Assembly: GCA_963920705.1 (NCBI GenBank)
Contig: OY987227.1
Location: forward strand, 24,719,935-24,783,934
Reading direction: 5' to 3'
Source of the DNA: Odiellus spinosus
Lineage: Eukaryota > Arthropoda > Arachnida > Opiliones > Phalangiidae
DNA: 64,000 nt
This document shows positions 1-64,000 of the stretch, in pieces (positions within the stretch are counted from its first letter, which is position 1; the number at the start of each line of letters is the position of its first letter). The translations under genes were made by a program, and so were the position numbers. The notes under the pieces are model-generated. The model had not been told where the DNA came from and did no database searches. It worked only from the letters and a program-made list of their open reading frames with translations.

Positions 1-1218
1 CGTTTTGGGTCCGACCTTTCATTTTGGGTCCGACTTAACGTTTTGGTCCGACTTTTTGTTTGGGTCCGACTTAACGTTTGGGTCCGACTTTCCTTTGGGT
101 CCGACTTTTCATTTTGGGTCCGACTTTTCGTTTTGGGTCCGACTTTACGTTTTGGGTCCGACTTTACGTTTGGGTCCGACATTTGGGTCCGACTTTTCGT
201 TTTGGGTCCGACTTTACGTTTGGGTCCGACATTTGGGTCCGACTTTTCGTTTTGGGTCCGACTTTACGTTTTGGGTCCGACATATGGGTCCGACTTTTCG
301 TTTTGGGTCCGACTTTACGTTTTGGGTCCGACTTTACGTTTGGGTCCGACATTTGGGTCCGACTTTTCGTTTTGGGTCCGACTTTACGTTTTGGGTCCGA
401 CTTTACGTTTGGGTCCGACATTTGGGTCCGACTTTTCGTTTTGGGTCCGACTTTACGTTTTGGGTCCGACATTTGGGTCCGACTTTACGTTTTGGGTCCG
501 ACTTTACGTTTGGGTCCGACATTTGGGTCCGACTTTTCGTTTTGGGTCCGACTTTACGTTTTGGGACCGACTTTACGTTTTGGGTCCGACTTTACGTTTG
601 GGTCCGACATTTGGGTCCGACTTTTCGTTTTGGGTCCGACTTTACGTTTTGGGTCCGACTTTACGTTTTGGGTCCGACATATGGGTCCGACTTTTCGTTT
701 TGGGTCCGACTTTACGTTTTGGGTCCGACTTTACGTTTGGGTCCGACATTTGGGTCCGACTTTTCGTTTTGGGTCCGACTTTACGTTTTGGGTCCGACTT
801 TACGTTTTGGGTCCGACATATGGGTCCGACTTTACGTTTTGGGTCCGACTTTACGTTTGGGTCCGACTTTTCGTTTAGGGTCCGACTTTACGTTTTGGGT
901 CCGACTTTACGTTTTGGGTCCGACTTTACGTTTGGGTCCGACTTTTCGTTTTGGGTCCGACTTTACGTTTTGGGTCCGACTTTACGTTTTGGGTCCGACT
1001 TTTCGTTTTGGGTCCGACTTTACGTTTTGGGTCCGACTTTTCGTTTTGGGTCCGACATATGGGTCCGACTTTTCGTTTTGGGTCCGACTTTCCGTTTTGG
1101 GTCCGACTTTTCGTTTTGGGTCCGACTTTTCGTTTTGGGTCCGACTTTTCGTTTGGGTCCGACTTCCTTGGGTCCTACTATCCGTTTTGGGTCCGACTTT
1201 TCGTTTTGGGTCCGACTT

Positions 1219-4200
1219 TTCGTTTTGGGTCCGACCTTTCATTTTGGGTCCGACTTAACGTTTTGGTCCGACTTTTTGTTTGGGTCCGACTTAACGTTTG
1301 GGTCCGACTTTCCTTTGGGTCCGACTTTTCATTTTGGGTCCGACTTTTCGTTTTGGGTCCGACTTTTCATTTTGGGTCCGACTTTTCGTTTGGGTCCGAC
1401 ATTTGGGTCCGACTTTTCGTTTTGGGTCCGACTATACGTTTTGGGTCCGACTTTACGTTTTGGGTCCGACTTTACGTTTTGGGTCCGACTTTACGTTTTG
1501 GGTCCGACTTTACGTTTTGGGTCCGACATTACGTTTTGGGTCCGACTTTACGTTTGGGTCCGACTTTTCGTTTAGGGTCCGACTTTACGTTTTGGGTCCG
1601 ACTTTACGTTTTGGGTCCGACTTTACGTTTGGGTCCGACATTTGGGTCCGACTTTTCGTTTTGGGTCCGACTTTACGTTTTGGGTCCGACTTTACGTTTT
1701 GGGTCCGACTTTTCGTTTTGTTTCCGACTTTACGTTTTGGGTCCGACTTTACGTTTGGGTCCGACATTTGGGTCCGACTTTTCGTTTTGGGTCCGACTTT
1801 ACGTTTTGGATCCGACATTTGGGTCCGACTTTACGTTTTGGGTCCGACTTTACGTTTGGATCCGACTTTTCGTTTTGGGTCCGACTTTACGTTTTGGGTC
1901 CGACTTTACGTTTTGGGTCCGACTTTACGTTTGGGTCCGACATTTGGGTCCGACTTTTCGTTTTGGGTCCGACTTTACGTTTTGGGTCCGACTTTACGTT
2001 TTGGGTCCGACATATGGGTCCGACTTTTCGTTTTGGGTCCGACTTTACGTTTTGGGTCCGACTTTACGTTTGGGTCCGACATTTGGGTCCGACTTTTCGT
2101 TTTGGGTCTGACTTTACGTTTTGGGTCCGACTTTACGTTTGGGTCCGACATTTGGGTCCGACTTTTCGTTTTGGGTCCGACTTTACGTTTTGGGTCCGAC
2201 TTTACGTTTGGGTCCGACATTTGGGTCCGACTTTTCGTTTTGGGTCCGACTTTACGTTTTGGGTCCGACTTTACGTTTTGGGTCCGACTTTACGTTTGGG
2301 TCCGACATTTGGGTCTGACTTTTCGTTTTGGGTCCGACTTTACGTTTTGGGTCCGACTTTACGTTTTGGGTCCGACTTTTCGTTTTGGGTCCGACTTTAC
2401 GTTTTGGGTCCGACTTTACGTTTTGGGTCCGACTTTACGTTTGGGTCCGACATTTGGGTCCGACTTTTCGTTTTGGGTCCGACATATGGGTCCGACTTTT
2501 CGTTTTGGGTCCGACTTTACGTTTTGGGTCCGACTTTACGTTTGGGTCCGACATTTGGGTCCGACTTTTCGTTTTGGGTCCGACTTTACGTTTTGGGTCC
2601 GACTTTACGTTTTGGGTCCGATTTTACGTTTGGGTCCGACATTTGGGTCCGACTTTTCGTTTTGGGTCCGACTTTACGTTTTGGGTCCGACATTTGGGTC
2701 CGACTTTTCGTTTTGGGTCCGACTTTACGTTTTGGGTCCGACTTTACGTTTGGGTCCGACATTTGGGTCCGACTTTTCGTTTTGGGTCCGACTTTACGTT
2801 TTGGGTCCGACATTTGGGTCCGACTTTACGTTTTGGGTCCGACTTTACGTTTGGGTCCGACATTTGGGTCCGACTTTTCGTTTTGGGTCCGACTTTACGT
2901 TCTGGGTCCGACTTTACGTTTTGGGTCCGACTTTACGTTTGGGTCCGACATTTGGGTCCGACATTTCGTTTTGGGTCCGACTTTACGTTTTGGGTCCGAC
3001 TTTACGTTTTGGGTCCGACTTTACGTTTTGGGTCCGACATATGGGTCCGACTTTTCGTTTTGGGTCCGACTTTCCGTTTTGGGTCCGACTTTTCGTTTTG
3101 GGTCCGACTTTTCGTTTTGGGTCCGACTTTTCGTTTGGGTCCGACTTCCTTGGGTCCTACTATTCGTTTTGGGTCCGACTTTTCGTTTTGGGTCCGACTT
3201 TTCGTTTTGGGTCCGACCTTTCATTTTGGGTCCGACTTAACGTTTGGGTCCGACTTTTTGTTTGGGTCCGACTTAACGTTTGGGTCCGACTTTCCTTTGG
3301 GTCCGACTTTTCATTTTGGGTCCGACTTTTCGTTTTGGGTCCGACTTTTCATTTTGGGTCCGACTTTTCGTTTGGGTCCGACTTAACGTTTGGGTCCGAC
3401 TTAACGTTTGGGTCCGACTTTCCTTTGGGTCCTACTTTTCGTTTTGGGTCCGACTCTTCGTTTTGGGTCCTTCTTTCCTTTGGTCCTACTTTTCGTTTTG
3501 GGTCCGACTTTTCGTTTTGGGTCCGACCTTTCATTTTGGGTCCGACTTAACGTTTGGGTCCGACTTTTCGTTTGGGTCCGACTTTCCTTTGGGTCCTACT
3601 TTTCGTTTTGGGTCCGACTTTTCGTTTTGGGTCCGACTTTTCGTTTTGGGTCCGACCTTTCATTTTGGGTCCGACTTTTCGTTTGGGTCCGACTTTTCGT
3701 TTGGGTCCGACTTTTCGTTTGGGTCCGACTTTCCTTTGGGTCCTACTTTTCGTTTTGGGTCCGACTTTTCGTTTTGGGTCCGACTTTTCGTTTTGGGTCC
3801 GACTTTTCGTTTTGGGTCCGACTTTTCGTTTGGGTCCGACTTCCTTGGGTCCTACTATCCGTTTTGGGTCCGACTTTTCGTTTTGGGTCCGACTTTTCGT
3901 TTTGGGTCCGACCTTTCATTTTGGGTCCGACTTAACGTTTTGGTCCGACTTTTTGTTTGGGTCCGACTTAACGTTTGGGTCCGACTTTCCTTTGGGTCCG
4001 ACTTTTCATTTTGGGTCCGACTTTTCGTTTTGGGTCCGACTTTTCATTTTGGGTCCGACTTTTCGTTTGGGTCCGACATTTGGGTCCGACTTTTCGTTTT
4101 GGGTCCGACTTTACGTTTTGGGTCCGACTTTACGTTTTGGGTCCGACATATGGGTCCGACTTTACGTTTTGGGTCCGACTTTACGTTTTGGGTCCGACTT

Positions 4201-6450
4201 TACGTTTGGGTCCGACTTTTCGTTTAGGGTCCGACTTTACGTTTTGGGTCCGACTTTACGTTTTGGGTCCGACTTTACGTTTGGGTCCGACATTTGGGTC
4301 CGACTTTTCGTTTTGGGTCCGACTTTACGTTTTGGGTCCGACTTTACGTTTTGGGTCCGACTTTTCGTTTTGGGTCCGACTTTACGTTTTGGGTCCGACT
4401 TTACGTTTGGGTCCGACATTTGGGTCCGACTTTTCGTTTTGGGTCCGACTTTACGTTTTGGATCCGACATTTGGGTCCGACTTTACGTTTTGGGTCCGAC
4501 TTTACGTTTGGATCCGTCTTTTCGTTTTGGGTCCGACTTTACGTTTTGGGTCCGACTTTACGTTTTGGGTCCGACTTTACGTTTTGGGTCCGACTTTACG
4601 TTTGGGTCCGACATTTGGGTCCGACTTTTCGTTTTGGGTCCGACTTTACGTTTTGGGTCCGACTTTACGTTTTGGGTCCGACATATGGGTCCGACTTTTC
4701 GTTTTGGGTCCGACTTTACGTTTTGGGTCCGACTTTACGTTTGGGTCCGACATTTGGGTCCGACTTTTCGTTTTGGGTCTGACTTTACGTTTTGGGTCCG
4801 ACTTTACGTTTGGGTCCGACATTTGGGTCCGACTTTTCGTTTTGGGTCCGACTTTACGTTTTGGGTCCGACTTTACGTTTGGGTCCGACATTTGGGTCCG
4901 ACTTTTCGTTTTGGGTCCGACTTTACGTTTTGGGTCCGACTTTACGTTTTGGGTCCGACTTTACGTTTGGGTCCGACATTTGGGTCCGACTTTTCGTTTT
5001 GGGTCCGACTTTACGTTTTGGGTCCGACTTTACGTTTTGGGTCCGACTTTTCGTTTTGGGTCCGACTTTACGTTTTGGGTCCGACTTTACGTTTTGGGTC
5101 CGACTTTACGTTTGGGTCCGACATTTGGGTCCGACTTTTCGTTTTGGGTCCGACATATGGGTCCGACTTTTCGTTTTGGGTCCGACTTTACGTTTTGGGT
5201 CCGACTTTACGTTTGGGTCCGACATTTGGGTCCGACTTTTCGTTTTGGGTCCGACTTTACGTTTTGGGTCCGACTTTACGTTTTGGGTCCGATTTTACGT
5301 TTGGGTCCGACATTTGGGTCCGACTTTTCGTTTTGGGTCCGACTTTACGTTTTGGGTCCGACATTTGGGTCCGACTTTTCGTTTTGGGTCCGACTTTACG
5401 TTTTGGGTCCGACTTTACGTTTGGGTCCGACATTTTGTCCGACTTTTCGTTTTGGGTCCGACTTTACGTTTTGGGTCCGACATTTGGGTCCGACTTTACG
5501 TTTTGGGTCCGACTTTACGTTTGGGTCCGACATTTGGGTCCGACTTTTCGTTTTGGGTCCGACTTTACGTTCTGGGTCCGACTTTACGTTTTGGGTCCGA
5601 CTTTACGTTTGGGTCCGACATTTGGGTCCGACATTTCGTTTTGGGTCCGACTTTACGTTTTGGGTCCGACTTTACGTTTTGGGTCCGACTTTACGTTTTG
5701 GGTCCGACATATGGGTCCGACTTTTCGTTTTGGGTCCGACTTTCCGTTTTGGGTCCGACTTTTCGTTTTGGGTCCGACTTTTCGTTTTGGGTCCGACTTT
5801 TCGTTTGGGTCCGACTTCCTTGGGTCCTACTATTCGTTTTGGGTCCGACTTTTCGTTTTGGGTCCGACTTTTCGTTTTGGGTCCGACCTTTCATTTTGGG
5901 TCCGACTTAACGTTTGGGTCCGACTTTTTGTTTGGGTCCGACTTAACGTTTGGGTCCGACTTTCCTTTGGGTCCGACTTTTCATTTTGGGTCCGACTTTT
6001 CGTTTTGGGTCCGACTTTTCATTTTGGGTCCGACTTTTCGTTTGGGTCCGACTTAACGTTTGGGTCCGACTTAACGTTTGGGTCCGACTTTCCTTTGGGT
6101 CCTACTTTTCGTTTTGGGTCCGACTCTTCGTTTTGGGTCCTTCTTTCCTTTGGTCCTACTTTTCGTTTTGGGTCCGACTTTTCGTTTTGGGTCCGACCTT
6201 TCATTTTGGGTCCGACTTAACGTTTGGGTCCGACTTTTCGTTTGGGTCCGACTTTCCTTTGGGTCCTACTTTTCGTTTTGGGTCCGACTTTTCGTTTTGG
6301 GTCCGACTTTTCGTTTTGGGTCCGACCTTTCATTTTGGGTCCGACTTTTCGTTTGGGTCCGACTTTTCGTTTGGGTCCGACTTTTCGTTTGGGTCCGACT
6401 TTCCTTTGGGTCCTACTTTTCGTTTTGGGTCCGACTTTTCGTTTTGGGTC
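1219..6450. repeat. Higher-order duplication inside the first satellite, period about 2670 bp
   Basis: The monomer-variant order from about 1219 to 3780 recurs from about 3890 to 6450, displaced by 2670-2671 bp. The rare GGGTCCGACATAT monomers near 2010, 2481 and 3039 reappear near 4681, 5152 and 5709. The unusual run with GGGTCCTTCTTTCC at about 3465-3485 reappears at 6135-6155. Local differences exist, for example around 1430 against 4130 and a short change at 5433, so the copies have begun to diverge. The 1219 start motif also matches the first bases of the window, which suggests another, shorter copy to the left. Confidence 0.85.
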
Positions 6451-6901
6451 CGACTTTTCGTTTTGGGTCCGACCTTTCATTTTGGGTCCGACTTTTCGTT
6501 TGGGTCCGACTTTTCGTTTGGGTCCGACTTTTCGTTTGGGTCCGACTTTACGTTTGGGTCCGACTTTTCGTTTTGGGTCCGACCTTTCATTTTGGGTCCG
6601 ACTTTTCTTTTGGGTCCGACTTCCTTGGGTCCTACTATTCGTTTTGGGTCCGACTTTTCGTTTTGGGTCCGACTTTTCGTTTTGGGTCCGACATTTCATT
6701 TTGGGTCCGACTTTTCATTTTGGGTCCGACTTTTCGTTTTGGGTCCGACTTTTCATTTTGGGTCCGACTTTTCGTTTGGGTTTGACTTAACGTTTGGGTC
6801 CGACTTTCCTTTGGGTCCTACTATTCGTTTTGGGTCCGACTTTTCGTTTGGGTCCGACTTAACGTTTGGGTCCGACTTTTCGTTTGGGTCCGACTTAACG
6901 T

Positions 6902-8318
6902 TTGGGTCCGACTTCCTTGGGTCCTACTATTCGTTTTGGGTCCGACTTTTCGTTTTGGGTCCGACTTTTCGTTTTGGGTCCGACCTTTCATTTTGGGTCC
7001 GACTTAACGTTTGGGTCCGACTTTTCGTTTGGGTCCGACTTTCCTTTGGGTCCTACTTTTCGTTTTGGGTCCGACTTTTCGTTTGGGTCCGACTTAACGT
7101 TTTGGTTCGACTTCCTTGGGTTCTACTATTCGTTTTGGGTCCGACTTTTCGTTTTGGGTCCGACTTTTCATTTTGGGTCCGACTTTTCGTTTGGGTCCGA
7201 CTTAACGTTTGGGTCCGACTTTTTGTTTGGGTCCGACTTCACGTTTGGGTCCGACTTTCCTTTGGGTCCGACTTTTCATTTTGGGTCCGACTTTTCGTTT
7301 TGGGTCCGACTTCTCATTTTGGGTCCGACTTTTCGTTTGGGTCCGACTTAACGTTTGGGTCCGACTTTCCTTTGGGTCCGACTTTTCGTTTTGGGTCCGA
7401 CTTTTCGTTTTGGGTCCGACTTTTCGTTTTGGGTCCGACCTTTCATTTTGGGTCCGACTTAACGTTTGGGCCCGACTTTTCGTTTGGGTTCGACTTAACG
7501 TTTGGGTCCGACTTTCCTTTGGGTCCTACTATTCGTTTTGGGTCCGACTTTTCGTTTGGGTCCGACTTAACGTTTGGGTCCGACTTTTCGTTTGGGTCCG
7601 ACTTAACGTTTGGGTCCGACTTCCTTGGGTCCTACTATTCATTTTGGGTCCGACTTTTCGTTTTGGGTCCGACTTTTCGTTTTGGGTCCGACCTTTCATT
7701 TTGGGTCCGACTTAACGTTTGGGTCCGACTTTTCGTTTGGGTCCGACTTTCCTTTGGGTCCTACTTTTCGTTTTGGGTCCGACTTTTCGTTTGGGTCCGA
7801 CTTAACGTTTTGGTTCGACTTCCTTGGGTTCTACTATTCGGTTTGGGTCCGACTTTTCGTTTTGGGTCCGACTTTTCATTTTGGGTCCGACTTTTCGTTT
7901 GGGTCCGACTTAACGTTTGGGTCCGACTTTTTGTTTGGGTCCGACTTCACGTTTGGGTCCGACTTTCCTTTGGGTCCGACTTTTCATTTTGGGTCCGACT
8001 TTTCGTTTTGGGTCCGACTTCTCATTTTGGGTCCGAATTTTTTTTTTGGGTCCGACTTAACGTTTGGGTCCGACTTTCCTTTGGGTCCGACTTTTCGTTT
8101 TGGGTCCGACTTTTCGTTTGGGTCCGACTTAACGTTTTGGTTCGACTTCCTTGGGTTCTACTATTCGTTTTGGGTCCGACCTTTCATTTTGGGTCCGACT
8201 TTTCGTTTGGATCCGACTTAACGTTTGGGTCCGACTTAACGTTTGGGTCCGACTTAACGTTTGGGTCCGACTTTCCCTTGGGTCCGACTTTTCATTTTGG
8301 GTCCGACTTTTCATTTTG
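6902..8318. repeat. Second higher-order duplication inside the first satellite, period about 708 bp
   Basis: The order of monomer variants from 6902 (GGGTCCGACTTCCTTGGG followed by GTCCTACTATTCG) recurs from 7610 and runs in parallel to about 8040. There the second copy changes into a T-rich stretch (about 8036-8047). Both copies share the rare GGTTCGACTTCCTTGGGTTC variant (near 7104 and 7812). This is independent of the 2.67-kb duplication and sits nearest the array edge. Confidence 0.8.
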
Positions 8319-8944
8319 GGTCCGACTTTTCGTTTGGGTCAGACTTTTCGTTTTGGGTCCGACCTTTCATTTTGGGTCCGACTTAACGTTTGGGTCCGAC
8401 TTTTCGTTTGTGTTCGACTTAACGTTTGGGTCCGACCTTTCATTTTGGGTCCGACTTATCGTTTGGGTCCGACTTAACGTTTGGGTCCGTCTTTTTGTTT
8501 GGGTCCGACTTAACGTTTGGGTCCGACTTTCCTTTGGGTCCTACTTTTCGTTTTGGGTCCGACTTTTCGTTTTGGGTCCGACCTTTCATTTTGGGTCCGA
8601 CTTAACGTTTGGGTCCGACTTTTCGTTTTGGGTCCGACTTTTCGTTTTGGGTCCGACCTTTCATTTTGGGTCCGACTTAACGTTTGGTTCCGACTTTTCG
8701 TTTGAAACTTGAAAAGTTCAACATTCGAACCTTGCTCTTTCATTTAAAATTAGCTTCAATTATAACAAATAATTCCTTCTTTTAGTTTGGCCGGTCACTG
8801 GACATGTCCTCGAAAAAACCGATTTTAACGCTATTTCTATGGAAAAATTAAACATTTTGATTGGATAACATAGAACGCTATTTCGTTCTCTGAATTAATA
8901 TCCCTAGAAAAATTAACCATAACAAAGATATTAACGTGAAATAA

Positions 8945-9025
8945 TTATATTATAAGCTTGTTCTAAGAAGGAATATCATCTTGAGCTCATTAACTGATTT
9001 ACAAGAGGGTCCTCATGCTATGAAA
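8945..9025. repeat. Diverged dispersed repeat, copy 1
   Basis: The segment from AATTATATTATAAGC through GGGTCC near 9012 resembles 32462-32533: both contain TAAGAAGG, then ATAT, GCTCATT, and TTTACAAGA followed by GGTCC in the same order and spacing. Identity is moderate and the ends are unclear. It is most likely an old copy of a dispersed element; its class is unknown. Confidence 0.5.
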
Positions 9026-10379
9026 GCTGACCAATAGCGCCCCTACACTTACTAATTAACGTTAAAGTATTGAGATTTTCATGGAACTAGGAAACCCCTT
9101 TGTAAGGTCACCTATACGTTAAAATAATAATAATTAATAATAATATGCCTTTAAATTAGTCCATGTTATTAACTTAGAGTTTCATCCTTCCTTTATAAAC
9201 CATACATGGTATCCGGTTTAGCTCTCATTTTAACCGAGATGGCTTGGCGTTAATGAATGCATTTTGGCCCAGGCACAATCCACTATTCCAAATTTCTAAA
9301 TTAACAATGAAGAAGAGATACCAAAACTTGGCTAGGGAGAAAAAAAAAAAATTTGATTAAAAATAATGGAAAAAACTCTGAGATTTTTATTCTAGCGTTA
9401 TTTATGAAAGGTACTGTACCTAAGCTTCATTTTTTTTTTTTTTTCTTTTAGTTGTTGTTTGAGTAATAAACGCTCGCCACCCCTTGAATTAAAAATGTCG
9501 GATCATTTTTTACTAAGGTACGTTGAAGTAGGATTTTGTTAGAGTAAGGAAAATGAAATATGCCCTCGTCACGCTGTTAGTAGAAAAAAAAAAAAAAAGT
9601 GGCTAAAATCTTTCTACACCATCGTTAAACACGTTCTGGAACCACTCCCATATTTACACTCGCTACGCTCCTAAAATCCGTATGGCCAAGTATCGCGCGA
9701 TCACCGTCGTATACACATTCAAGTCGTGGGTTTTAAACCTTAAGGGGATAATGAAGACGAGTAACGTGCTACTTTTAATCGATTTAGAACGTTAACTATA
9801 AAGCTACGTTCACACTAGAGACTTGGAAAACGTTTTTAAATCTGCAAATAAAATTTACAAGATATTAATTATATATTTTGAGAAATGGTCTTTACAGTTG
9901 ACCTCAAAATTTTATAACTTGACCTTTCTAAAACGGTTCAAAACGATTAATCGATTAAAAGTAACTTATTACTCTTCTTCATTATCCCTTTAGTCGAGAA
10001 GATCCCAGCACTCCTTGTTCTACGCCCTGGGGTTAATCGAGGTCACGTAACTTTCTCCTTTAAACGTGATTTAATAAGTGTATGTGTATGTATGTAGGGC
10101 CCTTTAGGGTGTAATAGATCCTCTTATTAAGGGTACTTAGGGTGTTGGCTTTATTCCCAAGGTATCGCGAAAGAGGGGGGGGGTTATCTTACCGCGACTT
10201 ACTCCCCGCGGGATAGTTTAGACCAGGGGTAAAGTTATTCGGGTAAGGACAATGGGCTTATAATTTTAGATTACCATATGTTCGTCATCTCAGGCTGTAT
10301 CTAACTAAGAGATGAGAAATTCCCTTATTTCTGAAAAAAAAAGGGGGGGGGGAGTTTCTTAAATTATAAATTAATCTTA

Positions 10380-10420
10380 TTATTTACCATGGTAAACTTA
10401 TTATTTACCATGGTAAATAA
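10380..10420. repeat. Duplicated perfect palindrome
   Basis: A perfect 20-bp palindrome, TTATTTACCATGGTAAATAA, lies at 10401-10420. It is preceded at 10380-10396 by a nearly complete second copy (TTATTTACCATGGTAAA). The two are separated by three bases. It could be a local duplication of a protein-binding dyad or simply a slippage product. Confidence 0.8.
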
Positions 10421-12108
10421 GACTATAACGATCGACTAAAGAATGGCCTCGGCTCGAAACGTCTCGAAAATAAAGTTTATCTATAAATACCATATCTGTA
10501 AATTGTTTAAAAAAAATTATTTTAGCTTTAGTTACGTTTTTATTTACCGTCTAGTTACCATTGCTAATTTATAACGGTATTTATTAGGGATTTTAAAATG
10601 AAGAAAATTGGTAATTAACCTCAGTGTTTTGTAAATTACCGCCGACAAAGATTTAAAAAAATATGCTCATGCTTTGTTTTGGTTAGATCGATGGTGTAAT
10701 TTTCCTTTTTTTAACTGGTAATTAATTGTTAATTAAACTCGGTATATTTTATAACGATATAAATATCTTTTTGATTCAAATCGATAAACTATCCCGGAGA
10801 GTAAATTTCCGACTATCAGTAACCATAATTTCTATGTGGGGGATGGTTTTTTTGCTGTATTTTAACTATAAATTTTATTTTATTTTGGCTGAACTATTTC
10901 TACCCCAGTAAACGTACCCTGATTTTTATAACCATTTTATCGTTTAGGCCTTTTTATGGATAGCCATAACGTTTAATTATGGATAATTCTTCGGATTATG
11001 TTGTAAAAAAATGACATTTGGGGGTACTTTTTAAACTTCAGGTCAAAAAATTATTGTTCTTCTTGAAAGTTACAATTTTATTTAATTTTAAGTTTTCATA
11101 ATTCATAACCTATGAAACAGCGAAAAGTCTGGGAAAGGAACTCAAAAAGGTTAGGGAAATAAAATTTATTGGTGCATATTTCAAGAAAATGGTTATAATT
11201 TTTATTATAATAGTAATTATTTTAGCCTGAAAATATTTGTGGAACATTAGCTTATTTTCTCCTTTTCTGAGCAAACTGTCAAATGAAACAAGTGTTAATT
11301 GTCAACGGTTCCCGAACATAGTCATGGTAAAAGATTAAAAATTTCCGAGGGAAAATTATTGAGAAATTGTCAGGGAAAAATTGGCCCCGGAAAACTTGGT
11401 TAAGTCCGAATAAGTCCAAAAGATCGAATACCTCTGACCTCTCAGGATTTATGCCCTAATTCAATCCCACATAATCAACGGTAGAATTAATCTCACTCAC
11501 GTAAATAAAGATATTTAAATTTCCCTTTCACCGTGATTAATAATTTTAATATTAAAAATAAATCAAATATTAAAGGTAATCAAATATTGATAGAGTTTAT
11601 CAAACGCGAACTTGGAAATGTAATTTTAAATTTAAATTATTCCCATTTATTTTAATATTTTAGTCCCGACTGCGACCGGAAATATAAAACCAACATAAAT
11701 ATTTTTAATATACAGTTACTGGTAACTGGAGTCAAGAAGTAACGAACTAAAAATACTTGTGCAAATGGCGAGGGAAGAAATTACTCGAAATAGAACTAGT
11801 ATATACGATTTCAAATAAGGTTTAGTATTTTATGTTTTTAATGGTCATTTAAAACTTATTTGCGGGGAAACAAGAGTCGTTTGCGATGGAGGAAATATTC
11901 TAAAAATGAACTCAAATCTAAAAATTATTCACAATTATACTTTTCCTTAGATTTATTTTTCGTAAATTTCCCCTGTTCGCGTGCTTTGCTTTGAACACAA
12001 GCGCGCGTAGGCTGGAACACTTTTACAGGCGCCCATTCAAAATCATTACCGAGCACTAGAGCTACTCGCGTTGCGCCATAGGTAACAAATGCCTCTGAAA
12101 TAAAATTG

Positions 12109-12340
12109 TTTTTAGCTCCATCTTCCCACCTAGGATGTGGGGTGAAGGTATTGCATTCGTTGCGACGTCGCCGTCGTTGGAAAAGACGAAATTAATTGAA
12201 AAACGCGAAAAGCAGTTAATTTTGAAAAGTGACAAATGTTTTTCTATACTTTCGTGGTTTTAAATATATATATTTTCATTCGAAAACCAAGTAAAAACAT
12301 TCAAATATTAAAAATAATGATATTTGTTACTTAACAAATA
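12109..12340. repeat. Dispersed repeat family B, copy 1
   Basis: This segment aligns with 22191-22430. Shared blocks in the same order are TTTTTAGCTCCA, a GGTGTGG/GGGTGAAGG block, TTCGTT, GAAAAGACGAAAT, TTTCTATACTTTCGT, GTTTTAAAT, and AAAACAAAGTAAAAA-type sequence. No terminal repeats or coding capacity are visible. It looks like two old copies of one non-autonomous element. Confidence 0.6.
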
Positions 12341-15300
12341 TGCCACTCTTTTTTATGATGAATCTTGGATAATTGGGAAACAAAAATGGTGTTATTCAAC
12401 TTTCTCCAAGGGGAAGGGGCTCTTAGGAGTATATATATACTAGTCCTAAGTGCGTAAAATGGAGAGTGACGTCACAAACCTCTATTAACCACTGGTTTTC
12501 TAAATATTAATGAAACTTTGCGAATTGGATCGTTAAAATTTTCTAAGCCTCGTGTGCTTCGGTTCATACTAGTTGTCGTAATGTAAAAAATTAGGGGCGG
12601 ATTGATGCGCAATGTTAAACCTAATAGTGTTTTGAAAGTAGTCTGTATCAATTTCCCTTGAATTTGATTAACTGAAGTCTAGAGATAAATGTTTTCCAAC
12701 TTAGATAAAAAAAAAATCTTTAACAACTTTAGGCTAGAAGTTTTTGATATTCGTATCCATTCTTAGAAAAGACCCAAAGAAAAATTTTCAAAAGGACCAT
12801 TTTACTCCTCTAAATCCATTATTGAAATCCAGCCAATTGAAGCTTATTTTCATACGCATGATCTAAATTTGAATTTCCCCAACTATCTCGAGAGAAACCT
12901 GACACGTGATCTGATTTTGAAATTTCTTCCTTTTGTTCGTAACGACAATTTTTTTTTTTTTTTTTTTGGAAAGTTGTAAGAATATAGCCCTGTTAGAGCT
13001 CTTAGGTAGGCGCCAAAATCGACAGTGTATATCGTTCTGGACGTAAACAGCCCATCAATCGCGGACCAATCTTACCGGGCAACAAAGTTTGAAGAGAGAA
13101 AGAGGGGGAGAAAACCATCCACCTCCCAAATTGGTCTAAAACCGGTGTCAGCTTGAGCGATCGAACTTTTCCATTGTTTCTGCTACCTTGCTCGCTCGTA
13201 ATTTCTCGCGCGATAAAAAGTGCTTTCCTTTTTTTAACCTTTTTTTTCTTAAAAAAAAAAAAAGTTAAAAAAAAGCGACACTGGAAGCTATGTTCTGTTC
13301 GCTTAAATAAAAGTAATAACTGCTAAGCTTAGAAACCAAGTTCGATACCTTCTCTTAGCTATGTATTTTATCTTTGGGGAGCCTCTCTTTTACTACCTCT
13401 ATTTTATTCGACATAACCATACACGGAGAGAATATTCGTGTATGGCGTTAACTATCTCGGTATGAGGGTAACGGGATTTTTACAGTATTAGTACCGTCAA
13501 GATTAATACAGGCAAAGGAGGGGATATTTTGCTTTTAAAGATAGGTTTTCATAGCACCATAGTTGTAACGAGTGAAATAGATAATGTCAGCTATGAATTT
13601 CATTTCTATGAAAAGTTTTGCAATGTAAGCTTTTCGCGTATGACTGGAAATTAATTAACATTATATAGTTTTTTACAGTTTTATTGACAGTAAATTCGAA
13701 TTTATAATTAATAGTACAATTGTGTTTTATGTTAATTTATGGTTTTAATTTCGGTTTTAACATAAATTCATAAATTATATTTAAAGAAGTATTAATACGT
13801 AGTGTTTGGCACTGAAATTAATCTTATCATTTAGACAGGGAATGATTCTCGAATATATTGAGGGAAAAACCTAGAAAAGTCAGTTAATTTTTAGTTAAAG
13901 TGCAAAATTTTGGAGAACAATTACTATTAAAATTTGTACCAGATCGTGCGGACTATCCCATTAACGTGAATATGTAAACGCCCCTTAAGCACCCGCGTAT
14001 TCTTCATCCACTACCATCCAGAACCTGGCTACATTGGTCCTTAGCTCGCGAACGAACCTCTGTGGAAAGACGTTGCGAAAAAAACGGCGTATAGCCCTGA
14101 AAAAGTTTTTCTCTCTTACTATTTCTCTCTGGCCACGTTCCTTCGCTCCCGAGATAAGAGAGAGGCTCAGTATAGCCATAGCACGACCATAGCTCGATCG
14201 CCATATAGCGTTTGTTTTTATAGCAAGAAAAAAGGGATCTATCGGAAACCGTTGATGGCTATAATAGCGTCCGACGGCTTCCTATACATTTATACACCAA
14301 TGTAACTCTTTCCCCAACCACCCTACCTCTCTGTCTTAAAGAGATAGTACAGCGAATTCGGCAGGACACTAAGAACAATGTCTATCGTTGTCCCGGCAAC
14401 AAAATATCACAGCTTACCCTTAAATCCATTTTAAATCTTAAATTTTAAAACGATGAAGTCACTATCATCATCCTCGCTATTAAATCAAATAACAGGTGTG
14501 TCAACGGGTAGGGCAGTGAGGATCGTGCGTGGCGCCTGACTTGAAGTTTGTCTGTAGCTGAGTATTAAGATCGGCAAACTTCTGGAAAACTAAGGATATG
14601 TGGGGCCTCATGGTAAATAATAAGGCTGTCCTGTCTTACTTAAAACCCTACGCACTTCTATGGCTTTGGTAACTTCACCTGATTAGTTTTGTTGATGTTA
14701 TAGCCTCCAGTATTTCCGCGCAACAAAGTCTATATCAACGTAGCCTGATTGGCTTTTCAATCAGATCGCGGGATCCATTGGTTGTTTAACTCAATTTTAG
14801 TACGAATAGCTCTAGCTAAATTATCTACTTGGAGGAGCCAAGTAAAACAAATTGCTTGATTTCCGAATATTTTAGAGGACTATCTGTATTTGTCACCCAG
14901 TCGATCAAATCAAAATGAAGTATTCAAACATTATGGTTGACTATTCCTTTAGTCTTTTGCCTTAACATGTATATTTACCTTCTTTTCTCTACCTCTCAGG
15001 GTTTTTATTTGGCCTTTTCCTCTTTAGATAATGCTCTCTCTCTTTCTCTCTCTCGTCATATTCACCGAGGGACCACAATAGATATGGTCTATCCACTCGT
15101 TTAAAAGCAATAGAGTTAAAGGTAGCCCGAAAGTGATACTCTTCAATGACGTCACTATGTATCGCCTCCTTTTCCCGCCTTTTATACATTGCTTGATGTA
15201 AGATATTTCGGGCGGTATAGAACCCAACACTACCGCGTGGTTTTTTTCTCGCTGCGGGGTCCGAGAATACGTGGCCCGAATTTAAGAGGTGTCGCGGTAG

Positions 15301-15830
15301 CTATATATGTATGCCCCTCTTGTATTAAGGAGTGAAACTATTCCCGACACCGAAGGCTAAGGGTATAATGGTCTATATTCTTTCCCTAAGGCTATGGTGG
15401 AAGTACGTATGTCTTTATATTACTGATACGCCACTTTTCCTTAGCTTTTCTCCTTAGCTAAACATTCCTCTAATAACACTTAAGGACCTACATATAGCCT
15501 TTCACTTTTTTGCGCATTTGTCCGTCATAGCTTTCAATTATGGTGGTCCTGAAATCTAATTAGAACTTGAATAGCATTTTCTAAAAGATGTCTAAAAAAC
15601 CAACAACACCAAAACCTTAGAAAATGTATATTTTTTGCACTGTTAAAGGTAGAGATTCAGAGCCTTTATCAGTACTAAATTTCAATATTTGTTTTACTAT
15701 AAGAAAATCCAAATGCATCAATTATCTTATGTGGCAAATAATTTAATAATCATCGTCAATTAAAAACGCATTAAGACTTAATCGGTTTGAACGAAACCCT
15801 CTAATACTTTTTTCGGATAATCTCACGAGA

Positions 15831-16516
15831 ACTATAATAGACAGAAGCCGATGAAACCCTCCTTTGAAGTCTACTACTCTAATGTTCCATATAGCGCTCC
15901 TCTCTGTATGGGTAAAATTCACAATTTTACGAGATCGGAGGGGTCCTACTTCATACCCCTGTCTACGGAAAATTGGAAATTCTCTCTCTTCACAAACGAC
16001 GACGTTTTTTTGACGAACTCCGAGGCTGCTAGAGATATTCGCTCGACGAACTCCCGCTCCGAAAATATCTACCGTTAGGAGGCGTACGAATCGCGCTTTT
16101 TTAAACTAACCCATACAGAGAGGGGTATAGACCAGACCAGGGAGTAATAGACTTCAAAGGAGGGTTTCATTGGCTTCTGTAGATAATAACGAACAAAATT
16201 ACTTGACCTTTGAACTAGGCGCTTCAGAAGTTATTTAATTTCCTTTTTTTTTTTTCATTTGAATAATTTCCCGAAATATCAGTTTCAAATTGCGAAAACT
16301 TAAGTGTTTGTGGATCGAACTTCGGGATAGGCGACACTATAATAGATATTAAAGAATAAAATTACGTGACCTTTGAACTATACCTTCTTCAGAAGTTATT
16401 TAATTACCATTTTTATTCATTTGATTAAATTAATTCCCAAAATATCAGTTTTTAATTGCGAGAAAATAGACCTTCTGCGAAAACTTGTTTGTGGATCGAA
16501 CTTTGAGATAGGCGAC
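15831..16516 (+). repeat. Tandem duplication interrupted by MITE copy 1
   Basis: Unit A is 15831-15841 plus 16180-16335; unit B is 16336-16516. Both start ACTATAATAGAT (A is split by the MITE), share ACAAAATTAC/ATAAAATTAC, TGACCTTTGAACTA, CTTCAGAAGTTATTTAATT, ATATCAGTTT and TTTGTGGATCGAACTT, and end ATAGGCGAC. The units abut directly. Unit B shows the pre-insertion sequence, so the MITE entered unit A after the duplication. Confidence 0.85.
15842..16179 (+). mobile_element. MITE copy 1 (338 bp, long terminal inverted repeats)
   Basis: The element begins CAGAAGCCGATGAAACCC and ends with its inverted counterpart GGGTTTCATTGGCTTCTG. About 42 bp at each end pair almost perfectly, and a further CTCTCTGTATGGGT block pairs inside. 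There is no transposase; the 75-codon frame starting in the inverted repeat (15851-16078) is not conserved intact in the other copies. The flanking bases are TAGA on both sides. A full 7-bp duplication (TAATAGA) would be restored if three bases had been lost on the right. The element sits in the first unit of a tandem duplication whose second unit (from 16336) lacks it, giving an internal empty site. Confidence 0.92.
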
Positions 16517-19500
16517 TCGTTGTTGCCGGGTATTTGCTCTCTAGAACTAGTATAGTGACCTGGAGAATGAAAGAGAGGCGTAGGTGTGGTGTAGCCGAAT
16601 CTCACGAGCATTGGCAACGCACGAGTTTAGATATATATATATATATATATGTATAAAAGGCGGAAAACGTCTTCGTTTTTACGAGTGTGTAACCTTGCAG
16701 GAAAAAGGCGCGTGCAACATCCAACTTTGAACCCCCCTCGGAAACCTTTTGGGGTTTTTTTTTTCTTCCCCTTTCGCGGACGTGCTTTCTCCGTCCAAGT
16801 ATCGTTTTTAGCAAATTTCACGCCCAGTTAGATCGCTAGAGAGTTTAGTTGCCTCTTTCTCCCAGCCCTTTTACAAAACCAGTCCCTCCTTATGAACCCA
16901 GAAACAAAGGAGGAAGCTTATATAGTTCTTTCCACTAGTAGTTTCGAGTGTCTTCTCTATACTGAAGTTAACAAACTTGAAAAAAGGCCCTATTTCCTAA
17001 AGAAAAACCAACGTTTTCCGTTATAATTAGGCCCCTTCTAGGATTGTAACGGAATTCAAAAAGTGGCTAGGAGAAACCAACCACGCTCGCTTCTTAATCG
17101 AATTAAAAGAAAATCCATTTTGAAGGCGAAATCATTAGCTCGGTGCGCCTCGAGTAGAGAAAAGAGAGGTTTAAAGAAAAGGAAGGAATAATCGCGACCA
17201 TTTTCAATGAGGGTCAATCAACGCTGGCCATAAATGCGTCCCATTACCGTCAGGATCATTAAAGAGAATACGTGTGTTTAAATCAGCTGAAATTTGAAAT
17301 ATTTCAAATGTAACGCTTAATCGGTATATTTTGTTACATTTGAACGATGCTATCAACGTTTTTTTTCCCCATAGTCCCACTTTTCATCTTTACTAACCTA
17401 ATCTTTCGTCTAAACTAATCTAAAGATGTAAGACTACGTTCGTGTAATTTTAGGCCTAATTATGTTAATTAAAAATTTCAAACTTTGAAAGCGCGACATA
17501 CTTAGAGAGGAAGGGTTAATTTTTCCGGAAAGTTTTTGAAGTACAATTGACGCTGTTTAGTTTTAACGCCGGATTATATAGTTTCCACTACTTTTGTTAA
17601 TTCTCTCTGTTTCCATCGCGAAACGAGTGGTCTGGGACTCTGAGTCGAGTCTAATAGCTGGACATTTGGAAAGACCTTCGAGAAAGAAAGAGAAGATAGG
17701 GTTGAGCTAAAGGCTATTTTTCTTCTTTTGTGGAATTTACGGCTGAAGAGAAAAGCTAGATTTCTGTTTATTTATTTTTTTGTGTAGGGGATGGATTAAT
17801 AGACGTTGCAACGGAAATAGTACGATGGACCATTTATTGTAGGAGCCATCATTGTAGAGTTGCGGTTTTTGGTTTAGACCTTTTCCAGTTTTCCTTCAGT
17901 CTTGGCATGGATGAATTACACTCGTCAGGGACCTTCCTGGAAACGGCAACCTTCTTAGGGTTAGCTGTCAAGGAACGAACGTAAGATGACGTGGCGGTCG
18001 CTTCCATTGAGTTATTCATTCTTGATAGTTTAATTTCTTGGATCAATTATTTTCAAATTGAAAAGTTAATCACGATAATGTGAATAATGCAGATTGCGCG
18101 TGATTAAAGTTATTCACGTAGCTGAAACCCCCAGGCCTTCTACCTGATAAAGGATAAATATGTCAGCCCATACCATATTTTTTAAATAATATGAGAATCC
18201 AAATGCATCTATAGAATGAAATATATTTACTACTCAATGCCAGGAACAAAATGTCCAGTGATTTCCTTAACAGCGTAATTCATCCATGATCTCGGACATC
18301 AACTACCGTGTTTTATAGTTTCTTGGGTTTTGTGATCTAAGATTGATTATGTTGCCCAATATCGTTGGTGATATTTCAACTTGAAACAGATGGGTTTATT
18401 TTTCTAGTATTAAATATTGAGCAAACATCTTTATCGCGCAACATATGAGAACTCGTTAGAATTGACTGAAAAATGATAAACTACTCATTATTTGTATGAT
18501 TTGTTTATATCTTCATATATATTCGGGGAAATGGAATCACCCAGCTAAGTATATTAGAGAGAAGCTTGATAACTTGGACCCTATCGGGGTGACAAAACTT
18601 TAGTGCTGCTTTTTTTCTACTCATCTAAACTTAGCCCCAGTCCCACTCAGCTCCACCATTGGACTAAGTGCTACAATTATATATTCAGGGGATGAAGGTT
18701 TTTTTTTTAAATTGTAAAATGAGAAATGTGTGATTTCAATGTATGAAAATCATGTAGAAATTTTCGAGAAACTAAATTTGCCTTTGAACTTACTTAAGTC
18801 CCGAATTAATAATTGTATCTTCCTGAAAGTATCTCATCACTTTGACACAACACTTTCGGGCCCATACATTATAATGAACAAGCGCGAAGGCAAATCGGCA
18901 TTAATTTAAACTAAAATTACTCAAAAACTAATTTTTTTCAAGATCTTAAAAAATTACCAGTTCAAAGATAAGATTTCAATAATTAAGCTTTAAAAGTTTC
19001 ATAGCTTTGTAGAAGTTTTAAAGGGATTAAAAACGTAAATGAAATTCAGCGAAAACCGCTTTTTTACTGCGGAAGGACCATGAGAAATCTCTCAATCAAT
19101 TAGTGATTAGTAACTTTATTTAGAGAGCTTCGAAAATATGTAAGAGACCTGAATACAACCCTTTCCATTACTAGTAGGAAATATAGAGGATTAAGCTTTT
19201 AATGGAATAATCCTGTAAAATCTGGTATTAATATAATTATGTCTAAACTTAGTTTAAATTGCAAATATACCTTTAAATTTTTAAATTAAAATCCTAGAAA
19301 AACTAAAAAATATACGACCAATTAACCATTGAACTTTAATGCGCAAAGGGGGTTAACAATACCCTTTCCACGCAGTTTCTCCATAAGGCTTAACAAATAT
19401 GAGTCAGTCTTCTCAATTATGTCAACTATGCTTGACCGCTAGTCCGTAGTCGAATAGTTTTAGGCCCTCTATCGAGATAACTCGATTTAACTTTGCGTAT

Positions 19501-19976
19501 AAGATAGTACGTGTTCTCATTAATTTAAAATGGTAAAATGCTCGTCATTATTTATCGAAAAGACAACAATTGTTTTGGGTTAATGGAAATACCCAAAATA
19601 GTTCTAGTTGCGTTCCTAGCTTTCGCTTTATATATGAAACTAAGAACTAATTTATGCAACTCGAGAACGTATGGAAAGATTGAATTCAACTTGCATGGCT
19701 AAAACTCAAATTAGGAAAAAAGTAACTAAATTGTAACAAAAATAAACAGTTCGACGAACGAAATTAAGGTGATGAGCATGTCATTATTTTTTTCAAAGGC
19801 ATATAGATTGTATTTTTAATTTTTTTTTTTTTACTATTTAAAAGACATCTGGATTGACTTCAAAATTTAAATATTTATATTTTCCTTTTGATTATTTAGT
19901 TTGCTTTGAGAGGTTATTGGCCCACCTTTTGAACCGATTTGGCGCCATTCGAAAGATTTTAGGGTAGTACAGTCTT
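16517..19976. other. AT-rich non-coding stretch
   Basis: No gene is supported. An (AT)n run lies at about 16630-16650. The region 17849-18046 has a 65-codon open frame on the minus strand with no domain or splice context. A short block near 18119 (AGCTGAAACCCCCAGGCC) resembles one near 21928, perhaps fragments of a dispersed repeat. Otherwise I see nothing. Confidence 0.6.
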
Positions 19977-20522
19977 TTAGTAGCCAAATTAGATAAATAG
20001 TAACTTTTACTAACCAAATTATAGGAAAATAGTAATTTTTAGTAACCAAATTATAGGAAAATAGTAATTTTTAGTAACCAAATTATAGGAAAATAGTAAT
20101 TTTTAGTAACCAAATTACAGGAAAATAGTAATTTTTAGTAACCAAATTATAGGAAAATAGTAATTTTTAGTAATCAAATTATAGGAAAATAGTAATTTTT
20201 AGTAACCAAATTATAGGCAAATAGTAATTTTTAGTAACCAAATTATAGGCAAATAGTAATTTTTAGTAACCAAATTATAGGAAAATAGTAATTTTTAGTA
20301 ATCAAATTATAGGAAAATAGTAATTTTTAGTAACCAAATTATAGGAAAATAGTAATTTTTAGTAACCAAATTGTAGGAAAATAGTAATTTTTAGTAATCA
20401 AATTATAGGAAAATAGTAATTTTTAGTAATCAAATTATAGGAAAATAGTAATTTTTAGTAACCAAATTATAGGAAAATAGTAATTTTTAGTAACCAAATT
20501 ATAGGAAAACAGTAACTTTTAG
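19977..20522 (+). repeat. 32-bp AT-rich minisatellite
   Basis: About 17 head-to-tail copies of a 32-bp unit containing AACCAAATTATAGGAAAATA followed by GTAATTTTTAGT. Variants include TAATCAAATT, ATAGGCAAA and ATTACAGG/ATTGTAGG. The first unit (from about 19977) and the last (ending near 20522) are the most diverged, as expected at array edges. It has no coding signal. Confidence 0.95.
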
Positions 20523-21423
20523 CATAGAAAATATAGTTTAATGGCAATAGCTGTCCCAATTAAAAACGGTGTCTGTTCAACTTCCCAGAAATCTACATTT
20601 TATTTTAAATAATAAAAAAGTCTTGAAACTACTAGCTCGTTTGCTAAGATGCCAATATCTCTCCCCCAGCGTCATACCTCAATTCTCTTAAGAATTTTAT
20701 TTTATTTTGACTTTAGTGTAGTGTAAAACTGAAAGGGTGACTAAAAAAACCAGTTACTGATCAATATCCTTTAAATACAAGTGGGCATGAACCCAATATA
20801 AAAATATGACTTCATAGAAACATGATCCTTTATTTTACATTCTCGGTTTTCGTGAATTAGTTCTTGATGAAACTGACCGGCCGCTCTCGAGGATGAGGTC
20901 AACGAGCGAACGGGAGAGAATAATACATCTAGAGTTTATTTAGTTACACTTGGCTTAATTGCATCGCAATCTGATGTCCCCTACCCCTTCTCACTCCCGT
21001 GTTCGAGACTAAACTAAAGACGAAATCCATAAGCGTATCAAGAGATAAGGTAATTAGATGACCAACGAAGAGTAACGACTTTTTACTCGCGCCAAGAAGC
21101 GCTATTTAGATTTGGTTAGATTTTAACTCGATTCATTTGCTTAAATGCAAACGCCCCAACCATACGATTTATAATTCACCAAATGTTATTTTTCTTATAT
21201 TTAATGGATTGAAATCCAGGTCTTCAATCTTAATTGACGCGTATATAGGAGGAGTTGGCATAAATTACTGCCCTGATGGACTACAAGACTACAAATTAAC
21301 ATAATTCGAGGTTTATGGGATATTTCGGTCTGAATATTAAGATGTTTCATTTTTATTGAAGAGTTAGTAGGAAATTATGATTGGGAGACAATTTAGAAAT
21401 TTCATCGCTCATATCCGCTTAAA
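20523..21423. other. AT-rich non-coding stretch
   Basis: Unique sequence with no open frame of note, no RNA gene and no inverted repeat that I could identify. It separates the 32-bp minisatellite from the second MITE copy. Confidence 0.6.
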
Positions 21424-21760
21424 CAGAAGCCGATGAAACCCTCCTTTGAAGTCTATTACTCCCGGGTCTTGTTTACCCCTCTCTGTATGGGTTAGTTTCA
21501 AAAAGCGCGATTCGTACGCCTCCTAACGGTAGATATTTTAGGAGAGGGAGTTCGTCCAGCGAATATCTCTAGCAGCCTTGGAGTTTGTCAAAAAAACGTC
21601 GTCGTTTGTGGAGAGAGAGAATTTCCAATTTTCCGTAGACAGTGGGGTATGAAGTAGGACCCCTCCGATCTCGTAAAATTGTGAATTTTACCCATACAGA
21701 GAGGAGCGCTATATGGAACATAGAGTAGTAGACTTCAAAGGAGGGTTTCATCGGCTTCTG
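21424..21760 (-). mobile_element. MITE copy 2 (337 bp)
   Basis: Same family as the copy at 15842, in the opposite orientation. It starts CAGAAGCCGATGAAACCC and ends GGGTTTCATCGGCTTCTG. It is flanked by a perfect 7-bp target-site duplication, GCTTAAA, at 21417-21423 and 21761-21767. It has no transposase. Confidence 0.95.
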
Positions 21761-22190
21761 GCTTAAATTTATGTTTACATTTTTAAAATTAAAAAAGAAA
21801 GAGTTTGATTTTTAAAGATGTAGCCTAAATATTATTTTATAGCCAATAGTAAAATATAGAGAAAGTATGAACCAAAATAAATTTAGAACAATAGTAGGAG
21901 TTTCGAGACAGACTGCAGTGCTAAGCAAGCTGAAACCCCTGGGCCTTGATTAATTTCGGTACATGAAAGATTCGTTAAGAGTTACGTTCAACATTATTTG
22001 CGTGGAAATCCCCCACCATTCTTACAAAAATCACTCTTAAAGGAATATAGTGCCACGATCTGTCAGATCTGATAAAAATTTTAATTGGGTCGAAAACACT
22101 TTCATTGGACCAGAAAGAACTCCATGTAGAATATCTGCTTGGGTTCTGAAAGACTTCGGACGCCTTTTACAAAATGTCGTGCCTAATGTC
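21761..22190. other. Non-coding stretch between MITE copy 2 and dispersed repeat B
   Basis: AT-rich DNA. A 67-codon + strand frame (22050-22253) runs into the dispersed repeat and has no recognisable domain. The block AGCTGAAACCCCTGGGCC near 21928 is shared in part with 18119. Confidence 0.5.
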
Positions 22191-22430
22191 ATTTTTAGCT
22201 CCACCCCCTTAGGGTGTGGTGTAGATACTATATTCGTTATCGTTGACGTTTGAAAAGACGAAATAGTTGCGTATGCTTACTTAAAAATCTTTGAAAACTT
22301 GAATAAGCGAATGTGACAAAGGGAATGTGTGTTTCTCTATACTTTCGTTGTTTTAAATAATATTTTTATTAGAAAACAAAGTAAAAAAACATTAAAAGTT
22401 AAAAATAGTGCATCTGTTTTTAAATAATGA
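22191..22430. repeat. Dispersed repeat family B, copy 2
   Basis: Counterpart of 12109-12340, in the same orientation, with ordered shared blocks including TTTTTAGCTCCA, GAAAAGACGAAAT and CTATACTTTCGT. Several small insertions and deletions separate the copies. No target duplication or terminal repeat is visible. Confidence 0.6.
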
Positions 22431-23313
22431 AACTTGGGACACCATTGACTTTAGTGTAGTTATTTCTATGGGCTTACCCATCTTGTCGATCTCTTTAATT
22501 TAACGAAGCTATAAGAATGGTTTTCTGGCGCTTTTGCTTAAAAATTCATCTAAGTTTCTGAGAAATCCTCGCGGATTGACAAAAGCTAGGAGAAGGAACG
22601 CCAGAAAAAAATTAGGTTTTCTATTCGTAAGTTTTTTAAAAAATCTAGCTTTTTTATTTTTAATCAAATTAAAAGTTTTCCCCGAAAAAAAAAAAATTAA
22701 AACCTTTGTGAGTTTGTTTGCATTTAGTTAAGGCTCCTTTGTGATATATTCGCGACTTATCACTTTCTCGAAATTTAATAAAATTATATTTAATTAAATT
22801 GGTTAGGCTATACAGAGTATAAAAATATCTAACAATGTAGTTTAACAAGAATTTGATAGAAAAAGTTTTGAACAACGCTGGACTATCCAGTGAGTACCCG
22901 TGACTTTTATCTTGTAGCGAACGAGCTGACTGACTCGTGGCTTTATCTAGCGCTCCTCTGGAGCCAATGAGAAATTCCCATACTGATGACGTTCGTTAGG
23001 TTTAAAAATCAATACAATATGGTTGGCTGGCGACGATTATGATTTATAACGTCCATAATTTATTAAATAAATCATTTAAATGGAAAAGATTAACGTTCGG
23101 TTTTTAAATGTAATTTTCTTTATAACCCAATTATTTTTTGGGCTTAGCTGGATTCATGAACTCCCATATAAGGACTATTGACCAATCACATTGGTCGATG
23201 GTCCTTATTTGGGGAGTTCCAGATCGCCAAAAATTAAAGTTTTAAATTGATTTCTAGTTTAAAATTTGTTTGTAAATTTTATTACTGGTGAATTAGGCCT
23301 ATTTAAACGATAT
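22431..23313. other. Non-coding stretch with one hairpin
   Basis: No gene is supported. The segment 22975-23020 (GCCAATGA, then TGACGTTCGTTAGGTTT) resembles 32188-32220 (GCCAATGA, then TGACGTTCATTCAGTTT) and may be part of a diverged repeat. The hairpin at 23158-23219 is listed separately. Confidence 0.5.
23158..23219. repeat. Short imperfect palindrome (62 bp)
   Basis: The left arm GAACTCCC…ATAAGGAC…GACCAAT pairs with the right arm ATTGGTC…GTCCTTAT…GGGAGTTC. Almost the whole 62 bp can fold, with a few mismatches and a tiny loop. It may be a solo terminal palindrome of a mobile element or a very small fold-back. Confidence 0.75.
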
Positions 23314-23650
23314 CAGAAGCCGATGAAACCCTCCTTTGAAGTCTATTACTCCCTAGTCTTGTCTACCCCTCTCTGTATGGGTTAGTTTCAAAAAGCGCGA
23401 TTCGTACGCCTCCTAACGGTAGATATTTTCGGAGCGGGAGTTCGTCGAGCGAATATCTCTAGCAACCTTGGACTTCGTCAATAAAACGTCGTCGTTTGTG
23501 GAGAGAGAGAATTTCCAATTTTCCGTAGAGAGGGGGTATGAAGTAGGACCAATCCGATCTCGTAAAATTGGGAATTTTACCCATACAGAGAGGAGCGCAA
23601 TATCGAACATTAGAGTAGTAGACTTCAAAGGAGGGTTTCATCTACTTCTG
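23314..23650 (-). mobile_element. MITE copy 3 (337 bp)
   Basis: Same family, minus orientation. It starts CAGAAGCCGATGAAACCC and ends GGGTTTCATCTACTTCTG, with two changes in the terminal repeat. A perfect 7-bp target-site duplication, ACGATAT, lies at 23307-23313 and 23651-23657. It has no transposase. Confidence 0.95.
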
Positions 23651-24408
23651 ACGATATCGAGTCGATAAAAAATCACTTTTTGTTAGGTTGCATTCTCCCT
23701 TTAATTAAAAAGATTAAAAACTTCCTGTGGAAAGATATGAGATCATATTTACATTTATTTTGTTACTTCTAAAATTAATGCAAATGAATTGAAAACAACG
23801 CGAACCAGGTTTTTTGCCCCTGAACCTTTTTCTTTGGTGTACCTCCGCCCTTTTTCCGTTCAAAGATATATATAAGGAAAATCTCAACATGCCCACATAA
23901 AAATAAAACATTTTTAACGAAAAGCTTTTACCGCGCGGGCGGGGCGATGAGGTAGGAGTAAATAAAAGTAGCGAGTACTTGAGGCTATCAAATAAGGCGA
24001 GGCCGATGGCAATGGGCTCTTATCCTAGTCCATGGTTAACCGTGGGTGATTTTTATTTCGATCCACATTCTCCGCCATAAGAGGCAGCTATAGACAATGT
24101 AGACATAGCCCCCATTCGCGCGCTCTTTCTTTTGTTTTATTTTTTGGCGCCCGCTTTTATTATTGTTGCCACGCTAAATTTATTTTTAAGTGCGCAGTCA
24201 AAGTTTTCTAAAGTTTTTAAGAGTTATTTTTAGTTTATCCCGGGTAAGTTACTAATGAATAAGAAATTTTCTGGCATCATACGGTCAAGAGTTTCAAACA
24301 GCGTAAAGAGTTTTAGGTTTGATACATGCCAGTTTTTCACTTTTGTTCGAAAATTGTGCCTATAAATAGTTGAGATATGTTCTAATAATTTAACACATGT
24401 AATTGTCT
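23651..24408. other. Non-coding stretch
   Basis: Mostly unique DNA with a more GC-rich patch near 23930-24150. A minus-strand frame of 65 codons (23714-23911) has no recognisable features. I see no gene. Confidence 0.5.
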
Positions 24409-24625
24409 ACCATAGTTTAGATCTGTGCTGATATTTACCACAAGTAATAGACAACTTCGACTAGAAATGCACCCAGTGGCCACGAGCTGAGTTTCGTCAA
24501 CAAAATGTGGTTTAGCAGACGAAACTCCTCAATTTTATGTAGCTGGCGTATTTCTTGTTGAAGTTGTCTATTGTCCACTATAGTTAAGATCGGTGTTACT
24601 GTTTACCAAAAGTAATTCTCCTCGA
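24409..24625 (+). repeat. Diverged direct repeat leading into the 36-bp minisatellite
   Basis: The segment at about 24406-24463 (GTCTACC, TAGTTTAGATCTGTG, TTTACCACAAGTAA, CTTCGAC) recurs in diverged form at 24569-24625 (GTCTATTG, TATAGTTAAGATCGGTG, TTTACCAAAAGTAA, CCTCGAC). The second copy joins the minisatellite directly. Both contain a motif like the minisatellite unit (TAGTTTAGAT), so the array may have grown from this sequence. A 10-bp perfect hairpin (GAGTTTCGTC/GACGAAACTC, 24489-24527) lies between the copies. Confidence 0.65.
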
Positions 24626-24627
24626 CA

Positions 24628-25252
24628 GTTTAGATATGACCTATATAGTCCCGATCTGTTCCTCAGTTTAGATATGTCCTATAGTTCAGATCTCTTCCAC
24701 AGTTTAGATATGTCCCATAGTCCAGATCTGTTCCACAGTTTAGATATGTCCCATAGTCCAAATCTGTTCCACAGTTTAGATACGTCCCATAGTCCAGATC
24801 TGTTCCACAGTTTAGATATGTCCTATAGTCCAGATCTGTTCCACAGTTTAGATATGTCCTATAGTCCAGATCTGTTCCACAGTTTAGATATGTCCCATAG
24901 TCCAGATTTGTTCCACAGTTTAGATGTGTCCTATAGTCCAGATCTATTCCACAGTTTAGATATGTCCCATAGTCCAGATCTGTTCCACAGTTTAGATATG
25001 TCTTATAGTCCAGATCTGTTCCACGGTTTAGATATGTCCCATAGTCCAAATCTGTTCCACAGTTTAGATACGTCCCATAGACCAGATCTGTTCCACAGTT
25101 TAGATATGTCCCATAGTCCAGATCTGTTCCACAGTTTAGATATATCCTATAGTCCAGATCTGTTCCACAGTTTAGATATGTCCCATAGTCCAGATCTGTT
25201 CCACGGTTTAGATATGTCCTATAGTCCAGATCTGTTCCACAGTTCAGACATG
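24628..25252 (+). repeat. 36-bp minisatellite, about 17 units
   Basis: The unit is 36 bp, with TTTAGATATGTCCCATAG followed by TCCAGATCTGTTCCACAG. Because 36 is a multiple of three, a 247-codon frame (24593-25336) stays open on + and a 128-codon frame on minus. On + the peptide repeats SPDLFHSLDMSH. The variation between units falls at positions that change residues as readily as not (D/N, M/T/V/I, S/G, H/Y), which argues against selection for a protein. I call it a minisatellite, with a low-probability alternative of a repeat-protein exon. Confidence 0.9.
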
Positions 25253-26414
25253 TCCAAATGTGTTTTACAATTTAGATGCCTTATAATGCTGCAGTCGAAC
25301 GCTATCCATTCCTGGAATTTCACACGCTTCTCCTGAAGGGTTGGTTTATACTATAGTCTTAAGGCAGGTGGTGTCCTTGATGGAATCGAATGAAATAAAC
25401 TCTACTGCGCATGACCAAAGCGACCTTTACTCTATCGCTTCTTAACCTTCTATTAGTAATTCCCCCACCATTTTATTTAAATTTGTTCTAATATTTACCA
25501 CCATTTTGTTAATTGAAACTTCCCACGAACTAAAATATATCAAAAATTCAATTTCAATTAAACTTAAATCAATTAATTATTATGTTCTCAAAAGAAACAA
25601 CTATCTTTAACCTCGAATGTTAAAGTTTCAAGACCAATTGTTCAGCGAAGAACTTGAAATAGTTTTTGAACTTAAAACTAAATTGCATTAATAATTTAAA
25701 ATTCGTTTAATCAAGAACTAATTAACGAAGTACCCTTGAAAGAATCGTATACGTTTAAAAATAACTGGTATTTGCTTTCACGCTTCGCTTTTCCTCCTTG
25801 AGTTCTTTTAAACCGTGAATCTTACCACATTGCATCATTTCTCTTTCGAAAACTCGAAAAGCCGCTTTCGAGTTGCGAGCTACTCATCTCTCGTAATTAA
25901 TTTCGGCCCCAAATGAGTTAAAGGATGGTTTTTCTTCTCGGGATTTTAATTAATTTTTATTTTTTGGCTCGCGTAAGTTACATTAGCTAATTGAGAAGCG
26001 AAAGAATGTATTTCAAAAACCTTTAAAACGTTTTTTTGTTTTCGTACATTGGTATGAAGTATACGAACACATAAAATTATTCTCCAACTTTTCAAAACTC
26101 CTACGCCGAATAGTAAAATTGTAATATTTTTAGATACAAGTTTAGTTTTTTTTTTTTTTTTTTTCATGAAACGTAGAAACTGTGTTTGCGTTCAAGATAT
26201 GTTTGTAAGGACTACTTATTTTCCATGAATTTTATCATTGTGTATCAGTGCGCGTCAACTTTTCCCCATTTTACCATCTCCTCTTGAATTACAAGAGTAA
26301 TGAAACATATCATTTTAGATTCCCCCCGAAAATTGGATTAACAATTAAAATAAGAAGGAATGTTTAACCTCTTGACCTTCGAGATTACGAAGAAACGCTT
26401 ATATTCAGTGGAAG
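25253..26414. other. AT-rich non-coding stretch
   Basis: No gene or RNA is supported. It has A/T-rich runs and a T run near 26147-26164. A 73-codon minus-strand frame (25946-26167) begins in the T run and is not convincing. Confidence 0.6.
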
Positions 26415-26753
26415 CAGAAGTAGATGAAACCCTCCTTTGAAGTCTATTACTCCCGGGTCTTGCCTACCCCTCTCTGTATGGGTTAGTTTCAAAAAGCGCG
26501 ATTCGTACGCCTCCTAACGGTAGATATTTGCGGAGCGGGAGTTCGTCGAGCGAATATCTCTAGCAGCCTCGGAGTTCGTCAAAAAAACGTCGTCGTTTGT
26601 GGAGAGATAGAATTTCCAATTTTCCGTAGACAGGGGGGTATGAAGTAGGACCCCCTCCGATCTCGTAAAATTGTGAATTTTACCCATACAGAGAGAAGCG
26701 CTATATCGAACATTAGAGTAGTAGACTTCAAAGGAGGGTTTCATCGGCTTCTG
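26415..26753 (-). mobile_element. MITE copy 4 (339 bp)
   Basis: Same family, minus orientation. It starts CAGAAGTAGATGAAACCC (two changes in the terminal repeat) and ends GGGTTTCATCGGCTTCTG. A perfect 7-bp target-site duplication, GTGGAAG, lies at 26408-26414 and 26754-26760. It has no transposase. Confidence 0.95.
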
Positions 26754-30111
<3,358 letters not shown>

Positions 30112-30447
30112 CAGAAGCCGATGAAACCCTCCTTTGAAGTCTACTACTCCAATGTTCCATATAGCGCTCCTCTCTGTATGGGTAAAATTCACAATTTTAC
30201 GAGTTAGAAGGGGTCCTACTTCATCCCCCCTGTCTACGGAAAATTGGAAATTCTCTCTCTCCACAAACGACGACGTTTTTGGACGAACTCCAAGGCTGCT
30301 AGAGATATTCGCTCGACGAACTCCCGCTCCGAAAACATCTACCGTTAGGAGGCGTACGAATCGCGCCTTTTGAGAATAACTCATACAGAGAGGGGTAGAC
30401 AAGACCAGGGAGTAATAGACTTCAAAGGAGGGTTTCATCGGCTTCTG
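30112..30447 (+). mobile_element. MITE copy 5 (336 bp)
   Basis: Same family, in the same orientation as copy 1. It starts CAGAAGCCGATGAAACCC and ends GGGTTTCATCGGCTTCTG. A perfect 7-bp target-site duplication, ATAGGGC, lies at 30105-30111 and 30448-30454. The 157-codon minus-strand frame through it (29965-30438) is an accident of the inverted repeats and flanking DNA. Confidence 0.95.
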
Positions 30448-31030
30448 ATAGGGCTATCAGAGTGATTTTTGTATGGTTCGGGAACTCGAGGAAATACTCG
30501 TGTAGGAGAGAGGGAGATCTAAAAGTAATTAATAATCGCTTGCTTGATGGAACAGATATTATATCCCTAAAAAATTTCCTTAACTAAATAAATGAACGGG
30601 CGCCTTTTTTTCTCTATTGTTTCGCTTGACTCTTTTTTACTAGCTGATCGACTCCTAGAGACGGTCAAGGAAAAATTTGCCAATCAATTAATGATTGCAT
30701 TTTTTCATCCAGTTTCGATATTATCTAAGCTTCGTTCGTACTATACTTTCCTTAAACATTATGTCATTATACCATTCAGACTTAAATTTGGTGCAACAAT
30801 TTCGATGACTCAAATTATAGGTTATTTTTTATGCATTATTTAGTCCATTTTCTTCCTATTTAGAATGATTAAAATTTGATCCATATCAATGTATTAGCTT
30901 AGCAAATTTCATTCTAATATTTCAATAGGATATTTTCCTCGTGAAAGATGTTTGAATTCGGCAAAAAAGGGAGAGATTTAAAAAAGGGAAGGGGTGTAAC
31001 TTCTGGCCATTTCGCCACATTTACCTAATT
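30448..31030. other. AT-rich non-coding stretch
   Basis: An 83-codon + frame (30592-30843) is present without a known domain and with no coding signature that I can point to. Otherwise nothing is seen. Confidence 0.5.
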
Positions 31031-31490
31031 TTTTCTAACTTTCCCAACCTTTCACCAACCTTTTTCTAACCCTTTCCAGATCCCTTCCTTTTTCCAATAT
31101 CTCTCCAACTTCTTTCGAATTTCTTTCCAACTTCTTTCCAACCCTTTCAAACCTTTATCAGCTTCTATCCAACCTTTTTCAAAGTTCTTTGAAACCCTTT
31201 CCCTTTTTCCACCTTCTTTCCAATATCTCTCCAACTTCTTTTGAATTTCTTTCCAACTTCTTTCCAACTTCTTTCCAACCCTTTATCAGCTTCTATCCAA
31301 CCTTTTTCAAAGTTCTTTGAAACCCTTTCCCTTTTTCCACCTTCTTTCCAATATTTCCCCTTTTTCCAACTTCTTTCCAACCTTTCCCCTTTTTCTAACT
31401 CCTTTCCAACCACTTTTACACATTTTTTCCAACTCCATTCCAACCTCTTTTAAGCCTTTTCCATAACCTCGTTAGGCTCTTTCCATCTTT
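31031..31490 (+). repeat. Polypyrimidine tract of degenerate CTTTCCAAC repeats
   Basis: The + strand is nearly all C/T with scattered A, built from TTTCCAAC/CTTTCCAACTT motifs. A larger block beginning GCTTCTATCCAACC at 31161 is repeated at 31289 (128-bp offset). The minus-strand Lys/Glu/Trp-rich frames of up to 92 codons are by-products. The tract ends about 120 bp before the Sushi exon's acceptor, so it lies in the preceding intron. Confidence 0.85.
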
Positions 31491-31591
31491 TCCAATATTT
31501 TGAATAATAACCGATACAAATACGTGTACGAAGTATAATATTGTTATGAATATATATATACAAATTTGAAAAATAATAACATATTTGTCTT

Positions 31592-31608
31592 TTTTTCTTT
31601 TTCTGTAG
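31592..31608 (+). other. Splice acceptor of the Sushi exon
   Basis: The sequence TTTTTCTTTTTCTGTAG is a near-ideal polypyrimidine tract plus AG, immediately before the open Sushi frame. The donor at 31730 (GTAAAT) is also close to consensus. Confidence 0.8.
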
Positions 31609-31729
31609 AGATCAAGTCATGTCCTCACCCGTCTGTTCCTTTGTACTCCAGCGTAACACTGTCCAACGAGTCGAGAAATCCGACTTCTACGGCCACTTAC
31701 TCTTGCGACGATGGATACGAGCTTTTTGG
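31609..31729 (+). CDS. Exon encoding the first half of a Sushi/CCP domain (partial gene)
   Basis: A 121-nt exon is bounded by an acceptor (pyrimidine-rich TTTTTCTTTTTCTGTAG ending at 31608) and a donor (GG|GTAAAT at 31730). It enters in phase 1 (31609-31610 complete a codon) and leaves in phase 2. The 39 full codons begin IKSCPHP and end ATYSCDDGYELF followed by a split Gly codon. This matches the Sushi (CCP/SCR) consensus: first Cys with nearby prolines, then Y-x-C-x-x-G-Y-x-L-x-G. As known for the family, CCP domains begin after phase-1 introns and are often split after the second base of the conserved Gly codon, exactly as here. Such domains are extracellular and mediate protein binding in complement-like factors, selectin-like receptors and similar proteins. 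The second half (the C-x3-G-x-W and final Cys) was not found downstream in this window, so the next exon is probably far away. The specific gene cannot be named. Confidence 0.85.
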
Positions 31730-33370
31730 GTAAATACTCTTTTTATATACGCTTGTATACGTATATATAAATATATATACAGGCATCTTTTTCGCTTCAG
31801 TCTTTCGTTAAATCCTCCTCACTGTTTCTCTCGCACGGCACGCTGTTCCCAGTTCCGTGCCGGGCATTTCCTCGTTTTCCACCCGTTATTTCCATAAATT
31901 TGCTCAATCTGAGCGTGAGTAATGCGATGCGAGAGAACCTTACGCGTCGCGTGCCAAACGACAGGGTCAAACTACCTTCACAAATGTTACAAAAGGTATA
32001 GAAAACGTATTTGAAAGATATTTCAATCTTTCGTCATTCACCCACACTTTGATTATTATTAGAAAAAAAAAAAAATAGCTCGAGCGTAAAATAATTTTAA
32101 AATGATTTAAATTAAAATTTTCAACTGTTTGAAAAAAGAGGCGGGACCACTTTGCCTAAGTTACGCGCTTCTGTGCATGAATTAAGCCAATGATAACTGG
32201 TGACGTTCATTCAGTTTCAAAATGGACCTCCATAACCAAAAATATGATACAAAATTGCAAATTAAAGCCTTCTTGGGAAGTTACTCCAAGGGCATTGAAG
32301 AGATATACTCTTGATCAAGATCATTGACATGTCGGGCGTAAAAATGTGGGTGTTTCCGCGCCCTCCTATATCAACCCACATGAGTTTCTTCATTTGGGGA
32401 AGTATTTCTACATGGATAGATGGGCATTCATAGTCTCTGCTTGGATTATATGCTTAATTAAAAGTAATATAAGCCAGGTTGTTTTAAGAAGGGATATTCT
32501 ATCTTCCGCTCATTGGCATATTTACAAGATGGTCCCTTCAAATTGCGTGGGAGGATGCTGGCTATAGTATCAACTTATACTACACTTTTATGTAGAGACT
32601 CGAGGAGGAGGGAGATAGACACATTTCATGATATATACCGTGATACCTGTGTGAATGCGGCTTTATGTACAAGGAAAGAGAGAGAGATCGAGAAATGAAG
32701 GGCTGCGGGTGTTGTTCCACCTTCTCCTCTAATATCCAACATCTCGTCGCTCGGTGGGATGATGCTATAGAGGTTAAAAATGGTTTAGAGGTCTTTTGTC
32801 CCCTGCACTGGAACGCTGTGAGATGCTATTAACATATTAAAGGCGTAATAATTCACGCATTCTTTGGTAATTAAAGGGACTTGGCGCTCGGACGAGGTTG
32901 AAGGAGGAGAAGAAGAAGCTGAGCGCCAGAAGATGTTTCTAGCATATTTTTCTTCTCTCATCTTTCTCCTCTCGCTCTTCTCCCATCTCTCCTCCTGGAT
33001 GAAAAGTTGTAACGCATTTTTGATGTTTCAAATTCTTGGCCTTCTCTCTCTCTTTCTCTCTACACGAGTTTGAGGTCGTCAGTTTTCTCAGTTTTCTGAC
33101 TCATTGATCAGACAGAAAGATGAGATGAGGGTGAGAGGTGGCTCTCGTATACGTGGGATGTAAGAGGGTCACCACTTAATTAAGACAGCGTCTCTTCCTC
33201 TACCCCCATCGTCCGTATAGGAAACTTTCCCGGGGCCAGAATTTTACAGGGAAAGCCTTATTCTAACTTAAAAGATTAATTTTCTGAGAGAAATTAATTT
33301 TTAAGACTTTTCCGTTTCAACAGATATTTAACGAAGTTCCTTCTATTCGTCTGAAACAACGCCCTAATCT
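31730..33370. other. Intron or intergenic stretch after the Sushi exon
   Basis: I looked for the missing half-domain and did not find a C-x3-G-x-W motif in an open frame after an AG. The segment TGCGTGGGAGGATGCTGG near 32553 has the wrong spacing. The segments 32188-32220 and 32462-32533 resemble parts of 22975-23020 and 8945-9025 respectively. An AG/GAA-rich patch occurs near 32885-32940 and CT-rich patches near 32950-33065. Confidence 0.5.
32462..32533. repeat. Diverged dispersed repeat, copy 2
   Basis: Counterpart of 8945-9025: AATATAAGCC, then TTTTAAGAAGGGATAT, then GCTCATTGGC and TTTACAAGATGGTCCC in the same order. Class unknown. Confidence 0.5.
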
Positions 33371-33574
33371 ATTAGATGCTGGCATTCGCCAGCATCTGTT
33401 ATTCCTAGCTCTAGTTTTCCGTAGACGGCTAGCAGCTCCTTTGTTTGGGCTGTATTAACTCCAATGGGGAAATAACATGGGCTGCCAAGATCCGAGATTC
33501 TTATACATTAGGGAAGCTCAAAAATCATGGGATTACCCATGACGCTTTTTTTGATACACGTTAAAGTTCAGTGT
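33371..33574 (+). repeat. 204-bp direct repeat bracketing the large array, left copy
   Basis: Begins ATTAGATGCTGGC and is identical to 57801-58004 except at four positions (two in the hairpin loop, one near 33530, one near 33555). The first bases form a 10-bp perfect stem, AGATGCTGGC/GCCAGCATCT, with a 4-nt loop. Near the right end TCATGGG/CCCATGA forms a second stem of 7 bp. About 320 bp of unrelated sequence separates this copy from the array. It has no coding frame. Confidence 0.95.
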
Positions 33575-33892
33575 GTCTGTAACTAGCGTCGCCGATTACC
33601 CCGGCCTATCTATAATTTAGAAGATCTTTGTTTACCTTTTTTTGAGTGATTTCGTTTAATCTTATGTCGATATGTGTGCTTTTGACCTTTTTTTTCCCCA
33701 ATCAGACTTTAATATAAAGTAAAATAAATTTTAAATCTATGTTATACAGAATGGTCGCTCGCTTTGTACGCGTTGAAATTACGGTTGCCTCTAGCTAGTG
33801 CATAAACGCCCATAGAGTATTTGCACAGCCCGCTTAGACAACCCGCTTAGGCAAAAAAGGCTATAGCTTCAAGCTCTATCATTGCTATGAAC
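33575..33892. other. Unique spacer between left 204-bp repeat and array
   Basis: AT-rich spacer without open frames of note. Near its right end, CCCGCTTAGACAACCCGCTTAGGC shows a short tandem CCCGCTTAG duplication (about 33829-33852). No equivalent spacer exists on the right side of the array. Confidence 0.6.
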
Positions 33893-35423
33893 GTCACCCC
33901 TACCGTGTCACCCCAGTAATATTAATATTATGTATAGCCAAACCTCCGTGTCACCCCTACCGTGTCACCCCAGTATTATTCATATTAGAAATACATTATC
34001 AATAATAATAATAAAATCACAATTTAAGGTGCTAACAAGATGGTCAAGCCCATAAGTATAGCCAAACCTCCGTGTCACCCCAGTATTATTAATATTAGAA
34101 ATACATTATACATAATAATAATAAAATCACAATTTAGGATGATAACAAGATGGTCAAGCCCATAAGTATAGCCAAACCTCCGTGTCACCCCTACCGTGTC
34201 ACCCCTACCTTGTCACCCCTACCGTGTCACCCCTACCTTGTCACCCCTACCTTGTCACCCCTACCTTGTCACCCCTACCGTGTCACCCCAGTAATATTAA
34301 TATTATGTATAGCCAAACCTCCGTGTCACCCCTACCGTGTCACCCCTACCGTGTCACCCCTACCTTGTCACCCCTACCGTGTCACCCCTACCTTGTCACC
34401 CCTACCGTGTCACCCCTGTAATATTAATATTATGTATAGCCAAACCTCCGTGTCACCCCTACCGTGTCACCCCAGTATTATTAATATTAGAAATACATTA
34501 TCAATAATAATAATAAAATCACAATTTAGGATGATAACAAGATGGTTAAGCCCATAAGTATAGCCAAACCTCCGTGTCACCCCTACCTTGTCACCCCTAC
34601 CGTGTCACCCCTACCTTGTCACCCCTACCGTGTCACCCCAGTAATATTAATATTATGTATAGCCAAACCTCCGTGTCACCCCTACCGTGTCACCCCTACC
34701 TTGTCACCCCTACCGTGTCACCCCTACCTTGTCACCCCTACCGTGTCACCCCAGTAATATTAATATTATGTATAGCCAAACCTCCGTGTCACCCCTACCG
34801 TGTCACCCCAGTATTATTAATATTAGAAATACATTATCAATAATAATAATAAAATCACAATTTAGGATGATAACAAGATGGTCAAGCCCATAAGTATAGC
34901 CAAACCTCCGTGTCACCCCTACCGTGTCACCCCTACCTTGTCACCCCTACCGTGTCACCCCTACCTTGTCACCCCTACCGTGTCACCCCAGTAATATTAA
35001 TATTATGTATAGCCAAACCTCCGTGTCACCCCTACCGTGTCACCCCAGTATTATTAATATTAGAAATACATTATCAATAATAATAATAAAATCACAATTT
35101 AGGATGATAACAAGATGGTCAAGCCCATAAGTATAGCCAAACCTCCGTGTCACCCCTACCTTGTCACCCCTACCGTGTCACCCCAGTAATATTAATATTA
35201 TGTATAGCCAAACCTTCGTGTCACCCCTACCGTGTCACCCCTACCTTGTCACCCCAGTATTATTAATATTAGAAATACATTATCAATAATAATAATAAAA
35301 TCACAATTTAGGATGATAACAAGATGGTCAAGCCCATAATATAGCCAAACCTCCGTGTCACCCCTACCTTGTCACCCCTACCGTGTCACCCCAGTAATAT
35401 TAATATTATGTATAGCCAAACCT

Positions 35424-37554
35424 TTAGTCGGCTTGGTACATCAGACTAAAGCATATTCATCGCTAAATAAATTAAATTTTAAAAAAGGGGACTACGCCCG
35501 ACTATATACTCAACTTCGAAATCAAGACTGGAGTAGAGTTCTCCATTGCACTGATGTAAATATTGCTGTAGAATTAATGGAAGACATCTTAGATACCAAT
35601 ATGCGGCTTTGCATACCAATAGGAGGTCAATCAAATCAAAAATACCCTTACTGGTTCTCAAAAGAACTACGAACGATTTTAAGAAGGAAGCAGTATTATC
35701 ATAGGAAATACAAAAGAACCAAAAATTTACCTGATCTTCAACACTTTAAATCACTACGTAAGGAAGCTCAGATCCAGTTAAGAAAGGACCGTAAGTCTCA
35801 TGGTCAAAATGTTGTCAAAGAAATCATAGAAAAACCTGACAAACTATGGCGTTATAGCAGCGAAAGATTGAAACCTGGGGATAGGAATAAAATCATAATA
35901 CAAGACTCTAATGGTAACCATATTACTAATGAAACTTGTATAGCCGAAAGGTTTCGTGACCACCTATCGAACACTACGGTTGAAGTTGAAGATGAAAATT
36001 TTATTCCAAGAATAGAGAAGGATACTCAGTATCCCTTTACCAAACTTCAAATAACGGGAAAGGACGTTTATGAAGCCATAAAAAAGCTTAAGCCTAAAAA
36101 ATCCACAGGACCAGACAATATCCCAGCATTTATTGTCAAAGGTTGCTCTGAAATATTTTTACCACTATTAGTCTACATTTTTAACTTATCCTTATCATCT
36201 GGTGTATTTCCGGAAGTCTGGAAAAAGTCAATAGTTGTTCCTATCTTCAAAAAAGGACATAAGGGAGTTATAACAAATTATCGCCCAATATCCCTTATTT
36301 CGATTTTTTCTAAAATTTTTGAAATTATCCTACACAACCATTTAAATCGTTGGTTTAAACCCATGCTGTGCAATAAACAACATGGCTTCTGTGAAAAACG
36401 ATCGACTAGTACTAACCTAATAAGCTTCCTAAACTATACCGCCCCTCGTATTGAGGACCAAAAACAGGTTGACTGTATCCTTATGGATTTGAGCAAGGCC
36501 TTCGATCGTATGGATCATCGGATACTTCTTCAAAAGTTGGAACTATACGGTCTTGGAGGCACTCTCCTTATGTGGATTAAGAGTTACCTATCTAAAAGAG
36601 AAAATAAAGTGAAAGTTAATAATATACTTACCGAGGTGGTCTTTGAATCCACAAGGGGTGTTCCACAGGGGTCTTCGTTAGGTCCGTTGCTGTTTGTCAT
36701 CTTCCTGAACGACCTGTTTCTCACTGTAAAGCCCGATACAGAAATCGAAGCATTTGCTGATGACAATAAGTTATTTAAAGAAATCAGGAACATTGAAGAT
36801 TGTGTTAAACTTAATGACGAACTAAAAAATATAAACAATTGGGGCATTTCGAACAAATTACCACTTAATGCTATTAAAACTTTTGTGATCAGTTATAGCC
36901 GCAAAACTAACAGGCTTAACTACGAGTATAAGATTTCGAGCGATATTATCGCGAGAAAGAATGAAATAGTTGATCTTGGAGTTTTGTTAGATAGCAAATT
37001 ATATCTTAACAATCATATTGAAAAAACTAGATCTGATTGCCTCAAAAGACTTTACAAAATACTTAAAATCGCTAGAAATTTGAATAGTCCATTGATTTTT
37101 CTTAGATTATACGTGGCGATCGTACGAACTAAACTTGAATATGGATGTTTGATTTGGGGGGATAGCTCAGCCACTAGCATTAATAGCGCCGAACGAATTC
37201 AGCGAAAGTTTATTGAGCTCTACCATACGTACTTCATGAAAAATTCATTGTACGGTTATGAAATTATTTTAAAAAAACTAAAACTAGAATCAATTAGAAC
37301 GCGACTTATGAATAGCGAAATTAAGTTAATACATAATATTATTCATAATCGTATAGACTGTTCAGATTTCCTAAAGTATGTCGATATCAGAATTCCTCAA
37401 AAAAAATACGCGAAACTATGAAGTTTTCTATGTTAAAGGCAAACAACGACTAAATACTCTGAAACGTGCCCAAGTAGTGTGTAACGAGACTAGTAAATCC
37501 CTTGACATTTTTTCTGCTAGGATTAATCGCCAAATTTTAAATTGTAAATTTTAA
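35424..37554 (+). pseudogene. LINE reverse transcriptase, truncated and frameshifted
   Basis: The product would copy LINE RNA into DNA at a nicked target. Seen in order are a basic pre-RT region (about 35640-35870, many K/R); RT motifs KKSTGPDNIP (about 36095-36124), NYRPISLIS (about 36278-36303), LMDLSKAFD (36480-36506, first catalytic Asp) and GVPQGSSLGPLL (36657-36692); and AFADDNKLF (36750-36776), where FADD stands in place of the commoner YADD. A C-terminal region follows. The frame is open from within the array (35355), but the first about 23 codons are satellite sequence, so no native start exists. It stops at 37419-37421. Just before, eight A at 37399-37406 look like a one-base slip, because another frame then continues with a typical LINE C-terminus (LNTLKRAQVVCNETSKSLDI) to a stop at 37552-37554. 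The endonuclease domain is absent. Not functional as it stands. Confidence 0.92.
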
Positions 37555-37765
37555 ACTTTCAAAATTTTAATCTTAAACATTATTATTTTAGGCTGCATAT
37601 TTATTTATTTAGTTATTTATTTATTTATTTATTTATTTATTATTTCTCTACTTACTTTATTGTATTTGTTAAACTTTAATTTATTATTAATGTAAAATAT
37701 GACTTAATTTAAACCTGTACTCCTATAAAAAATGCCACCTGGCACGTTGTTGTACAGGTAATAAA

Positions 37766-37790
37766 ATTGAATTGAATTGAATTGAATTGA
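37766..37790 (+). repeat. (ATTGA)5 tail of the LINE
   Basis: Five perfect ATTGA units follow GTACAGGTAATAAA, marking the 3' end of the element; the array linker resumes at once. Such short tandem tails are typical of LINE clades that do not use poly(A). Confidence 0.85.
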
Positions 37791-38862
37791 ATAAAATCAC
37801 AATTTAGGATGATAACAAGATGGTTAAGCCCATAAGTATAGCCAAACCTCCGTGTCACCCCTACCTTGTCACCCCTACCGTGTCACCCCTACCTTGTCAC
37901 CCCTACCGTGTCACCCCAGTAATATTAATATTATGTATAGCCAAACCTCCGTGTCACCCCTACCGTGTCACCCCAGTATTATTAATATTAGAAATACATT
38001 ATCAATAATAATAATAAAATCACAATTTAGGATGATAACAAGATGGTCAAGCCCATAAGTATAGCCAAACCTCCGTGTCACCCCTACCTTGTCACCCCTA
38101 CCGTGTCACCCCAGTAATATTAATATTATGTATAGCCAAACCTTCGTGTCACCCCTACCGTGTCACCCCTACCTTGTCACCCCAGTATTATTAATATTAG
38201 AAATACATTATCAATAATAATAATAAAATCACAATTTAGGATGATAACAAGATGGTCAAGCCCATAATATAGCCAAACCTCCGTGTCACCCCTACCTTGT
38301 CACCCCTACCGTGTCACCCCAGTAATATTAATATTATGTATAGCCAAACCTCCGTGTCACCCCTACCGTGTCACCCCTACCTTGTCACCCCTACCGTGTC
38401 ACCCCAGTAATATTAATATTATGAATAGCCAAACCTCCGTGTCACCCCTACCGTGTCACCCCAGTATTATTAATATTAGAAATACATTATCAATAATAAT
38501 AATAAAATCACAATTTAGGATGATAACAAGATGGTCAAGCCCATAAGTATAGCCAAACCTCCGTGTCACCCCAACCGTGTCACCCAGTAATATTAATATT
38601 AGAAATACATTATCAATAATAATAATAAAATCACAATTTAAGGTGCTAACAAGATGGTCAAGCCCATAAGTATAGCCAAACCTCCGTGTCACCCCTACCG
38701 TGTCACCCCTACCTTGTCACCCCTACCGTGTCACCCCAGTAATATTAATATTATGTATAGCCAAACCTCCGTGTCACCCCTACCGTGTCACCCCAGTATT
38801 ATTAATATTAGAAATACATTATCAATAATAATAATAAAATCACAATTTAGGATGATAACAAG

Positions 38863-40760
38863 ATGTTCAAGCCCATAAGTATAGCCAAACCTCCGTGTCA
38901 CCCCTACCGTGTCACCCCTACCGTGTCACCCCTACCTTGTCACCCCTACCGTGTCACCCCAGTAATATTAATATTATGTATAGCCAAACCTCCGTGTCAC
39001 CCCTACCGTGTCACCCCAGTATTATTAATATTAGAAATACATTAACAATAATAATAATAAAATCACAATTTAGGATGATAACAAGATGGTCAAGCCCATA
39101 AGTATAGCCAAACCTCCGTGTCACCCCTACCGTGTCACCCCAGTAATATTAATATTAGAAATACATTATCAATAATAATAATAAAATCACAATTTAAGGT
39201 GCTAACAAGATGGTCAAGCCCATAAGTATAGCCAAACCTCCGTGTCACCCCAGTATTATTAATATTAGAAATACATTATACATAATAATAATAAAATCAC
39301 AATTTAGGATGATAACAAGATGGTCAAGCCCATAAGTATAGCCAAACCTCCGTGTCACCCCTACCGTGTCACCCCTACCTTGTCACCCCTACCGTGTCAC
39401 CCCTACCTTGTCACCCCTACCGTGTCACCCCAGTAATATTAATATTATGTATAGCCAAACCTCCGTGTCACCCCTACCGTGTCACCCCTACCGTGTCACC
39501 CCTACCTTGTCACCCCTACCGTGTCACCCCTACCTTGTCACCCCTACCGTGTCACCCCAGTAATATTAATATTATGTATAGCCAAACCTCCGTGTCACCC
39601 CTACCGTGTCACCCCAGTATTATTAATATTAGAAATACATTATTAATAATAATAATAAAATCACAATTTAGGATGATAACAAGATGGTTAAGCCCATAAG
39701 TATAGCCAAACCTCCGTGTCACCCCTACCTTGTCACCCCTACCGTGTCACCCCTACCTTGTCACCCCTACCGTGTCACCCCAGTAATATTAATATTATGT
39801 ATAGCCAAACCTCCGTGTCACCCCTACCGTGTCACCCCTACCGTGTCACCCCTACCTTGTCACCCCTACCGTGTCACCCCTACCTTGTCACCCCTACCGT
39901 GTCACCCCAGTAATATTAATATTATGTATAGCCAAACCTCCGTGTCACCCCTACCGTGTCACCCCAGTATTATTAATATTAGAAATACATTATCAATAAT
40001 AATAATAAAATCACAATTTAGGATGATAACAAGATGGTCAAGCCCATAAGTATAGCCAAACCTCCGTGTCACCCCTACCGTGTCACCCCTACCGTGTCAC
40101 CCCTACCTTGTCACCCCTACCGTGTCACCCCTACCTTGTCACCCCTACCGTGTCACCCCAGTAATATTAATATTATGTATAGCCAAACCTCCGTGTCACC
40201 CCTACCGTGTCACCCTAGTATTATTAATATTAGAAATACATTATCAATAATAATAATAAAATCACAATTTAGGATGATAACAAGATGGTCAAGCCCATAA
40301 GTATAGCCAAACCTCCGTGTCACCCCTACCTTGTCACCCCTACCGTGTCACCCCAGTAATATTAATATTATGTATAGCCAAACCTTCGTGTCACCCCTAC
40401 CTTGTCACCCCAGTATTATTAATATTAGAAATACATTATCAATAATAATAATAAAATCACAATTTAGGATGATAACAAGATGGTCAAGCCCATAATATAG
40501 CCAAACCTTCGTGTCACCCCTACCTTGTCACCCCTACCGTGTCACCCCAGTAATATTAATATTATGTATAGCCAAACCTCCGTGTCACCCCTACCGTGTC
40601 ACCCCTACCGTGTCACCCCTACCGTGTCACCCCTACCTTGTCCCCCCCACCGTGTCACCCCAGTAATATTAATATTATGTATAGCCAAACCTCCGTGTCA
40701 CCCCTACCGTGTCACCCCAGTATTATTAATATTAGAAATACATTATCAATAATAATAATA
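38863..40760 (+). repeat. Segment duplicated 15.3 kb away in the same array, left copy
   Basis: The order of linkers and block lengths here matches about 54189-56062. Both carry the otherwise rare ATTAACAATAAT variant (near 39043 and 54353), then the same succession of long blocks and the CATAATATAGCC linker variant (missing GT). The intervening higher-order repeat is not duplicated with it. Confidence 0.7.
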
Positions 40761-41989
40761 TAATCACAATTTAGGATGATAACAAGATGGTAAAGCCCAT
40801 AAGTATAGCCAAACCTCCGTGTCACCCCTACCGTGTCACCCCTACCTTGTCACCCCTACCGTGTCACCCCTACCTTGTCACCCCTACCGTGTCACCCCAG
40901 TAATATTAATATTATGTATAGCCAAATCTCCGTGTCACCCCTACCGTGTCACCCCAGTATTATTAATATTAGAAATACATTATCAATAATAATAATAAAA
41001 TCACAATTTAGGATGATAACAAGATGGTCAAGCCCATAAGTATAGCCAAACCTCCGTGTCACCCCTACCTTGTCACCCCTACCGTGTCACCCCAGTAATA
41101 TTAATATTATGTATAGCCAAACCTCCGTGTCACCCCTACCGTGTCACCCCTACCTTGTCACCCCTACCGTGTCACCCCAGTAATATTAATATTATGTATA
41201 GCCAAACCTCCGTGTCACCCCTACCGTGTCACCCCAGTAATATTAATATTAGAAATACATTATCAATAATAATAATAAAATCACAATTTAGGATGATAAC
41301 AAGATGGTCAAGCCCATAAGTATAGCCAAACCTCCGTGTCACCCCTACCGTGTCACCCCTACCTTGTCACCCCTACCGTGTCACCCCTACCTTGTCACCC
41401 CTACCGTGTCACCCCAGAAATATTAATATTATGTATAGCCAAACCTCCGTGTCACCCCTACCGTGTCACCCCAGTATTATTAATATTAGAAATACATTAT
41501 CAATAATAATAATAAAATCACAATTTAGGATGATAACAAGATGGTCAAGCCCATAAGTTTAGCCAAGCCTCCGTGTCACCCCTACCGTGTCACCCCAGTA
41601 TTATTAATATTAGAAATACATTATCAATAATAATAATATAATCACAATTTAGGATGATAACAAGATGGTCAAGCCCATAAGTATAGCCAAACCTCCGTGT
41701 CACCCCTACCGTGTCACCCCTACCGTGTCACCCCTACCGTGTCACCCCTACCTTGTCACCCCTACCGTGTCACCCCTACCTTGTCACCCCTACCGTGTCA
41801 CCCCAGTAATATTAATATTATGTATAGCCAAATCTCCGTGTCACCCCTACCGTGTCACCCCTACCGTGTCACCCCTACCGTGTCACCCCAGTATTATTAA
41901 TATTAGAAATACATTATCAATAATAATAATAAAATCACAATTTAGGATGATAACAAGATGGTCAAGCCCATAAGTATAGCCAAACCTCC

Positions 41990-44900
41990 GTGTCACCCCT
42001 ACCTTGTCACCCCTACCGTGTCACCCCAGTAATATTAATATTATGTATAGCCAAACCTCCGTGTCACCCCTACCGTGTCACCCCTACCTTGTCACCCCTA
42101 CCGTGTCACCCCAGTAATATTAATATTATGTATAGCCAAACCTCCGTGTCACCCCTACCGTGTCACCCCAGTAATATTAATATTAGAAATACATTATCAA
42201 TAATAATAATAAAATCACAATTTAGGATGATAACAAGATGGTCAAGCCCATAAGTATAGCCAAACCTCCGTGTCACCCCTACCGTGTCACCCCTGTAATA
42301 TTAATATTAGAAATACATTATCAATAATAATAATAAAATCACAATTTAAGGTGCTAACAAGATGGTCAAGCCCATAAGTATAGCCAAACCTCCGTGTCAC
42401 CCCAGTATTATTAATATTAGAAATACATTATACATAATAATAATAAAATCACAATTTAGGATGATAACAAGATGGTCAAGCCCATAAGTATAGCCAAACC
42501 TCCGTGTCACCCCTACCGTGTCACCCCTACCTTGTCACCCCTACCGTGTCACCCCTACCTTGTCACCCCTACCGTGTCACCCCAGTAATATTAATATTAT
42601 GTATAGCCAAACCTCCGTGTCACCCCTACCGTGTCACCCCAGTATTATTAATATTAGAAATACATTATCAATAATAATAATAAAATCACAATTTAGGATG
42701 ATAACAAGATGGTCAAGCCCATAAGTGTAGCCAAACCTCCGTGTCACCCCTACCGTGTCACCCCTACCTTGTCACCCCTACCGTGTCACCCCTACCTTGT
42801 CACCCCTACCGTGTCACCCCAGTAATATTAATATTATGTATAGCCAAACCTCCGTGTCACCCCTACCGTGTCACCCCAGTATTATTAATATTAGAAATAC
42901 ATTATCAATAATAATAATAAAATCACAATTTAGGATGATAACAAGATGGTCAAGCCCATAAGTTTAGCCAAACCTCCGTGTCACCCCTACCGTGTCACCC
43001 CAGTATTATTAATATTAGAAATACATTATCAATAATAATAATATAATCACAATTTAGGATGATAACAAGATGGTCAAGCCCATAAGTATAGCCAAGCCTC
43101 CGTGTCACCCCTACCGTGTCACCCCTACCTTGTCACCCCTACCGTGTCACCCCTACCTTGTCACCCCTACCGTGTCACCCCAGTAATATTAATATTATGT
43201 ATAGCCAAATCTCCGTGTCACCCCTACCGTGTCACCCCAGTATTATTAATATTAGAAATACATTATCAATAATAATAATATAATCACAATTTAGGATGAT
43301 AACAAGATGGTAAAGCCCATAAGTGTAGCCAAACCTCCGTGTCACCCCTACCGTGTCACCCCTACCTTGTCACCCCTACCGTGTCACCCCAGTAATATTA
43401 ATATTATGTATAGCCAAACCTCCGTGTCACCCCTACCGTGTCACCCCAGTATTATTAATATTAGAAATACATTATCAATAATAATAATAAAATCACAATT
43501 TAGGATGATAACAAGATGGTCAAGCCCATAAGTTTAGCCAAACCTCCGTGTCACCCCTACCGTGTCACCCCAGTATTATTAATATTAGAAATACATTATC
43601 AATAATAATAATAAAATCACAATTTAGGATGATAACAAGATGGTCAAGCCCATAAGTATAGCCAAACCTCCGTGTCACCCCTACCTTGTCACCCCTACCG
43701 TGTCACCCCAGTAATATTAATATTATGTATAGCCAAACCTCCGTGTCACCCCTACCGTGTCACCCCTACCTTGTCACCCCTACCGTGTCACCCCAGTAAT
43801 ATTAATATTATGTATAGCCAAACCTCCGTGTCACCCCTACCGTGTCACCCCAGTAATATTAATATTAGAAATACATTATCAATAATAATAATAAAATCAC
43901 AATTAAAGGTGCTAACAAGATGGTCAAGCCCATAAGTATAGCCAAACCTCCGTGTCACCCCAGTATTATTAATATTAGAAATACATTATACATAATAATA
44001 ATAAAATCACAATTTAGGATGATAACAAGATGGTCAAGCCCATAAGTATAGCCAAACCTCCGTGTCACCCCAGTATTATTAATATTAGAAATACATTATA
44101 CATAATAATAATAAAATCACAATTTAGGATGATAACAAGATGGTCAAGCCCATAAGTGTAGCCAAACCTCCGTGTCACCCCTACCGTGTCACCCCTACCT
44201 TGTCACCCCTACCGTGTCACCCCTACCTTGTCACCCCTACCGTGTCACCCCAGTAATATTAATATTATGTATAGCCAAAGCTCCGTGTCACCCCTACCGT
44301 GTCACCCCAGTATTATTAATATTAGAAATACATTATCAATAATAATAATAAAATCACAATTTAGGATGATAACAAGATGGTCAAGCCCATAAGTATAGCC
44401 AAACCTCCGTGTCACCCCTACCGTGTCACCCCTACCGTGTCACCCCTACCTTGTCACCCCTACCGTGTCACCCCTACCTTGTCACCCCTACCGTGTCACC
44501 CCAGTAATATTAATATTATGTATAGCCAAACCTCCGTGTCACCCCTACCGTGTCACCCCAGTATTATTAATATTAGAAATACATTATCAATAATAATAAT
44601 ATAATCACAATTTAGGATGATAACAAGATGGTAAAGCCCATAAGTATAGCCAAACCTCCGTGTCACCCCTACCGTGCCACCCCTACCTTGTCACCCCTAC
44701 CGTGTCACCCCTACCTTGTCACCCCTACCGTGTCACCCCAGTAATATTAATATTATGTATAGCCAAATCTCCGTGTCACCCCTACCGTGTCACCCCAGTA
44801 TTATTAATATTAGAAATACATTATCAATAATAATAATAAAATCACAATTTAGGATGATAACAAGATGGTCAAGCCCATAAGTATAGCCAAACCTCCGTGT

Positions 44901-47900
44901 CACCCCTACCTTGTCACCCCTACCGTGTCACCCCAGTAATATTAATATTATGTATAGCCAAACCTCCGTGTCACCCCTACCGTGTCACCCCTACCTTGTC
45001 ACCCCTACCGTGTCACCCCAGTAATATTAATATTATGTATAGCCAAACCTCCGTGTCACCCCTACCGTGTCACCCCAGTAATATTAATATTAGAAATACA
45101 TTATCAATAATAATAATAAAATCACAATTTAGGATGATAACAAGATGGTCAAGCCCATAAGTATAGCCAAACCTCCGTGTCACCCCTACCGTGTCACCCC
45201 TGTAATATTAATATTAGAAATACATTATCAATAATAATAATAAAATCACAATTTAAGGTGCTAACAAGATGGTCAAGCCCATAAGTATAGCCAAACCTCC
45301 GTGTCACCCCAGTATTATTAATATTAGAAATACATTATACATAATAATAATAAAATCACAATTTAGGATGATAACAAGATGGTCAAGCCCATAAGTATAG
45401 CCAAACCTCCGTGTCACCCCTACCGTGTCACCCCTACCTTGTCACCCCTACCGTGTCACCCCTACCTTGTCACCCCTACCGTGTCACCCCTACCTTGTCA
45501 CCCCTACCGTGTCACCCCTACCGTGTCACCCCAGTAATATTAATATTATGTATAGCCAAATCTCCGTGTCACCCCTACCGTGTCACCCCAGTATTATTAA
45601 TATTAGAAATACATTATCAATAATAATAATATAATCACAATTTAGGATGATAACAAGATGGTCAAGCCCATAAGTATAGCCAAGCCTCCGTGTCACCCCT
45701 ACCGTGTCACCCCTACCTTGTCACCCCTACCGTGTCACCCCTACCTTGTCACCCCTACCGTGTCACCCCAGTAATATTAATATTATGTATAGCCAAATCT
45801 CCGTGTCACCCCTACCGTGTCACCCCAGTATTATTAATATTAGAAATACATTATCAATAATAATAATATAATCACAATTTAGGATGATAACAAGATGGTA
45901 AAGCCCATAAGTGTAGCCAAACCTCCGTGTCACCCCTACCGTGTCACCCCTACCTTGTCACCCCTACCGTGTCACCCCTACCTTGTCACCCCTACCGTGT
46001 CACCCCAGTAATATTAATATTATGTATAGCCAAACCTCCGTGTCACCCCTACCGTGTCACCCCAGTATTATTAATATTAGAAATACATTATCAATAATAA
46101 TAATAAAATCACAATTTAGGATGATAACAAGATGGTCAAGCCCATAAGTTTAGCCAAACCTCCGTGTCACCCCTACCGTGTCACCCCATTATTATTAATA
46201 TTAGAAATACATTATCAATAATAATAATAAAATCACAATTTAGGATGATAACAAGATGGTCAAGCCCATAAGTATAGCCAAACCTCCGTGTCACCCCTAC
46301 CTTGTCACCCCTACCGTGTCACCCCAGTAATATTAATATTATGTATAGCCAAACCTCCGTGTCACCCCTACCGTGTCACCATTACCTTGTCACCCCTACC
46401 GTGTCACCCCAGTAATATTAATATTATGTATAGCCAAACCTCCGTGTCACCCCTACCGTGTCACCCCAGTAATATTAATATTAGAAATACATTATCAATA
46501 ATAATAATAAAATCACAATTAAAGGTGCTAACAAGATGGTCAAGCCCATAAGTATAGCCAAACCTCCGTGTCACCCCAGTATTATTAATATTAGAAATAC
46601 ATTATACATAATAATAATAAAATCACAATTTAGGATGATAACAAGATGGTCAAGCCCATAAGTATAGCCAAACCTCCGTGTCACCCCAGTATTATTAATA
46701 TTAGAAATACATTATACATAATAATAATAAAATCACAATTTAGGATGATAACAAGATGGTCAAGCCCATAAGTGTAGCCAAACCTCCGTGTCACCCCTAC
46801 CGTGTCACCCCTACCTTGTCACCCCTACCGTGTCACCCCTACCTTGTCACCCCTACCGTGTCACCCCAGTAATATTAATATTATGTATAGCCAAACCTCC
46901 GTGTCACCCCTACCGTGTCACCCCAGTATTATTAATATTAGAAATACATTATCAATAATAATAATAAAATCACAATTTAGGATGATAACAAGATGGTCAA
47001 GCCCATAAGTATAGCCAAACCTCCGTGTCACCCCTACCGTGTCACCCCTACCGTGTCACCCCTACCTTGTCACCCCTACCGTGTCACCCCTACCTTGTCA
47101 CCCCTACCGTGTCACCCCAGTAATATTAATATTATGTATAGCCAAACCTCCGTGTCACCCCTACCGTGTCACCCCAGTAATATTAATATTAGAAATACAT
47201 TATCAATAATAATAATATAATCACAATTTAGGATGATAACAAGATGGTAAAGCCCATAAGTATAGCCAAACCTCCGTGTCACCCCTACCGTGTCACCCCT
47301 ACCTTGTCACCCCTACCGTGTCACCCCTACCTTGTCACCCCTACCGTGTCACCCCAGTAATATTAATATTATGTATAGCCAAATCTCCGTGTCACCCCTA
47401 CCGTGTCACCCCAGTATTATTAATATTAGAAATACATTATCAATAATAATAATAAAATCACAATTTAGGATGATAACAAGATGGTCAAGCCCATAAGTAT
47501 AGCCAAACCTCCGTGTCACCCCTACCTTGTCACCCCTACCGTGTCACCCCAGTAATATTAATATTATGTATAGCCAAACCTCCGTGTCACCCCTACCGTG
47601 TCACCCCTACCTTGTCACCCCTACCGTGTCACCCCAGTAATATTAATATTATGTATAGCCAAACCTCCGTGTCACCCCTACCGTGTCACCCCAGTAATAT
47701 TAATATTAGAAATACATTATCAATAATAATAATAAAATCACAATTTAGGATGATAACAAGATGGTCAAGCCCATAAGTATAGCCAAACCTCCGTGTCACC
47801 CCTACCGTGTCACCCCTGTAATATTAATATTAGAAATACATTATCAATAATAATAATAAAATCACAATTTAAGGTGCTAACAAGATGGTCAAGCCCATAA

Positions 47901-50900
47901 GTATAGCCAAACCTCCGTGTCACCCCAGTATTATTAATATTAGAAATACATTATACATAATAATAATAAAATCACAATTTAGGATGATAACAAGATGGTC
48001 AAGCCCATAAGTATAGCCAAACCTCCGTGTCACCCCTACCGTGTCACCCCTACCTTGTCACCCCTACCGTGTCACCCCTACCTTGTCACCCCTACCGTGT
48101 CACCCCTACCTTGTCACCCCTACCGTGTCACCCCAGTAATATTAATATTATGTATAGCCAAACCTCCGTGTCACCCCTACCGTGTCACCCCAGTATTATT
48201 AATATTAGAAATACATTATCAATAATAATAATAATATCACAATTTAGGATGATAACAAGATGGTCAAGCCCATAAGTGTAGCCAAACCTCCGTGTCACCC
48301 CTACCGTGTCACCCCTACCTTGTCACCCCTACCGTGTCACCCCTACCTTGTCACCCCTACCGTGTCACCCCAGTAATATTAATATTATGTATAGCCAAAC
48401 CTCCGTGTCACCCCTACCGTGTCACCCCAGTATTATTAATATTAGAAATACATTATCAATAATAATAATAAAATCACAATTTAGGATGATAACAAGATGG
48501 TCAAGCCCATAAGTTTAGCCAAACCTCCGTGTCACCCCTACCGTGTCACCCCAGTATTATTAATATTAGAAATACATTATCAATAATAATAATATAATCA
48601 CAATTTAGGATGATAACAAGATGGTCAAGCCCATAAGTATAGCCAAGCCTCCGTGTCACCCCTACCGTGTCACCCCTACCTTGTCACCCCTACCGTGTCA
48701 CCCCTACCTTGTCACCCCTACCGTGTCACCCCAGTAATATTAATATTATGTATAGCCAAATCTCCGTGTCACCCCTACCGTGTCACCCCAGTATTATTAA
48801 TATTAGAAATACATTATCAATAATAATAATATAATCACAATTTAGGATGATAACAAGATGGTAAAGCCCATAAGTGTAGCCAAACCTCCGTGTCACCCCT
48901 ACCGTGTCACCCCTACCTTGTCACCCCTACCGTGTCACCCCTACCTTGTCACCCCTACCGTGTCACCCCAGTAATATTAATATTATGTATAGCCAAACCT
49001 CCGTGTCACCCCTACCGTGTCACCCCAGTATTATTAATATTAGAAATACATTATCAATAATAATAATAAAATCACAATTTAGGATGATAACAAGATGGTC
49101 AAGCCCATAAGTTTAGCCAAACCTCCGTGTCACCCCTACCGTGTCACCCCAGTATTATTAATATTAGAAATACATTATCAATAATAATAATAAAATCACA
49201 ATTTAGGATGATAACAAGATGGTCAAGCCCATAAGTATAGCCAAACCTCCGTGTCACCCCTACCTTGTCACCCCTACCGTGTCACCCCAGTAATATTAAT
49301 ATTATGTATAGCCAAACCTCCGTGTCACCCCTACCTTGTCACCCCTACCGTGTCACCCCAGTAATATTAATATTATGTATAGCCAAACCTCCGTGTCACC
49401 CCTACCGTGTCACCCCAGTAATATTAATATTAGAAATACATTATCAATAATAATAATAAAATCACAATTAAAGGTGCTAACAAGATGGTCAAGCCCATAA
49501 GTATAGCCAAACCTCCGTGTCACCCCAGTATTATTAATATTAGAAATACATTATACATAATAATAATAAAATCACAATTTAGGATGATAACAAGATGGTC
49601 AAGCCCATAAGTATAGCCAAACCTCCGTGTCACCCCAGTATTATTAATATTAGAAATACATTATACATAATAATAATAAAATCACAATTTAGGATGATAA
49701 CAAGATGGTCAAGCCCATAAGTGTAGCCAAACCTCCGTGTCACCCCTACCGTGTCACCCCTACCTTGTCACCCCTACCGTGTCACCCCTACCTTGTCACC
49801 CCTACCGTGTCACCCCAGTAATATTAATATTATGTATAGCCAAACCTCCGTGTCACCCCTACCGTGTCACCCCAGTATTATTAATATTAGAAATACATTA
49901 TCAATAATAATAATAAAATCACAATTTAGGATGATAACAAGATGGTCAAGCCCATAAGTATAGCCAAACCTCCGTGTCACCCCTACCGTGTCACCCCTAC
50001 CGTGTCACCCCTACCTTGTCACCCCTACCGTGTCACCCCTACCTTGTCACCCCTACCGTGTCACCCCAGTAATATTAATATTATGTATAGCCAAACCTCC
50101 GTGTCACCCCTACCGTGTCACCCCAGTATTATTAATATTAGAAATACATTATCAATAATAATAATATAATCACAATTTAGGATGATAACAAGATGGTAAA
50201 GCCCATAAGTATAGCCAAACCTCCGTGTCACCCCTACCGTGTCACCCCTACCTTGTCACCCCTACCGTGTCACCCCTACCTTGTCACCCCTACCGTGTCA
50301 CCCCAGTAATATTAATATTATGTATAGCCAAATCTCCGTGTCACCCCTACCGTGTCACCCCAGTATTATTAATATTAGAAATACATTATCAATAATAATA
50401 ATAAAATCACAATTTAGGATGATAACAAGATGGTCAAGCCCATAAGTATAGCCAAACCTCCGTGTCACCCCTACCTTGTCACCCCTACCGTGTCACCCCA
50501 GTAATATTAATATTATGTATAGCCAAACCTCCGTGTCACCCCTACCGTGTCACCCCTACCTTGTCACCCCTACCGTGTCACCCCAGTAATATTAATATTA
50601 TGTATAGCCAAACCTCCGTGTCACCCCTACCGTGTCACCCCAGTAATATTAATATTAGAAATACATTATCAATAATAATAATAAAATCACAATTTAGGAT
50701 GATAACAAGATGGTCAAGCCCATAAGTATAGCCAAACCTCCGTGTCACCCCTACCGTGTCACCCCTGTAATATTAATATTAGAAATACATTATCAATAAT
50801 AATAATAAAATCACAATTTAAGGTGCTAACAAGATGGTCAAGCCCATAAGTATAGCCAAACCTCCGTGTCACCCCAGTATTATTAATATTAGAAATACAT

Positions 50901-52200
50901 TATACATAATAATAATAAAATCACAATTTAGGATGATAACAAGATGGTCAAGCCCATAAGTATAGCCAAACCTCCGTGTCACCCCTACCGTGTCACCCCT
51001 ACCTTGTCACCCCTACCGTGTCACCCCTACCTTGTCACCCCTACCGTGTCACCCCTACCTTGTCACCCCTACCGTGTCACCCCAGTAATATTAATATTAT
51101 GTATAGCCAAACCTCCGTGTCACCCCTACCGTGTCACCCCAGTATTATTAATATTAGAAATACATTATCAATAATAATAATAAAATCACAATTTAGGATG
51201 ATAACAAGATGGTCAAGCCCATAAGTTTAGCCAAACCTCCGTGTCACCCCTACCGTGTCACCCCAGTAATATTAATATTATGTATAGCCAAACCTCCGTG
51301 TCACCCCTACCGTGTCACCCCAGTAATATTAATATTAGAAATACATTATACATAATAATAATAAAATCACAATTTAGGATGATAACAAGATGGTCAAGCC
51401 CATAAGTATAGCCAAACCTCCGTGTCACCCCTACCGTGTCACCCCTACCTTGTCACCCCTACCGTGTCACCCCTACCTTGTCACCCCTACCGTGTCACCC
51501 CTACCTTGTCACCCCTACCGTGTCACCCCAGTAATATTAATATTATGTATAGCCAAACCTCCGTGTCACCCCTACCGTGTCACCCCAGTATTATTAATAT
51601 TAGAAATACATTATCAATAATAATAATAAAATCACAATTTAGGATGATAACAAGATGGTCAAGCCCATAAGTTTAGCCAAACCTCCGTGTCACCCCTACC
51701 GTGTCACCCCAGTATTATTAATATTAGAAATACATTATCAATAATAATAATATAATCACAATTTAGGATGATAACAAGATGGTCAAGCCCATAAGTATAG
51801 CCAAACCTCCGTGTCACCCCTACCGTGTCACCCCTACCTTGTCACCCCACCGTGTCACCCCTACCTTGTCACCCCTACCGTGTCACCCCAGTAATATTAA
51901 TATTATGTATAGCCAAATCTCCGTGTCACCCCTACCGTGTCACCCCAGTATTATTAATATTAGAAATACATTATCAATAATAATAATATAATCACAATTT
52001 AGGATGATAACAAGATGGTAAAGCCCATAAGTATAGCCAAACCTCCGTGTCACCCCTACCGTGTCACCCCTACCTTGTCACCCCTACCGTGTCACCCCTA
52101 CCTTGTCACCCCTACCGTGTCACCCCAGTAATATTAATATTATGTATAGCCAAATCTCCGTGTCACCCCTACCGTGTCACCCCAGTATTATTAATATTAG
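41990..52200 (+). repeat. Higher-order repeat of 2.6-2.95 kb within the composite satellite
   Basis: The order of block lengths and linker variants starting at 41990 recurs from about 44897, 47513 and 50462, giving spacings of about 2907, 2616 and 2949 bp. Markers that travel with the period are CTAACAAGATGG in place of ATAACAAGATGG, ATTATACATAAT in place of ATTATCAATAAT, AATATAATCAC in place of AATAAAATCAC, and TTTAGCC or GTGTAGCC in place of GTATAGCC. The 2616-bp copy lacks one roughly 330-bp block present in the longer ones. A partial earlier copy is seen near 41056. Confidence 0.8.
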
Positions 52201-54188
52201 AAATACATTATCAATAATAATAATAAAATCACAATTTAGGATGATAACAAGATGGTCAAGCCCATAAGAATAGCCAAACCTCCGTGTCACCCCTACCTTG
52301 TCACCCCTACCGTGTCACCCCAGTAATATTAATATTATGTATAGCCAAACCTCCGTGTCACCCCTACCGTGTCACCCCTAATTTGTCACCCCTACCGTGT
52401 CACCCCAGTAATATTAATATTATGTATAGCCAAACCTCCGTGTCACCCCTACCGTGTCACCCCTACCGTGTCACCCCAGTAATATTAATATTAGAAATAC
52501 ATTATCAATAATAATAATAAAATCACAATTTAGGATGATAACAAGATGGTCAAGCCCATAAGTTTAGCCAAACCTCCGTGTCACCCCTACCGTGTCACCC
52601 CAGTATTATTAATATTAGAAATACATTATCAATAATAATAATAAAATCACAATTTAGGATGATAACAAGATGGTCAAGCCCATAAGTATAGCCAAACCTC
52701 CGTGTCACCCCTACCTTGTCACCCCTACCGTGTCACCCCAGTAATATTAATATTATAATATTAATATTATTAATGTATAGCCAAACCTCCGTGTCACCCC
52801 TACCGTGTCACCCCAGTATTATTAATATTAGAAATACATTATCAATAATAATAATAAAATCACAATTTAGGATGATAACAAGATGGTCAAGCCCATAAGT
52901 GTAGCCAAACCTCCGTGTCACCCCTACCGTGTCACCCCTACCTTGTCACCCCTACCGTGTCACCCCAGTAATATTAATATTATGTATAGCCAAACCTCCG
53001 TGTCACCCCTACCGTGTCACCCCAGTATTATTAATATTAGAAATACATTATCAATAATAATAATAAAATCACAATTTAGGATGATAACAAGATGGTCAAG
53101 CCCATAAGTTTAGCCAAACCTCCGTGTCACCCCTACCGTGTCACCCCAGTATTATTAATATTAGAAATACATTATCAATAATAATAATAAAATCACAATT
53201 TACGATGATAACAAGATGGTCAAGCCCATAAGTATAGCAAAACCTCCGTGTCACCCTACCGTGTCACCCCTACCTTGTCACCCCTACCGTGTCACCCCTA
53301 CCTTGTCACCCCTACCGTGTCACCCCAGTAATATTAATATTATGTATAGCCAAATCTCCGTGTCACCCCTACCGTGTCACCCCAGTATTATTAATATTAG
53401 AAATACATTATCAATAATAATAATAAAATCACAATTTAGGATGATAACAAGATGGTCAAGCCCATAAGTATAGCCAAACCTCCGTGTCACCCCTACCGTG
53501 TCACCCCAGTAATATTAATATTATGTATAGCCAAACCTCCGTGTCACCCCTACCGTGTCACCCCTACCTTGTCACCCCTACCGTGTCACCACAGTAATAT
53601 TAATATTATGTATAGCCAAACCTCCGTGTCACCCCTACCGTGTCACCCCAGTAATATTAATATTAGAAATACATTATCAATAATAATAATAAAATCACAA
53701 TTTAGGATGATAACAAGATGGTTAAGCCCATAAGTATAGCCAAACCTCCGTGTCACCCCTACCGTGTCACCCCAGTAATATTAATATTAGAAATACATTA
53801 TCAATAATAATAATAAAATCACAATTAAAGGTGCTAACAAGATGGTCAAGCCCATAAGTATAGCCAAACCTCCGTGTCACCCCATTATTATTAATATTAG
53901 AAATACATTATACATAATAATAATAAAATCACAATTTAGGATGATAACAAGATGGGCAAGCCCATAAGTATAGCCAAACCTCCGTGTCACCCCTACCGTG
54001 TCACCCCTACCTTGTCACCCCTACCGTGTCACCCCTACCTTGTCACCCCTACCGTGTCACCCCAGTAATATTAATATTATGTATAGCCAAACCTCCTTGT
54101 CACCCCTACCGTGTCACCCCAGTATTATTAATATTAGAAATACATTATCAATAATAATAATAAAATCACAATTTAGGATGATGACAAG

Positions 54189-56062
54189 ATGGTCAAGCCC
54201 ATAAGTATAGCCAAACCTCCGTGTCACCCCTACCGTGTCACCCCTACCTTGTCACCCCTACCGTGTCACCCCAGTAATATTAATATTATGTATAGCCAAA
54301 CCTCCGTGTCACCCCTACCGTGTCACCCCAGTATTATTAATATTAGAAATACATTAACAATAATAATAATAAAATCACAATTTAGGATGATAACAAGATG
54401 GTCAAGCCCATAAGTATAGCCAAACCTCCGTGTCACCCCTACCGTGTCACCCCAGTAATATTAATATTAGAAATACATTATCAATAATAATAATAAAATC
54501 ACAATTTAAGGTGCTAACAAGATGGTCAAGCCCATAAGTATAGCCAAACCTCCGTGTCACCCCAGTATTATTAATATTAGAAATACATTATACATAATAA
54601 TAATAAAATCACAATTTAGGATGATAACAAGATGGTCAAGCCCATAAGTATAGCCAAACCTCCGTGTCACCCCTACCGTGTCACCCCTACCTTGTCACCC
54701 CTACCGTGTCACCCATACCTTGTCACCCCTACCGTGTCACCCCTACCTTGTCACCCCTACCGTGTCACCCCAGTAATATTAATATTATGTATAGCCAAAC
54801 CTCCGTGTCACCCCTACCGTGTCACCCCTACCTTGTCACCCCTACCGTGTCACCCCTACCTTGTCACCCCTACCGTGTCACCCCAGTAATATTAATATTA
54901 TGTATAGCCAAACCTCCGTGTCACCCCAGTATTATTAATATTAGAAATACATTATCAATAATAATAATAAAATCACAATTTAGGATGATAACAAGATGGT
55001 TAAGCCCATAAGTATAGCCAAACCTCCGTGTCACCCCTACCTTGTCACCCCTACCGTGTCACCCCTACCTTGTCACCCCCACCGTGTCACCCCAGTAATA
55101 TTAATATTATGTATAGCCAAACCTCCGTGTCACCCCTACCGTGTCACCCCTACCGTGTCACCCCTACCTTGTCACCCCTACCGTGTCACCCCTACCTTGT
55201 CACCCCTACCGTGTCACCCCAGTAATATTAATATTATGTATAGCCAAACCTCCGTGTCACCCCTACCGTGTCACCCCAGTATTATTAATATTAGAAATAC
55301 ATTATCAATAATAATAATAAAATCACAATTTAGGATGATAACAAGATGGTCAAGCCCATAAGTATAGCCAAACCTCCGTGTCACCCCTACCGTGTCACCC
55401 CTACCGTGTCACCCCTACCTTGTCACCCCTACCGTGTCACCCCTACCTTGTCACCCCTACCGTGTCACCCCAGTAATATAATTATATTATGTATAGCCAA
55501 ACCTCCGTGTCACCCCAGTATTATTAATATTAGAAATACATTATCAATAATAATAATAAAATCACAATTTAGGATGATAACAAGATGGTCAAGCCCATAA
55601 GTATAGCCAAACCTCCGTGTCACCCCTACCTTGTCACCCCTACCGTGTCACCCCAGTAATATTAATATTATGTATAGCCAAACCTTCGTGTCACCCCTAC
55701 CGTGTCACCCCTACCTTGTCACCCCAGTATTATTAATATTAGAAATACATTATCAATAATAATAATAAAATCACAATTTAGGATGATAACAAGATGGTCA
55801 AGCCCATAATATAGCCAAACCTCCGTGTCACCCCTACCTTGTCACCCCTACCGTGTCACCCTTGTAATATTAAAATATTATGTATAGCCAAACCTCCGTG
55901 TCACCCCTACCGTGTCACCCCTACCGTGTCACCCCTACCTTGTCACCCCTACCGTGTCACCCCAGTAATATTAATATTATGTATAGCCAAACCTCCGTGT
56001 CACCCCTACCGTGTCACCCCAGTATTATTAATATTAGAAATACATTATCAATAATAATAATA
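54189..56062 (+). repeat. Segment duplicated 15.3 kb away in the same array, right copy
   Basis: Counterpart of 38863-40760. It differs by private changes, such as ATATAATTATATTAT in a linker near 55478 and TTGTAATATTAAAATATT near 55862, and by one extra 28-bp pair of sub-repeats near 54700. Confidence 0.7.
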
Positions 56063-57800
56063 AAATCACAATTTAGGATGATAACAAGATGGTCAAGCCC
56101 ATAAGTATAGCCAAACCTCCGTGTCACCCCTACCGTGTCACCCCTACCGTGTCACCCCTACCTTGTCACCCCTACCGTGTCACCCCAGTAATATTAATAT
56201 TATGTATAGCCAAACCTCCGTGTCACCCCTACCGTGTCACCCCAGTATTATTAATATTAGAAATACATTATCAATAATCAATAATAATAATAAAATCACA
56301 ATTTAGGATGATAACAAGATGGTCAAGCCCATAAGTATAGCCAAACCTCCGTGTCACCCCTACCGTGTCACCCCTACCGTGTCACCCCTACCTTGTCACC
56401 CCTACCGTGTCACCCCAGTAATATTAATATTATGTATAGCCAAACCTCCGTGTCACCCCTACCGTGTCACCCCAGTATTATTAATATTAGAAATACATTA
56501 TCAATAATAATAATAAAATCACAATTTAGGATGATAACAAGATGGTCAAGCCCATAAGTATAGCCAAACCTCCGTGTCACCCCTACCTTGTCACCCCTAC
56601 CGTGTCACCCCAGTAATATTAATATTATGTATAGCCAAACCTTCGTGTCACCCCTACCGTGTCACCCCTACCTTGTCACCCCAGTATTATTAATATTAGA
56701 AATACATTATCAATAATAATAATAAAATCACAATTTAGGATGATAACAAGATGGTCAAGCCCATAATATAGCCAAACCTCCGTGTCACCCCTACCTTGTC
56801 ACCCCTACCGTGTCACCCCAGTAATATTAATATTATGTATAGCCAAACCTCCGTGTCACCCCTACCGTGTCACCCCTACCGTGTCACCCCTACCTTGTCA
56901 CCCCTACCGTGTCACCCCAGTAATATTAATATTATGTATAGCCAAACCTCCGTGTCACCCCTACCGTGTCACCCCTACCTTGTCACCCCTACCGTGTCAC
57001 CCCAGTAATATTAATATTATGTATAGCCAAACCTCCGTGTCACCCCTACCGTGTCACCCCTACCTTGTCACCCCAGTAATATTAATATTATGTATAGCCA
57101 AACCTCCGTGTCACCCCTACCTTGTCACCCCTACCGTGTCACCCCAGTAATATTAATATTAGGTATAGCCAAGCCTCCGTGTCACCCCTACAGTGTCACC
57201 CCTACCTTGTCACCCCTACCGTGTCACCCCAGTAATATTAATATTAGGTATAGCCAAACCTCCGTGTCACCCCTACCTTGTCACCCCTACCTTGTCACCC
57301 CAGTAATATTAATATTATGTATAGCCAAACCTCCGTGTCACCCCTACCGTGTCACCCCAGTAATATTAATATTAGGTATAGCCAAACCTCCGTGTCACCC
57401 CTACCGTGTCACCCCTACCTTGTCACCCCAGTAATATTAATATTATGTATAGCCAAACCTCCGTGTCACCCCTACCGTGTCACCCCTACCTTGTCACCCC
57501 TACCGTGTCACCCCAGTAATATCACAATTTAAGGTGCTAACAAGATGGTCAAGCCCATAAGTATAGCCAAACCTCCGTGTCACCCCTACCGTGTCACCCC
57601 TACCGTGTCACCCCTACCTTGTCACCCCTACCGTGTCACCCCTACTTTGTCACCCCTACCGTGTCACCCCAGTATTATTAATATTAGAAATACTGTATCA
57701 ATAATAATAATAAAATCACAATTTAAGGTGCTAACAAGATGGGCAAGCCCATAAGTATAGCCAAACCTCCGTGTCACCCCTACCGTGTCACCCCAGTAAT

Positions 57801-58004
57801 ATTAGATGCTGGCGGTCGCCAGCATCTGTTATTCCTAGCTCTAGTTTTCCGTAGACGGCTAGCAGCTCCTTTGTTTGGGCTGTATTAACTCCAATGGGGA
57901 AATAACATGGGCTGCCAAGATCCGAGATTCTTATACATTAGGGAAGCTCAAAAATCATAGGATTACCCATGACGCTTTTTTTGATGCACGTTAAAGTTCA
58001 GTGT
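57801..58004 (+). repeat. 204-bp direct repeat bracketing the large array, right copy
   Basis: Counterpart of 33371-33574 with four differences. It joins the array directly: the linker sequence CAGTAATATTAG merges into ATTAGATGCTGG, so ATTAG is shared between array and repeat. The terminal 10-bp hairpin stem is intact with loop GGTC instead of ATTC, so the stem is kept while the loop changed. The 7-bp stem near its right end is broken by one change (TCATAGG). Confidence 0.95.
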
Positions 58005-58257
58005 ATTTCTTCTGGCAACCACCCAGAATAGGCTACGCCTCTGACGCTGCCCACGGGGTTAGGTTAGGTTAAGTTTCTCGGAGAGGAAATTGTTTGGTTT
58101 CCCAGCTTACAATGATACTTTCACACTTGTCACTTTGCACGAAAACGTTTTAAAATTTTTTTTTTTCAACATTAAAATAAATTTTCTAATGCAACTATTT
58201 TGTTTATTGACAAACTAACTCACCAGTTCACCCAGACTACTTTTTACAAAGGGACAA
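58005..58257. other. Non-coding stretch
   Basis: Unique DNA with GGTTAGGTTAGGTTAAG at 58057-58073 (two TTAGG units, too few to call telomeric). No gene is seen. Confidence 0.5.
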
Positions 58258-58777
58258 ATATTAGTTAAAAACCTAGTTGCCTGTTGCCAGGCCACTAGAA
58301 GGAACAGGTTATTCCTAACGTAAGTACTACTTTCACAGTTGTAATTACAACTTTGAATGGGCAGATATGATTATCATTCCGAGAACACCCATCACAACTT
58401 TCAATGGACATATATTATCATTTTAAGTGGGAGTGCCATTGATCCAAACCTTTCACGAATAACTCTGCGAAAATTTGTGTTATAGAATGTAACAAGCACC
58501 ACTATTTCCAAAACTAAGCGATTGGGAAGTCTTGGGTACAGCATAATAGACCAAGTAGAAATTTTCGCAGAGTTATTCGTGAAAGGTTTGGATCAATGGC
58601 ACTCCCACTTAAAATGATAATACATGACCATTGAATGTTGTGATGGGTGTTCTCGGAATGATTATCATATCTGCCCATTCAAAGTTGTAATTACAACTGT
58701 GAAAGTAGTACTTACGTTAGGAATAACCTGTTCCTTCTAGTGGCCTGGCAACAGGCAACTAGGTTTTTAACTAATAT
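58258..58777. mobile_element. Fold-back element, 219-bp arms
   Basis: The left arm 58258-58476 and right arm 58559-58777 are inverted copies with four mismatches in 219 bp. They are separated by an 82-bp spacer with no similarity between its halves. The outer ends read ATATTAGTTAAAAACC; inner ends read CTCTGCGAAAATTT. There is no reading frame of note and no clear target-site duplication (perhaps TA). The near identity of the arms indicates a recent origin or arm-to-arm conversion. If transcribed it would form a 219-bp double-stranded RNA. Confidence 0.93.
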
Positions 58778-59176
58778 ACTATTTCCACCCCGCCCCAAAC
58801 CGTAACTTAGTTGCTTCAAATTAATTGAACGAACTGTTGGCCTATAACCTGTAGGCCTTAATTTTATACTGCGAAAAGGGTTAGTTACTACCTTTTTTCG
58901 TAATCTTTAAATAGGATAACTTTATTTTCTCGGGAAACCGAACTAGTAGAAAGTTCGGAAATCGTACTTTGAAAGTTAAAACAAGTACTTGTACCTAAAA
59001 ACACCTTCAACAGGTTTTGATCGATAAATTATTTTATATTTCGGTTAAAGTTAGTTTCAAGTACCGTTGACGTCAACGGATAATTGTCGTCAGACACAGT
59101 AGGGCATTCTAGAAAGCTCGAAAGTCAATTTGAACTTTAATAGCGTCAAATACCTGAAGTGGTATGGAGTTTACAA
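58778..59176. other. Non-coding stretch
   Basis: Unique AT-rich DNA with no gene. It runs up to the tRNA-like sequence. Confidence 0.5.
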
Positions 59177-59250
59177 GCCTCGTTAACTCAGTTGGTTTCA
59201 GTGTGGAACGGTAACCCAAGAGGTCGGTAATTCGAGTCCACCCCGAGGAA
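59177..59250 (+). other. Degenerate tRNA-like sequence (tRNA pseudogene or SINE head)
   Basis: The length is 74 nt. An A-box-like TAACTCAGTTGG and a B-box-like ATTCGAGTCC lie at tRNA spacing. CCTCG near the 5' end pairs with CGAGG near the 3' end. The outermost acceptor pair, one D-stem pair, two T-stem pairs and part of the anticodon stem are broken, and the base before the presumed anticodon (GGT) is C instead of T. It is therefore not a working tRNA. The following about 160 bp (to about 59410) could be a SINE body, which would make the whole a tRNA-derived SINE; only one copy is in this window. Confidence 0.5.
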
Positions 59251-59419
59251 ATTGTCATCATATCGTCTCGGGATGGTTGCAGACACTTGAGAACTGAGTT
59301 GTGTACAGTTTATTAACGAATTGCAATATCAAATTAAGTTGGAATCTGAATTCAACAGAGTACAAAGCGAAGGCAATGATGTCTATCCCCTCGGGGTGAC
59401 ATACATTTATAATTAAAGG

Positions 59420-59558
59420 CCTATGATTTCTTCTGCCTGTCACTTGCTTGTTTCACTGGAAGTGGGCTCACCTTTTGAGCTTCCTCTTGGGAAGCAAGGC
59501 AAGAGAAAGCCTGGAGGGTGAGTTTGTTTCCAGGGTGACAGGCAGAAATAATCCTAGG
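59420..59558. mobile_element. Small inverted-repeat element (139 bp)
   Basis: Outer arms of 24 bp (59420-59443 and 59535-59558) pair around TTCTGCCTGTCAC/GTGACAGGCAGAA with three mismatches near the outer ends. The interior is not palindromic. This resembles a very small MITE or a remnant; no certain target-site duplication. Confidence 0.65.
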
Positions 59559-60112
59559 ACTTTAAGATCATGAGCGAGTTATTAAAAGCTTTTTAGATTC
59601 ACCTATTACCCTTGAATAGCAAGTACGTAAGTTTTAATTGAAGAACGAAAATGGCCTGCTTAGATTTAATTATATATAAGATAATTTGCGATCGAAATAA
59701 ATGGTGTTATAAACCCTTTAATTTCTTAATATTTTCCTCGCGATGTTGCACGCTCTCGTCATCAGGCGAGCTGTAAATTACATTATCGTTCGAACGAATA
59801 GCGTTTTAATCGAAGATGAGGCCTTTTCCAAAGAGGGGATTATTGCTTTTCCTGGTAGTTTCGGAGAATTAGCCGCTCTAACAAGTTTGCCCTGCATGAA
59901 ACTAAAATTATATACATCGTAAAATTCTTAAAACATTTCCAAGAATTTAATATTTTCCAGCTTATACGCAAATATATCAGAAGTAAAAAAATGTGTTCAT
60001 TTGATTAGAATCAATAGCATTCATTAATCAGATTTAAAATATTTCTACATCTATCTTTAGAAATTGATCAATACTATTGGGTAAAGTAGACGCGATGAGG
60101 AAAGACGGACAC
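59559..60112. other. Non-coding stretch
   Basis: AT-rich DNA with no gene or RNA that I can support. Confidence 0.55.
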
Positions 60113-60225
60113 TTAAAGGGAGAATGAAAGGTCGAAACAACCAATTTTTAATCGATTAAGAATGCTAAAATAATGAGAAAAACAATAATATAACTCACCA
60201 AAAATATTTCGGTATTTTATAACCA

Positions 60226-60439
60226 ATTTCCAAAGTTCCGAAACTTGCAGATGCTAAGCCTTGGCTGCCTAGCTCGGCGAACTAGGCGAGCACGAGCCGT
60301 ATTTTATTTTTTTTTTTTTTAATACGCGTACTCGCTCGTGATTGGCGACAAGAACAGCCGCGAATATTAAAAAAAAATACAGGTCGTGCTAGCCTAGTTC
60401 ACCGAGGTAGCCTAGGCTTAGCATGAGAACTTTGGAAAT
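60226..60439. repeat. Inner palindrome 1 of the composite fold-back
   Basis: Arms of about 90 bp with moderate divergence: AGATGCTAAGCCTTGGCTGC on the left pairs with AGCCTAGGCTTAGCAT on the right, ACTAGGCGAGCACGAGCC pairs with GGTCGTGCTAGCCTAGT, and T-rich pairs with A-rich near the centre. The lower arm identity than in the outer arms suggests greater age or a separate origin. Confidence 0.8.
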
Positions 60440-60724
60440 AGTCCTGGTCGATTTTGCCGGAAATAGGCCCTTGTCTCATAGCCGCGCCGCCATCTTTTTG
60501 TAGTAACAGGTTGCCAGACTATTTCTAATTTTATTTCCCACAAACCAAATTCAAGTTGTTAGTCCAACGCTTCCTATATGATAAAGTATAGGAGGCGTTG
60601 GTTAGTCTGTAGCTATTTTCACACTACAAAAAGATGGCGGACGATCACGTGACAAAAAGTTTTCCCCGCCAAAATTTTCGCGAGGTTCTCTAGACTTCCG
60701 GTTTTGGAAATCGACCAGGACTAT
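60438..60724. repeat. Inner palindrome 2 of the composite fold-back
   Basis: The ends ATAGTCCTGGTCGA/TCGACCAGGACTAT pair, CCGG motifs follow, then the perfect 18-bp pair with AAGATGGCGG on one side, then a 15-bp stem CCAACGCTTCCTATA at the core. CACGTGAC at 60645-60652 lies just outside the 18-bp pair on one side only. Confidence 0.8.
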
Positions 60725-60837
60725 TGATTATAAAATAACGAAATATTTTTGGTGAGTTATATTATTGTTTTTCTCATTATTTTAGGATTCTTAATCGATT
60801 AAGAATATTTTGTTTCGCCCTTTCATTCTCCCTTTAA

Positions 60838-61644
60838 ATTAACCACTAAAATGCTACCTAAAAATTGTGGTAATATTATATTATTCACAAATTTTTAGTT
60901 CGAAGAATCTCTTGGAGGTTACGAAGTTAAAATTTCTCAAACTCACTCAACTAAATCATTAGTCTCCCTTTATTATCTCCTTTGTTTATATCATATCTTT
61001 GATCGGTAATATTTTGACCGGGTCATATCGACGAAGAAGAGCTTAAACACAAAAAAATAATAAGAAAAAGAAAAAAGAAAACCGGGGCGCTCTGTCTTCC
61101 ATTGTTTATACTGTTCCGGATACCCGGTTTTCTTTGATAAAGAAAATTCTTTAAAAAGAATATTCTTATAAGCGGAACAAGATTCGCGCACGCGCATTCA
61201 CGGGCCGAGAATTCCGAAGGGAACGAGCGAATGAAGCTATTCTCTTTTAATGGAGTACCTAGTGGCCACGACCAGATCACTATAATAATAATAAAAAAAA
61301 AATAATAATACAAAAAAAAGATAGAGGCTATACGGCTCCCATTATTATCGGCCCGAGAGAATTTGCTATTCTTTGGTGGTTAATGCCCTTACTTCTCCCT
61401 ACACCCTAGCTCCTATCTTCGGAACTGTTTCTTTGTTTATACTAGAGAGGGGGACACCCTGTTCTCAATTGGGCTAGTGTATATTATACTCCCAAACCTA
61501 GATCCCATAGCCTCGCGCGCGAATAAATTGAAGGCCGTTATTAACGCCACAGTAGAGAAATATATTTGGCCAGTTTCACCTTAATTAATCAGCGTGTATG
61601 AACCTAAGATAACCCTTATATCTTTAGTTCTTATTTATTCATAT
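60838..61644. other. Non-coding stretch
   Basis: Minus-strand frames of 68 and 96 codons at 60991-61313 are low-complexity at their ends (poly-Phe/Ile/Tyr from A-rich DNA) and lack domains. A-rich tract with (ATA)n near 61281-61315. No gene is supported. Confidence 0.5.
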
Positions 61645-61960
61645 CAAGAATCCATTCAGGTTCCATAAGAATATGGGAGCATAGCTTTAGCCTCTGGTAC
61701 CATCCTCCCAAACTTTGTAACAAAAGTTCGTCCGCAATTTTCGCAACATTTGTACGCTTAGATCTTTTTTCGGTCGGCTCCATTTTTATTACCCAAAATA
61801 TTACGTCAAGGTCGTTAGTGGCGCGGGTTAATAATAGATTTCAGGAGCGATTTACTTGAAAAATCGATTCGAAGCGGACGAACTTTTGCTACAAAGTTTG
61901 GGAGGATGGTTATTGAATCGCGGCCCTCCCATATTCTTATGGAACCTGAATGGATTCTTG
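61645..61960. mobile_element. Fold-back element, about 90-bp arms
   Basis: The left arm 61645-61735 and right arm 61874-61960 are inverted: CAAGAATCCATTCAGGTTCC, CATAAGAATATGGGAG, CATCCTCCCAAACTTTGTA and CAAAAGTTCGTCCGC pair with their complements. A dissimilar patch of about 15 bp lies in mid-arm. The spacer is 138 bp. No coding frame of note and no certain target-site duplication. Confidence 0.88.
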
Positions 61961-62593
61961 TTCATATAAAAGAAGCCTATAGAGCTTTGAGTATACTGAC
62001 AAATCAAGGTAGAATATAATTCCCAGAGAGAGAAATGACGCAATTAAGAAAAATAAAAACCTAATTATTATAATTTCATTTCGATATGGTTTTTGTGAAC
62101 TTAAAACGCATTGTTTCTAGTTTGTATACCTCATAATGAGTCCCTATCCTTCAAGGTTTACTTTCACTGTATGAATCTAAAAAATGTTTGGGGTTTTGAC
62201 AGATTTTTTTGGGATTTTAGGCGGTATTCGTAATTTTGGCCGTTATTTCGAGATTTTGACACGTATATTTTGAAAGGGATTTTGAAATTTTGATTATCAT
62301 GGGAATTAAGAATTGTAAAGTGATTTAAAATTTTACATTTTTGATAGATATTTTAGAAAGTGATTTTATGATTTTGGAAGATTTTAGCCATTTCGGAAGG
62401 GCTTTTATGATTTTGAAAGATTTTTTGTTACAGCTACCATCTTGAAATTAGAAAATTGGCGAACTAAATTTCCCCCTTTGAAATTTTTTTTCGCGTGGAC
62501 TGGCTTTGATAAAACATAGTATAAGCGTTGCTTGATTGCACAAAACTCAATTGGAAACTTAAATCTAGGCAAATACAGAGCTCTCCGCAATAC
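61961..62593. other. Non-coding stretch with TTTTG-rich motif runs
   Basis: From about 62180 to 62430 the sequence repeats loosely around GATTTTG/GGGATTTTGA-type motifs at irregular spacing, a degenerate minisatellite-like region. No gene is seen. Confidence 0.55.
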
Positions 62594-62930
62594 CAGAAGC
62601 CGATGAAACCCTCCTTTGAAGTCTATTACTCCCGGGTCTTGTCTACCTCTCTCTGTATGGGTTAGTTTCAAAAAGCGCGATTCGTACGCCTCCTAACGGT
62701 AGATATTTTCGGAGCGGGAGTTCGTCGAGCGAATATCTCTAGGAGCCTTGGAGTTCGTCAAAAAAACGTCGTCGTTTGTGGAGAGAGAGAATTTCCAATT
62801 TTCCGTAGACAGGGGGTATGAAGTAGGACCCCTCCGATCTCGTAAAATTGAGAATTTTACCCATACAGAGAGGAGCGCTATATGGAACATTAAAGTAGTA
62901 GACTTCAAAGTAGGGTTTCATCGGCTTCTG
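62594..62930 (-). mobile_element. MITE copy 6 (337 bp)
   Basis: Same family, minus orientation, separated from the others by more than 32 kb. It starts CAGAAGCCGATGAAACCC and ends GGGTTTCATCGGCTTCTG. A perfect 7-bp target-site duplication, GCAATAC, lies at 62587-62593 and 62931-62937. It has no transposase. Confidence 0.95.
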
Positions 62931-64000
62931 GCAATACCAACAGGGACTAAAAGTAAGCGTTTCACCAAAGATTAGAGCGAAGATGAAGCTTAAAATGAAA
63001 TTAGTTAAACTGTGGTTGTTGAATAGGCTTTAATAAGCAATTTTATCCTAGTCCGATCTTAATCGAGATCAAGCGCCGGGGTTGCATCACCGTTCCCTGG
63101 CTCCCTTTTCACGGAACCATACCAACCTATTAAGTCAATTAAATTCGCGATCTTATAGCGAGCTTACGATATTAATTTAAATTAATTAGTTTAAGGGATT
63201 GTTTGTAGCGATAAAGATTTGACCTAAATAATCGAGAATACAATATATATAACGAGAGGTGATTTATTTCCAAGTTATATAATCTCATTCTAATTGTTTT
63301 AAAATTTAAAACTAAGCCCGTATATACGCGCTCTCTTAGATTTTCCCGTCTCTGGGTCAACGTTATCGGAACGGAACGTATAATAAGCTTTATTCTACGA
63401 ATATAACGAGCACCTTTGACTCCTCTTATACCCAGCGAGTTTATTTTTAAAATACCGCATCGCGCGATAAACAATATTTCATTAGATTACAATAGAAGGA
63501 AAGAACGTACTATTTTCGTTACTATTCATTTTAACGTATTGTGTTAATACGCGTCTTGTTCCGCAGTACTTTTCAAACTGCGGAAGTCGCCAATACAAAT
63601 ATATAGTTAAAACTTTGAAAGGGAGTTAAATATTTATTGAAGAACCTGTTCTTCTGTCGGTAGTAAGAGACTTCTAAGGTTGCATTTCTAGTATATTTAT
63701 ACCCGTATGCGGCAGCTGGGATATATTTTAACTCTTTGCTTTGTCTTATTTGACCGCTGTGCTCTCAAAAGTTCAAAAACCTTACGAAAAGAGTCAGCCA
63801 TGTGAAGAAAAAAAATATTAAATCTATATAGGTATAGTTTTTACCTCCCACGAAAGGTGGAAACCAGTTTCAGATGAGCGGCAAGTTATTTTATGGGCTT
63901 GTAGGATTAGAATTATATTTACTTGCCTCTGAATGTATCAATTAAATATTACTGAAAAATATTTACCCCGAATAATTTGGTAATAAATCCAAAAATAAAT
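62931..64000. other. AT-rich non-coding stretch to the window end
   Basis: A 100-codon minus-strand frame (63172-63474) has no recognisable domain. Nothing else is seen. Confidence 0.5.

Follow-up and report, generated by a model that had tools for sequence, protein, structure and literature searches.

A probable non-autonomous, chimeric Helitron-type element with a long satellite array in the genome of Odiellus spinosus

The analyzed window (a stretch of 64,000 nucleotides from Odiellus spinosus) contains a structure of ~25.4 kb, composed of a 5' end and linker, a long satellite array, a further 5' end from the same family, and that family's 3' tail. Its limits and parts are the following:

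33372..58774, + strand: entire element, read as chimeric Helitron-type, from TTAG to CTAA, with sharp 5' and 3' limits against differing host sequence at many loci
33371, + strand: A ahead of TTAG, which may belong to the host (the A of A^T at the target) or to the element (A in 27/27 outer copies)
33371..33574, + strand: outer 204-bp module, the 5' terminal region (blastn and locus comparison)
33374..33397, + strand: 5' hairpin with a 10-bp stem and loop ATTC (fold -11.9 kcal/mol, z -6.0)
33575..33893, + strand: linker, common to members whose sequence, as far as read, has no array (alignment to composites and to L017)
33894..57800, + strand: satellite array (repeat units read from the sequence)
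35424..37792, + strand: reverse-transcriptase fragment inside the array, limits approximate (RVT_1, E 2.7e-27, and sequence)
57801..58004, + strand: inner 204-bp module, a second 5' end inside the element that carries the inner signature (blastn and pattern searches)
57804..57827, + strand: inner 5' hairpin, stem identical to the outer one, loop GGTC (fold)
58005..58774, + strand: 3' tail of the element, kept up to a common end in 8/8 aligned right flanks
58261..58774, no strand: long palindrome in the tail, 89% self-complementary (sequence)
58737..58762, + strand: 3' subterminal hairpin, with 12 nt between it and the end (-9.0 kcal/mol; 1/200 shuffles as good)
58771..58774, + strand: 3' terminus CTAA, then T at 58775 (17 3' ends read)

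The two 204-bp modules (33371-33574 and 57801-58004) aligned without gaps and with four mismatches, at offsets 13, 14, 158 and 185 (blastn E = 1.5e-99 within the window), and ~320 bp of linker lay between the left one and the array, the right one being fused to the array at AAT/ATTAG. The four differences, the spacing and the fusion agree with the initial annotation. The perfect 10-bp stem that it described was present in both window copies (loops ATTC and GGTC) and was changed in four others (L019, L025, L033 and L035); the hairpins folded at -11.9 (outer) and -11.1 kcal/mol (inner), values matched by 0/200 shuffles in either case. Among the fetched copies, the combination of A at offset 158 and G at offset 185 was found in 16/16 inner and 0/27 outer modules. 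Fixed in the former and absent from the latter, these two of the four window differences represent an inherited signature, and the fact that all inner modules have it in common suggests that a single, already fused ancestor probably gave rise to the dispersed composites. The GG loop was less clean as a mark of the inner module, being also present in three outer copies (L034, L036 and L037). Dating of the insertion by the four differences, as is done for LTRs, was dropped because two of them belong to the common signature. No counterpart of the 204-bp module turned up in the phage collection.

The array is built from a 14-bp unit, CC(G/T)TGTCACCCCTA, with short and long AT-rich spacers, and local blocks within it recur at 2,616 and 2,949 bp. 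Its earlier description as a 24-kb satellite needs correction in that the array is interrupted by the reverse-transcriptase insert of ~2.4 kb. The array motif GTGTCACCCC, searched on both strands, occurred 0 times in 118,283 bp of flanks (18 stretches). The linker/array join was located at the identical place in 10/10 left ends examined, with point changes nearby in L009 and L025, and the order of array units, compared by means of a rough unit code, differed among loci (the array interval was read at full length at the window locus only). Given constant joins and a variable order, the array must change in length and order fast, presumably through unequal exchange or in the course of rolling-circle replication.

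Regarding the right end, the 204-bp copies had been proposed to bracket the unit, yet the right flanks of eight loci were alike for ~770 bp past 58004, up to 58774, so that the right copy is internal and not terminal. The tail was kept to CTAA, with differing host sequence from there on, in 8/8 aligned ends and in nine further ends read; the terminus was CTAA in 16/17 cases (ATAA in L012), followed by T in 17/17. Between the 3' hairpin and the T there are 12 nt, including CTAA, in agreement with the Helitron pattern of a hairpin about 10-12 nt ahead of a CTRR end. On the left side, host sequence upstream of A/TTAG varied from locus to locus, the base ahead of TTAG being A in 27/27 outer copies fetched; if the A at 33371 belongs to the element, the preceding base is A or T, depending on the copy. 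No target-site duplication was visible at the element ends read (A/T context). The flanks of a copy at C12:12.55M belong to a repeat that has relatives in L013, L014 and L044; the L014 repeat copy was misaligned across the insertion point (~150 bp apart) and gave no clean empty site.

Whole-genome pattern searches (0 matches for the reversed-pattern controls) detected 37 exact 5' hairpins, 16 array/inner-module joins and 16 inner-module/tail joins, all the joins being mismatch-free with one mismatch allowed. Outer and inner modules were paired on the same strand at 13 loci, 12.3-44.0 kb apart and with differing host flanks where read, which supports the earlier suggestion of a giant mobile unit. 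The converse idea, of the module as a dispersed repeat with no link to arrays, was put to the test and did not hold: 16/16 inner-module/tail joins were array-linked (15 recovered by the array/module pattern too, the C7 copy by reading), and 15/27 fetched outer copies led into array. In the loci read, composites had 14 different left and 15 different right flanks (L021 pair counted once). Median divergence was 0.96% for composite outer 5' regions (n=13, L021 counted twice) and 1.02% for inner plus tail regions (13/16, the other three having been left out as too short or broken). Over the linker, 316 bases aligned at 95-100% across composite left ends, and at 100% in L017, an array-free relative read end to end, with both element ends present.

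Coding sequences were identified in a related copy on C12 (L024 and L029), whose ORFs sit in overlapping frames and showed similarity to Helitron_like_N (PF14214; 1.4e-29), REP_ORF2-G2P (PF23343; 1.2e-8), PIF1 (PF05970; 9.5e-21), UCH (5e-21) and DUF6570 (9.6e-18). The helicase ORF matched Helraiser chain 7lcc_A (3e-23), and no PDB entry matched the Rep ORF. An HUH Rep and an SF1/PIF1 helicase, the pair by which Helitrons are recognized, are thus both present in the ORFs of L029; the domain scan in the window copy took in its long reverse-transcriptase ORF only, and Rep and helicase are known from the relative. No AP-type endonuclease, a C-terminal feature of Helentrons, was detected in the ORFs scanned (L024:6524-9742, L029:2-742, 658-2460, 2411-5029). 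The C12 copy is more diverged, with tail positions 75-772 matching the window tail at 84% and a 94% match solely on the other strand of the palindrome, and it may not be the mover of the composite family.

The best explanation for the whole of 33372-58774 (+) is one non-autonomous, chimeric Helitron-type rolling-circle transposon (probability approximately 0.82), a reading that rests on comparison of the boundaries, both fusion joins, the dispersal and the Rep/helicase-coding relative. The window copy has hairpins at both termini, as Helentrons and Helitron2 do. Its 5' end is TTAG, not the TC of canonical Helitron1, and since an A precedes that end, the insertion context differs from the TT of Helentrons and the TTTT^T/C of Helitron2.

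Such a composite might have originated from a family member whose own 3' terminator was lost beside, or into, satellite sequence. The longer form present in L010 and L030 (5' end, linker, further sequence, tail positions 1-252 and a degenerate array edge) has the layout expected for a member with a lost terminator. A short deleted member, consisting of the 204-bp 5' end and the 770-bp tail, would have come to lie in the array, and rolling-circle transposition beginning at the outer 5' end would have bypassed the missing terminator and halted at the downstream 3' hairpin, turning all the sequence between them into cargo. The composite would then have dispersed through the genome. No array was found beyond the composite right end in any right flank read (0/15), and no donor locus was identified among them. 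Likewise, as all 16 module/tail joins adjoin array and no free-standing short member was detected among them, the insertion of the second element is a step that we infer.

The lack of a free short member among these joins is also what would be expected if, for the same element, the second 5' end had been produced by an error in rolling-circle replication (either a second lap or template switching at short ATTA homology) instead of insertion plus terminator bypass. This variant is possible, although we do not consider it the probable one. In its favor, the array sequence AATATTA and the module start ATTAG have bases in common at the join, L026 carries two successive inner modules (the first followed by tail 1-303 and then by array again), and a review, in the portion available, tells of plant Helitron arrays with multiple 5' ends and a single 3' end and proposes such a mechanism (PMC12628747). 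However, the inner module has fixed differences of its own, which suggest a separate lineage, and the deletion linking module to tail would require an extra step.

Turning to the other accounts, independent growth of arrays at each site, within separate copies of a dispersed element, is very improbable and was rejected: intervals and unit order do vary between loci and a complete array-free member does exist, but neither join differed among the composite loci examined, and the signature of the inner modules was fixed. The earlier proposal that the array grew in one copy of a dispersed element was correct in that array-free members occur (L017), but the fused form seems to have been dispersed as a whole. 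An origin in segmental duplication, or in an artefact of assembly, is likewise very improbable. Host flanks were common to the two L021 5' ends, L023/L024, L031/L032, L034/L036/L037, L039/L040 and L041/L042, indicating that local, segmental or haplotypic duplication occurs, mostly among array-free copies; the many different left and right flanks of the composites argue against this account, and at the window locus a duplication by recombination, as had been suggested, is not supported, because the same joins recur on many contigs. Finally, an LTR-like element, or any other kind bounded by genuine terminal direct repeats, to which the two near-identical copies on one strand had pointed, can hardly be entertained and this class was rejected, given that the left copy alone is terminal, that the 3' end, different in sequence, is located 770 bp beyond the right copy, so that the two termini do not bear identical repeats, and that no target-site duplication is visible.

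Satellite-bearing Helentrons and Helitrons with two 5' ends are already known, each separately, and no report of their combination (two 5' ends plus a satellite array of such size) was found in the open-licence literature searched. In the portions of the cited papers available, Cg_HINE of Crassostrea gigas are described as non-autonomous Helentrons with conserved ends around satellite-like central arrays (PMC7492417, PMC8268682), averaging 3.62 monomers and reaching 29.3 (PMC7492417). They resemble the chimeric element in being non-autonomous, rolling-circle and genome-dispersed, with conserved ends and no target-site duplication reported in those portions; the longest case overlaps the smallest opilionid interval (12.3 kb), while intervals in Odiellus spinosus reach 44 kb, the ends found here have an A/T context where those of Cg_HINE have TT, and a second 5' end is internal here. 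Composite FoHelis of Fusarium oxysporum (~5-11 kb) likewise have several 5' termini and a single 3' terminus, with a short duplicated 5' part (<200 bp) and a proposed origin in self-insertion with a start at the leftmost 5' end (PMC5148889); their terminal sequences and target differ, and the portion available describes no satellite array. The ~14-kb proto-Helentron-Pi of Phytophthora infestans shares the 5' TT and a CTAR-type 3' end, and its insertion between A and T without target-site duplication resembles the apparent context of the Odiellus ends (PMC4067079, available in part); it ends in CTAG, unlike the CTAA of the Odiellus element, whose relative has a UCH domain. Helraiser and bat Helitrons are comparable in their Rep-helicase (here in the relative), the 3' hairpin near the end and the terminator bypass into downstream DNA, which corresponds to the read-through proposed above (PMC4778049); Helraiser starts with TC and ends with CTAG, and no giant satellite cargo is described in the part of that paper available.

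It has long been asked how satellite DNA comes to be on many chromosomes, and at these loci one can read the vehicle with its ends and fusion joins, as well as a Rep-coding relative. The results suggest that whole satellite arrays can spread as transposon cargo, in which case the presence of one satellite on many chromosomes does not have to imply interchromosomal exchange. As composite ends differ by ~1%, both movement as cargo and length change while moving become testable. It is a tentative and rather doubtful extension that rolling-circle transposition itself both relocates satellite arrays of tens of kb and alters their size; if it did, the composite would be copied as a single strand or circle of great length, with units gained or lost in each round, and long satellites would be seeded at new chromosomal sites in a single step.

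Of terminal inverted repeats, which in Helentrons and Helitron2 are asymmetric, only TTAG/CTAA (4-5 bp) was noticed when the termini were read. A Helitron on the minus strand was considered, since in reverse orientation the 5' hairpin is followed by CTAAT, and was discarded because the Rep-coding relative reads in the + direction and a 3' hairpin stands at the customary spacing from the right end.

The initial annotation had described two same-strand 204-bp copies on either side of a composite array; their comparison confirmed them, with four mismatches and no gaps, and both have ATTAG and a 10-bp stem at their start. The interval between them consists of a linker and a satellite array, in which 14-bp CC(G/T)TGTCACCCCTA units alternate with short and long AT-rich spacers. 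The block was interpreted as a chimeric Helitron, with a probability of approximately 0.82, with the following features:

33371-33574, + strand: outer 204-bp module, the 5' end (coordinates from comparison of the window copies)
35424-37792: reverse-transcriptase fragment of ~2.4 kb inside the array, with a GAATT-repeat tail
57801-58004, + strand: inner 204-bp module, a second 5' end lying internally (coordinates from comparison of the window copies)
58261-58774: palindrome making up most of the window tail

The hairpin of the window tail stops 12 nt short of the terminus, and no clear target-site duplication was found by eye around the reverse-transcriptase insert (35424-37792).

The genome (443 Mb, 286 contigs) was searched for the 204-bp module, and all of the best 40 of 148 candidates, those scored, matched. 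Judging by TTAGG-like stretches and the kinds of element present, the DNA is of animal, probably arthropod, origin. The exact 5'-hairpin pattern was found at 37 places (reversed control, 0), many of them forming same-strand pairs. When module, hairpin and join searches were combined, outer and inner modules occurred together at 13 loci (contigs C1, C2, C3 with two loci including the window, C4, C5, C7, C11, C12, C13, C14, C15 and C16), separated by 12.3 to 44.0 kb, any insertions included. The interval between modules was read through in the window only, and elsewhere 10-kb stretches were read at 20 places, plus shorter ones. For three more array/inner-module joins (C2:2633349, C6:19664448 and C12:21537875) the outer partner was absent among the matches. 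Of 27 outer modules fetched, 15 run into array and 12 lack it in the stretch read (~3 kb for most).

Once outer copies were oriented alike, the host sequence up to ATTAG varied among them, duplicated loci excepted. Downstream of inner copies lies a conserved tail of ~770 bp rather than host DNA, and in 8/8 aligned flanks it terminates in CTAA, followed by T and then by locus-specific host sequence. Nine further 3' ends were read, including those of L017 and L038, where the stretch covered shows no array; T directly followed the 3' end in 17/17 cases, the single exception to CTAA being ATAA in stretch L012. With a conserved tail ending at CTAA and host sequence changing at both ends, the unit in the window is delimited, on sequence grounds, as 33372-58774. 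Variant arrangements were also detected. In L050 (C2:2633000-2634700), the array is followed by part of the inner 5' hairpin, AACTAA and T, the tail being absent except for its last six bases; either a deletion or a new terminus may account for this composite end. L026 (C11:13520800-13530799) carries two consecutive inner modules, the first followed by tail positions 1-303 and array again. In L021 (C2:10294000-10303999) a pair of outer 5' ends separated by 4,064 bp has a common left host flank, reflecting either a local duplication or an assembly effect.

With one mismatch permitted, the array/inner-module join and the inner-module/tail join were each found at 16 places, every one exact, and coincided at 15. 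The copy at C2:2633349 is without the module/tail join; in the C7 copy the array join is altered, yet the array adjoins the inner module. The linker/array join was constant in position in 10/10 left ends examined (nearby point changes in L009 and L025), and array unit order, by a rough unit code, varied among them. The combination 158A and 185G (offsets within the module) was present in 16/16 inner and 0/27 outer copies, meaning that two of the window's four mismatches are inherited. The GG loop was found in 13/14 readable inner copies, and also in three outer ones (L034, L036 and L037). Median divergence was 0.96% for composite 5' regions (13 copies, L021 counted twice) and 1.02% for inner-plus-tail regions (13 of 16), from which we infer a young spread. 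The shared joins and the inner signature make it probable that one fused ancestor spread. In outer copy L048 (C4:16602150-16603350) the usual loop ATTC is replaced by its exact reverse complement, GAAT, and in inner copy L043 (C7:12061500-12063250) GGTC is likewise replaced by GACC, both with intact stems; this looks like inversion via a cruciform or hairpin intermediate.

In stretches L010 (C12) and L030 (C6), the 5' end and linker lead into additional sequence, which in L010 has a THAP domain (3e-6); next come positions 1-252 of the tail and a degenerate array edge. The tail's long palindrome, starting at about position 257, is gone, with array in its stead. The window form is without all sequence between linker end and degenerate array edge. 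Such an arrangement would be expected had a family member lacking its own terminator read through into satellite DNA and its 5' part later been shortened by deletion; L010 and L030 would then represent an older form. The left host flanks of L034, L036 and L037 contain one stretch resembling the array's long spacer (AACAAGATGGTCAAGCCCATA), possibly a relic of the satellite's origin.

According to the available text of the sources, terminator bypass has been demonstrated with Helraiser (PMC4778049), and for Fusarium Helitrons a chimeric structure having two 5' ends but a single 3' end has been proposed (PMC5148889); the anatomy of the window element is compatible with both. For the second 5' end, insertion plus bypass and replication error are both possible origins, because no free short member was found among the 16 inner-module/tail joins, all adjoining array, and no donor locus among the right flanks of composites read.

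Relatives without array were also found. In L017 (C14), the 5' end, linker and 3' tail of the window element recur within ~3.5 kb, with a middle stretch similar, by eye, to the THAP-domain ORF of L010. A C12 copy (overlapping stretches L024 and L029; ~12.9 kb from 5' module to tail-match end) encodes DUF6570, Helitron_like_N with a Rep domain, PIF1 helicase and a UCH-type (ubiquitin hydrolase) peptidase domain (L029:2411-5029, 5e-21). It is called a Rep-coding relative and not a proven partner, given that the overlapping ORFs occupy different frames and that the tail agrees with the window's at 84%. Helitrons with OTU and VTD deubiquitinases are on record in the accessible part of PMC9741609.

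In oyster, Helentrons that carry satellites have been described; their arrays are shorter as a rule in the partial accounts available, one element-associated array having 89 monomers (~15 kb by our scaling); maize Helitrons of up to 39 kb are described in the available portion of PMC6431247. No report of an element that combines an apparent A/T insertion context with a second, internal 5' end and satellite cargo reaching tens of kb was found in the open-access literature searched.

A MITE-like palindromic repeat (~340 bp, ends CAGAAGCCGATGAAACCC) is also present five times in the window, in both orientations:

15833-16188: MITE-like copy
21421-21763: MITE-like copy
23311-23657: MITE-like copy
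26412-26754: MITE-like copy
30105-30450: MITE-like copy

Positions 1-8703, from the left window edge onward, are taken up by another satellite, whose unit (CGTTTTGGGTCCGACTTTT) is 19 bp long.
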